Below are positions 1 through 49,606 of a stretch of DNA of 49,606 nt, piece after piece; the first letter of the stretch is position 1; each line of letters begins with the position of its first letter. The stretch lies in NCBI GenBank assembly GCA_021842405.1, contig JAKBZR010000015.1:1-49606 (forward strand), written 5' to 3'. Source of the DNA: a bacterium. Lineage in GTDB: Bacteria > Armatimonadota > Chthonomonadetes > Chthonomonadales > JAMCWF01. Position numbers and translations under genes: made by a program. The notes below the pieces were generated by a model. It was not told the DNA's origin. It saw only the letters and a list, made by a program, of their open reading frames with translations, and did not search any database.

Positions 1-903
1 CAGATTAGGCCGGTGATTGAGGAAAAGTTGGCCTTTACCTTTTGCGGCGATCATGGCGTAGTCGCCGAGGGTGTCAGCGCTTATCCGGCCGAGGTGACGC
101 CCCAGATGGTCTTTAACTTTTCCGCTGGGGGAGCCGCCATCAGTGCGCTGAGCCGCTGGGCGGGAGCAAAAACGGTGGTGGTGGATATCGGTGTGGCGGC
201 GCCGCTGGATAATTGCGACAATATCTTGCACCGAAAAGTGCGGACCGGGACCGATAACATTGCGCACGGACCAGCAATGAGCGCCGGTGAAGCGGTGGCT
301 GCGCTGGAAACCGGCATCCGCGTTTTTCAAGAGCGGTGGGGCGGTCGCCCGGCGCTCGTGGCGCTGGGCGAGATGGGCATCGCTAATACCACATCGGCCA
401 GCGCAATTACCTCGGTGATGACCGCACGCCCCCCAGCCGAGGTAACCGGGCGAGGAACCGGCGTGGTGGATGATCGCCTGGCCCATAAAATTAAGATCGT
501 CCAACAGGCGCTGGAGGTCAACCGCCCGAATCCAAAGGACGGCCTGGACGTGCTGGCAAAGGTAGGGGGCATGGAGATCGGTGGAATGGCGGGCACAATG
601 TTGGCCGCCGCTGCAAGCCGGGTTCCCATCATCATTGACGGCTTTATCTGCGGCGCCGCCGCCCTCATCGCTGATGCTTTGCAACCCCGATGCCGAGACT
701 ATATGATTGCTGGCCACTGCTCGATGGAGCCGGGCCATCGCATCCTGCTTTCTCACCTGAATTTGACGCCGATTTTGGATTTAAATATGCGGCTCGGTGA
801 GGGCAGCGGAGCAGTGCTGGCGATGCCGATCGTGGAAGCAGCCTGCCGCATATTGGCTGAGATGGCCACCTTTGAAGACGCGGGTGTATCCGAGAAGCTT
901 TAG
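1..903 (+). CDS. cobT: Nicotinate-nucleotide--dimethylbenzimidazole phosphoribosyltransferase CobT (5' partial)
   Basis: CobT transfers phosphoribose from nicotinate mononucleotide to the lower-ligand base, making the alpha-ribazole phosphate used in nucleotide-loop assembly. The frame is open from base 1, and the product (about 300 residues) is shorter than the usual 340-350, so the N-terminus lies outside the window. Family motifs seen are CGDHGVVAEGVS near the visible start, GEMGIANTTSAS, and near the C-terminus GEGSGAVLA, which holds the glutamate expected to be the catalytic base. The stop codon TAG is followed directly by the cbiB ATG, so it is the first visible gene of a six-gene cobamide operon. 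The GTG at 13 is not a credible start because the fold would lose its first strand. Confidence 0.95.
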   Translation, partial: QIRPVIEEKLAFTFCGDHGVVAEGVSAYPAEVTPQMVFNFSAGGAAISALSRWAGAKTVVVDIGVAAPLDNCDNILHRKVRTGTDNIAHGPAMSAGEAVAALETGIRVFQERWGGRPALVALGEMGIANTTSASAITSVMTARPPAEVTGRGTGVVDDRLAHKIKIVQQALEVNRPNPKDGLDVLAKVGGMEIGGMAGTMLAAAASRVPIIIDGFICGAAALIADALQPRCRDYMIAGHCSMEPGHRILLSHLNLTPILDLNMRLGEGSGAVLAMPIVEAACRILAEMATFEDAGVSEKL

Positions 904-1875
904 ATGAGCTGCGGGTTTTCTCCGTTGGAATCGGGGTTGGCGCTGGCGGCGGCCGTCGGGCTGGATATCGCCTTCGGCGAGCCGCCCAACGCCTTACATC
1001 CGGTGGCCTTGATGGGCAAGCTCATCGAGACGCTTACCCGGCAGCGCCCGCAGTTGATCAGCCCGATTTCAGATTTTCTCTACGGCCTGGTGGTTACCAT
1101 CTTTTGCGTCGGCGTCGCTTTCTGGGTGGGGTTGATCTTGCTGCGAGTTTCAGGTGGAATGGCACTGTGGGCAAAGGTTCTGCTCGATGCGATCGCGCTG
1201 AAGCCGTTCTTTGCCGTTCGCGCCCTGCCGGATGCGGCGACAAAGGTGGAAGCGGCGCTGGCGGCGGAAGATATCCACGGCGCACGGCTCAGGCTGAGAT
1301 CATTGGTCAGCCGCGATCCCGATTTACCGGAGCCGCTGATCGTTTCCGCAGTGGTGGAATCGGTCGGCGAAAACTTTTGTGATAGCGTGGTGGCCCCGAT
1401 GTTTTACTTTGCGCTGTTGGGTCTGCCTGGCGCTGCGGTTTACCGCGCGGTGAACACATTGGATGCAATGATCGGCTACCACGGAGAATACGAGTGGTAC
1501 GGTAAAGCGGCCGCGCGCCTGGACGATCTTCTTAACTGGCTGCCTGGTCGTTTGGCCGGATTGCTGCTCTGTCTGGGCGCCGCGCTGACCGCCCCGCGTG
1601 CGAAGCGATCTATGTCGGGTGCCCGCGCCTGGAAGGTGATGCGGCAACAGGCGCCCACCACCGACAGCCCGAACGCCGGTTGGAGCATGGCCGCGATGGC
1701 CGGTGCGCTGGCCGTCCGACTGGAAAAACCGGGCCATTATCGCCTGAACGGTGGACCGGACTTGCCGCCGCGCGAGTATATCCCGGCTGCGAACCGAATC
1801 TATGCCGCCTCGGTTGCGCTTTTAGTGGCGTTGCTGATTGCCGTTTTGGTAGCGGTGGGATGGGCCGGACATTGA
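904..1875 (+). CDS. cbiB: Adenosylcobinamide-phosphate synthase CbiB
   Basis: This integral membrane enzyme joins an aminopropanol-type linker (usually its phosphate) to adenosylcobyric acid, giving adenosylcobinamide phosphate. The 323-residue length is normal. Recognisable motifs are DIAFGEPPNALHPV at the N-terminus, the SRDP segment near residue 140, the VVESVGENFCDSVVAP region and the RAVNTLDAMIGY motif typical of CbiB. Hydrophobic segments lie near residues 50-80, 150-180, 210-230 and 300-320. It starts immediately after the cobT stop and overlaps the downstream aminotransferase by 16 bases, which suggests translational coupling. The linker precursor would come from the CobD-like neighbour. 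Confidence 0.95.
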   Translation: MSCGFSPLESGLALAAAVGLDIAFGEPPNALHPVALMGKLIETLTRQRPQLISPISDFLYGLVVTIFCVGVAFWVGLILLRVSGGMALWAKVLLDAIALKPFFAVRALPDAATKVEAALAAEDIHGARLRLRSLVSRDPDLPEPLIVSAVVESVGENFCDSVVAPMFYFALLGLPGAAVYRAVNTLDAMIGYHGEYEWYGKAAARLDDLLNWLPGRLAGLLLCLGAALTAPRAKRSMSGARAWKVMRQQAPTTDSPNAGWSMAAMAGALAVRLEKPGHYRLNGGPDLPPREYIPAANRIYAASVALLVALLIAVLVAVGWAGH

Positions 1876-3002
1876 GCCGCGAGTATTTACGAAAATGCAT
1901 TTCGGGAGCAAAAGCGGCGGCGCATGGCGGTCCCGACTGCGAAGAGCTGCGCCGTATGGGAATAGCGGACGATCAGGTGCTGGACTTCAGCTCCAACCTG
2001 AATCCCTATGGCGCATCTCGGTTGGTCGAGGAAGCGATGCGAAACGTTTCGATTTCGTGCTATCCGGATCGCCATTGCGTCGCTTTACGCGAGGCGCTGG
2101 CGGCGGCAAACGGTCTGGAGGCGGATAATGTATTGCCCGGCAACGGCGCATCCGAGTTGATTCATTTGATCGCACGGGCCGCGCAAGGCCCCGTCCTCAT
2201 CGCGGCCCCGACCTTTGGCGAATATCGGCATGCCGACGAGCTGGCCGGATTGACGGTTCAAGAGGTGATGGCCGAATCGCCCAATCTCGCGTTTTCGGTG
2301 GATATACTCCGCCGCGCGATTCACCGGCAGCGCCCCAGTGTCGTATTTCTATGCAACCCCAACAACCCGAGCGGGCACTATCTCGCCTTAGAAGAAGTCG
2401 GCGTGATCCTTCATACCACCCGCTCTGTGGGCGGCTTGCTGGTTCTGGATGAGGCATACGTGGATTTCGTGCCGGATCGGTGGGACAGCGTCGGCGCGCT
2501 GGGTCTGCAAGGACTCGTTATCTTACGCTCTTTGACCAAGCTCTACGGCCTGGCCGGACTTCGGCTTGGCTATATCCTGGCGAAGCCGGACCTGGTTCGG
2601 GCGCTTTCAACGGTTCAACCGCCCTGGAGCGTCAATGCGTTCGCGCAGGCGGCAGGCATTGCGGCGATGGCCGACAAGGCTCACCTGGAAAGCTCCCGAC
2701 GCGCGCTGCTGATCGAGCGAGCGCGCTTGGAATCGGCGATCGAGAATTTGGGCTATCGAACACTGCCTACCCATACCGCCTTCTTTCTGGTGCGGGTGGG
2801 AAACGCGAAAAGGATGCGTGAGAGGTTGCTTGCCCATAATCTGCTGGTTCGCGACTGTAGCTCGTTTGGTTTGCCAAATCACATCCGAATCAGCGCGCGC
2901 ACGCCGGAGGATGGAGCGCGCCTCATTCAAGCAATGGCATCTGAAAGCACCTCCGGGAATGCCTCAGTTGACGCTGAGCAGGCGCCCGGTACAAAGCATT
3001 GA
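1860..3002 (+). CDS. cobD: CobD-type PLP aminotransferase (threonine-phosphate decarboxylase / HisC-like)
   Basis: This is a fold-type I PLP enzyme of about 380 residues. In B12 operons this position is normally L-threonine-O-3-phosphate decarboxylase, which supplies aminopropanol phosphate to CbiB. Visible motifs are DFSSNLNPYG near the N-terminus, PGNGASELI, CNPNNPSG for cofactor binding, VLDEAYVDF, and RSLTKLYGLAGLRLGY with the Schiff-base lysine near residue 227. An open frame extends upstream to 1680, but that part only overlaps cbiB in another frame. ATG 1860 is chosen because it gives the family length. Distinguishing CobD from histidinol-phosphate aminotransferase by sequence alone is uncertain; the operon context favours CobD. 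Confidence 0.88.
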   Translation: MGRTLSREYLRKCISGAKAAAHGGPDCEELRRMGIADDQVLDFSSNLNPYGASRLVEEAMRNVSISCYPDRHCVALREALAAANGLEADNVLPGNGASELIHLIARAAQGPVLIAAPTFGEYRHADELAGLTVQEVMAESPNLAFSVDILRRAIHRQRPSVVFLCNPNNPSGHYLALEEVGVILHTTRSVGGLLVLDEAYVDFVPDRWDSVGALGLQGLVILRSLTKLYGLAGLRLGYILAKPDLVRALSTVQPPWSVNAFAQAAGIAAMADKAHLESSRRALLIERARLESAIENLGYRTLPTHTAFFLVRVGNAKRMRERLLAHNLLVRDCSSFGLPNHIRISARTPEDGARLIQAMASESTSGNASVDAEQAPGTKH

Positions 3003-3010
3003 GGGGTTTG

Positions 3011-3742
3011 ATGGGTGACGGGATGAACAGCCTGCGGGTGGCGTTGAGCCTGCTCACCGTGATTCCGGCGGGGAAAGTTGACTACTCGGTCGGCGCAATC
3101 GGGCGCAGTGGAAAGTGGTTTCCGGTGGTGGGGCTGCTGATCGGCTTGATCTTATGGGCGCTCGGTCATTTGATGATCGGCCATTTGCCACCGATCCTGG
3201 CCGGCGGGCTGATCGTCGCCTTCTGGGCGGCGATAACCGGCGGATTGCATCTGGATGGCCTGGCGGATTGCGGCGATGCCCTGCCGGCTGCGGTTTCGCG
3301 CGAGCGCCGCTTGGAAATTATGAAGGACCCGCGATTGGGCGCGTTCGGCACGATAGCCCTAGTGCTGTTCCTGATTTTGAAAGTCGGCGCGACGGCCTCG
3401 CTTACCGGCCCTCGTCTCTTTGCGCTCATTTTAGCGCCGGTAATCGCGCGATGGTTGAGCCTGCTGGTTGCTTTGCAGCCGACCGCTCGGCCCGACGGCA
3501 TGGGGGCCGACTTTGCCGGAGGTCTGCATCGCTGGAATCTTTTGATCGCGGCCATACTGCCACTGAGCTTGACGGTCTATGGCGGATGGCGAGCTGTAGC
3601 CGCCGTTTTAATCGCCCATCTGGTTGTATTTAGCCTGATTTATATCGCTCGATCCCGGCTGGGCGGTGTAACCGGTGATGTGCATGGGCTTGCCATCGAA
3701 ATGGGGGAACTGACCACTTTGATCGTGTATTCGGTGAAATGA
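3011..3742 (+). CDS. cobS: Adenosylcobinamide-GDP ribazoletransferase CobS
   Basis: CobS is the membrane cobalamin synthase that joins adenosylcobinamide-GDP to alpha-ribazole or its phosphate, the last step of nucleotide-loop assembly. The product is about 243 residues with several hydrophobic helices. It carries the family hallmark GGLHLDGLADCGDAL near residue 80, an acidic motif for Mg2+ and substrate, and the following RRLEIMKDPRLGAFG segment. ATG 3011 lies just after the end of cobD with a GAGGGG-like ribosome site; a TTG at 2999 in the same frame is a weaker alternative. Its stop overlaps the next start as ATGA, again indicating coupling. Confidence 0.95.
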   Translation: MGDGMNSLRVALSLLTVIPAGKVDYSVGAIGRSGKWFPVVGLLIGLILWALGHLMIGHLPPILAGGLIVAFWAAITGGLHLDGLADCGDALPAAVSRERRLEIMKDPRLGAFGTIALVLFLILKVGATASLTGPRLFALILAPVIARWLSLLVALQPTARPDGMGADFAGGLHRWNLLIAAILPLSLTVYGGWRAVAAVLIAHLVVFSLIYIARSRLGGVTGDVHGLAIEMGELTTLIVYSVK

Positions 3743-4554
3743 TCAGCAATATAGATGATTTTAAATTTTCTTTTCGCGTCGGGACCACATCCTATATCCT
3801 GCCGGATGATATCCTGGCCAACGTTCGTTTTCTGGCCGATAAAGTTCAGGACATCGAGCTGCTCTTCTTCGAGGTGGATGACGACAAAAACGTGCTGCCG
3901 CCTTCGGCAACCGTTCGAGAGCTGCAGGCGATCGCCGGTGATTACAACCTCACCTATACCGTTCACCTGCCATTGGATTCCCAACTGCCGGGAGTTCAAG
4001 GCGAGCGTTACTCCTCGACGATAAAAACAGCCAGGGTAATCAACGCGACCTCGGTTCTCAATCCATGGGCCTACATTTTACATCTGGATGGGCACCAGCT
4101 TCCGCCCGATCCGGCGCCGGATCAGTTGAAGCGCTGGCAAGACGAGTGCGTTTACGCCTTGCGGATGATCGGGCAACACACCGGTGAAGCCGGAAAGATC
4201 GCGGTGGAAAATACGGAGCACTATCCGCCGGAGTGGCTTGACCCGATCTTCTCCGGCGCCTCGTTCAGCCGCTGCGTGGATATCGGCCACTTGTGGCTGG
4301 CCGGCCTCAACCCGCTCCCTCCCCTTATCCGATCGTTACCGCGGATTCGGGTGGTGCACATTCACGGCGTGGTGGTGCGGGATCATCGGTCGCTGGATGT
4401 CATGCCGGAGAAAAACGTTGAGGCGGTGGTGCACACGCTTTTGGAAAATCGTTTCTCCGGTGTCTTGACGCTGGAAATCTTTAACGAATCGGACCTGCGG
4501 TCATCACTGGCCGTGTTGGAGAGGATAAGGAGAAGGCTATGGGACGCGGATTGA
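3739..4554 (+). CDS. cbiR: Sugar phosphate isomerase/AP endonuclease 2-type TIM barrel, probable cobamide-remodelling enzyme CbiR
   Basis: This 271-residue protein has the xylose isomerase/AP endonuclease 2 TIM-barrel pattern: TYTVHLPLD in an early strand, AVENTEHYP with a metal-ligand glutamate, [18 protein letters not shown] and LTLEIFN at the end of the barrel. These supply the His, Glu and Asp metal ligands. The gene sits between cobS and cobU, overlapping both. From established work, CbiR of Akkermansia belongs to this superfamily and cleaves the nucleotide loop of cobamides so that the lower ligand can be rebuilt. Assigning this gene as CbiR is an inference from fold and operon position; a generic sugar-phosphate isomerase is the alternative. 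Confidence 0.75.
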
Positions 4555-5081
4555 CATTGATACTGGGCGGCGCGCGCAGCGGCAAAAGCAGCCACGCCCA
4601 ACAGCTTGCCGCCGAGCGAGGGAGCTCCGTGGTCTTTGTGGCAACCGCGGAGCCGAGCGATGAGGAGATGAAGCGGCGAATCAGCCGTCATCGAACGGGG
4701 CGGCCGACCGATTGGCAGACCATCGAAGCTCCCCTTGAAGTCGCCGCCGCCCTGCGAGCGCATTCCGCCAAAGCCGACGTGGTGCTGCTGGATTGTCTCA
4801 CCCTCTTGACCAGCAACTCGATGACTTCCCTGCCGGAGCCGATCTCGGAGGAAGCGGCGGAGGAGCGAGTCGGAGCGGAGATAGATGCGCTGCTCACCGA
4901 ATATGCCGCCGGTGATGCGGAGTGGATCGTGGTATCGAATGAAGTTGGATTGGGGCTGGTGCCGCCGTATCCGCTTGGCCGACTCTACCGGGATGTGTTG
5001 GGAAGGGTAAACCAACGGATCGCAGCGGCCGCCGACCGGGTTATTTTTATGGTGGCCGGATTGCCCATCCGCATAAAATAG
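4539..5081 (+). CDS. cobU: Adenosylcobinamide kinase/adenosylcobinamide-phosphate guanylyltransferase CobU
   Basis: CobU phosphorylates adenosylcobinamide and attaches GMP, giving the GDP-activated corrinoid used by CobS. The 180-residue length matches the family. The P-loop [12 protein letters not shown] is near the N-terminus, followed by [12 protein letters not shown], the [10 protein letters not shown] segment with the histidine used for guanylylation, LLDCLTLL, and [23 protein letters not shown] 4539 overlaps the end of cbiR by 16 bases, and an AAGGAGAAGG-like ribosome site lies within that gene. It is the last gene of the compact operon; a MITE-like repeat begins six bases after its stop. 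Confidence 0.96.
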
Positions 5082-5086
5082 CGGAG

Positions 5087-5233
5087 GAGCTCAGTTTTAC
5101 GGGAATCATTGATTGAAGCATTGATCCCCTCTCCCCGCCTGCTCCTTCATACGCTGAGCCTTTGGCCGTCAGTTAGCGGGGAGGGGGTTAGGGTGGGAGG
5201 GCTGACATAAAATGAATTCCGTAAAACTAGACA
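5087..5233. mobile_element. MITE-like palindromic element, copy 1
   Basis: The left end reads gagctcagttttacgggaat and the right end is its near reverse complement (aatgaattccgtaaaact). Between them are GC-rich inverted segments (ctccccgcc and agcggggaggggg). The ends match the other copies listed in this window. There is no coding capacity. It lies directly behind cobU and upstream of the small peptide gene, so its hairpin could act as a terminator between them. Confidence 0.7.
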
Positions 5234-5356
5234 CATTCAAAATAGCTTCGCCGGCGCCAATCCTCCTCGATCGTAGAGTGGGATGGGGCGGAGCGGCGCA
5301 CAGGTCCAATCGCAACGGTTGGAGAAAGTCGGTTCGAAGAGAAAGGAGGTGAATGG

Positions 5357-5470
5357 ATGAAGGGGAACATTAATGCAAAAGACATCATCGCGTTCCGCAA
5401 GGGATGCAAAGCGCGGGGAACCGGGCTGTCGCACTATGTCTTGCTGAGTAAAAAGACGAAGAAGGCATAA
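5357..5470 (+). CDS. cbpA: Small modified-peptide precursor, CbpA-like (37 aa)
   Basis: The gene encodes a 37-residue basic peptide with one cysteine. The N-terminal half contains AKDIIAFRKGCKARGTG and is followed by LSHYVLLSKK and a lysine-rich tail. A near-perfect ribosome binding site, aaaggaggt at 5342-5350, lies six bases before ATG 5357, which strongly supports translation. An overlapping ATG at 5353 gives only six codons. The next gene is a radical SAM/SPASM enzyme of the peptide-maturase type, and a Ni/Co transporter follows. From memory, the CbpA/CbpB pairs defined near cobalt and cobamide genes have short precursors with a single conserved Cys, and this one fits. The modification and its function are unknown. 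Confidence 0.75.
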   Translation: MKGNINAKDIIAFRKGCKARGTGLSHYVLLSKKTKKA

Positions 5471-5515
5471 TCGCCGGTCCAGATGGCGCCAAGCGTAGGC
5501 TCGGCACACTTCCGC

Positions 5516-5562
5516 CCGGCAAGCGGGGTGTTTTCGGATCCACCAAATGCTCCGCTTGCCGG
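5516..5562 (+). terminator. Strong hairpin between peptide gene and maturase gene
   Basis: An 11-bp perfect inverted repeat (ccggcaagcgg / ccgcttgccgg) encloses a 25-base loop, 45 bases after the stop of the 37-codon peptide gene. There is no following T-run, so it may act as a partial terminator or as a 3' stabilising hairpin. Either could give more peptide mRNA than maturase mRNA, a common arrangement for precursor peptides; that role is inferred. Confidence 0.55.
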
Positions 5563-5588
5563 AACATTCACTCGAACAAACGATGAAT

Positions 5589-5694
5589 GAGCTCAGTTTT
5601 ACGGGAATCATTTGCGATAACGTTGGCTGTCCCCGCCCTCGGAAGGTGTAGGGGCGAGCCTGTGGGATCGCCCAAATCCCGCAAAACCGAACCC
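5589..5694. mobile_element. MITE-like palindromic element, copy 2
   Basis: The left end gagctcagttttacgggaat repeats that of copy 1, and the right end (aaatcccgcaaaaccgaac) is its imperfect inverse. The inner part is short and diverged. It ends about 15 bases before the ribosome site of the radical SAM gene, so the peptide gene is flanked on both sides by copies of this repeat. Confidence 0.65.
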
Positions 5695-5720
5695 ATTCCA
5701 AACAACCGAGGAGGACATTT

Positions 5721-7133
5721 ATGAATAATCAAAACGGACAAAACCATCGAATTCAATCCGGTGGGAAATATACCAATACCGGCTGCGGCCCAACCTTACA
5801 GCCGATTGATATCGGACATCCGGAATACATCGGGCTGGTTGATCCCGACGCCGCTTTTTGGTCGCTGGTGAAAAAGGATAAGCTGGGATACGCTCTCACC
5901 GGTGAAGCGTTTATGGATCAATATCGCCGAAAGCGCACCGAGTTCCTATCCGAGATGGATACATTGCGATTTGGGTTGAAGCCGTCGGCCGTCTACTTTA
6001 ATCCCACCGACCGCTGCAACCTGAACTGCGGCTATTGCTACATCCCGGCAAGCCTGAGGAAGAGTGGATCTCATATGACGGAGGGGAACCTCCTCAACGC
6101 GCTGGAGACGCTGCAAGCCTACTTCAAGCGCATCCACCCCGATGAGGTCATCCCTCAAGTCATCTTCCATGGGGCGGAACCGATGCTGAATCGCGAGGCG
6201 GTTTTCGCCGGGATCGAGCGGTTCAAAGACGACTTTATTTTCGGTGTGCAAACCAACAGCACCCTGCTGGATGAATCGGCCATTGCTTTCCTGGCGTCGC
6301 ACAATGTGAGCATCGGACTGTCATTGGATGGAGTACCCGGCGGTCCCGGCGATCACACCCGAAAAACCTGGGCTGGCGAAGGAATTTCCGACAATGTCAT
6401 CGCCGCGCTGGAGCGGCTGAAAGGCTACGATCACTACAGTGTGATCTGCACCGTGACGACCCACAACATGCTGCATCTGTCTGAATTTGTCACCTTTTTG
6501 CACGGCATGGAGGTGCCGGTCTGTATGCTCAACTCGGTGCGGTGTACCTTGCCGGGCGGCCGGAGTATGAAACCGACCGATCAAGAGTTGGCGAAGCACT
6601 ACCTCGCCGCGCTTGACCGTACCGTCGAGCTTTACGAGTGGACCGGACGCAAACTGATTGTCGCGAATTTCGCCAACATATTGCTGAGCATCATGGCCCC
6701 GGCTGCCCGGCGCCTTATGTGCGACATCTCCCCCTGCGGCGGCGGAAGGTGTTTTTTCGCCATTTCGGCGCAGGGAGATATCTTTCCGTGCAGCGAGTTC
6801 ATCGGCCTTCCCGAGTTTTGCGGCGGCAACCTTTTCGACGGCGAGCTGGACGCCGCGATTGAGAGCTCCGCTTTCCGTATGGTGACCCGGCGGATGGTGG
6901 AAGATATCGAGCCTTGCCGACACTGCGCGGTTCGGCATTTCTGCGGCTCTCCCTGCCCGGCCGAAGCGCATACGATGAACGGCGGAATGACCCATACCGG
7001 CGCCTTTTGTGAGTTGTACGAGGAGCAGGCCCGATACGCTCTCCGTCAGATCGCCGATGGTAAGGAGGACGTCTACCTATGGGACGGTTGGGATGCCGAG
7101 ACGACCACCACCTTCTCGCTGTTTAATTCGTGA
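5721..7133 (+). CDS. cbpB: Radical SAM/SPASM peptide maturase, CbpB-like
   Basis: This 470-residue enzyme has the radical SAM motif CNLNCGYCY (Cys99, Cys103, Cys106) binding the SAM-cleaving 4Fe-4S cluster, followed by a barrel with FHGAEPML (the GGEP-like motif) and GLSLDGVPG. The C-terminal SPASM-type domain carries many cysteines: CDISPCGGGRCF, FPCSEF, FCGGNL, CRHC, FCGSPCPAE and a last Cys in GAFCELY, enough for auxiliary clusters. This is the architecture of peptide-modifying enzymes that install thioether or carbon-carbon links. The ribosome site gaggagga (5709-5716) precedes ATG 5721. The natural substrate is most likely the 37-residue peptide upstream. CbpB family membership is from memory of the signature and context; anaerobic sulfatase maturases are related, but no sulfatase is nearby. 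Confidence 0.82.
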   Translation: MNNQNGQNHRIQSGGKYTNTGCGPTLQPIDIGHPEYIGLVDPDAAFWSLVKKDKLGYALTGEAFMDQYRRKRTEFLSEMDTLRFGLKPSAVYFNPTDRCNLNCGYCYIPASLRKSGSHMTEGNLLNALETLQAYFKRIHPDEVIPQVIFHGAEPMLNREAVFAGIERFKDDFIFGVQTNSTLLDESAIAFLASHNVSIGLSLDGVPGGPGDHTRKTWAGEGISDNVIAALERLKGYDHYSVICTVTTHNMLHLSEFVTFLHGMEVPVCMLNSVRCTLPGGRSMKPTDQELAKHYLAALDRTVELYEWTGRKLIVANFANILLSIMAPAARRLMCDISPCGGGRCFFAISAQGDIFPCSEFIGLPEFCGGNLFDGELDAAIESSAFRMVTRRMVEDIEPCRHCAVRHFCGSPCPAEAHTMNGGMTHTGAFCELYEEQARYALRQIADGKEDVYLWDGWDAETTTTFSLFNS

Positions 7134-7205
7134 TCCGGCTCATTTCAGCGATTGTTCGGTTTTAGACGATTGAATGTTCTTCTGTAAATGCGGTAGAAAG
7201 AGGCC

Positions 7206-8234
7206 TTGTTCAGGTTGCAAAAATCACTAATGAGCGTTACCGTCCTCTTTTTGATTTTGGGGTTGGCCAATGGGATTATCTGGCTCGTCCTGTTTTTTGT
7301 CGCCGTTCATCACCCGATTTTCCTCTCTCTGGGCGTGCTGGCCTATGTTCTGGGCCTGCGCCATGCCGCCGACGCCGACCATATCGCCGCCATTGACAAT
7401 ACAACCCGCAAGCTGATGCAAGACGGGGCGCGGCCGCTGTTGGTCGGCCTGTACTTCTCAATGGGCCATTCCACCATTGTCCTTCTGCTGTCGCTGATCC
7501 TCGCTTTTACAACCTCCGCGGTAAAGGATCGCTTTCCCGGCCTGGAGATGAGCGTTAATCTGGTGGGCACCGCGATTTCGGCCGTGTTTCTGCTCTTGAT
7601 TGCCAGCTTGAACCTGGTGGTCTTCAAGGACATCTATCAAATCTTCCGTGAGATGAAGGACGCCCATCTGAGTCGCAAAGAGACCGATAAAATCGAGGAC
7701 ATGTTGCTGAAGCGCGGGCTGATGAGCCGCCTGCTGGGGAAAGCTTACAATACGGTAAAATCGGAACGACAGATGTATCCAATCGGGTTTCTGTTCGGGC
7801 TCGGCTTCGATACCGCCAGCGAGGTGGCGCTGCTTGAGATGTCGGTCCTGATGGCCAGCAAGGGGATGCCCATCGTGACGGTGCTGATTTTGCCGCTTCT
7901 TTTTGCGGCCGGTATGAGCCTGGTGGACACCCTGGATGGGGTTCTGATGCAGCGCGCCTACTCCTGGGCTTTCATCAACCCAATCCGGAAGATATATTAT
8001 AACTTAACCGTCACCGCGGTTTCGATTTTGGTCGCGCTGGGAGTGGGCGGCGTCGAGGGAATCCAGGTCATCGGACGTGAGCTCTCGCTGAAGGGTAAGT
8101 TCTGGACATCTCTCGAGAAATTGAGCTTCGAGACCCTGGGTTATTTCATCATCGGGATACTGCTTGCCAGTTGGGGTATCTCAATGATCACCTATTGGGT
8201 CGGTGGCTACGAAAGAAGAGCCGAGCGCGATTGA
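7206..8234 (+). CDS. HoxN/HupN/NixA-family nickel/cobalt transporter
   Basis: This 342-residue polytopic membrane protein carries the metal-binding signature of the NiCoT family, RHAADADHIAAIDN in the second helix (His53, Asp56, His59), then GHSTIVLLLS, GLGFDTASEVALL and GMSLVDTLDGVLM. Such permeases import Ni2+ or Co2+ with high affinity. Position after a peptide maturase and between two blocks of cobamide genes points to cobalt rather than nickel, but the sequence alone does not decide. The TTG at 7206 follows an agaaagagg ribosome site; the ATG at 7230 lacks one. The gap to the radical SAM gene is 72 bases, so co-transcription is likely. Confidence 0.9.
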   Translation: MFRLQKSLMSVTVLFLILGLANGIIWLVLFFVAVHHPIFLSLGVLAYVLGLRHAADADHIAAIDNTTRKLMQDGARPLLVGLYFSMGHSTIVLLLSLILAFTTSAVKDRFPGLEMSVNLVGTAISAVFLLLIASLNLVVFKDIYQIFREMKDAHLSRKETDKIEDMLLKRGLMSRLLGKAYNTVKSERQMYPIGFLFGLGFDTASEVALLEMSVLMASKGMPIVTVLILPLLFAAGMSLVDTLDGVLMQRAYSWAFINPIRKIYYNLTVTAVSILVALGVGGVEGIQVIGRELSLKGKFWTSLEKLSFETLGYFIIGILLASWGISMITYWVGGYERRAERD

Positions 8235-8262
8235 GCGACGCCGTATGCCGCTCGGCGTTTGC

Positions 8263-8413
8263 CCGCCCCCACCCTAACCCTCCCCCGTAAACGGGGGAGG
8301 GGATTAAGAGGGACTGGGGGGCAAGATAAAAGCGCCGCCGCTAAACTCCCTCTCCGCTTGCGGGGAGGGCTGGGGTGGGGTCGAACGAAAATCATTCCCG
8401 CAAAACTGAACTG
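8263..8413. mobile_element. MITE-like element, copy 3 (one terminal repeat missing)
   Basis: The element contains two GC-rich hairpins (ccctcccccgtaaacgggggaggg and ctccgcttgcggggag) and the right end cgaacgaaaatcattcccgcaaaactgaac found in other copies. The matching left end is not visible. It lies between the convergent transporter and cbiA genes. Confidence 0.65.
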
Positions 8414-8436
8414 TTACTCAAGCGACACGATTTGAA

Positions 8437-9819
8437 TCACCGCGCCCCTTTACAGAGACCGATAAAATGCTCGATTGCGACCGGTTTCGAAGCCAGGTGA
8501 AGATGCACATAGCTGGCCAGTACCGAGCCGCTTTGGAACCCTTCACTTTCGGTCGCATTACGGCGCCACCATCGCAGCGAGTAAACCGTTTTCCAACTCG
8601 GCTTGATGAGTGGGTCGCCGATAAGCTCCGAATAGTGATACTGGTGCCCTCTCAGCACTGCGCCCCTTTCGCCCCATAACGAATCCTCATTTAGGGTGAC
8701 TTCGATATAACCCAGCGATTTCAAGCGGTTATGCATCCGGGTGGAGGCCGGTAGCAGGCCGACCATCGGGTACTGCTTGCCATCCATCGTTTCAAGCCGC
8801 TCGGCAAGATACATCAACCCGCCGCACTCGGCGTAAATCGGGCGATCGGCGGCGAATCGCCGAACCTCGCCCCGCATTCCTTGATTGGCGGAGAGGGCTT
8901 CCGCATACACCTCCGGATAGCCACCCCCAAAATAGATCGCATCCAGACCAGTCGGCAGGTGAGCATCCTCAATCGGCGAAAACCGAACCGGCTCGCATCC
9001 CCGCGTCTCGAGCTCATCGAAAAGATCTTGATAGTAAAAGTGGAAGGCCTCATCGTACGCTACCCCGATTCGGACCGGCCTTTTAGCGGGCGCCGGTTCC
9101 GGAGTAGCTGCCGGAAGCGGGGGCGCGCTCTGCGCCAACCTGATCACTTCATTGATGGCCAGATTTTGGTCAACCGCATCGGCAAATCGTTTCAGCGCCG
9201 ATTCCGGTAAATTGCGGTGGTCGGCGGTAACCAGCCCCAGATGGCGACTTTCCAATTCCGGAAAGGCGCCGTGCGAGATGCCCCCGATCAGCGGCGGCAG
9301 GTCGGCAGCCTTCAGCGATTCGGCCAACAGCTCCGCGTGGCGAGCCGAGCCGCACCGGTTGGCGATCACACCTGCGATTTTCACCCCCGACTCAAACTCG
9401 GCATATCCCTTGACAAGGGCGGCCAGGCTGCGCGCCATTCCCTGCGCGTTGGCCACCAGCAGCACCGGCGCCTGCAGCCAGCGGGCGATCTCAGCCGTGC
9501 TTCCCGCCGAAGTGGCGGCATCCGCCCCATCGAACAGCCCCATGACCCCCTCGATCACCGCCACGTCGCACGCGCCAGCGGTGCGGGCAAAAAGGCGCTC
9601 CACGTATTCGCGGCCCATCATCCAGCCGTCAAGGTTATAACACGGCCGCCCCGATGCTTGAGCCAGGTGCGAAGGATCCAAAAAATCGGGACCGATTTTG
9701 TAGGTCTGCACTTTGATGCCCCGGCGCCGAAGGGCCGCAACCAGCGCCAACGTTACCGAGGTCTTTCCGGCGCCGCTCTCGACGCCGCCGATCACGATCC
9801 GTGGGCAATCGGCCATCAT
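8437..9819 (-). CDS. cbiA: Cobyrinate a,c-diamide synthase CbiA (CobB)
   Basis: CbiA uses glutamine and ATP to amidate the a and c acetate side chains of cobyrinate or hydrogenobyrinate. The 460-residue product has an N-terminal synthetase domain with GGVESGAGKTSVTLAL as P-loop and TYKIGPDFLDPSH, a hallmark of the family. It also has a C-terminal glutaminase domain with the nucleophile cysteine in AECGGLMYLAE and the partner histidine in SYVHLHLAS. ATG at 9819 gives the usual length. It is 46 bases downstream of cobQ and on the same strand, so the two amidases probably form one transcript, converging with the upstream peptide/transporter unit. Confidence 0.96.
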   Translation of the reverse strand: MMADCPRIVIGGVESGAGKTSVTLALVAALRRRGIKVQTYKIGPDFLDPSHLAQASGRPCYNLDGWMMGREYVERLFARTAGACDVAVIEGVMGLFDGADAATSAGSTAEIARWLQAPVLLVANAQGMARSLAALVKGYAEFESGVKIAGVIANRCGSARHAELLAESLKAADLPPLIGGISHGAFPELESRHLGLVTADHRNLPESALKRFADAVDQNLAINEVIRLAQSAPPLPAATPEPAPAKRPVRIGVAYDEAFHFYYQDLFDELETRGCEPVRFSPIEDAHLPTGLDAIYFGGGYPEVYAEALSANQGMRGEVRRFAADRPIYAECGGLMYLAERLETMDGKQYPMVGLLPASTRMHNRLKSLGYIEVTLNEDSLWGERGAVLRGHQYHYSELIGDPLIKPSWKTVYSLRWWRRNATESEGFQSGSVLASYVHLHLASKPVAIEHFIGLCKGAR

Positions 9820-9865
9820 ATCGCCTCTCTCCCTGCGCCGGCGCCCAACCGACCCGATTCCCCCC

Positions 9866-11467
9866 TCATCTCAGTCCGATCAGCCGGTATATTTCATCCA
9901 TTTGAAAGCTTTGCCGAACGATATCGGCCAGACGATCCAGGGCCGGTTCGTGGTCGTAATTCACCAGTACGCGACCGATCGGTTGAAGTCCCTTTTTAAC
10001 CCTCAACCGATCAATAAACCATCGCCGGTACTCATCGTCGTCAAAAAGGCCATGCAGATAGGTGCCCCAAAGCAATCCATCCTCCGTGCCGGCGCCGATG
10101 ACCTCACCATCCTCCCGGAGAACGGCCGGCACTGCACCGCCGCCTTCTGTTCGCCCGTGATGAATCTCGTACCCCTTTATCGCCAGACCGGATTGAAGGT
10201 GCTTTGCGGAGGCCCGCATCAAGGTCTTGTCGGGAGAGAGGATTGTGGTAATCGGCAGCAAGCCCAGGCCGCTCACCGTACATCCCTCCGATTCAATTCG
10301 GTGGGGATCGTCAATCCGTTCGCCGATGAGCTGAAAGCCGCCGCAAATGCCGATCAGCTCCTTTTTCCCGCCCCGGAACAGTTCCGTTATTTTGACATCA
10401 AGGCTGGTTTTGCGCAGATATTCCAGGTCGGCGATCACGTTTTTGCTTCCTGGCAAAATGACGACATCTGGATCGCCGAAATCCTGCGGCGTTCGGATGA
10501 TTTTAAGGTACACGTCCGGCTCGATACGAAAGGCATCGAAATCGGTGAAGTTCGAGATGTGTGGGAGATCAATGACCGCAATCTCAACGTGCTCCCCCGT
10601 CGGTGGTGTTTGGTCAAGATTTCCGTTCTTAAACGCGACCGAGTCCTCCTCGGGCAATCCGAGGTTCCGAATATAGGGTACAATCCCCAACGTGGGGCGA
10701 CCGGTGTGCCGCAGAGTGTACTCCAGCGCCGGATCCAGCAGCGATTTGATGCCTCGAAAGCGGTTGATGATAAAACCGGCAATCAACGAGCGCTCCCATT
10801 TCTCCAACACCTCCATCGTGCCGATAAAGGAGGCAAAAACGCCGCCCGGCTCGATATTACCCACCAACAAAACCGGACTTTCGGCATACCGTGCCGTTTT
10901 CATGTTGGCGAGATCGCGATCCTTCAGATTGACTTCGGCGGGGCTGCCGGCCCCTTCGATAACCATCACCTCGTTTTCAGCCGCAAGCGAATCGTAGGCA
11001 TCCTTTATAAAGGAAAACGCTTTGGACTTGTATTGATTGTACTCCTCGAAGTCCACCGTAAAGACCGGCTTACCCATCACGATGGCCTGCGATCCGGTTT
11101 CGCTGCAGGGTTTGAGCAGGATTGGGTTCATCCGCACATCGGGATCCAACCGGCACGCCTGTGCCTGAACCACCTGCGCTCTCCCCATCTCGCCGCCATC
11201 CCGGGTGACGTAGGAGTTCAGCGACATATTTTGCGCCTTAAAGGGGGCGACGCGGTACCCGTCTTGCAGCAGAATACGACACATCGCGGCCGCCAGCACG
11301 CTCTTGCCGGCATTGGAGCTGGTTCCTTGAAACATGATGGCTAGCGCCTTTCGCCTCTTGATCGGCTGCGATGGGTGGCCGAGCGCCGATTTCAGCGCGC
11401 TGGAGAGGCGCTCATTCGGGTTGATATTGTTTTGTTGCGGTCGGGAGGCGCTTTTAGAAGGTCTCAT
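9866..11467 (-). CDS. cobQ: Cobyric acid synthase CobQ (CbiP)
   Basis: CobQ amidates side chains b, d, e and g of adenosylcobyrinate diamide. The P-loop domain reads MFQGTSSNAGKSVLAAA, followed by PFKAQNMSLNSYV, a strong CobQ signature. The glutaminase domain has its nucleophile in GICGGFQLIG and the catalytic histidine in YLHGLFDD. The predicted protein has 533 residues, with about 40 residues of polar sequence before the usual family start; either this extension is real or translation begins at an internal codon. Upstream of ATG 11467 a tgtaaaat box lies only six bases away, so a leaderless start is possible but unproven. It probably heads a cobQ-cbiA unit. Confidence 0.95.
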   Translation of the reverse strand: MRPSKSASRPQQNNINPNERLSSALKSALGHPSQPIKRRKALAIMFQGTSSNAGKSVLAAAMCRILLQDGYRVAPFKAQNMSLNSYVTRDGGEMGRAQVVQAQACRLDPDVRMNPILLKPCSETGSQAIVMGKPVFTVDFEEYNQYKSKAFSFIKDAYDSLAAENEVMVIEGAGSPAEVNLKDRDLANMKTARYAESPVLLVGNIEPGGVFASFIGTMEVLEKWERSLIAGFIINRFRGIKSLLDPALEYTLRHTGRPTLGIVPYIRNLGLPEEDSVAFKNGNLDQTPPTGEHVEIAVIDLPHISNFTDFDAFRIEPDVYLKIIRTPQDFGDPDVVILPGSKNVIADLEYLRKTSLDVKITELFRGGKKELIGICGGFQLIGERIDDPHRIESEGCTVSGLGLLPITTILSPDKTLMRASAKHLQSGLAIKGYEIHHGRTEGGGAVPAVLREDGEVIGAGTEDGLLWGTYLHGLFDDDEYRRWFIDRLRVKKGLQPIGRVLVNYDHEPALDRLADIVRQSFQMDEIYRLIGLR

Positions 11468-11571
11468 ACGTCAATTTTACACCATTGCGTATACTCTGAG
11501 CCTGTTGCAAAATCATTGTGACGGGATTATAGCAGGAGAAGGAGAATATATCAACATATCGGAAAGAGTGT

Positions 11572-11714
11572 AACAGTTCAGGTTTGCGGGAATGGTTTTC
11601 GTTCGACCCCACCCCAGCCCTCCCCGCAAGCGGTGTATAGACTTGGGGAGGGTGTTGATTATTGCTATAAGGGTAAAGCCTGCTGCCTAAATTACCCAGA
11701 GAACTGAACTCTTT
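11572..11714. mobile_element. MITE-like palindromic element, copy 4
   Basis: The left end acagttcaggtttgcgggaa with the adjoining ttttcgttcgaccccacccc matches other copies. The right end is a diverged form, taaattacccagagaactga, that is also seen inverted at 23331 and 29019. It occupies much of the 348-base gap between divergent cobQ and moxR. The remainder of the gap shows no gene. Confidence 0.68.
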
Positions 11715-11815
11715 CCAATGCGCATATCGAATTGACAGAGATGGGTATTTACAGTAAACTCTTATCGTATCTAACGAAGGATGGGCTGCCGTTTGGAGGC
11801 GGAATACCTATTTAA

Positions 11816-12784
11816 ATGTCGGACTCAAGCGAAATTGCCGATCACATTTCAGCGGTTGTTCAAGCGGTAGAGACCGCCATTTTGGGCAAGCGGGGCTCCG
11901 TTGAGTTGGCGCTGGCGGTTCTCCTATCCGGCGGTCACCTGCTGATTGAAGATATCCCCGGGGTGGGTAAGACCACCCTCGCGAAGGCTCTTTCGCGCGC
12001 GCTGGGTTGCGAGTTTAAGCGAATTCAATTTACACCGGACCTGCTGCCATCCGATGTAACCGGCAGCGCAGTTTATAATCAAAAGACGGGTGATTTCGAT
12101 TTCCGTCGCGGGCCGGTTTTCGCCAATGTGGTGCTGGCCGACGAGATAAATCGGGCAACCCCCAAGACCCAATCCAGCCTTCTGGAGTGTATGGAGGAGC
12201 GGCAGGTCACCTCCGATGGAATTACAAGGCCGCTGCCGGCCCCGTTTTTTGTCATCGCAACGCAAAACAATGTGGAGATGAGGGGCACCTATCCGCTGCC
12301 GGAAGCGCAACTGGATCGCTTCAGCGCGCGGGTTTCAATCGGGTATCCGTCTTCACCGGATGAGATGCGTATCCTGCGTAATGAATCCCGCAGCCACGCG
12401 ATTGACCGCATTCAGTCGGTTATCAGTGCCGCCGATTTGCTGGATTTGCAAAAATCGGTACGGGAGGTTTTTGTGGAAGATACGGTGGCTCAGTATCTAT
12501 TGCAGATAGTAGGCGCAACCCGAACCATGCCGGATGTAGCGCTGGGCTGCAGCCCGCGTGCGTCACTCCATTTGATGCTGGTTTGTCAGGCGATGGCGAT
12601 TATCCGGAATCGCAGCTTCGTCATTCCGGAGGATATAAAAACGCTGGCGGTTCCGGTGCTGGCTCACCGCATCATGCTTAAGCCGGAATACCGCATGCGC
12701 GGAATCACGGCGGAACAGTGCATTTTTAATGCCTTACAAGATACTCCGGTTCCGGTTGAGGCGCGACGGGCGGCAGCGGTTTAA
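11816..12784 (+). CDS. MoxR-family AAA+ ATPase
   Basis: This 322-residue AAA+ protein has Walker A in GVGKTTLAKAL near residue 46, Walker B in VLADEINRATPKTQ, sensor 1 in VIATQNNVEMRGTYPLPEAQLDRF and an arginine-rich C-terminal lid domain. MoxR ATPases act as chaperone-like factors, usually with the DUF58 and transglutaminase proteins encoded beside them, as here. The first codon ATG 11816 has a ggagg 15 or more bases upstream, a little far. The gene begins a four-gene plus-strand operon ending in holA. Confidence 0.95.
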   Translation: MSDSSEIADHISAVVQAVETAILGKRGSVELALAVLLSGGHLLIEDIPGVGKTTLAKALSRALGCEFKRIQFTPDLLPSDVTGSAVYNQKTGDFDFRRGPVFANVVLADEINRATPKTQSSLLECMEERQVTSDGITRPLPAPFFVIATQNNVEMRGTYPLPEAQLDRFSARVSIGYPSSPDEMRILRNESRSHAIDRIQSVISAADLLDLQKSVREVFVEDTVAQYLLQIVGATRTMPDVALGCSPRASLHLMLVCQAMAIIRNRSFVIPEDIKTLAVPVLAHRIMLKPEYRMRGITAEQCIFNALQDTPVPVEARRAAAV

Positions 12785-12804
12785 CCGCAAAAGGGAGGGA
12801 GCCG

Positions 12805-14049
12805 GTGCGCCGCTATAAGAGAACCGCCATATCGGTGGCGGCCGTTTTTATGCTGATCGTGGCCATCACGCTGAATAACGCCTCGCTTTATCTGATGGCC
12901 AGCGTTCTTTTTGTGCTCCCAATCACCAGCTTGCTACTTGGATTTTGGCTGCGCCGCGATCTTAAGTTCCGGCGTATGGTTCATTCTCCGGGATGGAGCG
13001 GTGAAGTGGCGGATTTCATGGTTGAGCTGTTCAACGGCGGCCTGATGCCCAGGCCCCGTATCGAGCTAACCGATCGTCTTCCAGCCTGGATAGAGCCGAT
13101 CCAAAAGCCACCTCTCATCACCCATCTGCCGGGTCGCGGCCATACTACCGTGACTTATTCGGTGAATTTGCTAAAGCGCGGCATCTACCCCCTGAGCGGC
13201 TACAAAGTGGGGGTTTCTGATCCGCTGGGACTATTTACTTTTACCGGGTTTGTCGGCGCACCCGCTGAAATCATAGTCTATCCGACCCCTGAAAATCTGC
13301 CCGACCTCCAGTTAAGCGGGGGTGATCGTTTTGGTTACCAAGACAGCGCTCGTGTAACCCTCCATGGGCATGGCGTGGATCCGGATGGCGTTCGCGAATA
13401 TCGGCCGGGCGATCCGTTACGCCGGATTCACTGGAAAACAACCGCTCGGACGGGGAACCTTTCGGTGATCGAATTTGATGAGATGCGCACGGCCAACCTT
13501 TGTCTGGCGCTGGATCTTACGCCGGGAAGTGACGTGGGTGAAGGTCTGGAAACCACCTTGGAATACCTCGTTCGTGTCGCCGCTTCGCTGACGAAAATGG
13601 CGGTAGACCTCGGATCTGAGGTGTCCCTCATTACTAACGGGCCTCCGGAATGGCAGGTGATGGCCAATCGAGGGGATGACCAGCTTCACCGCATTCTCCG
13701 CGTGCTGGCAGCCGTTCAAGCAACGGGTGACACTCCACTGGAGGCAATCCTTAGCCGGTACCTCAATATCACCGGCGGTGAACTGTCCCTCTTCGTGCTG
13801 ACCTCGTCGGCAAACGGGCGAACGATGGGTTTCCTCCACTCCTACCGAAAATCGGGCGGGCAGGTCGTCATCATCTACGCCGATCCAAGTGATTTCGCCC
13901 CATCGCCCGCAGTGGGAAAGCCGAATTCGACCGCCACCGATCCGATGATCATGGATGCGGGTGCGTTGGTGCTCCGATTATGCCGCGCGCCCGGTAAGCC
14001 CATCCAAATGGAGCCCATCAGCAATGGCTACGCCGTCGTCAAACAATGA
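12805..14049 (+). CDS. DUF58 domain-containing membrane-anchored protein
   Basis: The 414-residue protein begins with two hydrophobic helices (about residues 8-24 and 30-48), then a periplasmic or cytosolic beta-rich segment and the DUF58 core. The core signature is VREYRPGDPLRRIHWKTTARTG around residues 195-215, followed by a vWA-like fold (LCLALDLTPGSD). These proteins are partners of MoxR ATPases. The GTG start at 12805 follows aaaagggaggg, a good ribosome site. The gene starts 20 bases after moxR and overlaps the transglutaminase gene by 26 bases. Confidence 0.9.
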   Translation: MRRYKRTAISVAAVFMLIVAITLNNASLYLMASVLFVLPITSLLLGFWLRRDLKFRRMVHSPGWSGEVADFMVELFNGGLMPRPRIELTDRLPAWIEPIQKPPLITHLPGRGHTTVTYSVNLLKRGIYPLSGYKVGVSDPLGLFTFTGFVGAPAEIIVYPTPENLPDLQLSGGDRFGYQDSARVTLHGHGVDPDGVREYRPGDPLRRIHWKTTARTGNLSVIEFDEMRTANLCLALDLTPGSDVGEGLETTLEYLVRVAASLTKMAVDLGSEVSLITNGPPEWQVMANRGDDQLHRILRVLAAVQATGDTPLEAILSRYLNITGGELSLFVLTSSANGRTMGFLHSYRKSGGQVVIIYADPSDFAPSPAVGKPNSTATDPMIMDAGALVLRLCRAPGKPIQMEPISNGYAVVKQ

Positions 14050-16252
14050 AGTCGCTTTGAGAGACCGCCCTGCAATCGCCGTCTATCTGGCCGGATGGGC
14101 GGTGGGTTTTTGCGGCGTCTATGTGGGCGGTCTGGTTATGAACTACGATCAATACACTCATCTGCAGTTGGCGCTGCTCACGGCAGGCGTCGTTTTCAGT
14201 TATCTTTTACGGAGGTCGTCACACTCCAGCCGCACCCATGAAATGATCACCGGCTCGGTTCTCATTATTATGGCGTCGGTTCTGTTCGTCGGGCCTCAGA
14301 TTGTTCCCAGTGTGTTCTCGGCTTTTTCAGGCGGGTCAATTGCCTCCGCGCTATCGAGCAGCCCCTATGGTGGTTACCATCCTTATATTCAAGATTATGG
14401 CGGTACGACGCTGATCTTCGTGATGGGCTGGCTCACGGTAGTCTGGAGCTTTGCAATGCTCTCCGACGCGCTGGTCCTGTTTGAGCCGGTGTTTGTGCTC
14501 GCTATTTTCGGGTTGGCGGCCGGTGTGGTAGCGGTTGACAGCCTCATTCCGGTTTTTCTTCTCTTCTTGACCTCCAGCGCTTTCATTATGGTTTACGACA
14601 CCACCGCCTCCGATTTCGAAGGCGGCGCCAACCTCCCCCTCAACAATCTGTCCTGGACCGCAATCGCTCACTATCTCGGATTGACTATTGCCTGCGTGTT
14701 GATCTCCTACATGATCGCATTGAGAATTGCGGGGCCTCTACAGGACACCGGCGCCGCGTTTGGCTTTACCGCCCGAATTCCGGGGCCTCCTCTACCGTCG
14801 GCGCTGAGCTCCTCCAGCACCGATTCAACCCAAATCACAACCGATAACTTGAAAGTTGCATCCGGCCCGGTCACGCTTTCCAATACGGTTCTGATGCGCG
14901 TCGCCTGCCCCCGCCCGCTCTATTGGCGCGTCCGCACCTACGACTACTACACCGGCCACGGCTGGGAAGATCGGCTCAGCTCCGAAACCCACTCATACTA
15001 TGCACCGGGCAGCTTTTATTTCAATATATACCGGAGCCATAACCCTCCGCCAACCCCATTTGTTTTTCATCTGCAAAAGCCATCGGCAATGAAGTATCGC
15101 CAGTTGATTCGGCAAACGTTCACCCTGGTTTCGGGCGTCTACGACTATTTCATAGCGGCCGATCAGCCGGTTACGATCTCCGCACCGGTGGTGTCGCTAA
15201 CCACCAGCTTGGATGGGATGATCCAACCTGGAAGACAATTGATCGCCGGCAACTCTTACTCTGTGGTATCGGAAGTTCCCCTCGCAGACCCAAAGGTTCT
15301 AAGCCAATCGGCCACCGACTACCCGTACCCCATATCGGCCCTCTACTTTCAAACCTATCCCAGGGGCGGCTCCTTTCAGACCGATGTCCTCCAACTCGCC
15401 CAAAAATGGACCGCCGATGCCCGCACTCCCTATCAAAAGGTGGTTGCGCTGGCACGGCATATCGCCGACCGCTGTCGCTACAACACCGCGACACCGGCTA
15501 CACCGAGCAATCGGGATGTGGTGAGCGAATTTCTGTTCAAACGGCGTGAAGGTTACTGCGATGTTTTCGCCACCGCCTTGGCCATTATGTGTCGAATGGT
15601 CGGCGTGCCGGCTCGCGTGGCCTCCGGTTTTATCGCTGATCCGGATGGCTCCAGCCCAGGCAACTACATCATTAGAGCGCGGGACAGCCATCTTTGGACT
15701 GAAGTATACTTTACCGGCGTGGGCTGGGTCCCATTCGATGCCACCGAGGGAGCCATCAACATCAGCCCAAAATCCACATCCCGCCACCTGGCCGTCCAAT
15801 CTCTCTGGAAGAGGCTGATTTCCCATGGTTGGAAGCCGTTGGCGGCGCTGGCTGCAATCGCATGTTTGCTGCTCTACGTATTGAGCACCGAAATATTAAC
15901 CCGAATCAAGCGAAAGAAAGCCTTCAACGCGGTGGCGCCCGCTATACCAATAACCAACTGGCAGATATGCCAGTACTATCACGCGGTAGAAAAGGTCTTT
16001 GCCCGATATGGATATCGGCGCAGCCGGTCGGAAACGATCCACGAGTATAATGAACGTCTGCGGCATCGAATCTTTAAGGGTGAGCTGATTGAGGAACTGG
16101 ATCGGCTCACCGAATTGACCATGATCGCGCGCTATGGAAGATCGGTCATGGATGGTCAAACGGTTAAGGAGGCCGCTCAGCGCTACAGCCGGATCCGGTA
16201 CCTCTCTCGCCGGATACCGCGCGCCTCAAAGGAGAAAGTCAGTGCAATTTAA
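14024..16252 (+). CDS. Membrane transglutaminase-like protein (TgpA type)
   Basis: The 742-residue protein has an N-terminal block of five or six transmembrane helices (about residues 15-240), an extracytoplasmic region, a transglutaminase/protease-like core and a last helix near residue 610 before a cytosolic DUF4129-like tail. The catalytic triad is visible: Cys512 in REGYCDVFATAL, His in RDSHLWTEVYF and Asp in PFDATEGA. ATG 14024 lies inside the end of the DUF58 gene with ggag upstream; a longer frame from 13955 only overlaps that gene. The family acts with MoxR/DUF58, possibly on envelope proteins; the substrate is unknown. Confidence 0.88.
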   Translation: MATPSSNNEVALRDRPAIAVYLAGWAVGFCGVYVGGLVMNYDQYTHLQLALLTAGVVFSYLLRRSSHSSRTHEMITGSVLIIMASVLFVGPQIVPSVFSAFSGGSIASALSSSPYGGYHPYIQDYGGTTLIFVMGWLTVVWSFAMLSDALVLFEPVFVLAIFGLAAGVVAVDSLIPVFLLFLTSSAFIMVYDTTASDFEGGANLPLNNLSWTAIAHYLGLTIACVLISYMIALRIAGPLQDTGAAFGFTARIPGPPLPSALSSSSTDSTQITTDNLKVASGPVTLSNTVLMRVACPRPLYWRVRTYDYYTGHGWEDRLSSETHSYYAPGSFYFNIYRSHNPPPTPFVFHLQKPSAMKYRQLIRQTFTLVSGVYDYFIAADQPVTISAPVVSLTTSLDGMIQPGRQLIAGNSYSVVSEVPLADPKVLSQSATDYPYPISALYFQTYPRGGSFQTDVLQLAQKWTADARTPYQKVVALARHIADRCRYNTATPATPSNRDVVSEFLFKRREGYCDVFATALAIMCRMVGVPARVASGFIADPDGSSPGNYIIRARDSHLWTEVYFTGVGWVPFDATEGAINISPKSTSRHLAVQSLWKRLISHGWKPLAALAAIACLLLYVLSTEILTRIKRKKAFNAVAPAIPITNWQICQYYHAVEKVFARYGYRRSRSETIHEYNERLRHRIFKGELIEELDRLTELTMIARYGRSVMDGQTVKEAAQRYSRIRYLSRRIPRASKEKVSAI

Positions 16253-17303
16253 CCCGAAAGTCAGCCGCCCATTTGCCCGTTTGGCCTCTTGCTATTTGGT
16301 CTATGGCTCGGAAGACGCCCTCAAACCGATGGCCATAGCCGCGATGCGGCGTGAAGCGCTCGATGAGAGTTACGCCGATTTCGATTTTCAGGAGTTGGAT
16401 TTTGGGGATTTCAGCGCAAACGAGGTGCTGGCCGCCGCCTCCCAAGTGCCCTTCGGCTCAAACCGGCGGCTGGTGGTAGCAACCGGTGCCGAGAAGCTCC
16501 GATCCAGTCAGCGATCATCGGAGCTGGATGAGTTGGCGGTCGGCATCCCGAAATTAGGTCAGCGGGCTTGCCTGGTGCTGGTGGTGGGAGCAAACGAAGA
16601 GCGCCGTCGAGGTGACAGCATCCTTTCACGAAAGCTGGATGAGTCCGTCAAAGCGATCAACGGGCTAGTGGAGTGCGTTCGTCTGCGCACCGAAGAGCTG
16701 CGTCAGTGGTTGGAGGCGGCTGCCGAAACCGGCCGTAAGCGGTTGGAACCGGCTGCAATCTCCACCTTAATTGTTCGAAGCGGCTCCACCCTGAGCTCGC
16801 TCCAACAGCATTGGCAAAAGCTGGAATGGTACACCGCCGGAAGGCCGCTGGTTACCGTAAACGATGTGGAGGCGACCGCCGTCTACTCGCCGGAGGATCA
16901 ACTGCTGAAATATACCGACGCGATTGGTCATCGGAACGCGGAGGAGGCTCTGCGCCGGCTTTCCGAAACCCAGCAGTACGACAGCGGCCCCGGCATGGCT
17001 GCCCGCGCCATCGTGCTGCTAGGCCGAACCCTCTCGCTGTTATGGCAAGCCCGAATCGTTGAGACCCACAACAAACAACCCACCGAAACGCCGGTTGATT
17101 CGATGCTGCCCCGCGAACCGCGGCTGACCTCCCAGCATAAGTATGTTCAGCAGATTTACTTTCAACAGTGCAAGAAATGGCGCTTTCAAGACCTTGTAAA
17201 GGCATACGATGCCACCCTGCGGGCCGACTACGCGATCAAAACCGGAGCCGACGCCACCCGCGTGCTGCAGCTTTTAACAATCGAGCTCTGCCGCATAAAA
17301 TAG
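16242..17303 (+). CDS. holA: DNA polymerase III subunit delta
   Basis: HolA is the clamp-loader subunit that opens the beta sliding clamp. The 353-residue protein matches family length and has the N-terminal CYLVYGSEDALKP motif, an AAA-like region without a working P-loop (QVPFGSNRRLVVATGAEKL), and an alpha-helical collar domain towards the C-terminus. GTG 16242 is chosen because aaaggag (16228-16234) lies at the right distance; the open frame back to 16134 overlaps the transglutaminase gene. It overlaps that gene by 11 bases, so expression is probably coupled to the MoxR operon, an unusual setting for a replication gene. Confidence 0.88.
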   Translation: MQFNPKVSRPFARLASCYLVYGSEDALKPMAIAAMRREALDESYADFDFQELDFGDFSANEVLAAASQVPFGSNRRLVVATGAEKLRSSQRSSELDELAVGIPKLGQRACLVLVVGANEERRRGDSILSRKLDESVKAINGLVECVRLRTEELRQWLEAAAETGRKRLEPAAISTLIVRSGSTLSSLQQHWQKLEWYTAGRPLVTVNDVEATAVYSPEDQLLKYTDAIGHRNAEEALRRLSETQQYDSGPGMAARAIVLLGRTLSLLWQARIVETHNKQPTETPVDSMLPREPRLTSQHKYVQQIYFQQCKKWRFQDLVKAYDATLRADYAIKTGADATRVLQLLTIELCRIK

Positions 17304-17382
17304 ATGGCTTTCGCGCCAACGCGTTTCAGGTGAATGCAGAGGAGTTATGGAGTAGGGATGGGCGGGTTAGAATCTATTCCCC

Positions 17383-17823
17383 TTACCGAAGGCGTGATGG
17401 GCATACCTCATGATTTGGATCCCACCAGAGGAGGTAGAAGATGGAGCCACGCAGAATGCCGACTACGCGCTTTTTCGAATCGATGCGCAAAGAACAGATA
17501 TTATCCGCCTCATCAGATAGACCGAGTTGATTCAGCCTTTGCTGAGCCCTGTTGCTGATTGCGGCTTGTCGGAGCCGATGATTCTTATCACCCAGAATGT
17601 CTTTCCACGGCATGGATTCAAATTCTCTAAGCTTCTCCAATATTTTTATCAATTCCTGACCATTACTATTCAGTTTTGTCCAGGACCATGGACTTTGGGG
17701 ATCGGTATCAAAATGCTTAAAACGCCAGACTGGATTTTCTTTTATGGAACTCGCTGATTGACCCTTCGGGGTACGATCAGTCGGACTGCCGGATGGAGAT
17801 CGTGGTTCTCTTTTGCCCGTCAT
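17383..17823 (-). CDS. Putative toxin of a Panacea toxin-antitoxin pair
   Basis: The 146-residue basic protein starts with a disordered Ser/Pro/Lys region and contains KHFDTDPQSPWSWTKL in the middle. It ends with the pattern VGILRGSIFYLLWWDPNHEVCPS, which resembles the last strands of RelE/ParE-type or related small RNA-acting folds. It overlaps the upstream Panacea-domain gene by four bases (ATGA), the classic arrangement of a toxin-antitoxin operon. The fold and toxicity are inferred from context and motif shape; no catalytic residues can be assigned with confidence. Confidence 0.6.
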   Translation of the reverse strand: MTGKREPRSPSGSPTDRTPKGQSASSIKENPVWRFKHFDTDPQSPWSWTKLNSNGQELIKILEKLREFESMPWKDILGDKNHRLRQAAISNRAQQRLNQLGLSDEADNICSLRIDSKKRVVGILRGSIFYLLWWDPNHEVCPSRLR

Positions 17824-18257
17824 TTATCGGTTAGATTGCGATAAAATGTTCCCATCGCTTCATGAGTGATCTCGTTATTGCTGTTCTCATCATCCGGCAA
17901 CCCAGCTCGCGCGGCCCGCCAGGGCTCTTCATTATGAGTTAGTTGACTCAGCCAGAACGCGCTTTGTTTCGCGTAATGCTTGAGCACCGCATTGACCGTC
18001 ATCTTTTCATCACGATCCAGCTTTTCGGGATTACCCCACTTCCACTTACTTACCTCGTATTGGCCACGATGCTTATCGTACAATTCCGGCACAACCGGCC
18101 CGTTTCTCCATGCCTCGATGCGCTCTCGGAACAGCGGCCTCTCATCCCATACCAGCGACCATGCTTGGCAGTAGTAGACTAGTTTCTCCAGCTTCATGGC
18201 CGACATAGCGCCCTGCTTTTTGAGTATGTATGCCGCGACATCGTGTGCACTGACCAT
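17820..18257 (-). CDS. Panacea (DUF4065, SocA-like) antitoxin
   Basis: The 145-residue protein shows the Panacea/DUF4065 pattern: an N-terminal helix-rich AHDVAAYILKKQGAMSAMKLEKLVYYCQAW, then WRNGPVVPELYDKH and a C-terminal region with FWLSQLTHNEEPWRAARAGLP. Panacea domains are versatile antitoxins that neutralise many unrelated toxins, typically encoded next to them. Here the partner is the overlapping gene at 17383-17823. A ribosome site aaaggggaa precedes the ATG. A near-palindrome about 20 bases upstream may be an operator for autoregulation. The pair lies at the left edge of the phage remnant. Confidence 0.85.
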   Translation of the reverse strand: MVSAHDVAAYILKKQGAMSAMKLEKLVYYCQAWSLVWDERPLFRERIEAWRNGPVVPELYDKHRGQYEVSKWKWGNPEKLDRDEKMTVNAVLKHYAKQSAFWLSQLTHNEEPWRAARAGLPDDENSNNEITHEAMGTFYRNLTDK

Positions 18258-18276
18258 CGTGATTCCCCTTTTCTTT

Positions 18277-18301
18277 ATCTGACCACTCTAACCTGTCAGA
18301 T
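18277..18301. promoter_or_regulatory. Inverted repeat upstream of Panacea pair, candidate operator
   Basis: The sequence contains atctgac and gtcagat as perfect 7-bp arms separated by 11 bases, 20 bases upstream of the antitoxin start. The position and spacing suit a dimeric regulator covering a promoter. No biochemical evidence is available; the call rests on symmetry alone. Confidence 0.4.
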
Positions 18302-18393
18302 ACGTCACCTTTGCCCAATTTCTTTTTCTTTTATTGCGCCCTCAGATTTTTGATGCACCTATTTATTCTACCATATCCACCATTTCTCGTATT

Positions 18394-18735
18394 TCACTCC
18401 CAGATCCTTATGATCTGTATCCCCACGTTCGGCTCCATCACGCGGGTGATCCCGTCGCTTCCCAATACGCTCACGGTAAAAGAGAGGGTGTAAAACCCCG
18501 GCGCAAGCCCGGCCGTCACCAAGGTCAGCCACACCCGGGCCGAATCGGCCGCGCCCGCATCGAAGCCGCTTACCGCCAACCCGCTCATACCGGCGATCGG
18601 CGCACCGGCTGAATCGGTGAGCGTGCATAACGGCGATGGCGTTCCGAGCACCTGCACCGTCCCATCCGCGGTTGAAATCGTCGCCACCACCGGCCTAATC
18701 TCGCCCTGGCGGAGTTGAATATACCCATCCGGCAT
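18394..18735 (-). CDS. Putative phage baseplate/receptor-type small beta protein
   Basis: The 113-residue protein is beta-rich: it begins MPDGYIQLRQGEIRPVVATI and has a TLTDSAGAPI segment typical of Ig-like or BppU-like modules in phage baseplate and appendage proteins. A strong ribosome site (aaaggag) lies upstream of the ATG on the minus strand. It is the last gene of the minus-strand phage-like block and follows the SGNH hydrolase gene by about 50 bases, so both are probably parts of a receptor or appendage module. The family is not firmly recognised. Confidence 0.5.
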   Translation of the reverse strand: MPDGYIQLRQGEIRPVVATISTADGTVQVLGTPSPLCTLTDSAGAPIAGMSGLAVSGFDAGAADSARVWLTLVTAGLAPGFYTLSFTVSVLGSDGITRVMEPNVGIQIIRIWE

Positions 18736-18786
18736 CGTAAATCTCCTTTCACATCAATCGGCTGCCGCGGCCTGAAATCATCCGAA

Positions 18787-20211
18787 TTAACCGATAGCGC
18801 CCGCTTCGCGCATCTGCTGCCCCGCGATGACCGCGCTCATCCTATTCAATGCGGCATCATATCCCAACAAGCCCTCCAGCCGGGCCGCGATCTTGGCGTA
18901 GCCCGAGCCGTTGGGGTGCACGCCGTCCGCCGTGTCGGTCGCCGGGTCAATCCAGCCCTCCACCGGCACGAAAATCAGGTTCTTGCTGCCGGCGCCGTTG
19001 ACGGCCGCTTTGATCGCAGCCGACCATGGCTGCCGATCAACCGCCACGTCGTTTCGCGGCATGATCCCCAAGCAGAAGATTTTGGCACCCGTCAGTCCCG
19101 ATATAATCTGCGCCAGCATATTGGAGTAGGCGATCTGGAATTCGGATATCGTCTCCGGCCCGCCCACGCCGGTCATATCGTTGGTTCCATACAGGATGAC
19201 CACTTGCGTGGGAGCGGCCGAAATGAGATCGCTTACTCTGACCGCGCCGCTGTCCTTCACCGTGGTCCCTGGTATCGCCCGGTTCCAAATCTCGAATGGA
19301 CCGTGCCGGCCAGTGAAAAATCCGACCCGATGGACGTAGCCCAGCGAGGAATCGTTGCCGGTCCCAGTCGTACCGTATGTCACGCTGTCCCCGTAAAAGG
19401 CGATACGAACCGGACGCCGGCCAGCGACTCCGCTTATTTCACCTCCGGTCAGCCCGACCGCATGGATCGCGCTCGCCCCGTAAGGCGAGTAGGCAAGCGA
19501 GAAGGAATATTCATGCTCCACCGCATTGTCCAAGCCGCTCATTATTTGGAGCCAGCCGTAAACCGGCGTCCCGGCCGCCCAGACGGGTGGATCGGCGGTC
19601 AGCAGAGCGCCGTCCACGCCGTCAATCTGAGTTTTAATTTTACTGCCGTCCAGCAACATCCAAACACTTAGGGCATTGCACTTTGCCCGCAATCGCACCG
19701 CTGCATCCATCCAGGAGCTGATGGAAACGGGCGGATTGCTGTAACCGGCCAACGCCTGCCCGTTCCAGCCGCCTTCGACCAACAGCCGGCCGCCCGAGAG
19801 CGGTATCATCGCCGGCGCGTTGGGCGGTGCGCCGATCGCCGGCGCCGCTCCGCTCACCGTAAAGGCGGTATTGAAATCGAGATAAAACCAGGCCGTGCTG
19901 CCGGCGGTCTGCTTGATGGTCACCGCATGAGGCGAATCGGATAAGCCGCTGAAAACGGTGACGTCAGCCCAAGTTCCGCCGTTCCCTGCCAACGGTGTGA
20001 AAGCGCCGCCATCCACCGATACCTGCATCGTGACCTGGCCGGCATCGTAGTTGCACAGCATGAGCAGCTCGGTCCCGGTAATCACTAAGTCTAACTGCGT
20101 GTTTTGACCTTGCCATTGCCGAACCGCCCGCCCGGAAGGTATGACCCAATCCAGCCACTGCCCCGAATAGACCGCCCCTGGGATATCGCACGAATAACTT
20201 TGAATTGGCAT
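18787..20211 (-). CDS. SGNH/GDSL hydrolase, phage-associated
   Basis: The 474-residue protein has an N-terminal carbohydrate-binding-like beta region (residues 1-230) and a C-terminal SGNH hydrolase domain. Block I is FYGDSVTYG with the nucleophile serine, block III is ILYGTNDM with the oxyanion asparagine, and block V is DGVHPNGSGYAKIA with the Asp-His pair. Such enzymes remove acetyl or other esters from polysaccharides. In phages they occur on tail fibres and help penetrate capsules. ATG 20211 is preceded by gagagg; an in-frame start at 20232 is less well placed. Position in the phage block suggests a structural or host-recognition role; a free esterase remains possible. Confidence 0.8.
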   Translation of the reverse strand: MPIQSYSCDIPGAVYSGQWLDWVIPSGRAVRQWQGQNTQLDLVITGTELLMLCNYDAGQVTMQVSVDGGAFTPLAGNGGTWADVTVFSGLSDSPHAVTIKQTAGSTAWFYLDFNTAFTVSGAAPAIGAPPNAPAMIPLSGGRLLVEGGWNGQALAGYSNPPVSISSWMDAAVRLRAKCNALSVWMLLDGSKIKTQIDGVDGALLTADPPVWAAGTPVYGWLQIMSGLDNAVEHEYSFSLAYSPYGASAIHAVGLTGGEISGVAGRRPVRIAFYGDSVTYGTTGTGNDSSLGYVHRVGFFTGRHGPFEIWNRAIPGTTVKDSGAVRVSDLISAAPTQVVILYGTNDMTGVGGPETISEFQIAYSNMLAQIISGLTGAKIFCLGIMPRNDVAVDRQPWSAAIKAAVNGAGSKNLIFVPVEGWIDPATDTADGVHPNGSGYAKIAARLEGLLGYDAALNRMSAVIAGQQMREAGAIG

Positions 20212-20375
20212 AACGAAACCTCTCTCCACCATTCAAGGTATAATGTATATATGGTTATAACCGCCGCCCATTAAGCAACAGGCGAGGTGGCGCCTCTGTC
20301 GTAGGGTTATTGAATATCTTATTCCATGCATCCAATAGGCAAGCCGTGATTTCCACGGTGGAAAATGGTTGAAAA

Positions 20376-21137
20376 ATGGCCAGACATGAACGGTTTGAAA
20401 AGGCGCCGATCAGGGAAGCTATCATAGACTTAAAGGTGAAGGCTCCATCCGGCCTCTCGACCGTCCAAATCGCCGAGATCGGAACCGAGATTTCCGAGTG
20501 GTATCCCACGCGTAACAGCATCACTAAGGGCGAATTCACCTTCCAATTCGGTGCCGGTGCTGCGGCACAATCCAGCCGGCAAGATCCGATTGGGTTCCGG
20601 TTTACTAGTTTAGATGGACACTATGTGCTACAAGCTAGATTGGATGGCCTCACGCTTAGCGTTCTGCCCCCTTATGACCGTTGGGAGACGTTCAGAGATG
20701 AAGCGCGCCGGCTCTGGAGCATTTACCGCTCCCACGTGCAGCCCGAAAGCATTTCGCGGTTGGCGGTGCGTTACATTAATCAATTGGACCACCTTCCCGC
20801 CTCAGCAAACCTGGAGGAGTATCTAGCAACCTTTCCACAAGTATCCGACGCTATGGTACAAACCGGCGCCAGGCTGAACAACTACTTTATGCAGCTTCAG
20901 ATGACGTTGCCGGATTTGCAATCCAATTTAATACTAAATCAGGCCGCCATTCCACCGACAACATCCGAGTTTGTCTCACTGATTCTCGACATTGATCTCT
21001 ATCGAGATAATGATGTGCCACAGGACGAAGAAGGGATCTGGGCATTATTTGAAGCTTTCCGGGAACACAAAAACGCGATCTTTATTGCCTGTATCACGGA
21101 CCGTACAAAGGAGTACCTGAGACAATGCCGACCATGA
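20376..21137 (+). CDS. TIGR04255 family protein
   Basis: The 253-residue protein matches the sporadically distributed TIGR04255 family: ARHERFEKAPIREAIIDLKV at the start, IGFRFTSLDGHYVLQARLDGLTLSVL, then YDRWETFRDEARRLW and ISRLAVRYINQLDHLP, ending in EAFREHKNAIFIACIT. The function of the family is unknown. The ATG lies after a weak purine-rich site. It is encoded opposite to the surrounding phage genes and overlaps the next gene by 13 bases, forming a three-gene plus-strand cassette. Its presence within a phage remnant is consistent with moron or defence cargo, an inference. Confidence 0.8.
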   Translation: MARHERFEKAPIREAIIDLKVKAPSGLSTVQIAEIGTEISEWYPTRNSITKGEFTFQFGAGAAAQSSRQDPIGFRFTSLDGHYVLQARLDGLTLSVLPPYDRWETFRDEARRLWSIYRSHVQPESISRLAVRYINQLDHLPASANLEEYLATFPQVSDAMVQTGARLNNYFMQLQMTLPDLQSNLILNQAAIPPTTSEFVSLILDIDLYRDNDVPQDEEGIWALFEAFREHKNAIFIACITDRTKEYLRQCRP

Positions 21138-21676
21138 CCCAATCTTCCACCAATCAAATATGTTTCCCTCTTGCACCTCCTACTGCGCCATCGCGAGGAG
21201 AAACGGCAGAGTTGATCGAAAAACGCGAAGCAGAAATTAACCGGGATTACTTCTCCTCGTCTCAGAGCGGGGCTGCTATCACCATACAGCGCGTATTAGC
21301 GCTTGCAAACGACCCGGATGAAGACCTGCTTCCGCCAACCATCGCTGCTCTTGTTCGGACCAGTGATCTAATCTTCGTTGCGAGTTCCCAAATGGAGCAC
21401 AATTTTCCGCGTGGTTCCGCCGCCACTGATGGAAAAGGGGGCCTTCGGGTCGAGTGGCGGAGCGCTAATCTTATTGCCGGGTTGGTACGAGATGTTAGGT
21501 TGCTGATCCCTTCACTACCATGCTTTTCACCCACACGGGAGTGCGAACAAGAATATATCTTTCATGGTGAATACCATGTGAAATGCGGTATGTCAGGTGA
21601 TAGTGATCAATATGAAATAGAACCGGTGTCATTCATGTCGCTTGCCGAGTGGCTTGATTGGCTTTTACAAATATAA
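21125..21676 (+). CDS. Uncharacterised protein of the TIGR04255 cassette
   Basis: The 183-residue protein has an N-terminal helical part (ETAELIEKREAEINRDYF, with ALANDPDEDLLPPT following) and a beta-rich C-terminal part with GGLRVEWRSANL, RDVRLLIPS and EYIFHGEYHVKCG. I recall similar proteins paired with TIGR04255 genes in cyanobacteria, but cannot verify this here. No enzymatic motif is visible. It overlaps the upstream gene by 13 bases and stops 13 bases before the third gene, implying coordinated expression. Confidence 0.65.
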   Translation: MPTMTQSSTNQICFPLAPPTAPSRGETAELIEKREAEINRDYFSSSQSGAAITIQRVLALANDPDEDLLPPTIAALVRTSDLIFVASSQMEHNFPRGSAATDGKGGLRVEWRSANLIAGLVRDVRLLIPSLPCFSPTRECEQEYIFHGEYHVKCGMSGDSDQYEIEPVSFMSLAEWLDWLLQI

Positions 21677-21689
21677 TCAATCCGACCCG

Positions 21690-22061
21690 ATGGGATTATC
21701 TGAAGTGAACCCGCCATGCAGCTCTATCGTTCTCCGAGCGGTGCTTCGCCGAAATGAGCTTGATGAAGATACTGGTTTAATAAAACCAACCGCATTTATT
21801 CAACGCCCTAATGAAACGGATGGGATTTCGGTGACTATCGCTTCTTCAGAATGCTCCGCTCTTCAACTGGCCCGATCATTCAAAAAATGCTATGGGGTGG
21901 TGAGCCTCCACGTAGGATATATTCGAGATATTGGGCTCGATGTGAGACTTTCACCACCCCCCGAATCGCACGCACTTATTGTCGGGTTCCCTGCCAATGA
22001 TGCTGCGAGAACAGAGTACCTGGCCGGTTTGCTTGCCAATTCAGCCAGGCGGCAACTCTAA
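21690..22061 (+). CDS. Third protein of the TIGR04255 cassette
   Basis: The 123-residue product has a beta-strand-rich centre (IVLRAVLRRNELDEDTGLIKPTAF) and the pattern VVSLHVGYIRDIGLDV, then ESHALIVGFPANDAARTEYLAGLLANSARR. ATG 21690 has little ribosome-site sequence; a TTG at 21642 would overlap the upstream gene. The motif with VGxIRDIGLDV and an alanine-rich end looks like a small conserved family that travels with the preceding two genes. Function unknown. Its stop is about 40 bases from the converging phage block. Confidence 0.62.
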   Translation: MGLSEVNPPCSSIVLRAVLRRNELDEDTGLIKPTAFIQRPNETDGISVTIASSECSALQLARSFKKCYGVVSLHVGYIRDIGLDVRLSPPPESHALIVGFPANDAARTEYLAGLLANSARRQL

Positions 22062-22100
22062 TCATCATTTAACGAACAGTATCCCATATTACGGTTATCA

Positions 22101-22355
22101 CTACCCCTCGTATTTTCGCTTCAGCTCATAGTAGGCGCTGCGGCTGGCCCGGAACGGGTCGCCGAACAGCAGCGTCAACAGGCTGATCTTCACGTTTCCG
22201 GAGGCGTCGGTGACCTCCTGCACCCAGATTTCAGCCACTCGGTCGAAGTCGCCCACCACCGCCGGCGAGGGATCCTTTTGCTCCACCCTCATCCTCAGCC
22301 GCAAATAGTCGGCGATCAACTGCAATCCCCGATTGATACCGCTCAGCATCTTCAT
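22101..22355 (-). CDS. Small phage-associated protein
   Basis: The 84-residue protein starts MKMLSGINRGLQLIADYLRL and ends FRASRSAYYELKRKYEG. It is mostly helical, charged and without a membrane segment. A clear ribosome site, aaaaaaggag, lies just before the ATG. It follows the XhlA-like holin candidate by 29 bases in the same block, so a lysis or tail-accessory role is possible but not shown by the sequence. Confidence 0.55.
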   Translation of the reverse strand: MKMLSGINRGLQLIADYLRLRMRVEQKDPSPAVVGDFDRVAEIWVQEVTDASGNVKISLLTLLFGDPFRASRSAYYELKRKYEG

Positions 22356-22384
22356 GGCTCCTTTTTTAATGTATTCGCTATCAG

Positions 22385-22627
22385 CTACCGGCCCGCCACC
22401 GCCGCATAGACCAGCCGGATGATCGCGCCGCTGCCCAGCAGTCCCGCGATCCACATCACCGCCATCTTAAATCCCTCCAGGCTCGCTACCCGATCCCGCA
22501 GTGAAGACTGCTCGGCCGGGATTTCCTGCAGCGGCGTAATCGCCTGTCCCAATCGTGCGACCTCCAACGCCAGCTCCTGTATGCTCTCCCTCAATTTTGA
22601 TAACTCAATCCGCTCTGCCTGGTTCAT
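22385..22627 (-). CDS. XhlA-like small membrane protein, holin candidate
   Basis: The 80-residue protein has an N-terminal coiled coil (ELSKLRESIQELALEVARL and later SLRDRVASLEGFK) and one C-terminal transmembrane helix (about residues 56-78). This layout matches XhlA-type haemolysin/holin-associated proteins of phages. ATG 22627 has gggagg just upstream; the longer frame to 22876 overlaps the next gene. A single-helix holin or spanin-like role is inferred from shape and location only. Confidence 0.6.
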   Translation of the reverse strand: MNQAERIELSKLRESIQELALEVARLGQAITPLQEIPAEQSSLRDRVASLEGFKMAVMWIAGLLGSGAIIRLVYAAVAGR

Positions 22628-22661
22628 CGCTTCCTCCCTCGCCGTTCTCCAGTCACCGCCG

Positions 22662-23294
22662 CTAAACATAGCCGCCCGCCGATAAAATGGGCGTGGCCGG
22701 CGTGCTTCCAATATAGGGCGTCCACCGCACGAAGCTGCCGCCGGACGGTAAGGGCGGGCGCGGCAGATAGCCCACCGTCTGGGTCGCGGCCGAAGGTAAA
22801 CCGGTGATTGGAATTGGCGACCAAACACTGCCGGACACGTAGTACCAGCCGGCTGGATTGACGCCCGAGTGGACATCCAGCAGCAGTCGGCTGAAATCCG
22901 GCTCCGATGAAACCTCCAACCTCACCGCGGTGACATCGGTCGCGCCGGCGATCTGCACCATCAAGGGTCGCCCGGTCATCTCGCTGAACAGGCCGTCAAC
23001 GACCGTTCTTTCGGCCAGCATCTCCAGGTAGGCAGGCGTGCCGGAGCCGGCTTCCACCGGTGTGCCGCGAACCGTCCACCAATTTTTCTTTTCCCGCCAC
23101 CATAGCCGGTAGCCGTCGTCCACGCTCGCCAGCAGCCCAGCCGGAAGCCAGACGGTGCAGAGCGGGGCCGCGCTGATTGCGGTGAATTGCAGCCGCTCCC
23201 GCACCCCCATCGGATTGAACCGGGCCGAAACCATTTTCTTCACCAGCGTGGAGCTATCAGGTAGATAAATGTCGCACGTATCGGACAACAGCAT
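22662..23294 (-). CDS. Phage structural protein of unknown class
   Basis: The 210-residue beta-rich protein starts MLLSDTCDIYLPDSSTLVKK and has aromatic repeats such as VDDGYRLWWREKKNWWTV, followed by DLFSRLLLDVHSG-like strands and a Gly/Pro-rich end. caggaggtg lies seven bases before the ATG. The N-terminal part resembles head-tail joining or tail-completion proteins, which begin with a similar description of data or units, but the match is weak. It sits downstream of the capsid genes, separated by a MITE copy and the opposite-strand Panacea cassette. Confidence 0.5.
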   Translation of the reverse strand: MLLSDTCDIYLPDSSTLVKKMVSARFNPMGVRERLQFTAISAAPLCTVWLPAGLLASVDDGYRLWWREKKNWWTVRGTPVEAGSGTPAYLEMLAERTVVDGLFSEMTGRPLMVQIAGATDVTAVRLEVSSEPDFSRLLLDVHSGVNPAGWYYVSGSVWSPIPITGLPSAATQTVGYLPRPPLPSGGSFVRWTPYIGSTPATPILSAGGYV

Positions 23295-23330
23295 TGGATT
23301 ACACCTCCTGAATTGCCTCAACCATTAAAT

Positions 23331-23517
23331 GAGTTCAGTTCTCTGGGTAATTTAGGCAGAAGTCCCTCACTCCAATTCCTTTCCCAATCCTGGGAGAGTG
23401 CTGGGGAATGAGATTGTTTCGCTTCGCTCGCAATGACACCCTCCCCCCTACGTGGGGGAGGGTTAGGGTGGGGGTGCATCCAATATGGTCGTAAATCATC
23501 CCCACAGAACTGAACTC
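23331..23517. mobile_element. MITE-like palindromic element, copy 5
   Basis: It begins gagttcagttctctgggtaa and ends aatcatccccacagaactga, an inverted pair. Inside are ccctccccc / gggggaggg hairpin arms. Size is 187 bp, close to copy 9. It splits the phage structural block from the Panacea gene and so may mark a later insertion. Confidence 0.75.
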
Positions 23518-23589
23518 TTTCATTATCATTTAATGCAATACTATTACATACAGAATGATGTCCCTCCGCATTCCAAAGGAGAAGAGAAA

Positions 23590-24123
23590 ATGAGACCCGA
23601 CAAAGATGCGGCTAAACAAGTCGTCTGTCAAATCTTGGCTGCTTCCGGTGGTAAGCTGGTCGGCAAGACGCGCCTTTATAAGGCCTTCTATTTCGCGCAT
23701 CTCTACTACTGGCGGGACAATAGCCGCTTTCTGACCGACTACCCCATCGTGCGGATGCCACACGGACCAGGGATCGAAAATGGCGACCAGTTGATTCGAG
23801 AACTCATTTCGGAAAGCCGGATACAGACCACAGAACACCCAATCGGGCCCTACACCGAAACGGCTTATGAGTTATGCCAAAAGTATGAGGTGAATCCGAC
23901 CGACCCTCAGTACCGTGCGGTTGAGGAAGCGGTGGAGTTCGTCAAAGATAGATCCGCCTCCGAGTTATCCGATCTGACCCACCAATACAGTCGAAGCTGG
24001 CAGCAAGCAGCGGATGGACAAGAACAAGATATCTATCTGGATCTTCTAAGCGATGAGGAATATCAACACATCCGCCAGTGTACTGAGGAAGTTAGCCAAC
24101 ACCTAATAGAGGTGTTCAAGTAG
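23590..24123 (+). CDS. Panacea-domain antitoxin-like protein, second copy
   Basis: The 177-residue protein carries the Panacea pattern GKTRLYKAFYFAHLYYWR, YPIVRMPHGPGI and a helical tail. An aaaggag ribosome site precedes ATG 23590; the open frame back to 23485 lies partly in the repeat. It differs from the first Panacea protein at 17820. Its stop codon TAG at 24121 is followed without a break by an in-frame sequence of 122 codons, so either a separate partner starts there or the gene has an interrupting stop. A neutralising role for a neighbouring toxin is inferred. Confidence 0.72.
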   Translation: MRPDKDAAKQVVCQILAASGGKLVGKTRLYKAFYFAHLYYWRDNSRFLTDYPIVRMPHGPGIENGDQLIRELISESRIQTTEHPIGPYTETAYELCQKYEVNPTDPQYRAVEEAVEFVKDRSASELSDLTHQYSRSWQQAADGQEQDIYLDLLSDEEYQHIRQCTEEVSQHLIEVFK

Positions 24124-24492
24124 ATTGCCGCACCGCTTATTGGCATTACTCGGCCATTACTTATCGGTACGGATACCAGTTCGCTTGTCTGCGTGTCCGC
24201 ACAGGCAGGCCGTCTGCGGGAACTCGGTTGGTTCGATTTCGTAAATTTCGATGCACCCTCTGGTGAAGACCCGGTCTTAATATCTTACAATGCTCTTTTA
24301 TACCTTTCTGTAAATACGGGTAAATGGAACCAGCAAGGTGAAATCATAGCTGCCATTTTCGATTTTCTATTCGATGAAACTAAAATCATTCCATCTGAGG
24401 ATCAACAACATAAGTTGGCGGATTTGCCGGCCTCCGCGCCGGTTTCTGAAGTAAAGATTAAAAGCTGGTTCGACAGAACATATTCTCCATAG
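24124..24492 (+). CDS. Downstream partner or broken C-terminal part of the second Panacea gene
   Basis: The frame continues directly after the amber stop of the Panacea gene for 122 codons, ending at TAG... in fact TAG of the upstream gene is the only stop between them. Its first codon is ATT at 24124, nine bases after gaggtg (24109-24114); the first NTG start is GTG 24193 with no ribosome site. The product contains LIGTDTSSLV, GWFDFVNFDAP and EVKIKSWFDRTYSP with no recognised fold. It may be a toxin begun at a rare ATT codon, a readthrough extension, or a pseudogene fragment. Confidence 0.45.
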   Translation: MAAPLIGITRPLLIGTDTSSLVCVSAQAGRLRELGWFDFVNFDAPSGEDPVLISYNALLYLSVNTGKWNQQGEIIAAIFDFLFDETKIIPSEDQQHKLADLPASAPVSEVKIKSWFDRTYSP

Positions 24493-24550
24493 CAAACTAG
24501 TCTTGAGCATTTACTCCTTGCTGAAGATCGTCGAATTAAGTTTCGGTCAG

Positions 24551-24970
24551 CTACCATCCCCTCATATCGGTCTCATCTCCGCTCTCCATGCTGAAAGCCG
24601 GCCCGCCGCTTGCTTCGGACTGCAAGATCGGTCCCAACACGCCGCTCCGAATCTCCTGCGCCACTTCCAGCATCCGCGCGCTTCGCTGGCGGTAATCCTG
24701 CCGTAACTGCCCCTGCGCCTCGCTGACCGCCTGCTGCGCGTACTCGGCCGCCTTCGCCTCTAACAGAACCGCCGCTGCTAGCCGCACGTCGCCGCCGTTT
24801 TCGGACAGCAGGGCGGTAATCTCCGAATCGGTGCGGGTGCGGTCGCCGCCGGCTGCATTGAGCTTGCCGGCATCCGTATCTCCGGCGTAAAGCCGCACCA
24901 ACCCGATCGGAGTCGCCAAATCGTAGGTGTATGAGATGCCTACCGCTGGCAGCTCGCCCATTGTCACCAT
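24551..24970 (-). CDS. Head-tail connector-like phage protein
   Basis: The 139-residue protein contains TPIGLVRLYAGDTDAG near the N-terminus and a helical part with LAAAVLLEAKAAEYAQQ. Small helical proteins of this type with an Asp-rich loop are encoded just after the capsid gene in tailed phages (gp6-like connectors). It lies downstream of the capsid gene with a hairpin between them. No membership is certain; the evidence is order and predicted helical layout. Confidence 0.5.
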   Translation of the reverse strand: MVTMGELPAVGISYTYDLATPIGLVRLYAGDTDAGKLNAAGGDRTRTDSEITALLSENGGDVRLAAAVLLEAKAAEYAQQAVSEAQGQLRQDYRQRSARMLEVAQEIRSGVLGPILQSEASGGPAFSMESGDETDMRGW

Positions 24971-25027
24971 CGTAATTCACTTTTCCTTTCCACCAAGTCG
25001 CGCAACCAGCCTGAATGCCGCAAGCAG

Positions 25028-25071
25028 ACCCCCCATCCGCACCGCTTGATGGCAACGGATGAGGGGGTCGC
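25028..25071 (-). terminator. Hairpin after the capsid gene
   Basis: The sequence gaccccccatccg and cggatgagggggtc forms a 13-bp stem with one mismatch or bulge and a loop of about 17 bases, starting 18 bases after the capsid stop on the minus strand. No T-run follows, so it may stabilise the abundant capsid mRNA or lower downstream transcription. Confidence 0.55.
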
Positions 25072-25088
25072 AAACATCAATTCATCGT

Positions 25089-26108
25089 TTAAGCGGTCAC
25101 GCCCGTAATCAGGTAGCCGCCGATCGCCAAACCATCGCCGTCCAACGCCACGAAACGCCAGTCCCGCAAGAAGGAGACCTCGATCATCGTGCCCTTGCGG
25201 CGCTCTTCGCGCCATCGCCGCACGGTGTAGCCACGAGTGCCGGTTGCATCGTCCGGCGCCTCGAAGCTCAACCCGAAGCTCACCGAGCGGAGTGAGGGAG
25301 CGGGCGGCCGGTAAAAGATCAAAGCCAGGGCGGTGCCGTCATCGGCCTGCCACACGTTGGCTCCGGAGTAGGGCGAGCCCTCCGCCGCGATATTCTTTTG
25401 TGCCGCCCCCTCGATTACCGTCAATCCCCGCAGCACGCGCGGTAGACCGGAAGCGGTCAGTGCGTCCGGGTGGGTGTATTTGGTTAAATCCTTCACCAGG
25501 GGATGGTCGGCCAGCACCCGGGCGGCGTCCACCGAGAGAAGCATCGCATTCGGCTCGCGACCGATGCTTTTAATGGCCGCCAGCTTTGCGGTGCGGATGT
25601 CGTTGAATGGGTTGGAGTTCGCTGAGCCGTACTGCGCCCATGAGGTGCCGGTTGAGCCGCCGGTCAGCGCTAACTTATTGGCGGCCGGGTAGCTTGCCCG
25701 CTTGCCCACCAGGCCGGCCACCGTGATCTCGTTATCCAGCATCAGCCGCTCGGTGAGGTGGATGGTCTGGTCGCTGTCCGGCTGCATCGGGTTGTCGGCC
25801 GCGCTGGCCTCCGCATCGCTCACAAAGGCGCGGTAGCTGTACTCCTCCGCAAAGTAAACCTGGGTCGAGGCGCTGTAGTCAATCTCGGCCGCCTCGGTGC
25901 CGGGCCGCCGCAGTGAGGCCACCCCGGACGTTCCCGCGCCGGAAGAGCCGGAGAGAAAATCTTCCTTCCGGTATACAAAATATTTATCTGAACGCTTGGC
26001 CACCGGCACGATTGGGAAAATGGAATCGGCCACGTAGCTCTCATTCCGATACATCACGCTGAGGTTCGTCAGCGCCTGGTCAATATGAACCTGTGATTGT
26101 ATTGGCAT
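25089..26108 (-). CDS. Phage major capsid protein
   Basis: The 339-residue protein starts MPIQSQVHIDQALTNLSVMY, then RNESYVADSIFPIVPVAKRSDKY, which is a typical opening for HK97-fold major capsid proteins of the gp5/P22-like kind in environmental phages. Later it has DNEITVAGLVGK, PNAMLLSVDAARVLADHPLVKD and GLTVIEGAAQ. An aaggag lies upstream of the ATG. It follows the decoration protein gene by 43 bases, as in many head modules. The gene shows no internal stop or frameshift, so the capsid is apparently intact. Confidence 0.82.
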   Translation of the reverse strand: MPIQSQVHIDQALTNLSVMYRNESYVADSIFPIVPVAKRSDKYFVYRKEDFLSGSSGAGTSGVASLRRPGTEAAEIDYSASTQVYFAEEYSYRAFVSDAEASAADNPMQPDSDQTIHLTERLMLDNEITVAGLVGKRASYPAANKLALTGGSTGTSWAQYGSANSNPFNDIRTAKLAAIKSIGREPNAMLLSVDAARVLADHPLVKDLTKYTHPDALTASGLPRVLRGLTVIEGAAQKNIAAEGSPYSGANVWQADDGTALALIFYRPPAPSLRSVSFGLSFEAPDDATGTRGYTVRRWREERRKGTMIEVSFLRDWRFVALDGDGLAIGGYLITGVTA

Positions 26109-26151
26109 TCTTCACTCCTTGTATCAGTTAGTTCCGCACTATCGGCCGGAG

Positions 26152-26565
26152 TTACGCTCCCAGGTAGACCATCGGCTGAATGAGCACATCCACTAGCGCC
26201 CCGGCCGCCGCCCCTGCGCTGGAAAGCGCGATCCCGATGATCTCCCGCACGTTGGTCCCGCCGGTCGGAACCGCCGATTTCACCTGGCCCGATGCGTTGC
26301 CGATGACCAGATAATCGCCGGCGTTGATGGCGGCGGTGCCGTCGCTCTGCACCTGTGCGATTCCGCTTAACTGAACCGCAATCTGCAGGGTGGAGGAGCC
26401 GGTCGGCGTTGGCTCCGCCGCAATGCCCACAAATTTGCCGGCCAGCGCAGCCGGCAGCGTGATGTTGCCCGGATTAACCGCCGACATGACGACGCAGACG
26501 TTCGCCGCCGCAATGGCGCTGTCCGCCGCAAATGATTTCAAAAGACCCGGTGTCTGTTTGGCCAA
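26152..26565 (-). CDS. DUF2190-like capsid decoration protein
   Basis: The 137-residue small-residue-rich protein has LPAALAGKFVGIAAEPT and GDYLVIGNASGQVKSAVP, a beta-barrel pattern typical of DUF2190 or related head-decoration proteins that bind capsid surfaces. It starts at TTG 26565 just after aaaggagag. The position before the capsid gene on the same strand is classic. The assignment rests on composition, motif and context. Confidence 0.68.
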   Translation of the reverse strand: MAKQTPGLLKSFAADSAIAAANVCVVMSAVNPGNITLPAALAGKFVGIAAEPTPTGSSTLQIAVQLSGIAQVQSDGTAAINAGDYLVIGNASGQVKSAVPTGGTNVREIIGIALSSAGAAAGALVDVLIQPMVYLGA

Positions 26566-26616
26566 TGCTCTCTCCTTTCATGAAACAGCCCGATCGTTTT
26601 CCATTCAAAATTTGCG

Positions 26617-27537
26617 CTACCCTCCGAATCCTTCGGTGCGGGCGGCCGTCGCCAGATCGGGCCGGCGCGCGCTGGCCCGAGAAAACGCCACCGCGAAGTT
26701 GATGCCCTCCTTCTCGGCGATCTCGCGGGCCAGCTTAACCAGTCGCTCGGAGGCGGTGCCGCGATCTTCCGGATTGGCCGGCATGCGCTCGCCCATCGGC
26801 ACCACCTCGCCGTTCATCTCCAGAAATCGCTGGAAAAGCTCCGCCAACGGCTGCACCTCTTGTTTGAATTGAATGAGATGGCTGTGATCGCAGCGGAGTA
26901 TCGCCCGTGCCAGCTCCTCCGCGGCCGGATTTGCGCTGAGCCGCCCGGATCGCTTAAACTCCATAATGCGACGATCCAGCTCAGCCGGCGCCATCTTCAA
27001 TTCGCCGCCGTCATCCGCACCCGCTGCCAGCTCTCGGATTTGACCGATGAGCCGCTCCGCAAACTGCTTGATGCCCATATCTCCTTGCGCTCCTTCCGAT
27101 TCCAATTTAATCTCAGTTTCCAACGTAATACAGGATACATTTGTATCCTTATTAGTGTTAAAACTTGAACCGCCGCCGAAAACCTGAGCCGATTCCACCC
27201 TCGGTCGCTTCACGATCGAGGTTTCCAATACCCTCAATCCGGTCACATCCAGCGCGACCGAAAGCGCTTTCGCTCCCGCTCGCTGCAGAAAGCGCCATGT
27301 CTCCACCGGCAGCCGCATGGTGCCCCACAAGCGCCCGTCCCGTGCCGAAAGATTACGAATTACACCCATCGCCTCATCAAAGGCCGACTCGGACAGATGC
27401 TCCACCCGTACCGGTATCTCGGCGGCACTGTTCCGAGCGATCGTCTCTAGATCCGCCTGCGTGATGGCAAGCCCCTTGTCCGCGTACTCTCCCGCTTCGA
27501 AAAGCAGGCATTCCCGATCCACGTAATCGGCGTCCAC
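26617..27537 (-). CDS. Mu gpI-like prohead protease/scaffold protein
   Basis: The 306-residue protein has an N-terminal protease-like part (residues 1-120) with AITQADLETIARNS, IPVRVEHLSES, AMGVIRNLSARDGRLWG and SVALDVTGLRVLETSIVKRPR. This matches the strand order of Mu gpI-type phage proteases. The C-terminal half is charged and helical, as in scaffolds (KQFAERLIGQIRELA and later helical stretches). A GTG start at 27537 follows ggagg. It lies between portal and decoration/capsid genes, the expected position. The catalytic residues cannot be fixed confidently, so it may be scaffold alone. Confidence 0.6.
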   Translation of the reverse strand: MDADYVDRECLLFEAGEYADKGLAITQADLETIARNSAAEIPVRVEHLSESAFDEAMGVIRNLSARDGRLWGTMRLPVETWRFLQRAGAKALSVALDVTGLRVLETSIVKRPRVESAQVFGGGSSFNTNKDTNVSCITLETEIKLESEGAQGDMGIKQFAERLIGQIRELAAGADDGGELKMAPAELDRRIMEFKRSGRLSANPAAEELARAILRCDHSHLIQFKQEVQPLAELFQRFLEMNGEVVPMGERMPANPEDRGTASERLVKLAREIAEKEGINFAVAFSRASARRPDLATAARTEGFGG

Positions 27538-27573
27538 CCCTTTTAACCTCCAATCTCATCGAACAAACATCAC

Positions 27574-28803
27574 CTACCGCTCGGGCGGCACCTGAAACAG
27601 CTTCCGCACCGCTTCATCCTTTCCATCCACCACCCCGTTCTGGATTAAAAGCGAATAGGCCTGCGCCAGTTGCAGCAGGTCGCGCTCGCTGACCGGCCCC
27701 AGCGTGAAATGGGGCGCCGGGCCGGTCGGGAAGTTCACCCTCATCAAGGGCGTTACGATCTGCGAGTTCACCACCGCCTCGATGTCCGCTTTCGCGAAAT
27801 CGAGAGCATAGAGAAGGATGTCGTAGTGAACCAGCCCCAGCGCCAACGAGCCGCTGCGCCGCCCCTCGGTGCTGGTCAGCGTCTGCAGCAATATCCCGGT
27901 CGCGATCTGCTGGTTGTGCCACTCCACCGCGTTCAAGAAGGCGGCATCCCCGCCCGGCGTCGTCTGGAGCAGTTGGGGCGCCACATCGCGCGGAAAGATA
28001 GCGGTGGAATCCTGCTGGATACTCTTGAGCACCTGCAACAGCTTGCGGGTAGTGGTCTCGTTTGCGGCCGGTGACTGTGCGTAGACCATCGGTATGCCGT
28101 GTCGCTGGAGCATTAGATTCCACATTTTGATCAGTGCGTCTTTGCTCCACCAGTGCTTATAAACCGCACGCAGGTCGCTTTCCCCGTAAGGAAGCTCATC
28201 TTTCGGATTGTGGGTATAGAGCACGCATTTGGATCGAGGTACCCGCACCAGCCCGCCTTCCGGCGTCCAACTCGTGATCCAGCGGATATTAAGGAACTCA
28301 TCCATCTCAAAACCGATCTGTTTGGGATGTTTGAACTTGAGGTACTTCAGGGTGTATTTCCCGCGCCACCGTCCTTGCTCCTCAACCTGCCAGACCATCT
28401 CAGCCAGAGAAAATCCACGATAAAAGGCGCTCATCATCTCAAATAGCGCATGCCGAAAATTCAGCGTGGCTCCATCCGGTCCCACCAGTCGCTGCAGAGC
28501 GTAGTCAATGAACTCGCGCGCCTCTTCCGCCGGGCCGTCGGGACCGTTCGCCAATACGCTCCATGGTCGCGAGAGCAGAGCGTAACGCTTGGTGTTGATG
28601 CTGGCCCTGATCTGCGCATCGGTCATCATTCGCTCGTAGATGTCGTAGCTCTTTTGGCCGATCAGCTCGTCCGGGTTGTAGGGCGGCTGCCGAAACGCCT
28701 GGCGCATTACGCTGTCCCAAGCTGTAAGCTCTTCCCGCACCATCTCCGTCATGGTGGGCGGCTGCACGCTCTGCCATCGGCCCGCCGGCGTCGTGCTCCT
28801 CAT
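27574..28803 (-). CDS. Mu gp29-like (DUF935) portal protein
   Basis: The 409-residue protein matches DUF935 portals: DELIGQKSYDIYERMMTDAQI near the N-terminus, ALLSRPWSV, HALFEMMSAFYRGFSLAEMVW, KCVLYTHNPKDELPYGES and SLALGLVHYDILLYALDFAKADIE. The portal is the dodecameric channel at one capsid vertex. ATG 28803 is chosen because ggtaaaggag lies just before it; longer starts reach 28878. Upstream, where the terminase large subunit is normally encoded, is only non-coding repeat sequence. Confidence 0.85.
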   Translation of the reverse strand: MRSTTPAGRWQSVQPPTMTEMVREELTAWDSVMRQAFRQPPYNPDELIGQKSYDIYERMMTDAQIRASINTKRYALLSRPWSVLANGPDGPAEEAREFIDYALQRLVGPDGATLNFRHALFEMMSAFYRGFSLAEMVWQVEEQGRWRGKYTLKYLKFKHPKQIGFEMDEFLNIRWITSWTPEGGLVRVPRSKCVLYTHNPKDELPYGESDLRAVYKHWWSKDALIKMWNLMLQRHGIPMVYAQSPAANETTTRKLLQVLKSIQQDSTAIFPRDVAPQLLQTTPGGDAAFLNAVEWHNQQIATGILLQTLTSTEGRRSGSLALGLVHYDILLYALDFAKADIEAVVNSQIVTPLMRVNFPTGPAPHFTLGPVSERDLLQLAQAYSLLIQNGVVDGKDEAVRKLFQVPPER

Positions 28804-29018
28804 CTTCTTCTCCTTTACCATAATGGGGCGCCGTACCAGGCGCCCCATGCTCATCGTAGACACCGCTTGATTTTTCATTGAGACTCATCTATTATACAAA
28901 TCTATACTGGTTTTACTCATTTAATAAAAATGAAACGGGCGCCGGTCCCAGCCACATTGGATGCAGCCGATCATCCGACCCGAAAATGCCCCTTTCTCGC
29001 CGACTTGACTCCGGGAAC

Positions 29019-29128
29019 GAGTTCATTTCTCTGGGTGATTTAGGCAGAAGTCCCTCACTCCAACTCTTTTCCCAATCCTGGGAGAGGGCTTGGGAAGCCA
29101 GAGATTGATTCCCAGACAACATTGCAGT
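29019..29128. mobile_element. MITE-like element, copy 6, left part (split)
   Basis: It starts gagttcatttctctgggtgatttaggcagaagtccc and shares more than 60 bases of near-identity with copy 5 before the similarity ends near a 28-bp direct-repeat sequence. The matching right end with gcgaacgaaaatcattcccgcaaaactgaac occurs about 430 bases later, ending at 29593. Sequence between the two parts appears inserted. Confidence 0.6.
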
Positions 29129-29240
29129 ATGTGTTGCATGGTCTTTGATATGTTACTTTAGGAGTCACCCTGCTAGTGAATGCAACTCGTAGGATGGGCT
29201 GATCACTCATTTCTCAATTTAACCCACAGTCAGCGGAGCC

Positions 29241-29350
29241 ACGAGCGTGAGCGAGTGGACGCGACGAGCGTGAGCGAGTGGACGCGACGAGCGTGAGCGA
29301 GTGGACGCGACGAGCGTGAGCGAGTGGACGCGACGAGCGTGAGCGAGTGG
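29241..29350. repeat. Tandem repeat, 23-bp unit, five copies
   Basis: Units of acgagcgtgagcgagtgg plus acgcg recur at 29241, 29264, 29287, 29310 and 29333 with no visible change, the last being incomplete. A reverse-complement fragment (gctcgctcacgctcg) lies at 29470-29485, so the array and that fragment could pair. It does not resemble a CRISPR array because there are no variable spacers. Confidence 0.85.
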
Positions 29351-29540
29351 AGCGGTATAGCATTAGCACGTTGGCGATCGTGTTCTGCTGCGCGCCCCCG
29401 TTAACCGGTCGGGTGATGACGTGGAGAAAGAGAATGGGATTATCGTTAGGCATAAACAGTCAGTGTGTACGCTCGCTCACGCTCGCGGCTCAGAGGTGGC
29501 TCGCAGGCTGGTAGATTGATTCCCCGATAACATTGCAGTA

Positions 29541-29593
29541 CTAGGGGAATGCTGGTGGGGGCGAACGAAAATCATTCCCGCAAAACTGAACTC
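29541..29593. mobile_element. MITE-like element, copy 6, right part
   Basis: The end gggcgaacgaaaatcattcccgcaaaactgaactc matches the right ends of copy 3 and others. It follows the second copy of the 28-bp direct repeat that ends at 29540, consistent with an element split by an insertion carrying the tandem repeats. Confidence 0.6.
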
Positions 29594-29690
29594 TTACGTA
29601 CTCATTCCAATGCCACCCCGAGGTTTTATGGGCAGGTATAATGGTCAGTCGTGTGGAAACATCCAACCAAATCAGTTTTAGGAAAATTCG

Positions 29691-30914
29691 ATGAACCAGA
29701 CAAAACTCGAACGCAGTCAGTGGCTGACCCGGGATGCGCTTTTAATATCCTTGTCGGCCTGCTTCGCCGATCTGGGATACCAGGGCGTTACCGCTCTCTA
29801 TCCCCTTTTCGTCGTTTTCGTTCTAAAGCAGCCGATCTATGTCTTTGGAATTATCACCGCCATCAGCTTCGGGGTCGGCTCTCTGTTCGCCTTCATTGGA
29901 GGTAAGGCGGGGGACCGTTTCGATAAGAAGAAGATCGCTTTGGCCGGCAACCTGCTGATTCCGTTTATGTCGTTCAGCGCACTGACTCACTCGATCTGGT
30001 TGAGTGGGATACTGTTCTCATTAGGATGGTTTGCACGCTACTTTCGAACTCCGGCTCGACGCGCGCTGCTGGTGGAGGCATCTCCAGCCGAATACCGCTC
30101 CAAAACGTTTGGCTTTTTGCACGCGCTCGATGTCGGCGGCGGCCTGCTTTCCGCCTTGATCGCGTTGACGCTGGTTGCGCTCAAGATGCCGATTGCACAT
30201 ATATTGCTGCTGTCCATCGTTCCGCTGCTCTGCTCCTCGCTGCTGCTCTCTTTAATCAAGCGGGATCGGCTTTACAACGCCGACGGCACCAAAGCCGCGA
30301 AAACCCCCAGCGAATTGGAGCTGCTTTTAAGGCAAAACCGCGCGATCTTTATTGCAATGCTGATATCCGCCACCCTGTTTGGGTTCAGCTTCTACAACCT
30401 GGGGTTTCCCATCTTGACCGCCACCCAGCTCCACCATAGTAATGAGCTTTACGGTGTATTGACTTACGTGATCTATCTGGGAATATCGGCCCTCAGCGGC
30501 TACCTTTTCGGCTCCACCAATATCCGGCCGTTGCGGGCGCTCTGGTCGCTAGGGTATCTTCCTTCGGCGCTCGCTTCGCTGGCGATCGGGCTGATCTACA
30601 TGACCCACATCGGAGGACTGGCCTTCTATCTGGCCATCGCCATATTGGGGATGGGAATGGGCTCAACCGAGACTTACGAGCCGACCCTCACCGCAGCGCT
30701 GGTCAGTTCCGGCAATCTATCCAGTGGAATGGGATGGCTAAGCGTATCGCGAAGTATCGGGCAGTTCATTTCGAATCTGATAATGGGGTTGCTGTACGTG
30801 AACCCCTTACACTCATATCTCTATGCGTTCGCCACCGCGATGACGGCGGCAATCATTATGATCTATGCCGAAAGCCGAAGCCGCTATTCATCCTTAATGC
30901 CCAGATCGTCGTAA
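29691..30914 (+). CDS. MFS transporter
   Basis: The 407-residue protein has about 12 hydrophobic helices. The loop between helices 2 and 3 reads GGKAGDRFDKKKIALAGN, the MFS signature, and the other half shows a weaker inverse of it. ATG 29691 follows ttttaggaaaa. The substrate cannot be deduced; single-domain relatives include drug and metabolite exporters. The 3' end overlaps the convergent DUF3467 gene by 31 bases. Confidence 0.88.
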   Translation: MNQTKLERSQWLTRDALLISLSACFADLGYQGVTALYPLFVVFVLKQPIYVFGIITAISFGVGSLFAFIGGKAGDRFDKKKIALAGNLLIPFMSFSALTHSIWLSGILFSLGWFARYFRTPARRALLVEASPAEYRSKTFGFLHALDVGGGLLSALIALTLVALKMPIAHILLLSIVPLLCSSLLLSLIKRDRLYNADGTKAAKTPSELELLLRQNRAIFIAMLISATLFGFSFYNLGFPILTATQLHHSNELYGVLTYVIYLGISALSGYLFGSTNIRPLRALWSLGYLPSALASLAIGLIYMTHIGGLAFYLAIAILGMGMGSTETYEPTLTAALVSSGNLSSGMGWLSVSRSIGQFISNLIMGLLYVNPLHSYLYAFATAMTAAIIMIYAESRSRYSSLMPRSS

Positions 30915-31153
30915 AGCTGCTCCGGCAGGATGATGGTGCCGACCCGGCGCTCGTATTCCTGTACGTTCTTTCTTAAGAGTAAGCTCATAATTTTGGCGTG
31001 CTGGGGGCTCATCCGCACCCGCACTACCGGTTTCGGCGGTTGATCGGTCTGCTCCATCTGTGCGAAATCAAAGATAAATGTGTAGAGATTTGTCGTAAAG
31101 TTCACTGAATCGGCGTAATACTCAGCCGTCGCTTCCTTCTCAAACGGGTCCAT
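30884..31153 (-). CDS. DUF3467 domain protein
   Basis: The 89-residue protein contains YYADSVNFTTNLYTFIFDFAQ and VVRVRMSPQHAKIMSLLLRKNVQEYE, the pattern of DUF3467, a small family of unknown function. ATG 31153 is selected because aaaggag lies just before it; an upstream in-frame start at 31219 lacks one. It lies 87 bases downstream of pheA on the same strand, so it may be read from the pheA promoter. Confidence 0.85.
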   Translation of the reverse strand: MDPFEKEATAEYYADSVNFTTNLYTFIFDFAQMEQTDQPPKPVVRVRMSPQHAKIMSLLLRKNVQEYERRVGTIILPEQLYDDLGIKDE

Positions 31154-31240
31154 TAACTGCTCCTTTATTGCGATGCGCCGGATCGCTCTATTGTAATACA
31201 GGGTGGTAGCTTCCGTCAACTGATGTACGCTTCCAGCCCA

Positions 31241-32305
31241 TCATTCGCCGGCCGGATAGGATCCCAGTACCGTCACAAAAAGAGCGGCCTCCTTGAGTTC
31301 AGATACCGCTTTCGCCACATTTTCATCCTGAATGTGTCCTTGCACATCAAGGTAGAAAACATAGTCCCAGGCGCTGACCCGGGCTGGGCGCGATTCGATC
31401 ATTGTCAGGTTCACGTTATATTTCTCGAAGGCGGCCATCGCGCGGAAGAGCTCACCGGCGCGATTGGGTACTGAAAACATGATCGAGGTTTTGTCTTTGC
31501 CGGAGGGTTCCGGCTGATTGTATCCCAGCACCAGAAACCGGGTTCGGTTGCTGGGGTCATCCTCGATGTGGGTGCAGAGAAGGGGTAACTGGTTCCGCTC
31601 CGCGGCCAGTCGAGTTGCAATGGCGGCCGATCCCTCCTCTGCGGCCGCGATTTCGGCTGCCCGCGCCGTGCTGGAAACCTCCAGTATTTCCGCTGATTGA
31701 AGGTGATTACGCAGCCATTGCCGGCATTGGGAGATGGGTTGGGGATGAGAGTAGACCCGTTTGATCTGGTCCAGACTAACGCAGCGGGTGACGAGATTGT
31801 GCACCACCGGTATAAACACCTCGGATACGATACGCATATTGGACCGCATGAAATTATCGAGCGTCTCGGTGATGGCGCCGGCCAGCGAATTTTCCATCGG
31901 AACCATCCCGTAATCGGTCTCGTTGCGCTCTACCCGCTTAAATACATCCGAGATGGTATCAACCGGCAGGCAGTTCGACGCGGAGCCGAACTTCGTTAAA
32001 ACCGCTTGGTGGCTGAAAGTCCCTTCCGGCCCCAGGAACGCAACCGATATCGGTTTTTCCAGCGCACGGCATGAGGAGATGATTTCGGTGTAGATTGCCC
32101 GGATATTCGTGCTGGTGAGGGGCCCGGAATTTTGTTTTACTATTTTTGCAAAGACCTGATGTTCCCGTTCTGGGGTAAAATATTGAGAGCGATGGCGGGT
32201 TTTTGCCTCTCCGATCTTTTTAGCCAGCTCGGCCCGCCGGTTAAGCAACTTGAGTATCTGCTCATCAATGAGATCAATTTCTTTACGCAGGTCACTAAGA
32301 TTCAT
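31241..32305 (-). CDS. pheA: Bifunctional chorismate mutase/prephenate dehydratase (P-protein)
   Basis: The enzyme makes phenylpyruvate from chorismate. The 354-residue product has an AroQ chorismate mutase domain (LRKEIDLIDEQILKLLNRRAELAKKIGEAK, residues 1-90), then a prephenate dehydratase domain (VAFLGPEGTFSHQA and the substrate motif NRTRFLVLG) and a C-terminal ACT domain. The ACT domain holds ESRP, which with the equivalent of GALV senses phenylalanine for feedback control. An aaggagattg lies upstream of the ATG. The full domain set suggests a regulated enzyme. Confidence 0.96.
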   Translation of the reverse strand: MNLSDLRKEIDLIDEQILKLLNRRAELAKKIGEAKTRHRSQYFTPEREHQVFAKIVKQNSGPLTSTNIRAIYTEIISSCRALEKPISVAFLGPEGTFSHQAVLTKFGSASNCLPVDTISDVFKRVERNETDYGMVPMENSLAGAITETLDNFMRSNMRIVSEVFIPVVHNLVTRCVSLDQIKRVYSHPQPISQCRQWLRNHLQSAEILEVSSTARAAEIAAAEEGSAAIATRLAAERNQLPLLCTHIEDDPSNRTRFLVLGYNQPEPSGKDKTSIMFSVPNRAGELFRAMAAFEKYNVNLTMIESRPARVSAWDYVFYLDVQGHIQDENVAKAVSELKEAALFVTVLGSYPAGE

Positions 32306-32469
32306 TCAATCTCCTTCCAGGAGGTTATCTGCCTACCACCATAGGATACCTTCCGCGATGATGCTTCATTTCAGCTCCGATTTGGCCGCTTTAATGAGAG
32401 GATACCTAATATTACAACCTAAGATGTACAAACCTCAATACATTACTATGGAGAAGCTGGGTTAATGCG

Positions 32470-33336
32470 ATGAGGAGCGGCTGGCTAAAGCGAAAAAAAG
32501 CCGAGATTCAAACGCCCACCGAAACGCCCTCCGACTTGTGGAGCACCTGCGCAAAGTGCCATGAAGTGGTTTTTGAACGGGATTTCCAACGCAATCTCAA
32601 GGTATGCCCCCGCTGCGGCCATCATCACCGGTTGACGGCGGAAGAGCGGCTTGAAATAACGGTTGACGAGAACTCTTTCACCGAAATAAACGGCAACCTG
32701 GCCGCAACCGATCCGCTGGAGTTCCCGGATTACGCCGCTAAATTAGAGGCCAGTTATCGGGCAACCGGAAAATACGATGGGATGATCACCGGCAGCGCCC
32801 AAATTGAGGGAATTCCGGTTGCGGTTGGGGTTGCCGACTTCTCGTTTATGGGCGGCTCGATGGGGTCGGTCAGTGGAGAAAAGATCGTCCGGCTGATGGA
32901 ATTTGCGGAGCAGCAGAGTTTGCCGGTGATCCTGTTTACCGCCAGCGGCGGCGCCCGCATGCATGAGGGGCTCTTCTCCCTGATGCAGATGGCCAAAACT
33001 TCAGCCGCGGTAGCTAGGCTGGATAGGTCTAGGATCCCTTACCTTGTGGTTTTAACCGATCCGACCACGGCCGGCGTGCTGGCCAGCTACGCTTCGCTGG
33101 GTGATGTCATTCTGGCTGAGGCGGGAGCGGTGGTAGGATTCGCCGGCCGCAGAGTGGGAAATCAAGAGTTGGGCGCGCGGTTGCCAGCCAACTTCCAGAC
33201 CTCCGAGTTTCAACTAGAACATGGAATGATTGACCGGATCGTTCAGCGGAAGGAACTCCGGCCTACGCTGGCCTATCTGCTTCGATTTTTCGGCGCCGAG
33301 GTTGAGGAAATGGAAGATGCAGATCAATCCATTTGA
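32470..33336 (+). CDS. accD: Acetyl-CoA carboxylase carboxyltransferase subunit beta
   Basis: AccD and AccA form the carboxyltransferase that moves CO2 from biotin to acetyl-CoA to make malonyl-CoA, the first step of fatty-acid synthesis. The 288-residue product has the N-terminal zinc ribbon (Cys27, Cys30, Cys46, Cys49) and the crotonase-like core with YDGMITGSAQIEG, TASGGARMHEGLFSLMQM and DPTTAGVLASYASLGDV. The ATG at 32470 lies after a ggagaagctgggttaatgcg stretch. The downstream accA overlaps by 20 bases, so stoichiometric coupled translation is likely. Confidence 0.97.
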   Translation: MRSGWLKRKKAEIQTPTETPSDLWSTCAKCHEVVFERDFQRNLKVCPRCGHHHRLTAEERLEITVDENSFTEINGNLAATDPLEFPDYAAKLEASYRATGKYDGMITGSAQIEGIPVAVGVADFSFMGGSMGSVSGEKIVRLMEFAEQQSLPVILFTASGGARMHEGLFSLMQMAKTSAAVARLDRSRIPYLVVLTDPTTAGVLASYASLGDVILAEAGAVVGFAGRRVGNQELGARLPANFQTSEFQLEHGMIDRIVQRKELRPTLAYLLRFFGAEVEEMEDADQSI

Positions 33337-34312
33337 TTTTGAGCGGCCGATCGCCGAATTAGACCAAATATTGGTCGAGTTGAGCCGACCTGAAAAACGT
33401 CGTGAGGCGGAGGAACAAGGAATTGATCTTGAAGCCGAAATTCAACGAGTTGAACAGGAAAAGCAACGGCTGATGCGCCACCTCTTTGCCCATCTCTCTC
33501 CCTGGGAAAAAACCCAAATGGCGAGATACCCCCAGCGACCCTACAGCCTGGACTACATCCGCCAGGTATTCGACGACTTTATGGAGATGAGCGGGGACCG
33601 CCTGTTTGGAAACGATGAGGCGGTGGTCGGCGGCCCGGCTTTGTTGGAGAAGAAACCGGTGATGGTCATCGGCCAGCAAAAGGGTCGGGATTTAAAGGAG
33701 CGCCAGCGTCGGAACTTTGGCAGCGCATACCCGGAAGGCTTTCGCAAAGCGCTGCGGTTGATGAAGATGGCCGAAAAGTTTAATCGTCCCATCATCACGC
33801 TGGTGGACACACCGGCCGCTGAGGCGGGGTTGGGGGCGGAGGAGCGCGGCATCAGCGAGGCCATCGCGCGCAACCTTCGGGAGATGCCGATGCTGGCCGT
33901 CCCGATCGTGACAGCGGTGATCGGCGAGGGGGGGAGCGGCGGCGCGCTGGGCATTGCGGTCGGTGATCGGGTGCTGATGTTCGAGCATGCGACCTACTCG
34001 GTCATTCCACCCGAGGGTTGTGCCGCCATTCTCTGGCGGGATCGCAATCGCGCGGCGGAGGCAGCGGGGGCGTTGAAATTGACGGCCCAGCATGCGCACT
34101 GTTTCGGCCTGGTTGATGAGGTGCTGATTGAACCGCTGGGAGGCGCTCACCGCGATCCAATGGCTGCATCTGCGACCTTGAAAAAGGCGCTCACCCATCA
34201 CCTCGACCAGCTTCGCGAGATACCGGTGCCGGAGCTATTGGAACAGCGTTACCAAAAGTTCAGGCAAATGGGACGATGGACTGAACGAACCGAGACGGTT
34301 GAGCCGGAATAA
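33317..34312 (+). CDS. accA: Acetyl-CoA carboxylase carboxyltransferase subunit alpha
   Basis: The 331-residue partner of AccD has the opening INPFDFERPIAELDQILVEL, then SPWEKTQMARYPQRPYSLDYI, the core with VIGQQKGRD, GFRKALRLMKMAEKFNRPIIT, DTPAAEAGLGAEERG and GEGGSGGALGIAVGD, and the CAAILWRD site. ATG 33317 is chosen because it fits the family start; a longer frame from 33230 lies wholly inside accD. A hairpin follows the gene. Confidence 0.97.
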   Translation: MQINPFDFERPIAELDQILVELSRPEKRREAEEQGIDLEAEIQRVEQEKQRLMRHLFAHLSPWEKTQMARYPQRPYSLDYIRQVFDDFMEMSGDRLFGNDEAVVGGPALLEKKPVMVIGQQKGRDLKERQRRNFGSAYPEGFRKALRLMKMAEKFNRPIITLVDTPAAEAGLGAEERGISEAIARNLREMPMLAVPIVTAVIGEGGSGGALGIAVGDRVLMFEHATYSVIPPEGCAAILWRDRNRAAEAAGALKLTAQHAHCFGLVDEVLIEPLGGAHRDPMAASATLKKALTHHLDQLREIPVPELLEQRYQKFRQMGRWTERTETVEPE

Positions 34313-34330
34313 AAAGGGTTGAAATGAAGA

Positions 34331-34358
34331 AAGGACCGGATCTCATGCCCGGTCCTTC
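34331..34358. terminator. Bidirectional hairpin terminator
   Basis: aaggaccgg and ccggtcctt form a perfect 9-bp stem around a 10-base loop. On the minus strand it is followed by a T-rich tctttcttcattt stretch, giving an intrinsic terminator for the small-ORF unit; on the plus strand it follows accA but lacks a T-run. Confidence 0.65.
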
Positions 34359-34414
34359 GCTTCACGTCAGCTCGTTATGCCCCCTCGTTTGTGGGGCGCC
34401 GGATCAGATTGAAA

Positions 34415-34627
34415 TCATCCGGCTGGTGGTGCTGTCAACTCACTCCAGGTGTTGTTTACTTTCAAGTAGCATGCCACGCGCCCATCAAGGCTTGCCGGCA
34501 GATAGTCCTCTTGGTCGAGTCTGATCTCTTTGCTGCATCCAACTTGGCGATAGACTCCTGGGGTTACCCGTTCCCCTGCTAGGAACAGCTCTTCGACGAA
34601 TTGATCGTTCTCAGGCTTTAGCCACAT
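34415..34627 (-). CDS. Small uncharacterised protein
   Basis: The 70-residue protein starts MWLKPENDQFVEELFLAGERV and has GVYRQVGCSKEIRLDQEDYLPASLDGRVACY, a compact strand pattern with two cysteines. ggggag lies seven bases before ATG 34627; the in-frame ATG at 34642 is less well placed. The gene follows a second short ORF, overlapping it slightly in another frame, and is expressed from a consensus promoter at 34918-34946. I cannot name the family. Confidence 0.6.
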   Translation of the reverse strand: MWLKPENDQFVEELFLAGERVTPGVYRQVGCSKEIRLDQEDYLPASLDGRVACYLKVNNTWSELTAPPAG

Positions 34628-34824
34628 TTTGATACTCCCCATTCGCGTATTACCCCATTACTGAGGTGCGGAATTGTTACGCATCCGTTGAGGGTGGCAA
34701 TCCTCACTCGGCCCTCATCGGGATCCCCCCAACTTACCGCCTCTGTGCGCTGCCGATACCATCCTTGACGGCAATTTCGCGCCAGACGCACTAACCTGGG
34801 GATGAGCGCCGTTCTCCTTCTCAA
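34618..34824 (-). CDS. Small ORF in the same unit
   Basis: The 68-codon frame starts with TTG and gives a basic N-terminal half (RLVRLARNCRQGWYRQRT) and a C-terminal half with DPDEGRVRIATLNGCVTIPHLSNGV. In-frame coding-like sequence continues a few codons upstream to a stop, but no ATG/GTG with a ribosome site is visible. Because the strong promoter is about 90 bases upstream, it could be translated, be part of a leader, or be the 5' half of a frameshifted gene with the following ORF. Confidence 0.35.
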   Translation of the reverse strand: MRRRTALIPRLVRLARNCRQGWYRQRTEAVSWGDPDEGRVRIATLNGCVTIPHLSNGVIREWGVSKCG

Positions 34825-34917
34825 AGCCGCTTCGTCGAAACGCTTCTTTATTCAATTGTGTCTGCTTCCGGTGGATATACGGTTGCTTCCACCCGCTTTT
34901 GTTCCCTTGTACTCCTA

Positions 34918-34946
34918 ATTATACTAGGTCAAAATACCGGAGTCAA
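34918..34946 (-). promoter_or_regulatory. Consensus sigma-70-type promoter
   Basis: On the minus strand, TTGACT and TATAAT are separated by exactly 17 bases. This is the best match to a housekeeping promoter in the window and points toward the two small ORFs, with transcription starting near 34911. Confidence 0.75.
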
Positions 34947-35030
34947 CTAATTTCACGCAGCCAACCGAAAAATTTCAACTGTTTTCCGAATTAACAGCCG
35001 GCGAAAGGGGGGAGCGGGTTGCTGTTTCCA

Positions 35031-37328
35031 TTACCGCTCAACGTAATCCTGCCAGAGAATCTTTTCGAGCAGGCCGTTTTGATTTTCATCCGGCTTCGAC
35101 AGTTTGAGCAGGGAGGACTCCTTTGCCGCCGGTGAATGGGGGCCGTTCCTCAGGTTCATCGGCACCTTCTCCGGCACCGCGTTGTATGGCGTGAGATCCG
35201 GCGTGGAGCTCCAGATGTCGGTGATCGGATCGGCTAGATCATCGTACTGGCTGAGCGGCGGCATTTTTAAAAGCCGCTCGATGGTTGCGTATATGCTGAC
35301 GAACGAATAGTGGTGGTGAGTGACGATGCCAGGCTTCAGCCACGGGCTGACAACCAACAATAGGTTGCGGTGGGCATCCACGTGATCGCGTCCATCCTGG
35401 CTATCGTCCTCGGTTATGAAAATGGCGGTATGCTTCCAGTAGCGGCTGTGCGAGATGGCGTCAATCACTTCACCGGTAGCGAGGTCGTTATTGGCAACCA
35501 ATGAACGTGGCGTGAGCATTCCGATTCGAGTTCCGGCGGTGTGGTCGTCCGGCAACCAGATGTAGGTAAACTGCGGAAAGATGCCGGCTTTAAACTCTTT
35601 CAACCAGGCCGCCACCCGGTTGGTATCCAGATAGCTTAAGTCGAATCCCTTGAAATTCGGGCAGCGGATGTTGGCCATAGAGGGGATCGGTTTTCCGCCC
35701 GGTCTGATTTCCACCTCATCCCCGTACATCCGGCAGGAGATATGATGCCGGACGCAGACATCCATCATGTAACCGATTGCCGGATAGCTGATTGGGGCGG
35801 TAGTCGAATCCCAGATGCGGCCTCTTGATGAGTAGTAAGCCATCCAGGTTTTCTCCACGTAGTCGGGGCAGTTGGCGCCCAGCGTCCACTGATGCCCCTG
35901 AGCGCTCACTTCACCATCGCTATAGAAATTGTCGCCGATGGCGAAGCGGGCGGCCAGCGCGTGCAGATTTGGGGTCACCTCCTCTCCAAACATGGCGAGC
36001 GCCGGGTCTCCGTTGCCGGCCGGGTAATCGCCGAGGTCCTGATCGTAGGTGCGATTTTCGCGAACGATGAAAACGCAGTGCGTAATCCCTCGAGGAAGTC
36101 CCCGCCGATCGTTGTTGTGGTGTAGAAGATCGGCCATTCGCGAATTGCTGAAGCCGTTGAGACGCGCCACCTCAGCCAAACCCTTTACGAAATCGGAGGG
36201 CGCCAGTGAAATACGCTCGATGACGCCGAACATCATGTTCCCGATGTACTGGCCGTTCGTGTTGGGGCCGGTGTCCAATCCTTTTGCGCACAGAATCACC
36301 GCATGGCGACCGTCACGCTCCACCGCGATGGCGGTAGGATACCAGGCCGTCGGCTCCATGCCGATCAGATGGTGATTGCGGGTCGAATAGGCCGCTACCG
36401 CGTTATTCCCGGCCAGCGTGACGTACAGGGTGTTACCGTCGGGCGAGACCGCCACCGCGGTGGGAGAGCTGCCGTTCGGAGAATGGGGATAGGGATGAAC
36501 GGCGATGGTTCGTGCCACCTTTTCCCGCCTCATATCAATAATTGAAAGGGTGTCGTTGTTGGCATTGGCCACGTAGGCGCGATGGCCGCGCGGCGAGAAG
36601 CAGACGGCGGTCGGCCTTATCCCGACCTCGATGGTTGAGATGAGGGTGTGGTGGAGGGGGTCAATCACCGATACGGTATCGTCTCCCCAGTTGGTCACCA
36701 GCACGTGATGCCCATCCGGGCTGTTCGCGATGGCGAAGGGAAAAGTGCCGACCTCGATCGTCGCCACATTCTTACCGGTGCGCCAATCAATGAACCGCAC
36801 CCGGCGCGCCAGGTTGCAGGTTACCGCAATCTCCTTATCTTTATCGGTGAAGGCGATGCCGGATGGATAGCCGGGACATGGTATCGTGCCGTCCGGCTTC
36901 AGCATTCCGTCGGCCAGCCGGTAGTGAAAAATGGTTTGAGAGCCGCCACCGCAAACAAAAACATCCTTTCCATTGGGCGCTACCGCCACGCCATTAAAGA
37001 CGGTCCTCTCCGGCACCGAATCTTCTCGGCCGATCGGGGAGCAGTGGTACAGCTCGACCGACTGCGCCCCGTACCCGTTGCAAACCACCACCGCCTGATT
37101 TCCATTCGGTGTAAGGGAGAGACCGAGCGGAAAAAGGCCGGTTTTCATCCATTCACCGGCTGGACGGAGGAGGCGGCCGTTTGGAATGACCCATGTGGAA
37201 ACGGGCTGGCCGTTAAGGGGCGTTACCGGACCGGTGGGCATCGAGCCGGCCGGCACTTCAGCAGTAGCTGCGAATGGAAAGGCGAGCGCGCAAAAGATCA
37301 GCGCGAAGGGGGAGGCTTGAAATCTCAT
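35031..37328 (-). CDS. Secreted YncE-like beta-propeller fused to phosphoesterase
   Basis: The 765-residue protein has a signal peptide (cleavage near residue 23, FPFAATA). It then has a seven-bladed-type propeller with repeated segments such as GVAVAPNGKDVFVCGG, VLVTNWGDDTVSVIDP and AYVANANNDTLSIID, up to about residue 390. A phosphoesterase domain of the alkaline phosphatase superfamily follows (VRENRTYDQDLGDY, then DDHTAGTRIGM and ITEDDSQDGRDHVDAHRN), with Asp/His metal ligands. Proteins with this layout are found in acidobacteria and planctomycetes; the substrate is unknown. No operon partner is evident. Confidence 0.85.
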   Translation of the reverse strand: MRFQASPFALIFCALAFPFAATAEVPAGSMPTGPVTPLNGQPVSTWVIPNGRLLRPAGEWMKTGLFPLGLSLTPNGNQAVVVCNGYGAQSVELYHCSPIGREDSVPERTVFNGVAVAPNGKDVFVCGGGSQTIFHYRLADGMLKPDGTIPCPGYPSGIAFTDKDKEIAVTCNLARRVRFIDWRTGKNVATIEVGTFPFAIANSPDGHHVLVTNWGDDTVSVIDPLHHTLISTIEVGIRPTAVCFSPRGHRAYVANANNDTLSIIDMRREKVARTIAVHPYPHSPNGSSPTAVAVSPDGNTLYVTLAGNNAVAAYSTRNHHLIGMEPTAWYPTAIAVERDGRHAVILCAKGLDTGPNTNGQYIGNMMFGVIERISLAPSDFVKGLAEVARLNGFSNSRMADLLHHNNDRRGLPRGITHCVFIVRENRTYDQDLGDYPAGNGDPALAMFGEEVTPNLHALAARFAIGDNFYSDGEVSAQGHQWTLGANCPDYVEKTWMAYYSSRGRIWDSTTAPISYPAIGYMMDVCVRHHISCRMYGDEVEIRPGGKPIPSMANIRCPNFKGFDLSYLDTNRVAAWLKEFKAGIFPQFTYIWLPDDHTAGTRIGMLTPRSLVANNDLATGEVIDAISHSRYWKHTAIFITEDDSQDGRDHVDAHRNLLLVVSPWLKPGIVTHHHYSFVSIYATIERLLKMPPLSQYDDLADPITDIWSSTPDLTPYNAVPEKVPMNLRNGPHSPAAKESSLLKLSKPDENQNGLLEKILWQDYVER

Positions 37329-37437
37329 GAGATCGGGTTCTCCATTTAATTGGCATCTTTATCCACGATTGCGTCATCGAATGATATATCGTTATGGTTA
37401 TATTCTAACGCCGGACGCACCTGATGTCAAATCGTAA

Positions 37438-37478
37438 GAGTTCAGCTTTGTGGAAATGATTCCCGTAAAACTGAACTA
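37438..37478. mobile_element. MITE-like element, copy 7 (minimal palindrome)
   Basis: gagttcagctttgtggaaatgattcccgtaaaactgaacta is just the two terminal repeats of the family fused together, forming a 41-bp near-palindrome with no internal part. It lies 95 bases upstream of the peroxiredoxin gene. Confidence 0.75.
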
Positions 37479-37573
37479 TTTCCGCAACCGCCTATCCGCC
37501 GGTTCGGTGTAAAATATTCGCGACAGGGTGGCTTATCCATTGCCGAAAACGATGAGAAAGGGAGTGTTGGCCC

Positions 37574-38044
37574 ATGCCATTGATCAATGTGGGTGAAACG
37601 GCTCCGCAGTTTGAGCTGTCGGACCAAGATAACCAGATCGTGAGGCTGGCCGATTACCGCGGCAAACAGCCGGTCGTCCTCTACTTCTACCCGAAGGATG
37701 ACACGCCGGGTTGCACGTTGGAAGCGATCTCGTTCCGTGACCGGATGGCCGATTTCAAGGCGGCCGGTGTTGAGATATTGGGCATCAGCCCCGACAACGT
37801 CAACTCGCACCGCGCATTTGCGTCGAAATGCGAGTTACCGTTTCGGATATTGGCCGATCCAGACCATCGCGTGTGCGAGCTTTATGGGGTCTGGCAGGAA
37901 AAGAACAACTACGGAAAGAAATATATGGGTGTGGCTCGCACCACCTATATCCTGGATCGCGACGGCGTTGTTCGGCGTGTTTACCCAAAGGTAAAGGTTG
38001 ACGGCCACGCAGACGCGGTTTTGAAAGAGGCCCTCTCGCTTTAA
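37574..38044 (+). CDS. bcp: Bcp/PrxQ-type peroxiredoxin
   Basis: The 156-residue thiol peroxidase has the opening LINVGETAPQFELSDQDNQ, the thioredoxin fold and the peroxidatic cysteine in YPKDDTPGCTLEA at residue 47. The C-terminus has TTYILDRDGVVRRVYPKVKVDGHA. Typical PrxQ proteins have a resolving cysteine five residues after the peroxidatic one; here that position is Ile52, so this enzyme may act as a 1-Cys type or use Cys85 or Cys98. ATG 37574 follows gaaagggagtg. The next gene starts 28 bases later, giving a possible operon with the sugar kinase. Confidence 0.92.
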   Translation: MPLINVGETAPQFELSDQDNQIVRLADYRGKQPVVLYFYPKDDTPGCTLEAISFRDRMADFKAAGVEILGISPDNVNSHRAFASKCELPFRILADPDHRVCELYGVWQEKNNYGKKYMGVARTTYILDRDGVVRRVYPKVKVDGHADAVLKEALSL

Positions 38045-38072
38045 ATTTCAAGGATGGTTGAATGCGTTCTTT

Positions 38073-39050
38073 ATGAACGATGTGGTAACGCTCGGTGAAA
38101 CGATGCTGCGCCTTAACCCGCCGTTGCACGATCGGCTGGAGACGGCGTCTGAATTACAGATACGGGTCGGCGGTAGCGAATCGAACGTAGCGATCGCGCT
38201 TACGCGGCTGGGGCGGTCGTGCCGGTGGTACAGCCGGCTGCCGGATAATCCGTTGGGCCGCCGAATTGCGGGTGAGATTGCGCGTTGGGGCGTGGATGTC
38301 GGTAAAGTAGAATGGGTCGGCTCTGAGCGGGCCGGGCTCTATTTTGTGGAGTTCGGATCGCCGCCACGGGCGCACGAGGTTTACTATGACCGAAAGGAAT
38401 CCGCCGCCTCAACGATGTCTCCTGAAACGACCGATTGGTCTATTTTAGAGGGCTGGCGTCATCTTCACTTGACCGGCATCACGCCGGCGCTTAGTCCGAG
38501 CTGCCGGGCTACCGTTGAGACAGCGATCCAACGCGCGCGCAAGCTCTCGATGACAATTTCGTTCGATGTGAATTATCGCTCGAGGCTTTGGCCGGCCGAA
38601 AAGGCGGCCGCCTGCCTCCGTGAACTGATGGAAGGTGTTGACCTAATATTGGGAACGGCGACTGATGTGGCCGATCTTTTTGGGACTACGGGAAACTGTG
38701 CGGAGCAGTGCCGGAGGTTGAAGGATCGTTTTCACGCGCCGGCGGCCGTGGTTACCGCCGGGGCCGAAGGCTCGGCTGCGATGGACGAGAAGGGGCGGTA
38801 TGAGGTTAAGCCGATCAACCTGGTGGAGGTGGATCGTTTTGGCGCCGGCGATGCCTTTGCGGCTGGGGTTTTGCACGGATATCTGGGCGGTGATTTGGGA
38901 AAAGGACTTGAGCTTGGCAACGCGATGGCGGCCCTGAAATTTACCATTCCCGGCGACGCTCTGGTCGCCACCGATGAGGAGATCGGCCGGATGGTGACGG
39001 CGGTAAAAATGGGATATGAAACCCCATTACTGGGGCATGTGCGCCGGTGA
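38073..39050 (+). CDS. PfkB-family sugar kinase, KdgK-like
   Basis: The 325-residue kinase has the PfkB start VVTLGETMLRLNPP, RVGGSESNVAIALTRLG, and the C-terminal signature DRFGAGDAFAAGVLHGYL with the catalytic aspartate in GAGDAF. The closest subfamily seems to be 2-keto-3-deoxygluconate kinase, but the sugar cannot be fixed from the sequence. ATG 38073 is preferred; TTG at 38058 would add five residues. It precedes sugar ABC permease genes, so it probably phosphorylates the imported sugar. Confidence 0.85.
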   Translation: MNDVVTLGETMLRLNPPLHDRLETASELQIRVGGSESNVAIALTRLGRSCRWYSRLPDNPLGRRIAGEIARWGVDVGKVEWVGSERAGLYFVEFGSPPRAHEVYYDRKESAASTMSPETTDWSILEGWRHLHLTGITPALSPSCRATVETAIQRARKLSMTISFDVNYRSRLWPAEKAAACLRELMEGVDLILGTATDVADLFGTTGNCAEQCRRLKDRFHAPAAVVTAGAEGSAAMDEKGRYEVKPINLVEVDRFGAGDAFAAGVLHGYLGGDLGKGLELGNAMAALKFTIPGDALVATDEEIGRMVTAVKMGYETPLLGHVRR

Positions 39051-39145
39051 AAAATCGGATCGAGATGATAGAGCGACGGGCCGAGCTTTTCGCCGCCCGA
39101 TGCGCCCGCCAGCTCATCATGATGGGAGATCCGATTGAGCAATAG
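39047..39145 (+). CDS. Possible 32-residue ORF between kinase and permease
   Basis: A GTG-started frame overlaps the kinase stop as GTGA and runs into the permease start, giving VKNRIEMIERRAELFAARC and an ending MMGDPIEQ. It is helical and basic with no known family. The 4-base overlap suggests translational coupling. It could also be an accidental open frame in the only non-overlapping gap of the operon. Confidence 0.3.
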   Translation: MKNRIEMIERRAELFAARCARQLIMMGDPIEQ

Positions 39146-40139
39146 AACCGCCTCCCGACCACGAAAAATTTTTGCGCTCTTTACAATCCGTGAGCTTCCC
39201 GCCCTCGCCATCCTTCTGGTTTCCATCGTCTGGCTGAGCTTAACCCGGCCCGCCTTCCGCTCAATTGACAATCTGACGGCAGTGGGCCAGGATGCCGCTT
39301 TTGTCGGTATATTGGCCTGCGGCGAGGCGCTGGTCATCTTAACCGGCGGCATTGACCTCTCGGTGGCGGCCAACCTAGCCATGTCGGGCTGCGTGGCCGG
39401 CATGATGATGATCGCGGGGGTAGCTTGGCCGCTGGCCGTCGTCGCGGCGCTGGCGGTTGCCGGTTTGGGCGGTCTGGTCAACGGGGTGCTCATCACCTAC
39501 CGCCGGCTGCCGCCCATCCTGGTTACGCTGGCGACCTGGTTTATTTTTCGCTCCATCATCAGCATCGTCACCCACTCGCGCAATTACGCCCCGTTTCCAA
39601 ACAGCTTTGCCAACTTGGGAGGCGGCAATCTGCCGTTCGTCGTATTTGTTCTGGTCGTCATTGGGCTGGCGCTGATGACGCTGCGCACACGATTTGGGCG
39701 GCGCGTCATTGCAATCGGTGGCAGCGAGACCGCCTCCGAGCTTTCCGGATTGCCGGTTGATGCAATCAAGCGACGGGTCTATCTCATCGCCGGGCTTTGC
39801 GCCGGGTTGTCGGCCTTATTGATGATGGCTCGCAACAACAACGTCGAGTCGAGCGTCGCCAGCGGATACGAGCTGCACGCCATCGCGGCGGTGGTCGTTG
39901 GAGGGGTGCGGTTATCCGGCGGGGAGGGCACCATCCTCGGTGCGGCGCTTGGAGCCGCCATCTATGCGGTGCTTCACGATGCGCTCATCCTCTACGGGCA
40001 ACGGGCTGAGCTGTACGGCTTGATTACCGGCGCCATTATACTGGCGGCCGCTTTCGGCGAGGTGCTGAGGCGGCGGGTTGAGGAATCAAAATATAAGGCC
40101 GCTAACATCGCCGTTACGGGAGAGACCGCATCAAAATGA
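39135..40139 (+). CDS. Sugar ABC transporter permease, RbsC-type
   Basis: The 334-residue polytopic protein has about eight to ten helices and the family segments LVILTGGIDLSVAANLAMSG near residue 70, LVTLATWFIFRS, GGSETASELSGLPVDAIKR and VVVGGVRLSGGEGTILGAALGA. It starts at TTG 39135 and overlaps the second permease by four bases (ATGA). Two dissimilar RbsC-type permeases in tandem suggest a heterodimeric channel. Confidence 0.92.
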   Translation: MSNRTASRPRKIFALFTIRELPALAILLVSIVWLSLTRPAFRSIDNLTAVGQDAAFVGILACGEALVILTGGIDLSVAANLAMSGCVAGMMMIAGVAWPLAVVAALAVAGLGGLVNGVLITYRRLPPILVTLATWFIFRSIISIVTHSRNYAPFPNSFANLGGGNLPFVVFVLVVIGLALMTLRTRFGRRVIAIGGSETASELSGLPVDAIKRRVYLIAGLCAGLSALLMMARNNNVESSVASGYELHAIAAVVVGGVRLSGGEGTILGAALGAAIYAVLHDALILYGQRAELYGLITGAIILAAAFGEVLRRRVEESKYKAANIAVTGETASK

Positions 40140-41158
40140 GCGACCGAACTGATGCCGCCCGCCGTGCAAAAGCCTTGCCCCGAAGCGCCCGGCGTAAGGG
40201 GCCGCTGAACCGACTGCCACCCGAAACCGGCGTCGCGGTGGTGCTGATCATCGCCGTTCTCTACCTCTCTTTCACCCAGCCCTATTTTCTGCAAAGAGAT
40301 AACTTCCGACTCATCGCAAAGCAGTCGGCCGAGATAGGAATCTTGGCGACTGGCATGACCTATATCATCGCTACCGGCGGGATTGACATATCGGTTGGCT
40401 CGGTGGTGGGTCTCTGCTCGCTGGTATTGGGCGCGCTCAGCGTGGTGCTCGGCTGGAGCTTGTGGATTTCCATCATCGTGTGCCTGGGGGTCGGCGCCGC
40501 CTGCGGTCTTATCAACGGCCTGCTGATCGCCCGCGTCGGGATGCCGTCCATCATTGCCACGCTGGCGATGTACGCTGCCGCCCGAGCCGGCGCGCTGCTC
40601 GTCCACAGCGGCGGCCACATCTCGAATATCCCAACCGATCTCGTCAATTTTGCGCAGACCGATTTTGCCGGTGTGCCCTCCGTCGCCTGGATTGCGATCA
40701 TCGTGGCGGTATCGGGCGCCGTTATTCTAAGACGGACAAACGCCGGCCGCCTGGTGCTTGCGCTGGGAGGAAACCGAGAGGCCTCACGAATGAGCGGCGT
40801 CAATGTCAAATTGGTGGAGATGCTCATCTACACCGCGGTCGGCATGTTGGCCGGACTGGCCGCCGTCATCACGACCGCGCGAGCCGCCACCGCCGAGCCG
40901 AATGCCGGCACGACCTATGAAATACAAGCCATCACCGCCGTGGTGCTGGGAGGAACTCCCATTACCGGTGGAAGGGCGACGATATTGGGTACGATACTGG
41001 GTGTCATCACGGTAACCGTGCTTCGAGATGGGGTGGCGCTGGCCGGGCAGGATGCCAACATGCAGCAGTTGATTATCGGGGTTGCGCTGTTGATCGCGGT
41101 GGAGGTCGAGCGATGGCGGCTCCGGCAAGCCGCGGCCTCAATTGAGGTCGCAGCCTGA
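40136..41158 (+). CDS. Second sugar ABC transporter permease, RbsC-type
   Basis: The 340-residue protein has GILATGMTYIIATGGIDISVGSVVGL, INGLLIARVGMPSIIATLA, LGGNREASRMSGVNVKL and VVLGGTPITGGRATILGTILG, all typical of RbsC. Its N-terminus is basic and cytosolic. It overlaps the first permease by four bases. The ATPase subunit (RbsA type), which normally belongs to this operon, is not encoded in this window. Confidence 0.92.
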   Translation: MSDRTDAARRAKALPRSARRKGPLNRLPPETGVAVVLIIAVLYLSFTQPYFLQRDNFRLIAKQSAEIGILATGMTYIIATGGIDISVGSVVGLCSLVLGALSVVLGWSLWISIIVCLGVGAACGLINGLLIARVGMPSIIATLAMYAAARAGALLVHSGGHISNIPTDLVNFAQTDFAGVPSVAWIAIIVAVSGAVILRRTNAGRLVLALGGNREASRMSGVNVKLVEMLIYTAVGMLAGLAAVITTARAATAEPNAGTTYEIQAITAVVLGGTPITGGRATILGTILGVITVTVLRDGVALAGQDANMQQLIIGVALLIAVEVERWRLRQAAASIEVAA

Positions 41159-41223
41159 TCGAAGCCAAACCGTACTTGCCAAATGAGGATCGCGATTTAA
41201 TTTATTGAACGAAGGAGCTTTTC

Positions 41224-42273
41224 ATGGGGAATAGACGATCTTTTGTGCGATCGCACCGATTACTGATTCAACTTCGTTATCCGGCGGTATTGCTGGGCGC
41301 GCTCATTCTATTGGGGATTACCGGCTGTTCCAAAGAGGGATCGCAAACCAGCGCTTCAAATGCGCCCGGTCACAAGCGGACCATCGTTTTTGTTTTTAAG
41401 GTGGCCGGCATCTCCTACAGCGCAGCCTGCCGCCGCGGCGCTGAAGAGGCGGCTAAAAAGCTAGGGATCAATGTGGAATATATGGCTCCCCAGCAGGCGC
41501 TGGCCGATATGCAACGGGACATGATTGAGACTCAGATCGTGCGCCATCCCGACGCCATCGTCATCTCTCCCGACGATTCGGAGGCGATCAAGCCGGTTAT
41601 CGCGGAGGCGATGCGAAAGGGCATCAAGGTATTTACCTGGGATTCCGATTCCAAAACCAGCCAGCGGATCTTTTACGTGGCGGCGGTGGATGATGTTCAA
41701 ATCGGCGAGGATATCGCTAATGCGCTGGCGAAAGCCATCAACTACAAAGGCAAGGTGCTGATTATGAGCGGCGGCCGCGGCGCTGATAACCTAAACAAGC
41801 ACGTTGATGGGATGGAGATGGCGTTCAGCAAATATCCCGGCATCACCGTGATCAAGCCGGTCCTCTATAACGATGACGACAAGAGCAAGGCGGTCAACAT
41901 GGCGATCGAGGCGCTCCAGCAGCATCCGAACGTCGCCGGTATCGCCTGCGCGAACTCGCCCAGTCCGCCGGCTTGCGGAGAGGCATTGGAGCGAACCGGA
42001 AAGGTCGGCAAGGTGAAGGTCTGGGGCCTGGCGCTTCCCAGCGAAACGCGCCCCTATCTCAAAAACGGTTCGGTGACCGGCCTCTATCTCTGGGATCCGG
42101 CGCAGCTTACCTATCTCGCCGCCGTACTGGTCAACAACGATCTAAGCGGCCACCCGCCGGTGAACGGGGAAACGCTGGATCACGTGGGAAAAATCACCTA
42201 TAAGGATGGCCAGGTGACCTTGCCGATCCGTTTAACCATCACCAAGCAGAACGTGGACCAGTTTAACTTTTGA
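41224..42273 (+). CDS. Sugar ABC transporter substrate-binding lipoprotein, RbsB-type
   Basis: The 349-residue protein has a long signal sequence with lipobox LGITGC (Cys35) and is predicted to be a lipoprotein. The mature domain starts with TIVFVFKVAGISYSAACRRGAEEAAKKLGINV and has PDAIVISPDDSEAIKPVIAEAM, IMSGGRGADNLNKHVDGM and a C-terminal KDGQVTLPIRLTITKQNVDQF, as in periplasmic sugar-binding proteins of the ribose/galactose class. A strong ribosome site aaggagc lies before ATG 41224. It is 65 bases after the second permease. Confidence 0.92.
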   Translation: MGNRRSFVRSHRLLIQLRYPAVLLGALILLGITGCSKEGSQTSASNAPGHKRTIVFVFKVAGISYSAACRRGAEEAAKKLGINVEYMAPQQALADMQRDMIETQIVRHPDAIVISPDDSEAIKPVIAEAMRKGIKVFTWDSDSKTSQRIFYVAAVDDVQIGEDIANALAKAINYKGKVLIMSGGRGADNLNKHVDGMEMAFSKYPGITVIKPVLYNDDDKSKAVNMAIEALQQHPNVAGIACANSPSPPACGEALERTGKVGKVKVWGLALPSETRPYLKNGSVTGLYLWDPAQLTYLAAVLVNNDLSGHPPVNGETLDHVGKITYKDGQVTLPIRLTITKQNVDQFNF

Positions 42274-42291
42274 TGGTAATAGGTGGTACCA

Positions 42292-43371
42292 ATGCCATTT
42301 TGTCCGAGATGCCGAACCGAATACGTGGCCGGATGCGAGGAGTGCTCGGATTGCGGCGAGCTGCTGGTGGATGAGCTGCCGCAATCCGAGCATCAGCGTC
42401 AAAGGAAGAAATCGGTCAATGACATATTAAGCAATCTGAAGTATGTTTTTTCGACGTTGAAACGGAACAGAATGTTGTATCTGATTCCGTTTATCATAAT
42501 TGACCTTAATATTTTAATTGTATTCCCAGTGCTTCGCGCCGAATATAGGTTTCTCCAACCAATATCAGGGCAATTCACGCAAGTCCCACTTTTTCATCCA
42601 AACTTAAATATGGTATTATCAAGTATATCTACTTCAATTAGTTATGTTGGTGGCATAGCCGTCTTTCCTGACTTCAATTTTATTGTAAGCATAATGGTGC
42701 ACAACCATTATTTGGAGAATATTTTATATAATATTGAATCTGCACATCCTATAGTAGATTTACTTATGAGTTTTTTTAACTTGTACTGGGCGGTTCTCTT
42801 GGCCGGAATACTGGCTTTGGCTCGTGCCGCGCTGCTGGGAGAGCCGGTCAATCGGCGACAATTTCTAAGCGGCATACGGCGTTATACCATGCCTTTAATT
42901 TTAATTGGCATGATTGCACTCGTTGTCCGTTTTCTATTCAATCAGGGCCTGAGCATTGTATACAATCCAGCAACTGAGAACAAATTACTTATTATCATCT
43001 CAATAAACCAAATGGTCATCGGGTGCGTAGTCCTGATTGAACATCTGGCTATGATCGCGGTCGTAGCCGGTGATTTGACAGTTCATGATTTGAAAAAAAT
43101 CAAGAGCCTGGTTTTTAATAAAGCCCACACAATGATATTGCTTTTTGCCTGGTTGTGGCTCTTCATCGTTTTTTTCGTACAACACTATCTACTGTGGAAT
43201 ATCATGGTTATCAGCTCCCCTTCCTTATTTACACTTACGCAACTCATACAATTTACTTATCGGTTTTTTATAGACGCGCTGCTATTCTTAGTTATAATGA
43301 TGATTATGAAATCCATGCTCGATGTTGTCGCTAAAATGAAGGAATCCAGCCCGGAGCCGATAACCGGCTGA
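42292..43371 (+). CDS. Zinc-ribbon membrane protein
   Basis: The 359-residue product has an N-terminal zinc ribbon with Cys pairs in FCPRCRTEYVAGCEECSDCGELL, then a linker and about six hydrophobic helices in residues 65-345. The helices lie in two clusters with a lipid-facing pattern. ATG 42292 follows aggtgg. The family is not recognised. The middle part (42430-42780 and 42930-43330) is AT-rich and rich in Ile, Phe and Asn codons compared with its neighbours, but the frame is intact. Function unknown. Confidence 0.75.
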   Translation: MPFCPRCRTEYVAGCEECSDCGELLVDELPQSEHQRQRKKSVNDILSNLKYVFSTLKRNRMLYLIPFIIIDLNILIVFPVLRAEYRFLQPISGQFTQVPLFHPNLNMVLSSISTSISYVGGIAVFPDFNFIVSIMVHNHYLENILYNIESAHPIVDLLMSFFNLYWAVLLAGILALARAALLGEPVNRRQFLSGIRRYTMPLILIGMIALVVRFLFNQGLSIVYNPATENKLLIIISINQMVIGCVVLIEHLAMIAVVAGDLTVHDLKKIKSLVFNKAHTMILLFAWLWLFIVFFVQHYLLWNIMVISSPSLFTLTQLIQFTYRFFIDALLFLVIMMIMKSMLDVVAKMKESSPEPITG

Positions 43372-43379
43372 TCGAGGAG

Positions 43380-44195
43380 ATGCCGATTCAATCACTGAAG
43401 ATTCAGAGGATGTTGTGGCTCTCCCTGTTTTTCGTTTTTGCGCTCAATCGGTCGGCCGCCGCAAGCCTCGCGCCAAAAGCAGACCTGTCACGAACGTCCA
43501 CCAAACGATTTGTGCGGCGGGCGGTGCGGTTTCTGACTCAGCTTTATGATCCGAGGATGCGCCTGCTGCCGGAGTACCGCGGATCGAGCGTATTCTGGCT
43601 GTTTCACGATAACCTTTTGGCCGAAAAAGTACTGGCCCGCTATCGGCCGGCGCTCGCTCATAAAATTAAAAGTGCCATCCATCAGTATCACCCGCCATGC
43701 CAAGGGGCGATCATGGTTCTGCTTGGCCACAATCAGCATGTGCCGCCATTTCACCAAACCCAGCTCATGACCGTCGCTGAAGTGGACGGAAAAGTGATTA
43801 AAAACGAGGTGGATACCGCCAATACTATCCGCAACTGGCGGGATTACGCCGATCTGCTGCTTTTGGCCGCCATCTCCAACGCCGACCGCAATCGCGCCTT
43901 TGCGAAACGCTGTTACCGGCAGGCGATGGCGATGTGGGACGGCCAAGGATTTTGGGACAATCCGGCTCAGCAGTTGGGGCGGTACAGCGCGTTCAAGCTG
44001 GCGCTGGCCATCATTGCCTCCCGCCGACTTGGGGAGTCGAAATCAATGCGAGCGTTGTTCACCCGCAAATTGATCGCGCAGCAGGACCGCTCCGGGGGCG
44101 TTGTAACCGATTATAACGGAGCGGGGAAACGGGTTGGATTGCCGAACGTGGAGACGACTTGCCTGGCCATACTGGCATTACAGAGAAATCGTTAA
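43380..44195 (+). CDS. Secreted alpha-helical protein of unknown function
   Basis: The 271-residue protein has a signal peptide (FFVFALNRSAAAS) and a helical mature part with SVFWLFHDNLLAEKVL, NWRDYADLLLLAAISNADR, GFWDNPAQQLGRYSAFKLALAI and VETTCLAILAL. The aromatic helices are reminiscent of alpha/alpha toroids of carbohydrate-active enzymes. It begins eight bases after the membrane protein and is followed, 57 bases later, by a glycoside hydrolase-like gene, so it may take part in polysaccharide handling; this is inference. Confidence 0.6.
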   Translation: MPIQSLKIQRMLWLSLFFVFALNRSAAASLAPKADLSRTSTKRFVRRAVRFLTQLYDPRMRLLPEYRGSSVFWLFHDNLLAEKVLARYRPALAHKIKSAIHQYHPPCQGAIMVLLGHNQHVPPFHQTQLMTVAEVDGKVIKNEVDTANTIRNWRDYADLLLLAAISNADRNRAFAKRCYRQAMAMWDGQGFWDNPAQQLGRYSAFKLALAIIASRRLGESKSMRALFTRKLIAQQDRSGGVVTDYNGAGKRVGLPNVETTCLAILALQRNR

Positions 44196-44252
44196 AATTG
44201 GTTATTGATCGGCTATGGCTCAGGCGTGAAATTAACTAAAAGGAGAACCAGC

Positions 44253-46529
44253 GTGAAAAGAGGGGGCCGGCTTATGTTGTTATTCTCGGTGGTGCTGTTG
44301 GCTCAAATTGCAGCGAATGCTCAAGTTTCCGGTTTAAAGGGTGCAGGCAGCGATCCACAAATCTTGCAGGTGAAGGTGGCGCCCGGCTCGGAGAAAGGTT
44401 ACGCCGCCTACTACCCGGTTTTCGTTTCCGTGCAGCTCAAGGCGACCTATCGCAACCCATTCGATCCGGACCAGGTGAGGCTGAATGCGCTCATTACCGG
44501 CCCGCACGGTATCGCCATGACCATGCCCGGGTTTATCACTCGCGCCTACAAGGTGGCGTCGCAGGGGCAGACCGATGTTTTGGAGCCGAACGGTCAGGAA
44601 GAGTGGCAGGTTCGTTTTACACCAACCAAGGCCGGTCGTTGGACGTTCCACCTTGTCTTGCGGGATCAGAACGGCGAGGCGACCTCTCAGACCGAAACGC
44701 TGAGTATCAAACCCTCCGATGCGCCCGGTTTCATCCATCGAAGCCGGCGGAATCCACTCTACTTCTCCTGGTCCGACGGTAAGCCCTACTTTGCGGTCGG
44801 CGAAAATATGGCTTGGGATGGGGGTGACTGGCAGCGTAACTATACGACCTGGCTCACTGCGCTGGGGGGAGCCGGCGGCAACTGGATCCGATTGTGGATG
44901 GCGCCCTGGTCGCTGGGCATTGAATGGTCCACCAAAGCGGGACATCCGCCGTATATGGGTGAATACCACGGCTTAGGCCGCTACAATCTCGGCAATGCCT
45001 GGAAGCTGGATTGGATATTGAATAAAGCGGCACAAAACCACGTTAATGTGATGCTCACCCTCGGCACCTACGGCGAGTTCTTGGTCGGCGGTTACTTTCA
45101 CGAGGGAATTTGGGATCAAAACCCGTATAATCAGGCCAATGGCGGCCCCTGCGCCACCCCCAACGATTTTTGGACCAACCCGACCGCGATCAAGCTCTAC
45201 CAGCAACGACTGCGATACCTGATCGCGCGCTATGCTTATCATACCAATCTTGTCGCCTGGGAGCTTTGGAATGAAGAGAACGCTCCGCCACATTGGGTGG
45301 CCCAGATGTCGGCCTACCTCAAGACGCACGATCCGTACCATCACCTCGTCACCACCACTTATGGAAATCCGGAAGTCTGGCGACTGCCGGACATAGACTT
45401 TACTCAGACTCGCACCTATGGAACCGGCGACATCCCCGATCACGCTCCAGTCATTCACGCCGATGTGAGAGCCAATATTGATCAGTATCATAAGCCGCAT
45501 ATGGTGGGCGAGTTTGGCATTGATTGGCGGAGCAGCGACGCCAAATACGATCCAGACGGGCTGGGGATCAATCTGCACAATGGGCTGTGGTCGGCCACGA
45601 TGTCTGGTGCGCCCGGCGGGGCGATGATCTGGTATTGGGACAACTACGTTCAACCGAAAAATCTGTACCACGAATTTACGGCGCTGGCGAATTTTGCCAA
45701 AACGGTGGATTGGACCGCCCACCACTGGCGGAATGCGCGGATTGACGCGCCCATCGTTGAATCGGCGAAGCAGTCCTATCGCGCGTTCACGATGCCGGCT
45801 GGCTTCGGCTGGGGAAAGGCGCCCCATAGCAACTTAACGATTACTGCCCAAGGGATTGCGGATGGGCGGACGCTGGCCGGCTACCTCTACAGTAAAGGAA
45901 AAGCGGATTTGAGGACGACCCCGGTGCTGCACGTGGACTACCCGGAGGCGGGAACTTTTACCGTCAATGTGCATCAGGTATCGAACTGGGGAGAGCTGAA
46001 AATTTGGCTGGACGGCAAGGTTGCGCTGGATCAAAAGCTGATGGCGGAGCCCGGCAAGGGCAATTTTAAGCGCACCACCTTTGAATCGCAGTACGGTATT
46101 TATCTTGCGACCTACAATAAATCCTTCACTATACCGGTTTCGGTCGGGCCTCATACCATTCGCTTGGATAATGCCGGCGGAGATTGGATCAGTATTGCAA
46201 GCGTCACTTTAGATCCGTATTCCAGCAATGAATTCCCACCCATAAATGTCTACGGATTGCAAGATAGCCACAGCGCGATCCTGTGGTTTCAAAATGCCCA
46301 GCATAACTGGAAAAACGCCTACAAGAAGCGTCCCTGTCCGCCGATAGCCGGCGCGCGAACCGCATTACACGGTTTACGAGACGGGCGCTACGAGTTGCAA
46401 TGGTGGAATACCGCCGTCGGCGCGCCATTCCTCTTGCAAAAGGCGGATTGCAGCGGAGGCGAACTGCGCATTGCCATCCCTACCCTTACCAGCGACGTGG
46501 CGTTGAAGGTGTACCCGGCTGCTCATTAG
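44253..46529 (+). CDS. Secreted glycoside hydrolase-like protein (DUF5060/GH5-type)
   Basis: The 758-residue protein has a signal peptide, then an N-terminal beta-sandwich like DUF5060 (WQVRFTPTKAGRWTFHLVLRDQNG). A TIM-barrel of GH5 type follows, with FSWSDGKPYFAVGENM, VAWELWNEENAPPHW (acid/base Glu) and HMVGEFGIDWR (probable nucleophile Glu). A C-terminal carbohydrate-binding-like beta region includes TFTVNVHQVSNWGELKIWLDGK. GTG 44253 follows aaaggag (44239-44245), whereas the longer frame has a TTG at 44205 and no ribosome site. The substrate is unknown; mannan or beta-glucan is plausible. Confidence 0.85.
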   Translation: MKRGGRLMLLFSVVLLAQIAANAQVSGLKGAGSDPQILQVKVAPGSEKGYAAYYPVFVSVQLKATYRNPFDPDQVRLNALITGPHGIAMTMPGFITRAYKVASQGQTDVLEPNGQEEWQVRFTPTKAGRWTFHLVLRDQNGEATSQTETLSIKPSDAPGFIHRSRRNPLYFSWSDGKPYFAVGENMAWDGGDWQRNYTTWLTALGGAGGNWIRLWMAPWSLGIEWSTKAGHPPYMGEYHGLGRYNLGNAWKLDWILNKAAQNHVNVMLTLGTYGEFLVGGYFHEGIWDQNPYNQANGGPCATPNDFWTNPTAIKLYQQRLRYLIARYAYHTNLVAWELWNEENAPPHWVAQMSAYLKTHDPYHHLVTTTYGNPEVWRLPDIDFTQTRTYGTGDIPDHAPVIHADVRANIDQYHKPHMVGEFGIDWRSSDAKYDPDGLGINLHNGLWSATMSGAPGGAMIWYWDNYVQPKNLYHEFTALANFAKTVDWTAHHWRNARIDAPIVESAKQSYRAFTMPAGFGWGKAPHSNLTITAQGIADGRTLAGYLYSKGKADLRTTPVLHVDYPEAGTFTVNVHQVSNWGELKIWLDGKVALDQKLMAEPGKGNFKRTTFESQYGIYLATYNKSFTIPVSVGPHTIRLDNAGGDWISIASVTLDPYSSNEFPPINVYGLQDSHSAILWFQNAQHNWKNAYKKRPCPPIAGARTALHGLRDGRYELQWWNTAVGAPFLLQKADCSGGELRIAIPTLTSDVALKVYPAAH

Positions 46530-46696
46530 CGGATAGCCTTCCATTATCCAGATTCATTAATGCGATGAAACCGGTAGAACCAGCGGGGGAACTTTTCGCG
46601 ATGGTAAACCGATATTTTATGATGTACTCAAAATTAGGGATGCGCCGAGCAAAGATGGAAAACTCGTACCCTCGGCGAGGCCGGGGTGTTTCGATA

Positions 46697-46742
46697 GGGG
46701 GCTCTGCCAATATCGGTGGAGTCCCCCGCTTTTTAATTTTTC
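46697..46742 (+). terminator. Rho-independent terminator after the glycoside hydrolase gene
   Basis: gggggctc and gagtccccc form a stem with one bulge over a 14-base loop, followed by ctttttaattttt. It lies about 170 bases after the stop of the hydrolase gene and before vanZ. The remaining bases of the 288-base gap show no gene. Confidence 0.75.
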
Positions 46743-46817
46743 CATCGCCCATTTCGGTTCCAGCTCCTCCAAACCTGAACGTGTCCGTGCTCCTTCCACT
46801 GAGGTGTCTCACCGTAA

Positions 46818-47333
46818 ATGAGTAAAACACCGTTTGCAAAGTGGCGCCTCACCCTGTTTTACGGCGGCCCGATGATTTTATGGATGGCGTTAATCTTTAC
46901 GATGTCCACCGGAGCCGGCCGCGATACCCACTCGGTCGGCATTTTGGTTCGGTTGATTCGCACCTTCGATCCACCGGCAGCCCGTGAAATGCGGCCAGAG
47001 GTGCTGCGCCTCATTGATTACGTATTGCGCCGCTGCGCCCATATCGTGGAATATATGGTGCTGATGTTGCTGGTGTTCAGGGCGGTTCAGCATGGGCGCA
47101 ACCGGCTCCGCTGGAAAACGGCGCTGCTCGCTCTTGTCATCTGCGTTGCCTATGCCGCCACTGATGAGACCCATCAATTGTTTGTGCCGGGGCGAACCGC
47201 TTCGATCCGGGATGTCATGCTGGATAGCACGGCCGCGCTGGTTTGCGAGGCGGCCATCATGCTCTGGCTTGGACTGAAGGCATGGGAGCGGAGGTTATCG
47301 AGCCGTTACCCCGTCGAAGTGGAAGAAAGCTAA
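46818..47333 (+). CDS. VanZ-family membrane protein
   Basis: The 171-residue protein has four hydrophobic helices and VanZ motifs: MILWMALIFTMSTGAG, LRRCAHIVEYMVLMLLVF, and the loop TDETHQLFVPGRTASIRDVMLDSTAA. The family is linked to teicoplanin resistance in a few organisms but is mostly of unknown function. ATG 46818 follows gtgtctcaccgtaa with only a weak ribosome site. It is flanked by a terminator upstream and a MITE copy downstream. Confidence 0.9.
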   Translation: MSKTPFAKWRLTLFYGGPMILWMALIFTMSTGAGRDTHSVGILVRLIRTFDPPAAREMRPEVLRLIDYVLRRCAHIVEYMVLMLLVFRAVQHGRNRLRWKTALLALVICVAYAATDETHQLFVPGRTASIRDVMLDSTAALVCEAAIMLWLGLKAWERRLSSRYPVEVEES

Positions 47334-47389
47334 ATTGCGGCCGCTGCGGTGGGGATGATGTTGACACCATCAAGCAGGAAGAAACGGCA

Positions 47390-47517
47390 TCCCCTCCCCC
47401 TTTAGGCAGCAGGCTTTTACCCCGGCAGCAATAATCAACTCCCTCCCCCTTTGGGAGGGAGGGTTGGGGTGGGGGGCGACCAATGCTACTAGAAGACATT
47501 CCCATAAAATTAAACTC
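47390..47517. mobile_element. MITE-like element, copy 8 (left end missing)
   Basis: It has the right end agacattcccataaaattaaactctta and an internal hairpin (ctccctccccctttgggagggag), with the left part containing tttaggcagcaggcttttac similar to copies 4-6. It ends about 45 bases upstream of the tRNA, next to its promoter. Confidence 0.6.
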
Positions 47518-47544
47518 TTACCTATGGTGTTTTCAATTGAATTG

Positions 47545-47553
47545 TGCTATAAT
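47545..47553 (+). promoter_or_regulatory. Extended -10 promoter of the initiator tRNA gene
   Basis: TGCTATAAT (TG plus consensus -10) ends 11 bases before the tRNA. No good -35 hexamer is visible at the usual distance, as expected of an extended -10 promoter. Transcription would begin near 47560, just before the mature 5' end. Confidence 0.7.
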
Positions 47554-47564
47554 ATGGATGTTGA

Positions 47565-47641
<77 letters not shown>

Positions 47642-47649
47642 CTTATTTC

Positions 47650-47710
47650 ACCCATAGCTTCGAGTATTTTGGAAGTGATCTTCACTTCCAAAGTATCCGG
47701 AGCTATGGGT
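47650..47710 (+). terminator. Long near-perfect hairpin after the tRNA
   Basis: Two 29-base arms, acccatagcttcgagtattt... and its inverse, surround a three-base loop tct. Of 29 positions, 25 are Watson-Crick, three are G-U wobble and one mismatches. No T-run follows, so it is not a standard terminator; it may stop transcription or protect the tRNA precursor's 3' end. It also lies about 40 bases from the stop of the convergent kinase gene. Confidence 0.5.
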
Positions 47711-47749
47711 TATACCAAATTCCACCCGACCCTTTGAATTTAGGCTCTG

Positions 47750-49057
47750 CTACACCGTGATCTCGCCCTCTTTGCCGTTGATGTGAAGTTTTACGCCCAC
47801 GTTGATCGTAACGCTTCGTCCCGCCTCCACCTCACCGGTTGTCCCGTCCGGCCCGGCATAGGACCAGATATCGGTTGTCAGGTTCTTTATACCCCAGATA
47901 TTGGGGTCTTGCGGATGCTGGGTCACCTCACCGATCGGTTTCTCGAAATGGTGCGTTTCGCCGAAGTGGTGCGGATAGAGCTTTGTATTATAGTTCAACA
48001 TCACAATCATGCCGGGCTCGATGCGCATCCGGGGCGGCAATTGGATGGCCGATTTGGGCCCGCACCTCCAGCAAGTATGGGGCTGACCGCTCTGTAGCTT
48101 TTGACTGTCATAAAAATTTTCACGGCCGCACCTGCAATAGATGATCGAATCCCGCGCCTGCACGAAAGCCTTCCGCCACTCGCTCTCCCGCACGCGGCCG
48201 TTCTGAGGATCCCGCAGACCGTCGGTAAAGGAGCGGGTGAAGAGATCTCGAATATGCTGCGGGTAGATCGGCCAGTAGGTGATGGCGTTGTCATGCACAC
48301 CTTTCACCGGCCGGTTTGAGGGATCGGCTGGATCGTAAATGAAGACCGGCTCAAACCCATACAGCTTGTCCATCGCAGGCTTATCCATGCAGTGAATATC
48401 ATACTCTTTTCGGCCCTCCAGGGGATGGTGGATCATAAACATGTAGAACAATAAAACGGACAGCGAAAACAGATCGGTGTCGGTGGAGGGTGTCGCCTCA
48501 CCGCGCACGATCTCGGGCGCCATGAAGCGCGGCGTGCCCAACACTCCCACATCGCTGGCGCCGCTCACCGTCACGTTATCGTTGTCGCAGATTCGAACCT
48601 CTCCCGTGTGTGGATCGAAGAAGATGTTGCCGAACGAGATATCGCAGTAGGACAGGCCCTTTGAATGGAGCAGCAGGTAACTGTTCGCCATCTCATAGCC
48701 GGCGGTGCAGAGCGCGGTGAAGGTCGGCTCGGCCCGGCGCTTCATCATATCCACGATGCCCTTGAACCGGGGCTCACGTAGCCCCATCAGGTAGCCGAAG
48801 GTCTTGCCGCCCGGGTCATCAATAATTTCAAGCGGCCAGAGAAACTTATCGCTGGGGGCGCCCCGCTTCACCAGCTCCTCCAGCCGCTTGCGCTGCTCCT
48901 GCGTGGCTTGATTCTCCAGGTACCATTTCAGCGCGAAGGTCTCATTCTCGATGCGCGCCCGGTAGACCTCGCCTTGAGTTCCACTGCCGAGCGATTTCTC
49001 GACCTTGCATTTCCGTCCGGTGGACGTTTCAATTGTTTTTCCCTCAAGTCCGCTCAC
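47750..49057 (-). CDS. TerY-associated-type protein kinase with zinc ribbon
   Basis: The 435-residue protein has a protein kinase fold. The glycine loop is GSGTQGEVYRA (near residue 24), the ATP-binding lysine is in FALKWYLEN and the catalytic loop is YCDISFGNIFFD, with Asp and Asn kept but the HRD histidine and the conserved Lys changed. The metal-binding motif is CDNDNV in place of DFG, and GTPRFMAPEI is kept. After the kinase comes a zinc ribbon (YCRCGRENF ... TCWRCG) and a beta-rich C-terminal tail. This pattern is known from kinases encoded with TerY vWA proteins and PP2C phosphatases. None of those partners lies in the window. Confidence 0.82.
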   Translation of the reverse strand: MSGLEGKTIETSTGRKCKVEKSLGSGTQGEVYRARIENETFALKWYLENQATQEQRKRLEELVKRGAPSDKFLWPLEIIDDPGGKTFGYLMGLREPRFKGIVDMMKRRAEPTFTALCTAGYEMANSYLLLHSKGLSYCDISFGNIFFDPHTGEVRICDNDNVTVSGASDVGVLGTPRFMAPEIVRGEATPSTDTDLFSLSVLLFYMFMIHHPLEGRKEYDIHCMDKPAMDKLYGFEPVFIYDPADPSNRPVKGVHDNAITYWPIYPQHIRDLFTRSFTDGLRDPQNGRVRESEWRKAFVQARDSIIYCRCGRENFYDSQKLQSGQPHTCWRCGPKSAIQLPPRMRIEPGMIVMLNYNTKLYPHHFGETHHFEKPIGEVTQHPQDPNIWGIKNLTTDIWSYAGPDGTTGEVEAGRSVTINVGVKLHINGKEGEITV

Positions 49058-49146
49058 TGTTCAGGTTCCTTTCTGTTTATCCATTTCGGCTCTTGCAGGT
49101 ATTCTTTACTATACTATAGATAATATCTCTCACCCTATCGCGGGAA

Positions 49147-49338
49147 GAGTTCAGTTTTATGGGAGTGATTTTCGTTCGCCCCCACCCCAGCCCTCCCCGC
49201 AGGCGGGGAGGGAGTTTAGCGGCGGTGCTTTTATCTTGCCCCCCCAGTCCCTCTTAATCCCCTCCCCCGTTTACGGGGGAGGGTTAGGGTGGGGGTGCAT
49301 CCAATATGGTCGTAAATGATCCCCACAGAACTGAACTC
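49147..49338. mobile_element. MITE-like palindromic element, copy 9 (full length)
   Basis: The most complete copy, 192 bp: left end gagttcagttttatgggagt with ttcgttcgcccccaccccag, two GC-rich hairpins (ctccccgcaggcggggag and ctcccccgtttacgggggag), and right end atgatccccacagaactgaactc. It lies between the kinase gene and the partial propeller gene. Confidence 0.8.
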
Positions 49339-49606
49339 TCACCTTATCGCGTAAAGGTAATGGTCATTTGACCCGACGTAGACGGCGCCGTCCGAACCGA
49401 TCGCCGGTGAGGAGAAGATACGATCCCCCGTTTTGAACTTCCACTTCAGACTGCCGTCCGGGTTGAGGGCGTAAAGGTAACCGTCCACTGACCCCACGTA
49501 GACGGCGCCGTCGGCGCCGATCGCCGGTGAGGAGTGGATATCATTCCCCGTTTTGAACTTCCACTTCAATCTGCCGTTCGGGTTGAGGGCGTAAAGGCTT
49601 GCCTTT
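49339..49606 (-). CDS. PQQ-like beta-propeller repeat protein (5' part outside window)
   Basis: The frame is open at the window edge and contains two 40-residue repeats, for example HSSPAIGADGAVYVGSVDG and LYALNPDGSLKWKFKTGD, which are typical of PQQ-like propeller proteins, usually secreted. The gene runs from beyond 49606 down to a stop at 49339. Only the last two repeats are seen, so total length and any N-terminal signal or catalytic domain are unknown. Confidence 0.8.
   Translation of the reverse strand, partial: KASLYALNPNGRLKWKFKTGNDIHSSPAIGADGAVYVGSVDGYLYALNPDGSLKWKFKTGDRIFSSPAIGSDGAVYVGSNDHYLYAIR

Follow-up and report, generated by a model that had tools for sequence, protein, structure and literature searches.

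A CbpA/CbpB-type peptide and maturase gene pair in a cobamide gene region and its link to the cobalamin regulon

Why should a 37-codon gene and a gene for a radical SAM enzyme lie within a run of genes for cobamide synthesis? The question is raised by a window of 49,606 nucleotides, one entire contig, whose initial annotation proposed a ribosomally made, modified peptide of the CbpA/CbpB type, linked to cobalt or corrinoid use and with an uncharacterised product and role. A literature search revealed no published product or role for the CbpA/CbpB family, nor any paper on the riboswitch link described below. The assignment to this type agrees with the curated models TIGR04164 and TIGR04163, as both the peptide and the maturase scored above the respective cut-offs (Table 1).

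The gene pair and its surroundings

The gene order described in the initial annotation was recovered in full. The peptide gene, credited there with a near-perfect ribosome site and one cysteine, is preceded by AAAGGAGGTG and encodes a single Cys; it is followed by the genes for the radical SAM/SPASM enzyme and a HoxN/NixA-type transporter, with cobU before and cbiA and cobQ after. The latter two genes are convergent with the cbp-NiCoT genes. The permease fails the narrower NicT model (358 vs 450 bits), and its preference for Ni or Co is not settled by its sequence. The true start of cobD probably lies downstream of the listed TTG.

Table 1. Features of the window around the cbpA-cbpB pair
Gene	Product	Position	Strand	Basis and remarks
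cobT	5' part missing at contig end	13..903	+	TIGR03160, 401.3 bits, matched from model position 44
cbiB	Adenosylcobinamide-phosphate synthase	904..1875	+	TIGR00380, 237.2 bits, cut-off 165.9
cobD	Threonine-phosphate decarboxylase	1680..3002	+	TIGR01140, 293.8 bits, cut-off 290.55
cobS	Adenosylcobinamide-GDP ribazoletransferase	2999..3742	+	TIGR00317, 147 bits, cut-off 110
cbiR	Cobamide-remodelling phosphodiesterase	3739..4554	+	NF041277, 261.5 bits, cut-off 105
cobU	Adenosylcobinamide kinase/guanylyltransferase	4539..5081	+	NF004469, 194.5 bits, cut-off 161
cbpA	Precursor peptide, 37 aa	5357..5470	+	TIGR04164 (cobo_pep), 45.1 bits, cut-off 35, E 5.1e-12; strong SD
cbpB	Radical SAM/SPASM peptide maturase, 470 aa	5721..7133	+	TIGR04163, 686.7 bits, cut-off 375
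NiCoT	HoxN/HupN/NixA-type nickel/cobalt permease, 342 aa, TTG start	7206..8234	+	TIGR00802, 361.4 bits, cut-off 333.05; PF03824, E 5e-94
cbiA/cobB	Cobyrinic acid a,c-diamide synthase	8437..9819	-	NF002204, 494.5 bits
cobQ	Cobyric acid synthase	9866..11467	-	NF001989, 596.7 bits

The encoded peptide, MKGNINAKDIIAFRKGCKARGTGLSHYVLLSKKTKKA, matches TIGR04164 above its cut-off and is therefore not the product of a chance ORF. A scan of the window's phylum (291 genomes) revealed no second CbpB over the cut-off, so that this phylum was unusable for the CbpB alignment, and the comparison was based on 49 relatives with CbpB that represent at least 11 phyla. A peptide that is not conserved next to related maturases had been named beforehand as the refuting outcome; instead, CbpA was found in every CbpB genome examined, adjacent to cbpB in 48 of 50 (two of these loci are cut by a contig end) and unlinked within the genome in the other two. 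The distance from the cbpA stop to the cbpB match is mostly 0–120 nt in the relatives and the gap is 250 nt in the window. CbpB on viral contigs was considered and rejected, as the matches reached only 24% and were to other radical SAM proteins.

CbpA consists of a leader, (D)(V/I)IAxRKx, a core, C-x3-G-T-G-L-S-H-Y, and a basic tail, and the stretch RKxCx3GTGLSHY is nearly invariant among the 49 relatives. The G, G, L, S and H of the core are present in 47 of 47 loci, with the search pattern fixed as G.GLSH[YF] and matched by all loci with sequence. The Cys and Arg are effectively universal and the last position is Tyr or, in two CbpAs, Phe. In three CbpAs, Ala or Met takes the place of the core Thr, and three loci (L078, L096 and L097) have a Cys-Thr spacing that is longer by one residue.

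Cobalamin riboswitches and corrin synthesis genes

The link of CbpAB to B12 is strong. A cobalamin riboswitch (RF00174) is found directly upstream of cbpAB on the same strand in 35 of the 49 relatives (0.013 expected by chance), 223–636 nt before the cbpB match, and many hosts have a solitary cbpAB pair preceded by a riboswitch of its own. Six further relatives (L042, L044, L054, L088, L050 and L083, the last two placed by coordinate mapping of the riboswitch hits) have their cbpAB within cob operons that are themselves preceded by a same-strand cobalamin riboswitch, which brings the count at the gene or operon level to 41 of 49. No riboswitch was found in the available sequence of four loci (L041, L059, L080 and L081), and that of L046 mapped outside the locus and was counted as false. 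The window, which starts inside cobT and so lacks the operon head, has no cobalamin riboswitch even at E 5; on another contig of the same genome, CbiX, CbiC, CbiD and further corrin genes are encoded behind their own cobalamin riboswitch.

Analysis of the distribution of corrin genes pointed in the same direction. CbiC, which marks de novo corrin synthesis, is encoded in 42 of the 49 CbpB genomes vs 3 of the 291 from the window's phylum, a background that consists of one unmatched sample; the window's genome is one of these three and the sole CbpB bearer in the phylum sample. CbiX (36/49), CbiM (29/49), the CobN family (22/49) and CobW (over the cut-off in 10/49) are all found in CbpB genomes but none of them is universal. 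Thus, the system goes with several cobalt routes rather than one, and a specific pairing with any of the four was rejected. CbpAB as a simple replacement of CobW was also rejected, as both coexist in alphaproteobacteria, and so was BluB/DMB as the main link, BluB being over the cut-off in only 17 of 49 genomes.

The neighbourhood survey for cobamide genes that had been proposed in the initial annotation showed that in most cob operons cbpAB adjoins cobalt importers (CbiMQO, NiCoT) or the cobaltochelatase CbiX. The gene order is riboswitch-CbiM-CbiQ-CbiO-cbpAB-CbiX-CbiC-CbiD in L042, cbpAB-CbiX-CbiM in L044 and L088, and cbpB-CbiM in L052, L054 and L055; altogether, nine loci have cbpAB either inside cob/cbi operons or adjoining a cobalt importer. 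In most of the alphaproteobacteria and actinobacteria surveyed, there is no conserved gene after cbpB, so that the tie to cobalt transport comes from the cob-operon lineages only. The idea that a small ORF is conserved behind cbpB in alphaproteobacteria was rejected, as the ORFs of ~120 aa found there share no family. Together, the riboswitches, the cobalt-related neighbours in cob operons and the presence of CbiC bear out the proposed link to cobalt or corrinoid use, and, judging from sequence, cbpA-cbpB would best be placed in the cobalamin regulon as a system of two genes.

Maturation of the peptide

CbpB matches the PF04055 and PF13186 domains. Its radical SAM motif, CNLNCGYC, includes C99, C103 and C106, and its SPASM cysteines are C334, C339, C357, C399, C402, C408, C412 and C430. 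All of these are conserved in 49 of 49 homologues, apart from C402 (48/49). C334, the eighth SPASM cysteine, aligns with a Cys of anSMEcpe and with none in CteB, the two proteins that are the best PDB matches of the CbpB structure model (pLDDT 87.9). An N-terminal beta-beta-beta-alpha-alpha region (residues ~27–85) occupies an RRE-like position. Local pLDDT falls below 50 in the C334–C341 stretch, so that cluster ligation cannot be read from the model; the additional Cys may leave auxiliary cluster I fully ligated, which would argue against substrate Cys ligation of the type proposed for CteB.

In the proposed course of maturation, the N-terminal region of CbpB would bind the CbpA leader through (V/I)IAxRK, and the radical SAM and two auxiliary Fe-S clusters would make one modification on the core. 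The single most likely modification, by analogy with the SCIFF ranthipeptides, would be a thioether that joins the invariant Cys to the side chain five residues on. The residue at that position is Thr, Val, Ile, Ala or Met, which is compatible with a ranthipeptide thioether to a beta or gamma carbon of the acceptor, while the Thr replacements and the longer spacing in three loci strain a strict Cys-Thr link.

A different product of CbpB, either a C-C or ether crosslink at His, Tyr or Ser or an anSME-type oxidation of Ser or Cys to formylglycine, is a serious contender at somewhat below even odds; it bears on the chemistry alone and is consistent with each of the roles considered below. It draws on the presence of anSMEcpe among the best fold matches (TM 0.82 by target), on the extra SPASM Cys that CbpB shares with it, and on the conservation of the core Ser, His and Tyr/Phe, which equals that of the Cys. 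However, the closest NCBIfam model after CbpB's own is that of PapB, a thioether ranthipeptide maturase, CteB gives the best PDB sequence match and the best fold E-value, and the Cys is invariant. The two replacements of Tyr by Phe speak against a link through the Tyr oxygen.

Possible roles and comparison with known systems

The explanation that we favour, with a probability of about 0.4, is that cbpAB encodes a B12-repressed, intracellular peptide with one crosslink that aids cobalt supply for corrin synthesis. Scarcity of cobamides would permit expression through the riboswitch, which was detected with Rfam in the relatives, before the pair or the operon; repression by cobamide is what the usual behaviour of this riboswitch class would predict. 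The constrained peptide, which has an invariant His, an invariant Ser and, according to the modification, the Cys (a weaker cobalt ligand if consumed in a thioether), would handle Co(II) inside the cell on its way from the importer (NiCoT or CbiMNQO) to the metalation of the corrin (by CbiX early or by CobN late) and so keep cobalt for corrin synthesis at low B12. The core is near-invariant, unlike those of warfare RiPPs. Class II cobaltochelatases have been described as largely unselective for metal (PMC7689651), so that a delivery aid would make sense. Points that count against this explanation are the variety of cobalt routes among the hosts, the four loci in which no riboswitch was found in the available sequence, and the lack of a conserved gene after cbpB in most alphaproteobacteria and actinobacteria. 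The more specific proposal, that mature CbpA is a B12-riboswitch-controlled cobalt carrier or insertion factor for both cobalt-early and cobalt-late pathways and has spread laterally across many phyla, is tentative, with the odds against it.

Mature CbpA could instead be a small cofactor, or a biosynthetic precursor, for a cobamide step, made in the way PQQ is made from PqqA, and not a cobalt ligand; it could act as a redox carrier when cobalt is reduced or the ring contracted, or as the source of a cobamide building block. Such a role would suit a near-invariant core without a dedicated exporter or immunity gene. Riboswitch control and co-occurrence with CbiC fit any synthesis step, and a step common to the cobalt-early (CbiX) and cobalt-late (CobN) gene sets, with both of which cbpAB occurs, is possible. 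Nevertheless, we consider this role unlikely, because cbpAB in cob operons is mostly flanked by cobalt importers and CbiX rather than by one late enzyme and there is no conserved peptidase beside it; given the scarcity of BluB, a lower-ligand role via BluB-type DMB is not indicated.

It is improbable that the peptide is a secreted cobaltophore that returns via a riboswitch-controlled receptor. Riboswitch control is typical of uptake genes, the invariant His and Cys could bind metal, and in L049 a protein of the periplasmic metal/corrinoid-binding type is encoded right after cbpB, but no exporter, protease or TonB receptor is conserved beside cbpAB in the relatives surveyed, CbpA has no signal sequence, and the hosts are both Gram-negative and actinobacterial. 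Cobalamin riboswitches also control B12-independent isoenzymes, and cbpAB, often alone behind its riboswitch, could likewise support an enzyme used when B12 is lacking, as with riboswitch-controlled metE, so that its B12 link would be regulatory only. Such a B12-sparing response seems just as doubtful, given the nine loci tied to cob/cbi operons or cobalt importers and the predominance of CbiC-positive hosts, which are likely de novo corrin makers, whereas a gene for sparing B12 would be expected more often in auxotrophs for the vitamin. Finally, the idea that the enzyme is real and the 37-codon ORF spurious has only the shortness of the ORF in its favour and is refuted by its model score and its conservation.

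The CbpAB family has so far been a name without a function, and the riboswitch and the co-occurrence with de novo corrin synthesis in many phyla make the cobalt link testable in bacteria that can be cultivated. Cobalt handling by the peptide, if borne out, would help explain how cobalt, rather than nickel or iron, reaches the largely unselective class II chelatases, and the known jobs of RiPPs would come to include the supply of metal for making a cofactor.

The proposed supply of Co(II) for corrin synthesis resembles the role of CobW, a GTP-dependent cobalt chaperone for CobNST (PMC7689651), although CobW is unrelated to CbpAB and coexists with it in the few CbpB genomes where it exceeds the cut-off. 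PqqA-PqqE of the PQQ pathway and the mycofactocin system similarly have a conserved-core peptide modified by a SPASM enzyme, and there it has been argued that the small product is the same in all hosts; CbpAB differs in having no conserved PqqD- or peptidase-type partner, and PqqE is a distant fold match of CbpB (rank 26). The resemblance to anSMEcpe lies in the fold and in the SPASM domain with an additional Cys, whereas CbpB has an extra N-terminal region of ~90 residues and a dedicated peptide substrate, with no sulfatase beside cbpB in the neighbours examined.

The SCIFF maturase CteB (5wgg/5why) and PapB combine, like CbpB, radical SAM and SPASM domains. A Cys32-Thr37 link, with the same five-residue spacing from Cys to acceptor as in CbpA, has been reported for SCIFF, although a later study places the CteA link at Thr34 (PMC8326336). 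In contrast to SCIFF, CbpA has a single Cys instead of six, and CbpAB is under B12 control in the relatives and is not clostridial; CbpB has the extra Cys C334 and scores far below the cut-offs of both the PapB (NF047865, 121.6 bits, cut-off 340) and SCIFF (TIGR03974, 89.1 bits, cut-off 425) models. The closest known system is the TIGR04164/TIGR04163 pair itself, with the same adjacency and no difference in kind, which is also annotated as CbpA/CbpB on plasmid pHY1 of Methylovirgula sp. HY1. Thus, the pair in the window is a fresh member of a named, experimentally uncharacterised family rather than a new kind of system.

cbpAB in the window and its family

The precursor gene cbpA and the radical SAM/SPASM maturase gene cbpB form a conserved peptide-maturase pair, most relatives of which have a cobalamin riboswitch ahead, in hosts that mostly carry corrin-synthesis genes. 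Re-reading of the window sequence confirmed the open reading frames of the initial annotation as described, and its CbpA/CbpB-type assignment was borne out by an HMM search in which both proteins scored above the NCBIfam cut-offs. CbpA matched TIGR04164 (modified peptide precursor CbpA) with 45.1 bits (cut-off 35); CbpB carries radical SAM and SPASM domains (Pfam), and its runner-up NCBIfam model was PapB (121.6 bits). The window lacks the head of the operon, as cobT is truncated by the contig end.

Features of the window
Feature	Position	Remarks
cobT-cbiB-cobD-cobS-cbiR-cobU		upstream of cbpAB, same strand
CbiR	3739-4554	cobamide-remodelling enzyme, adjoins cobU
cbpA	5357-5470	37 codons; AAAGGAGGTG a little upstream of ATG
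cbpB	5721-7133	TIGR04163 (CbpB), 686.7 bits, cut-off 375
NiCoT permease	7206-8234	3' of cbpB
cbiA, cobQ		downstream of cbpAB-NiCoT, convergent
MoxR-type ATPase, DUF58-like, transglutaminase-like genes	11816-16252	consecutive, 3' of cobQ; from translations only
Dispersed repeat copies	5087-5110, 5589-5612, 8391-8408, 11574-11597, 29571-29588, 37438-37473, 49147-49170	
Tandem array	29215-29352	23-nt unit GCGACGAGCGTGAGCGAGTGGAC

The dispersed repeats form a family centred on AGTTCAGTTTTACGGGAATCATT; its copies, many of them accompanied by CCCCACCC...CCCTCCCC stretches, occur on both strands and are seemingly intergenic (7 matches in the window versus 0.05 expected); two exact 24-nt copies flank cbpA.

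The pair belongs to a known, uncharacterised family; judging from its short name, cobo_pep, those who defined it were probably already aware of a cobalt or cobamide link. Our literature search, which covered few subscription papers, found none naming TIGR04163 or TIGR04164 and none joining RiPP, cobalamin riboswitch and radical SAM; to go by titles and abstracts, the papers it found on both cobalamin riboswitches and radical SAM are apparently not about cbpAB. What is new here is the riboswitch and co-occurrence evidence for this family.

Distribution and conservation of the pair

Genome contigs were scanned once, with an alignment of two sequences as the query; this yielded 48 loci, which are distributed over Chloroflexota, Planctomycetota, Verrucomicrobiota, Actinomycetota, Pseudomonadota (including Rhodoblastus, Magnetospirillum and Magnetococcales), Thermodesulfobacteriota, Myxococcota, Omnitrophota, Lentisphaerota, Elusimicrobiota, Acidobacteriota and Armatimonadetes; the relatives share 49-67% identity with the window. 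Among 291 genomes of the window's phylum, its own was the sole one with CbpB above the cut-off. Alphaproteobacteria and most actinobacteria cluster in the tree and the remaining phyla are intermingled. The 17 label changes (minimum possible, 10), on a tree with many weak branches and mostly binned genomes, are compatible with lateral spread without proving it. Annotated cbpAB is present in a single plasmid record, that of Methylovirgula sp. HY1 plasmid pHY1, where it lies 1.8 kb from pqqADE (L041 11804-16753), making two peptide-maturase systems on one plasmid, with no cobamide genes nearby.

The peptide proved to be conserved beside homologous maturases: of 50 loci, 48 have CbpA upstream of CbpB, counting L046 and L052, which the contig start truncates. 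The exceptions are two Thermodesulfobacteriota loci (L080, L081), whose CbpA, MKKVKVFSYRRVCKG(A/V)NGTGLSHY(L/I)LLTP(K/S)K, is unlinked, elsewhere in the genome. The near-invariant core is C-x3-G-[TVIAM]-G-L-S-H-[YF], preceded by leader positions (V/I)IAxR(K/R) and followed by a tail that is basic in most; the search pattern had G.GLSH[YF] fixed, and since every locus with sequence matched, this conservation is real. Residue Cys+5 is Thr in 38 of 47 cases and otherwise Val, Ile, Ala or Met, with one extra residue between it and the Cys in L078 and in the unlinked L096 and L097. So fixed a core suggests the same product across hosts, one more likely to serve as a cofactor, ligand or signal than as a weapon.

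Immediately 5' of one unlinked cbpA (L097 7110-7205, Thermodesulfobacteriaceae) is an unclassified, radical SAM/SPASM-like 398-aa protein (5791-6987), possibly a second maturase; the other (L096) lies downstream of a gene resembling archaeal-type S-adenosylmethionine synthetase.

Riboswitches, cobalt genes and corrin synthesis

Cobalamin riboswitches usually repress, and those ahead of cbpAB would be expected to do likewise. Rfam RF00174 had 143 matches in the source genomes, which were mapped onto the loci. In 35 loci a match lies 223-636 nt before the cbpB match on the same strand, i.e. directly ahead of cbpA, versus about 0.013 expected if matches were scattered randomly. The class landmarks CCCGCCGCTGT, GCCACT, GGGAAGG and AGCCAGAAGACCTGC are present. 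Direct cmscan of L042, L044, L054 and L088 placed operon-head riboswitches at the mapped coordinates, which verifies the mapping, and L050 and L083 have same-strand upstream riboswitches by mapping. In total, a cobalamin riboswitch precedes cbpAB or its operon in 41 of 49 relatives. In L046, L052, L055, L061 and the window, the contig end precedes any place where one would show; L041, L059, L080 and L081 have none within the available sequence. Elsewhere in the window's genome, a 55-bit cobalamin riboswitch (G000:C170:43844-43987; L099 5845-5988) lies upstream of an unexpected target, a prepilin-like N-methylation-domain protein (L099 6171-6926).

A neighbourhood survey upheld the cobalt or corrinoid link proposed by the initial annotation, as the flanks of cbpAB within cob operons centre on cobalt genes: riboswitch-CbiM-CbiQ-CbiO-cbpA-cbpB-CbiX-CbiC-CbiD in L042, CbiC-cbpAB-CbiX-CbiM in L044 and L088, cbpAB-CbiM in L054 and L055, cbpB-CbiM in L052 and cbpAB-NiCoT in the window. 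The exceptions are L050 (cbpAB after CbiC) and L083 (BluB before, CbiE/T after). No conserved partner gene was found in the alphaproteobacteria and actinobacteria surveyed, where the pair mostly stands alone behind the riboswitch, so that the minimal system is cbpA plus cbpB.

CbiC, our marker for de novo corrin synthesis, is encoded in 42 of 49 CbpB genomes (of the seven without it, several may be incomplete bins) and in three of the 291 of the window's phylum, the window's genome among them; there, CbiX, CbiC, CbiD and further corrin genes stand behind a separate cobalamin riboswitch. Fisher's p = 8e-44 overstates the strength of this association, as the samples are phylogenetically unmatched; the phylum's only CbpB genome would be CbiC-positive by chance with a probability of ~3/291. 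None of CbiM (29/49), BluB (17/49), the CobN family (22/49), CbiX (36/49) and CobW (10/49) is universal; thus, cbpAB tracks corrin synthesis as such, not any single importer, chelatase or lower ligand. BluB above the cut-off was not found in the window's genome, whose lower ligand may therefore derive from salvage or another route.

Proposed role and comparison with known maturases

We propose that CbpB would make one Cys-based crosslink on CbpA, whose mature product would stay intracellular and serve cobalt supply for corrin synthesis. Such a role, not established, is favoured over one of mature CbpA as a cofactor, because of the cobalt-transport and chelatase genes neighbouring cbpAB in cob operons and because class II chelatases have a reported low metal selectivity (PMC7689651).

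By E-value, the top PDB match of the CbpB AlphaFold model (pLDDT 87.9) is the thioether maturase CteB, followed by the anaerobic sulfatase-maturating enzyme anSMEcpe (TM 0.82 by target). A predicted N-terminal beta-beta-beta-alpha-alpha region occupies the position of CteB's leader-binding RRE. The invariant eighth SPASM cysteine of CbpB, C334, aligns with a Cys of anSMEcpe, whereas CteB has no equivalent; the model is uncertain at 335-341, beyond use for judging the role of C334. In CteB, the substrate Cys has been proposed to be held at the open iron site of one auxiliary cluster (PMC8326336); if C334 occupies that site, the chemistry of CbpB may be nearer to that of anSME.
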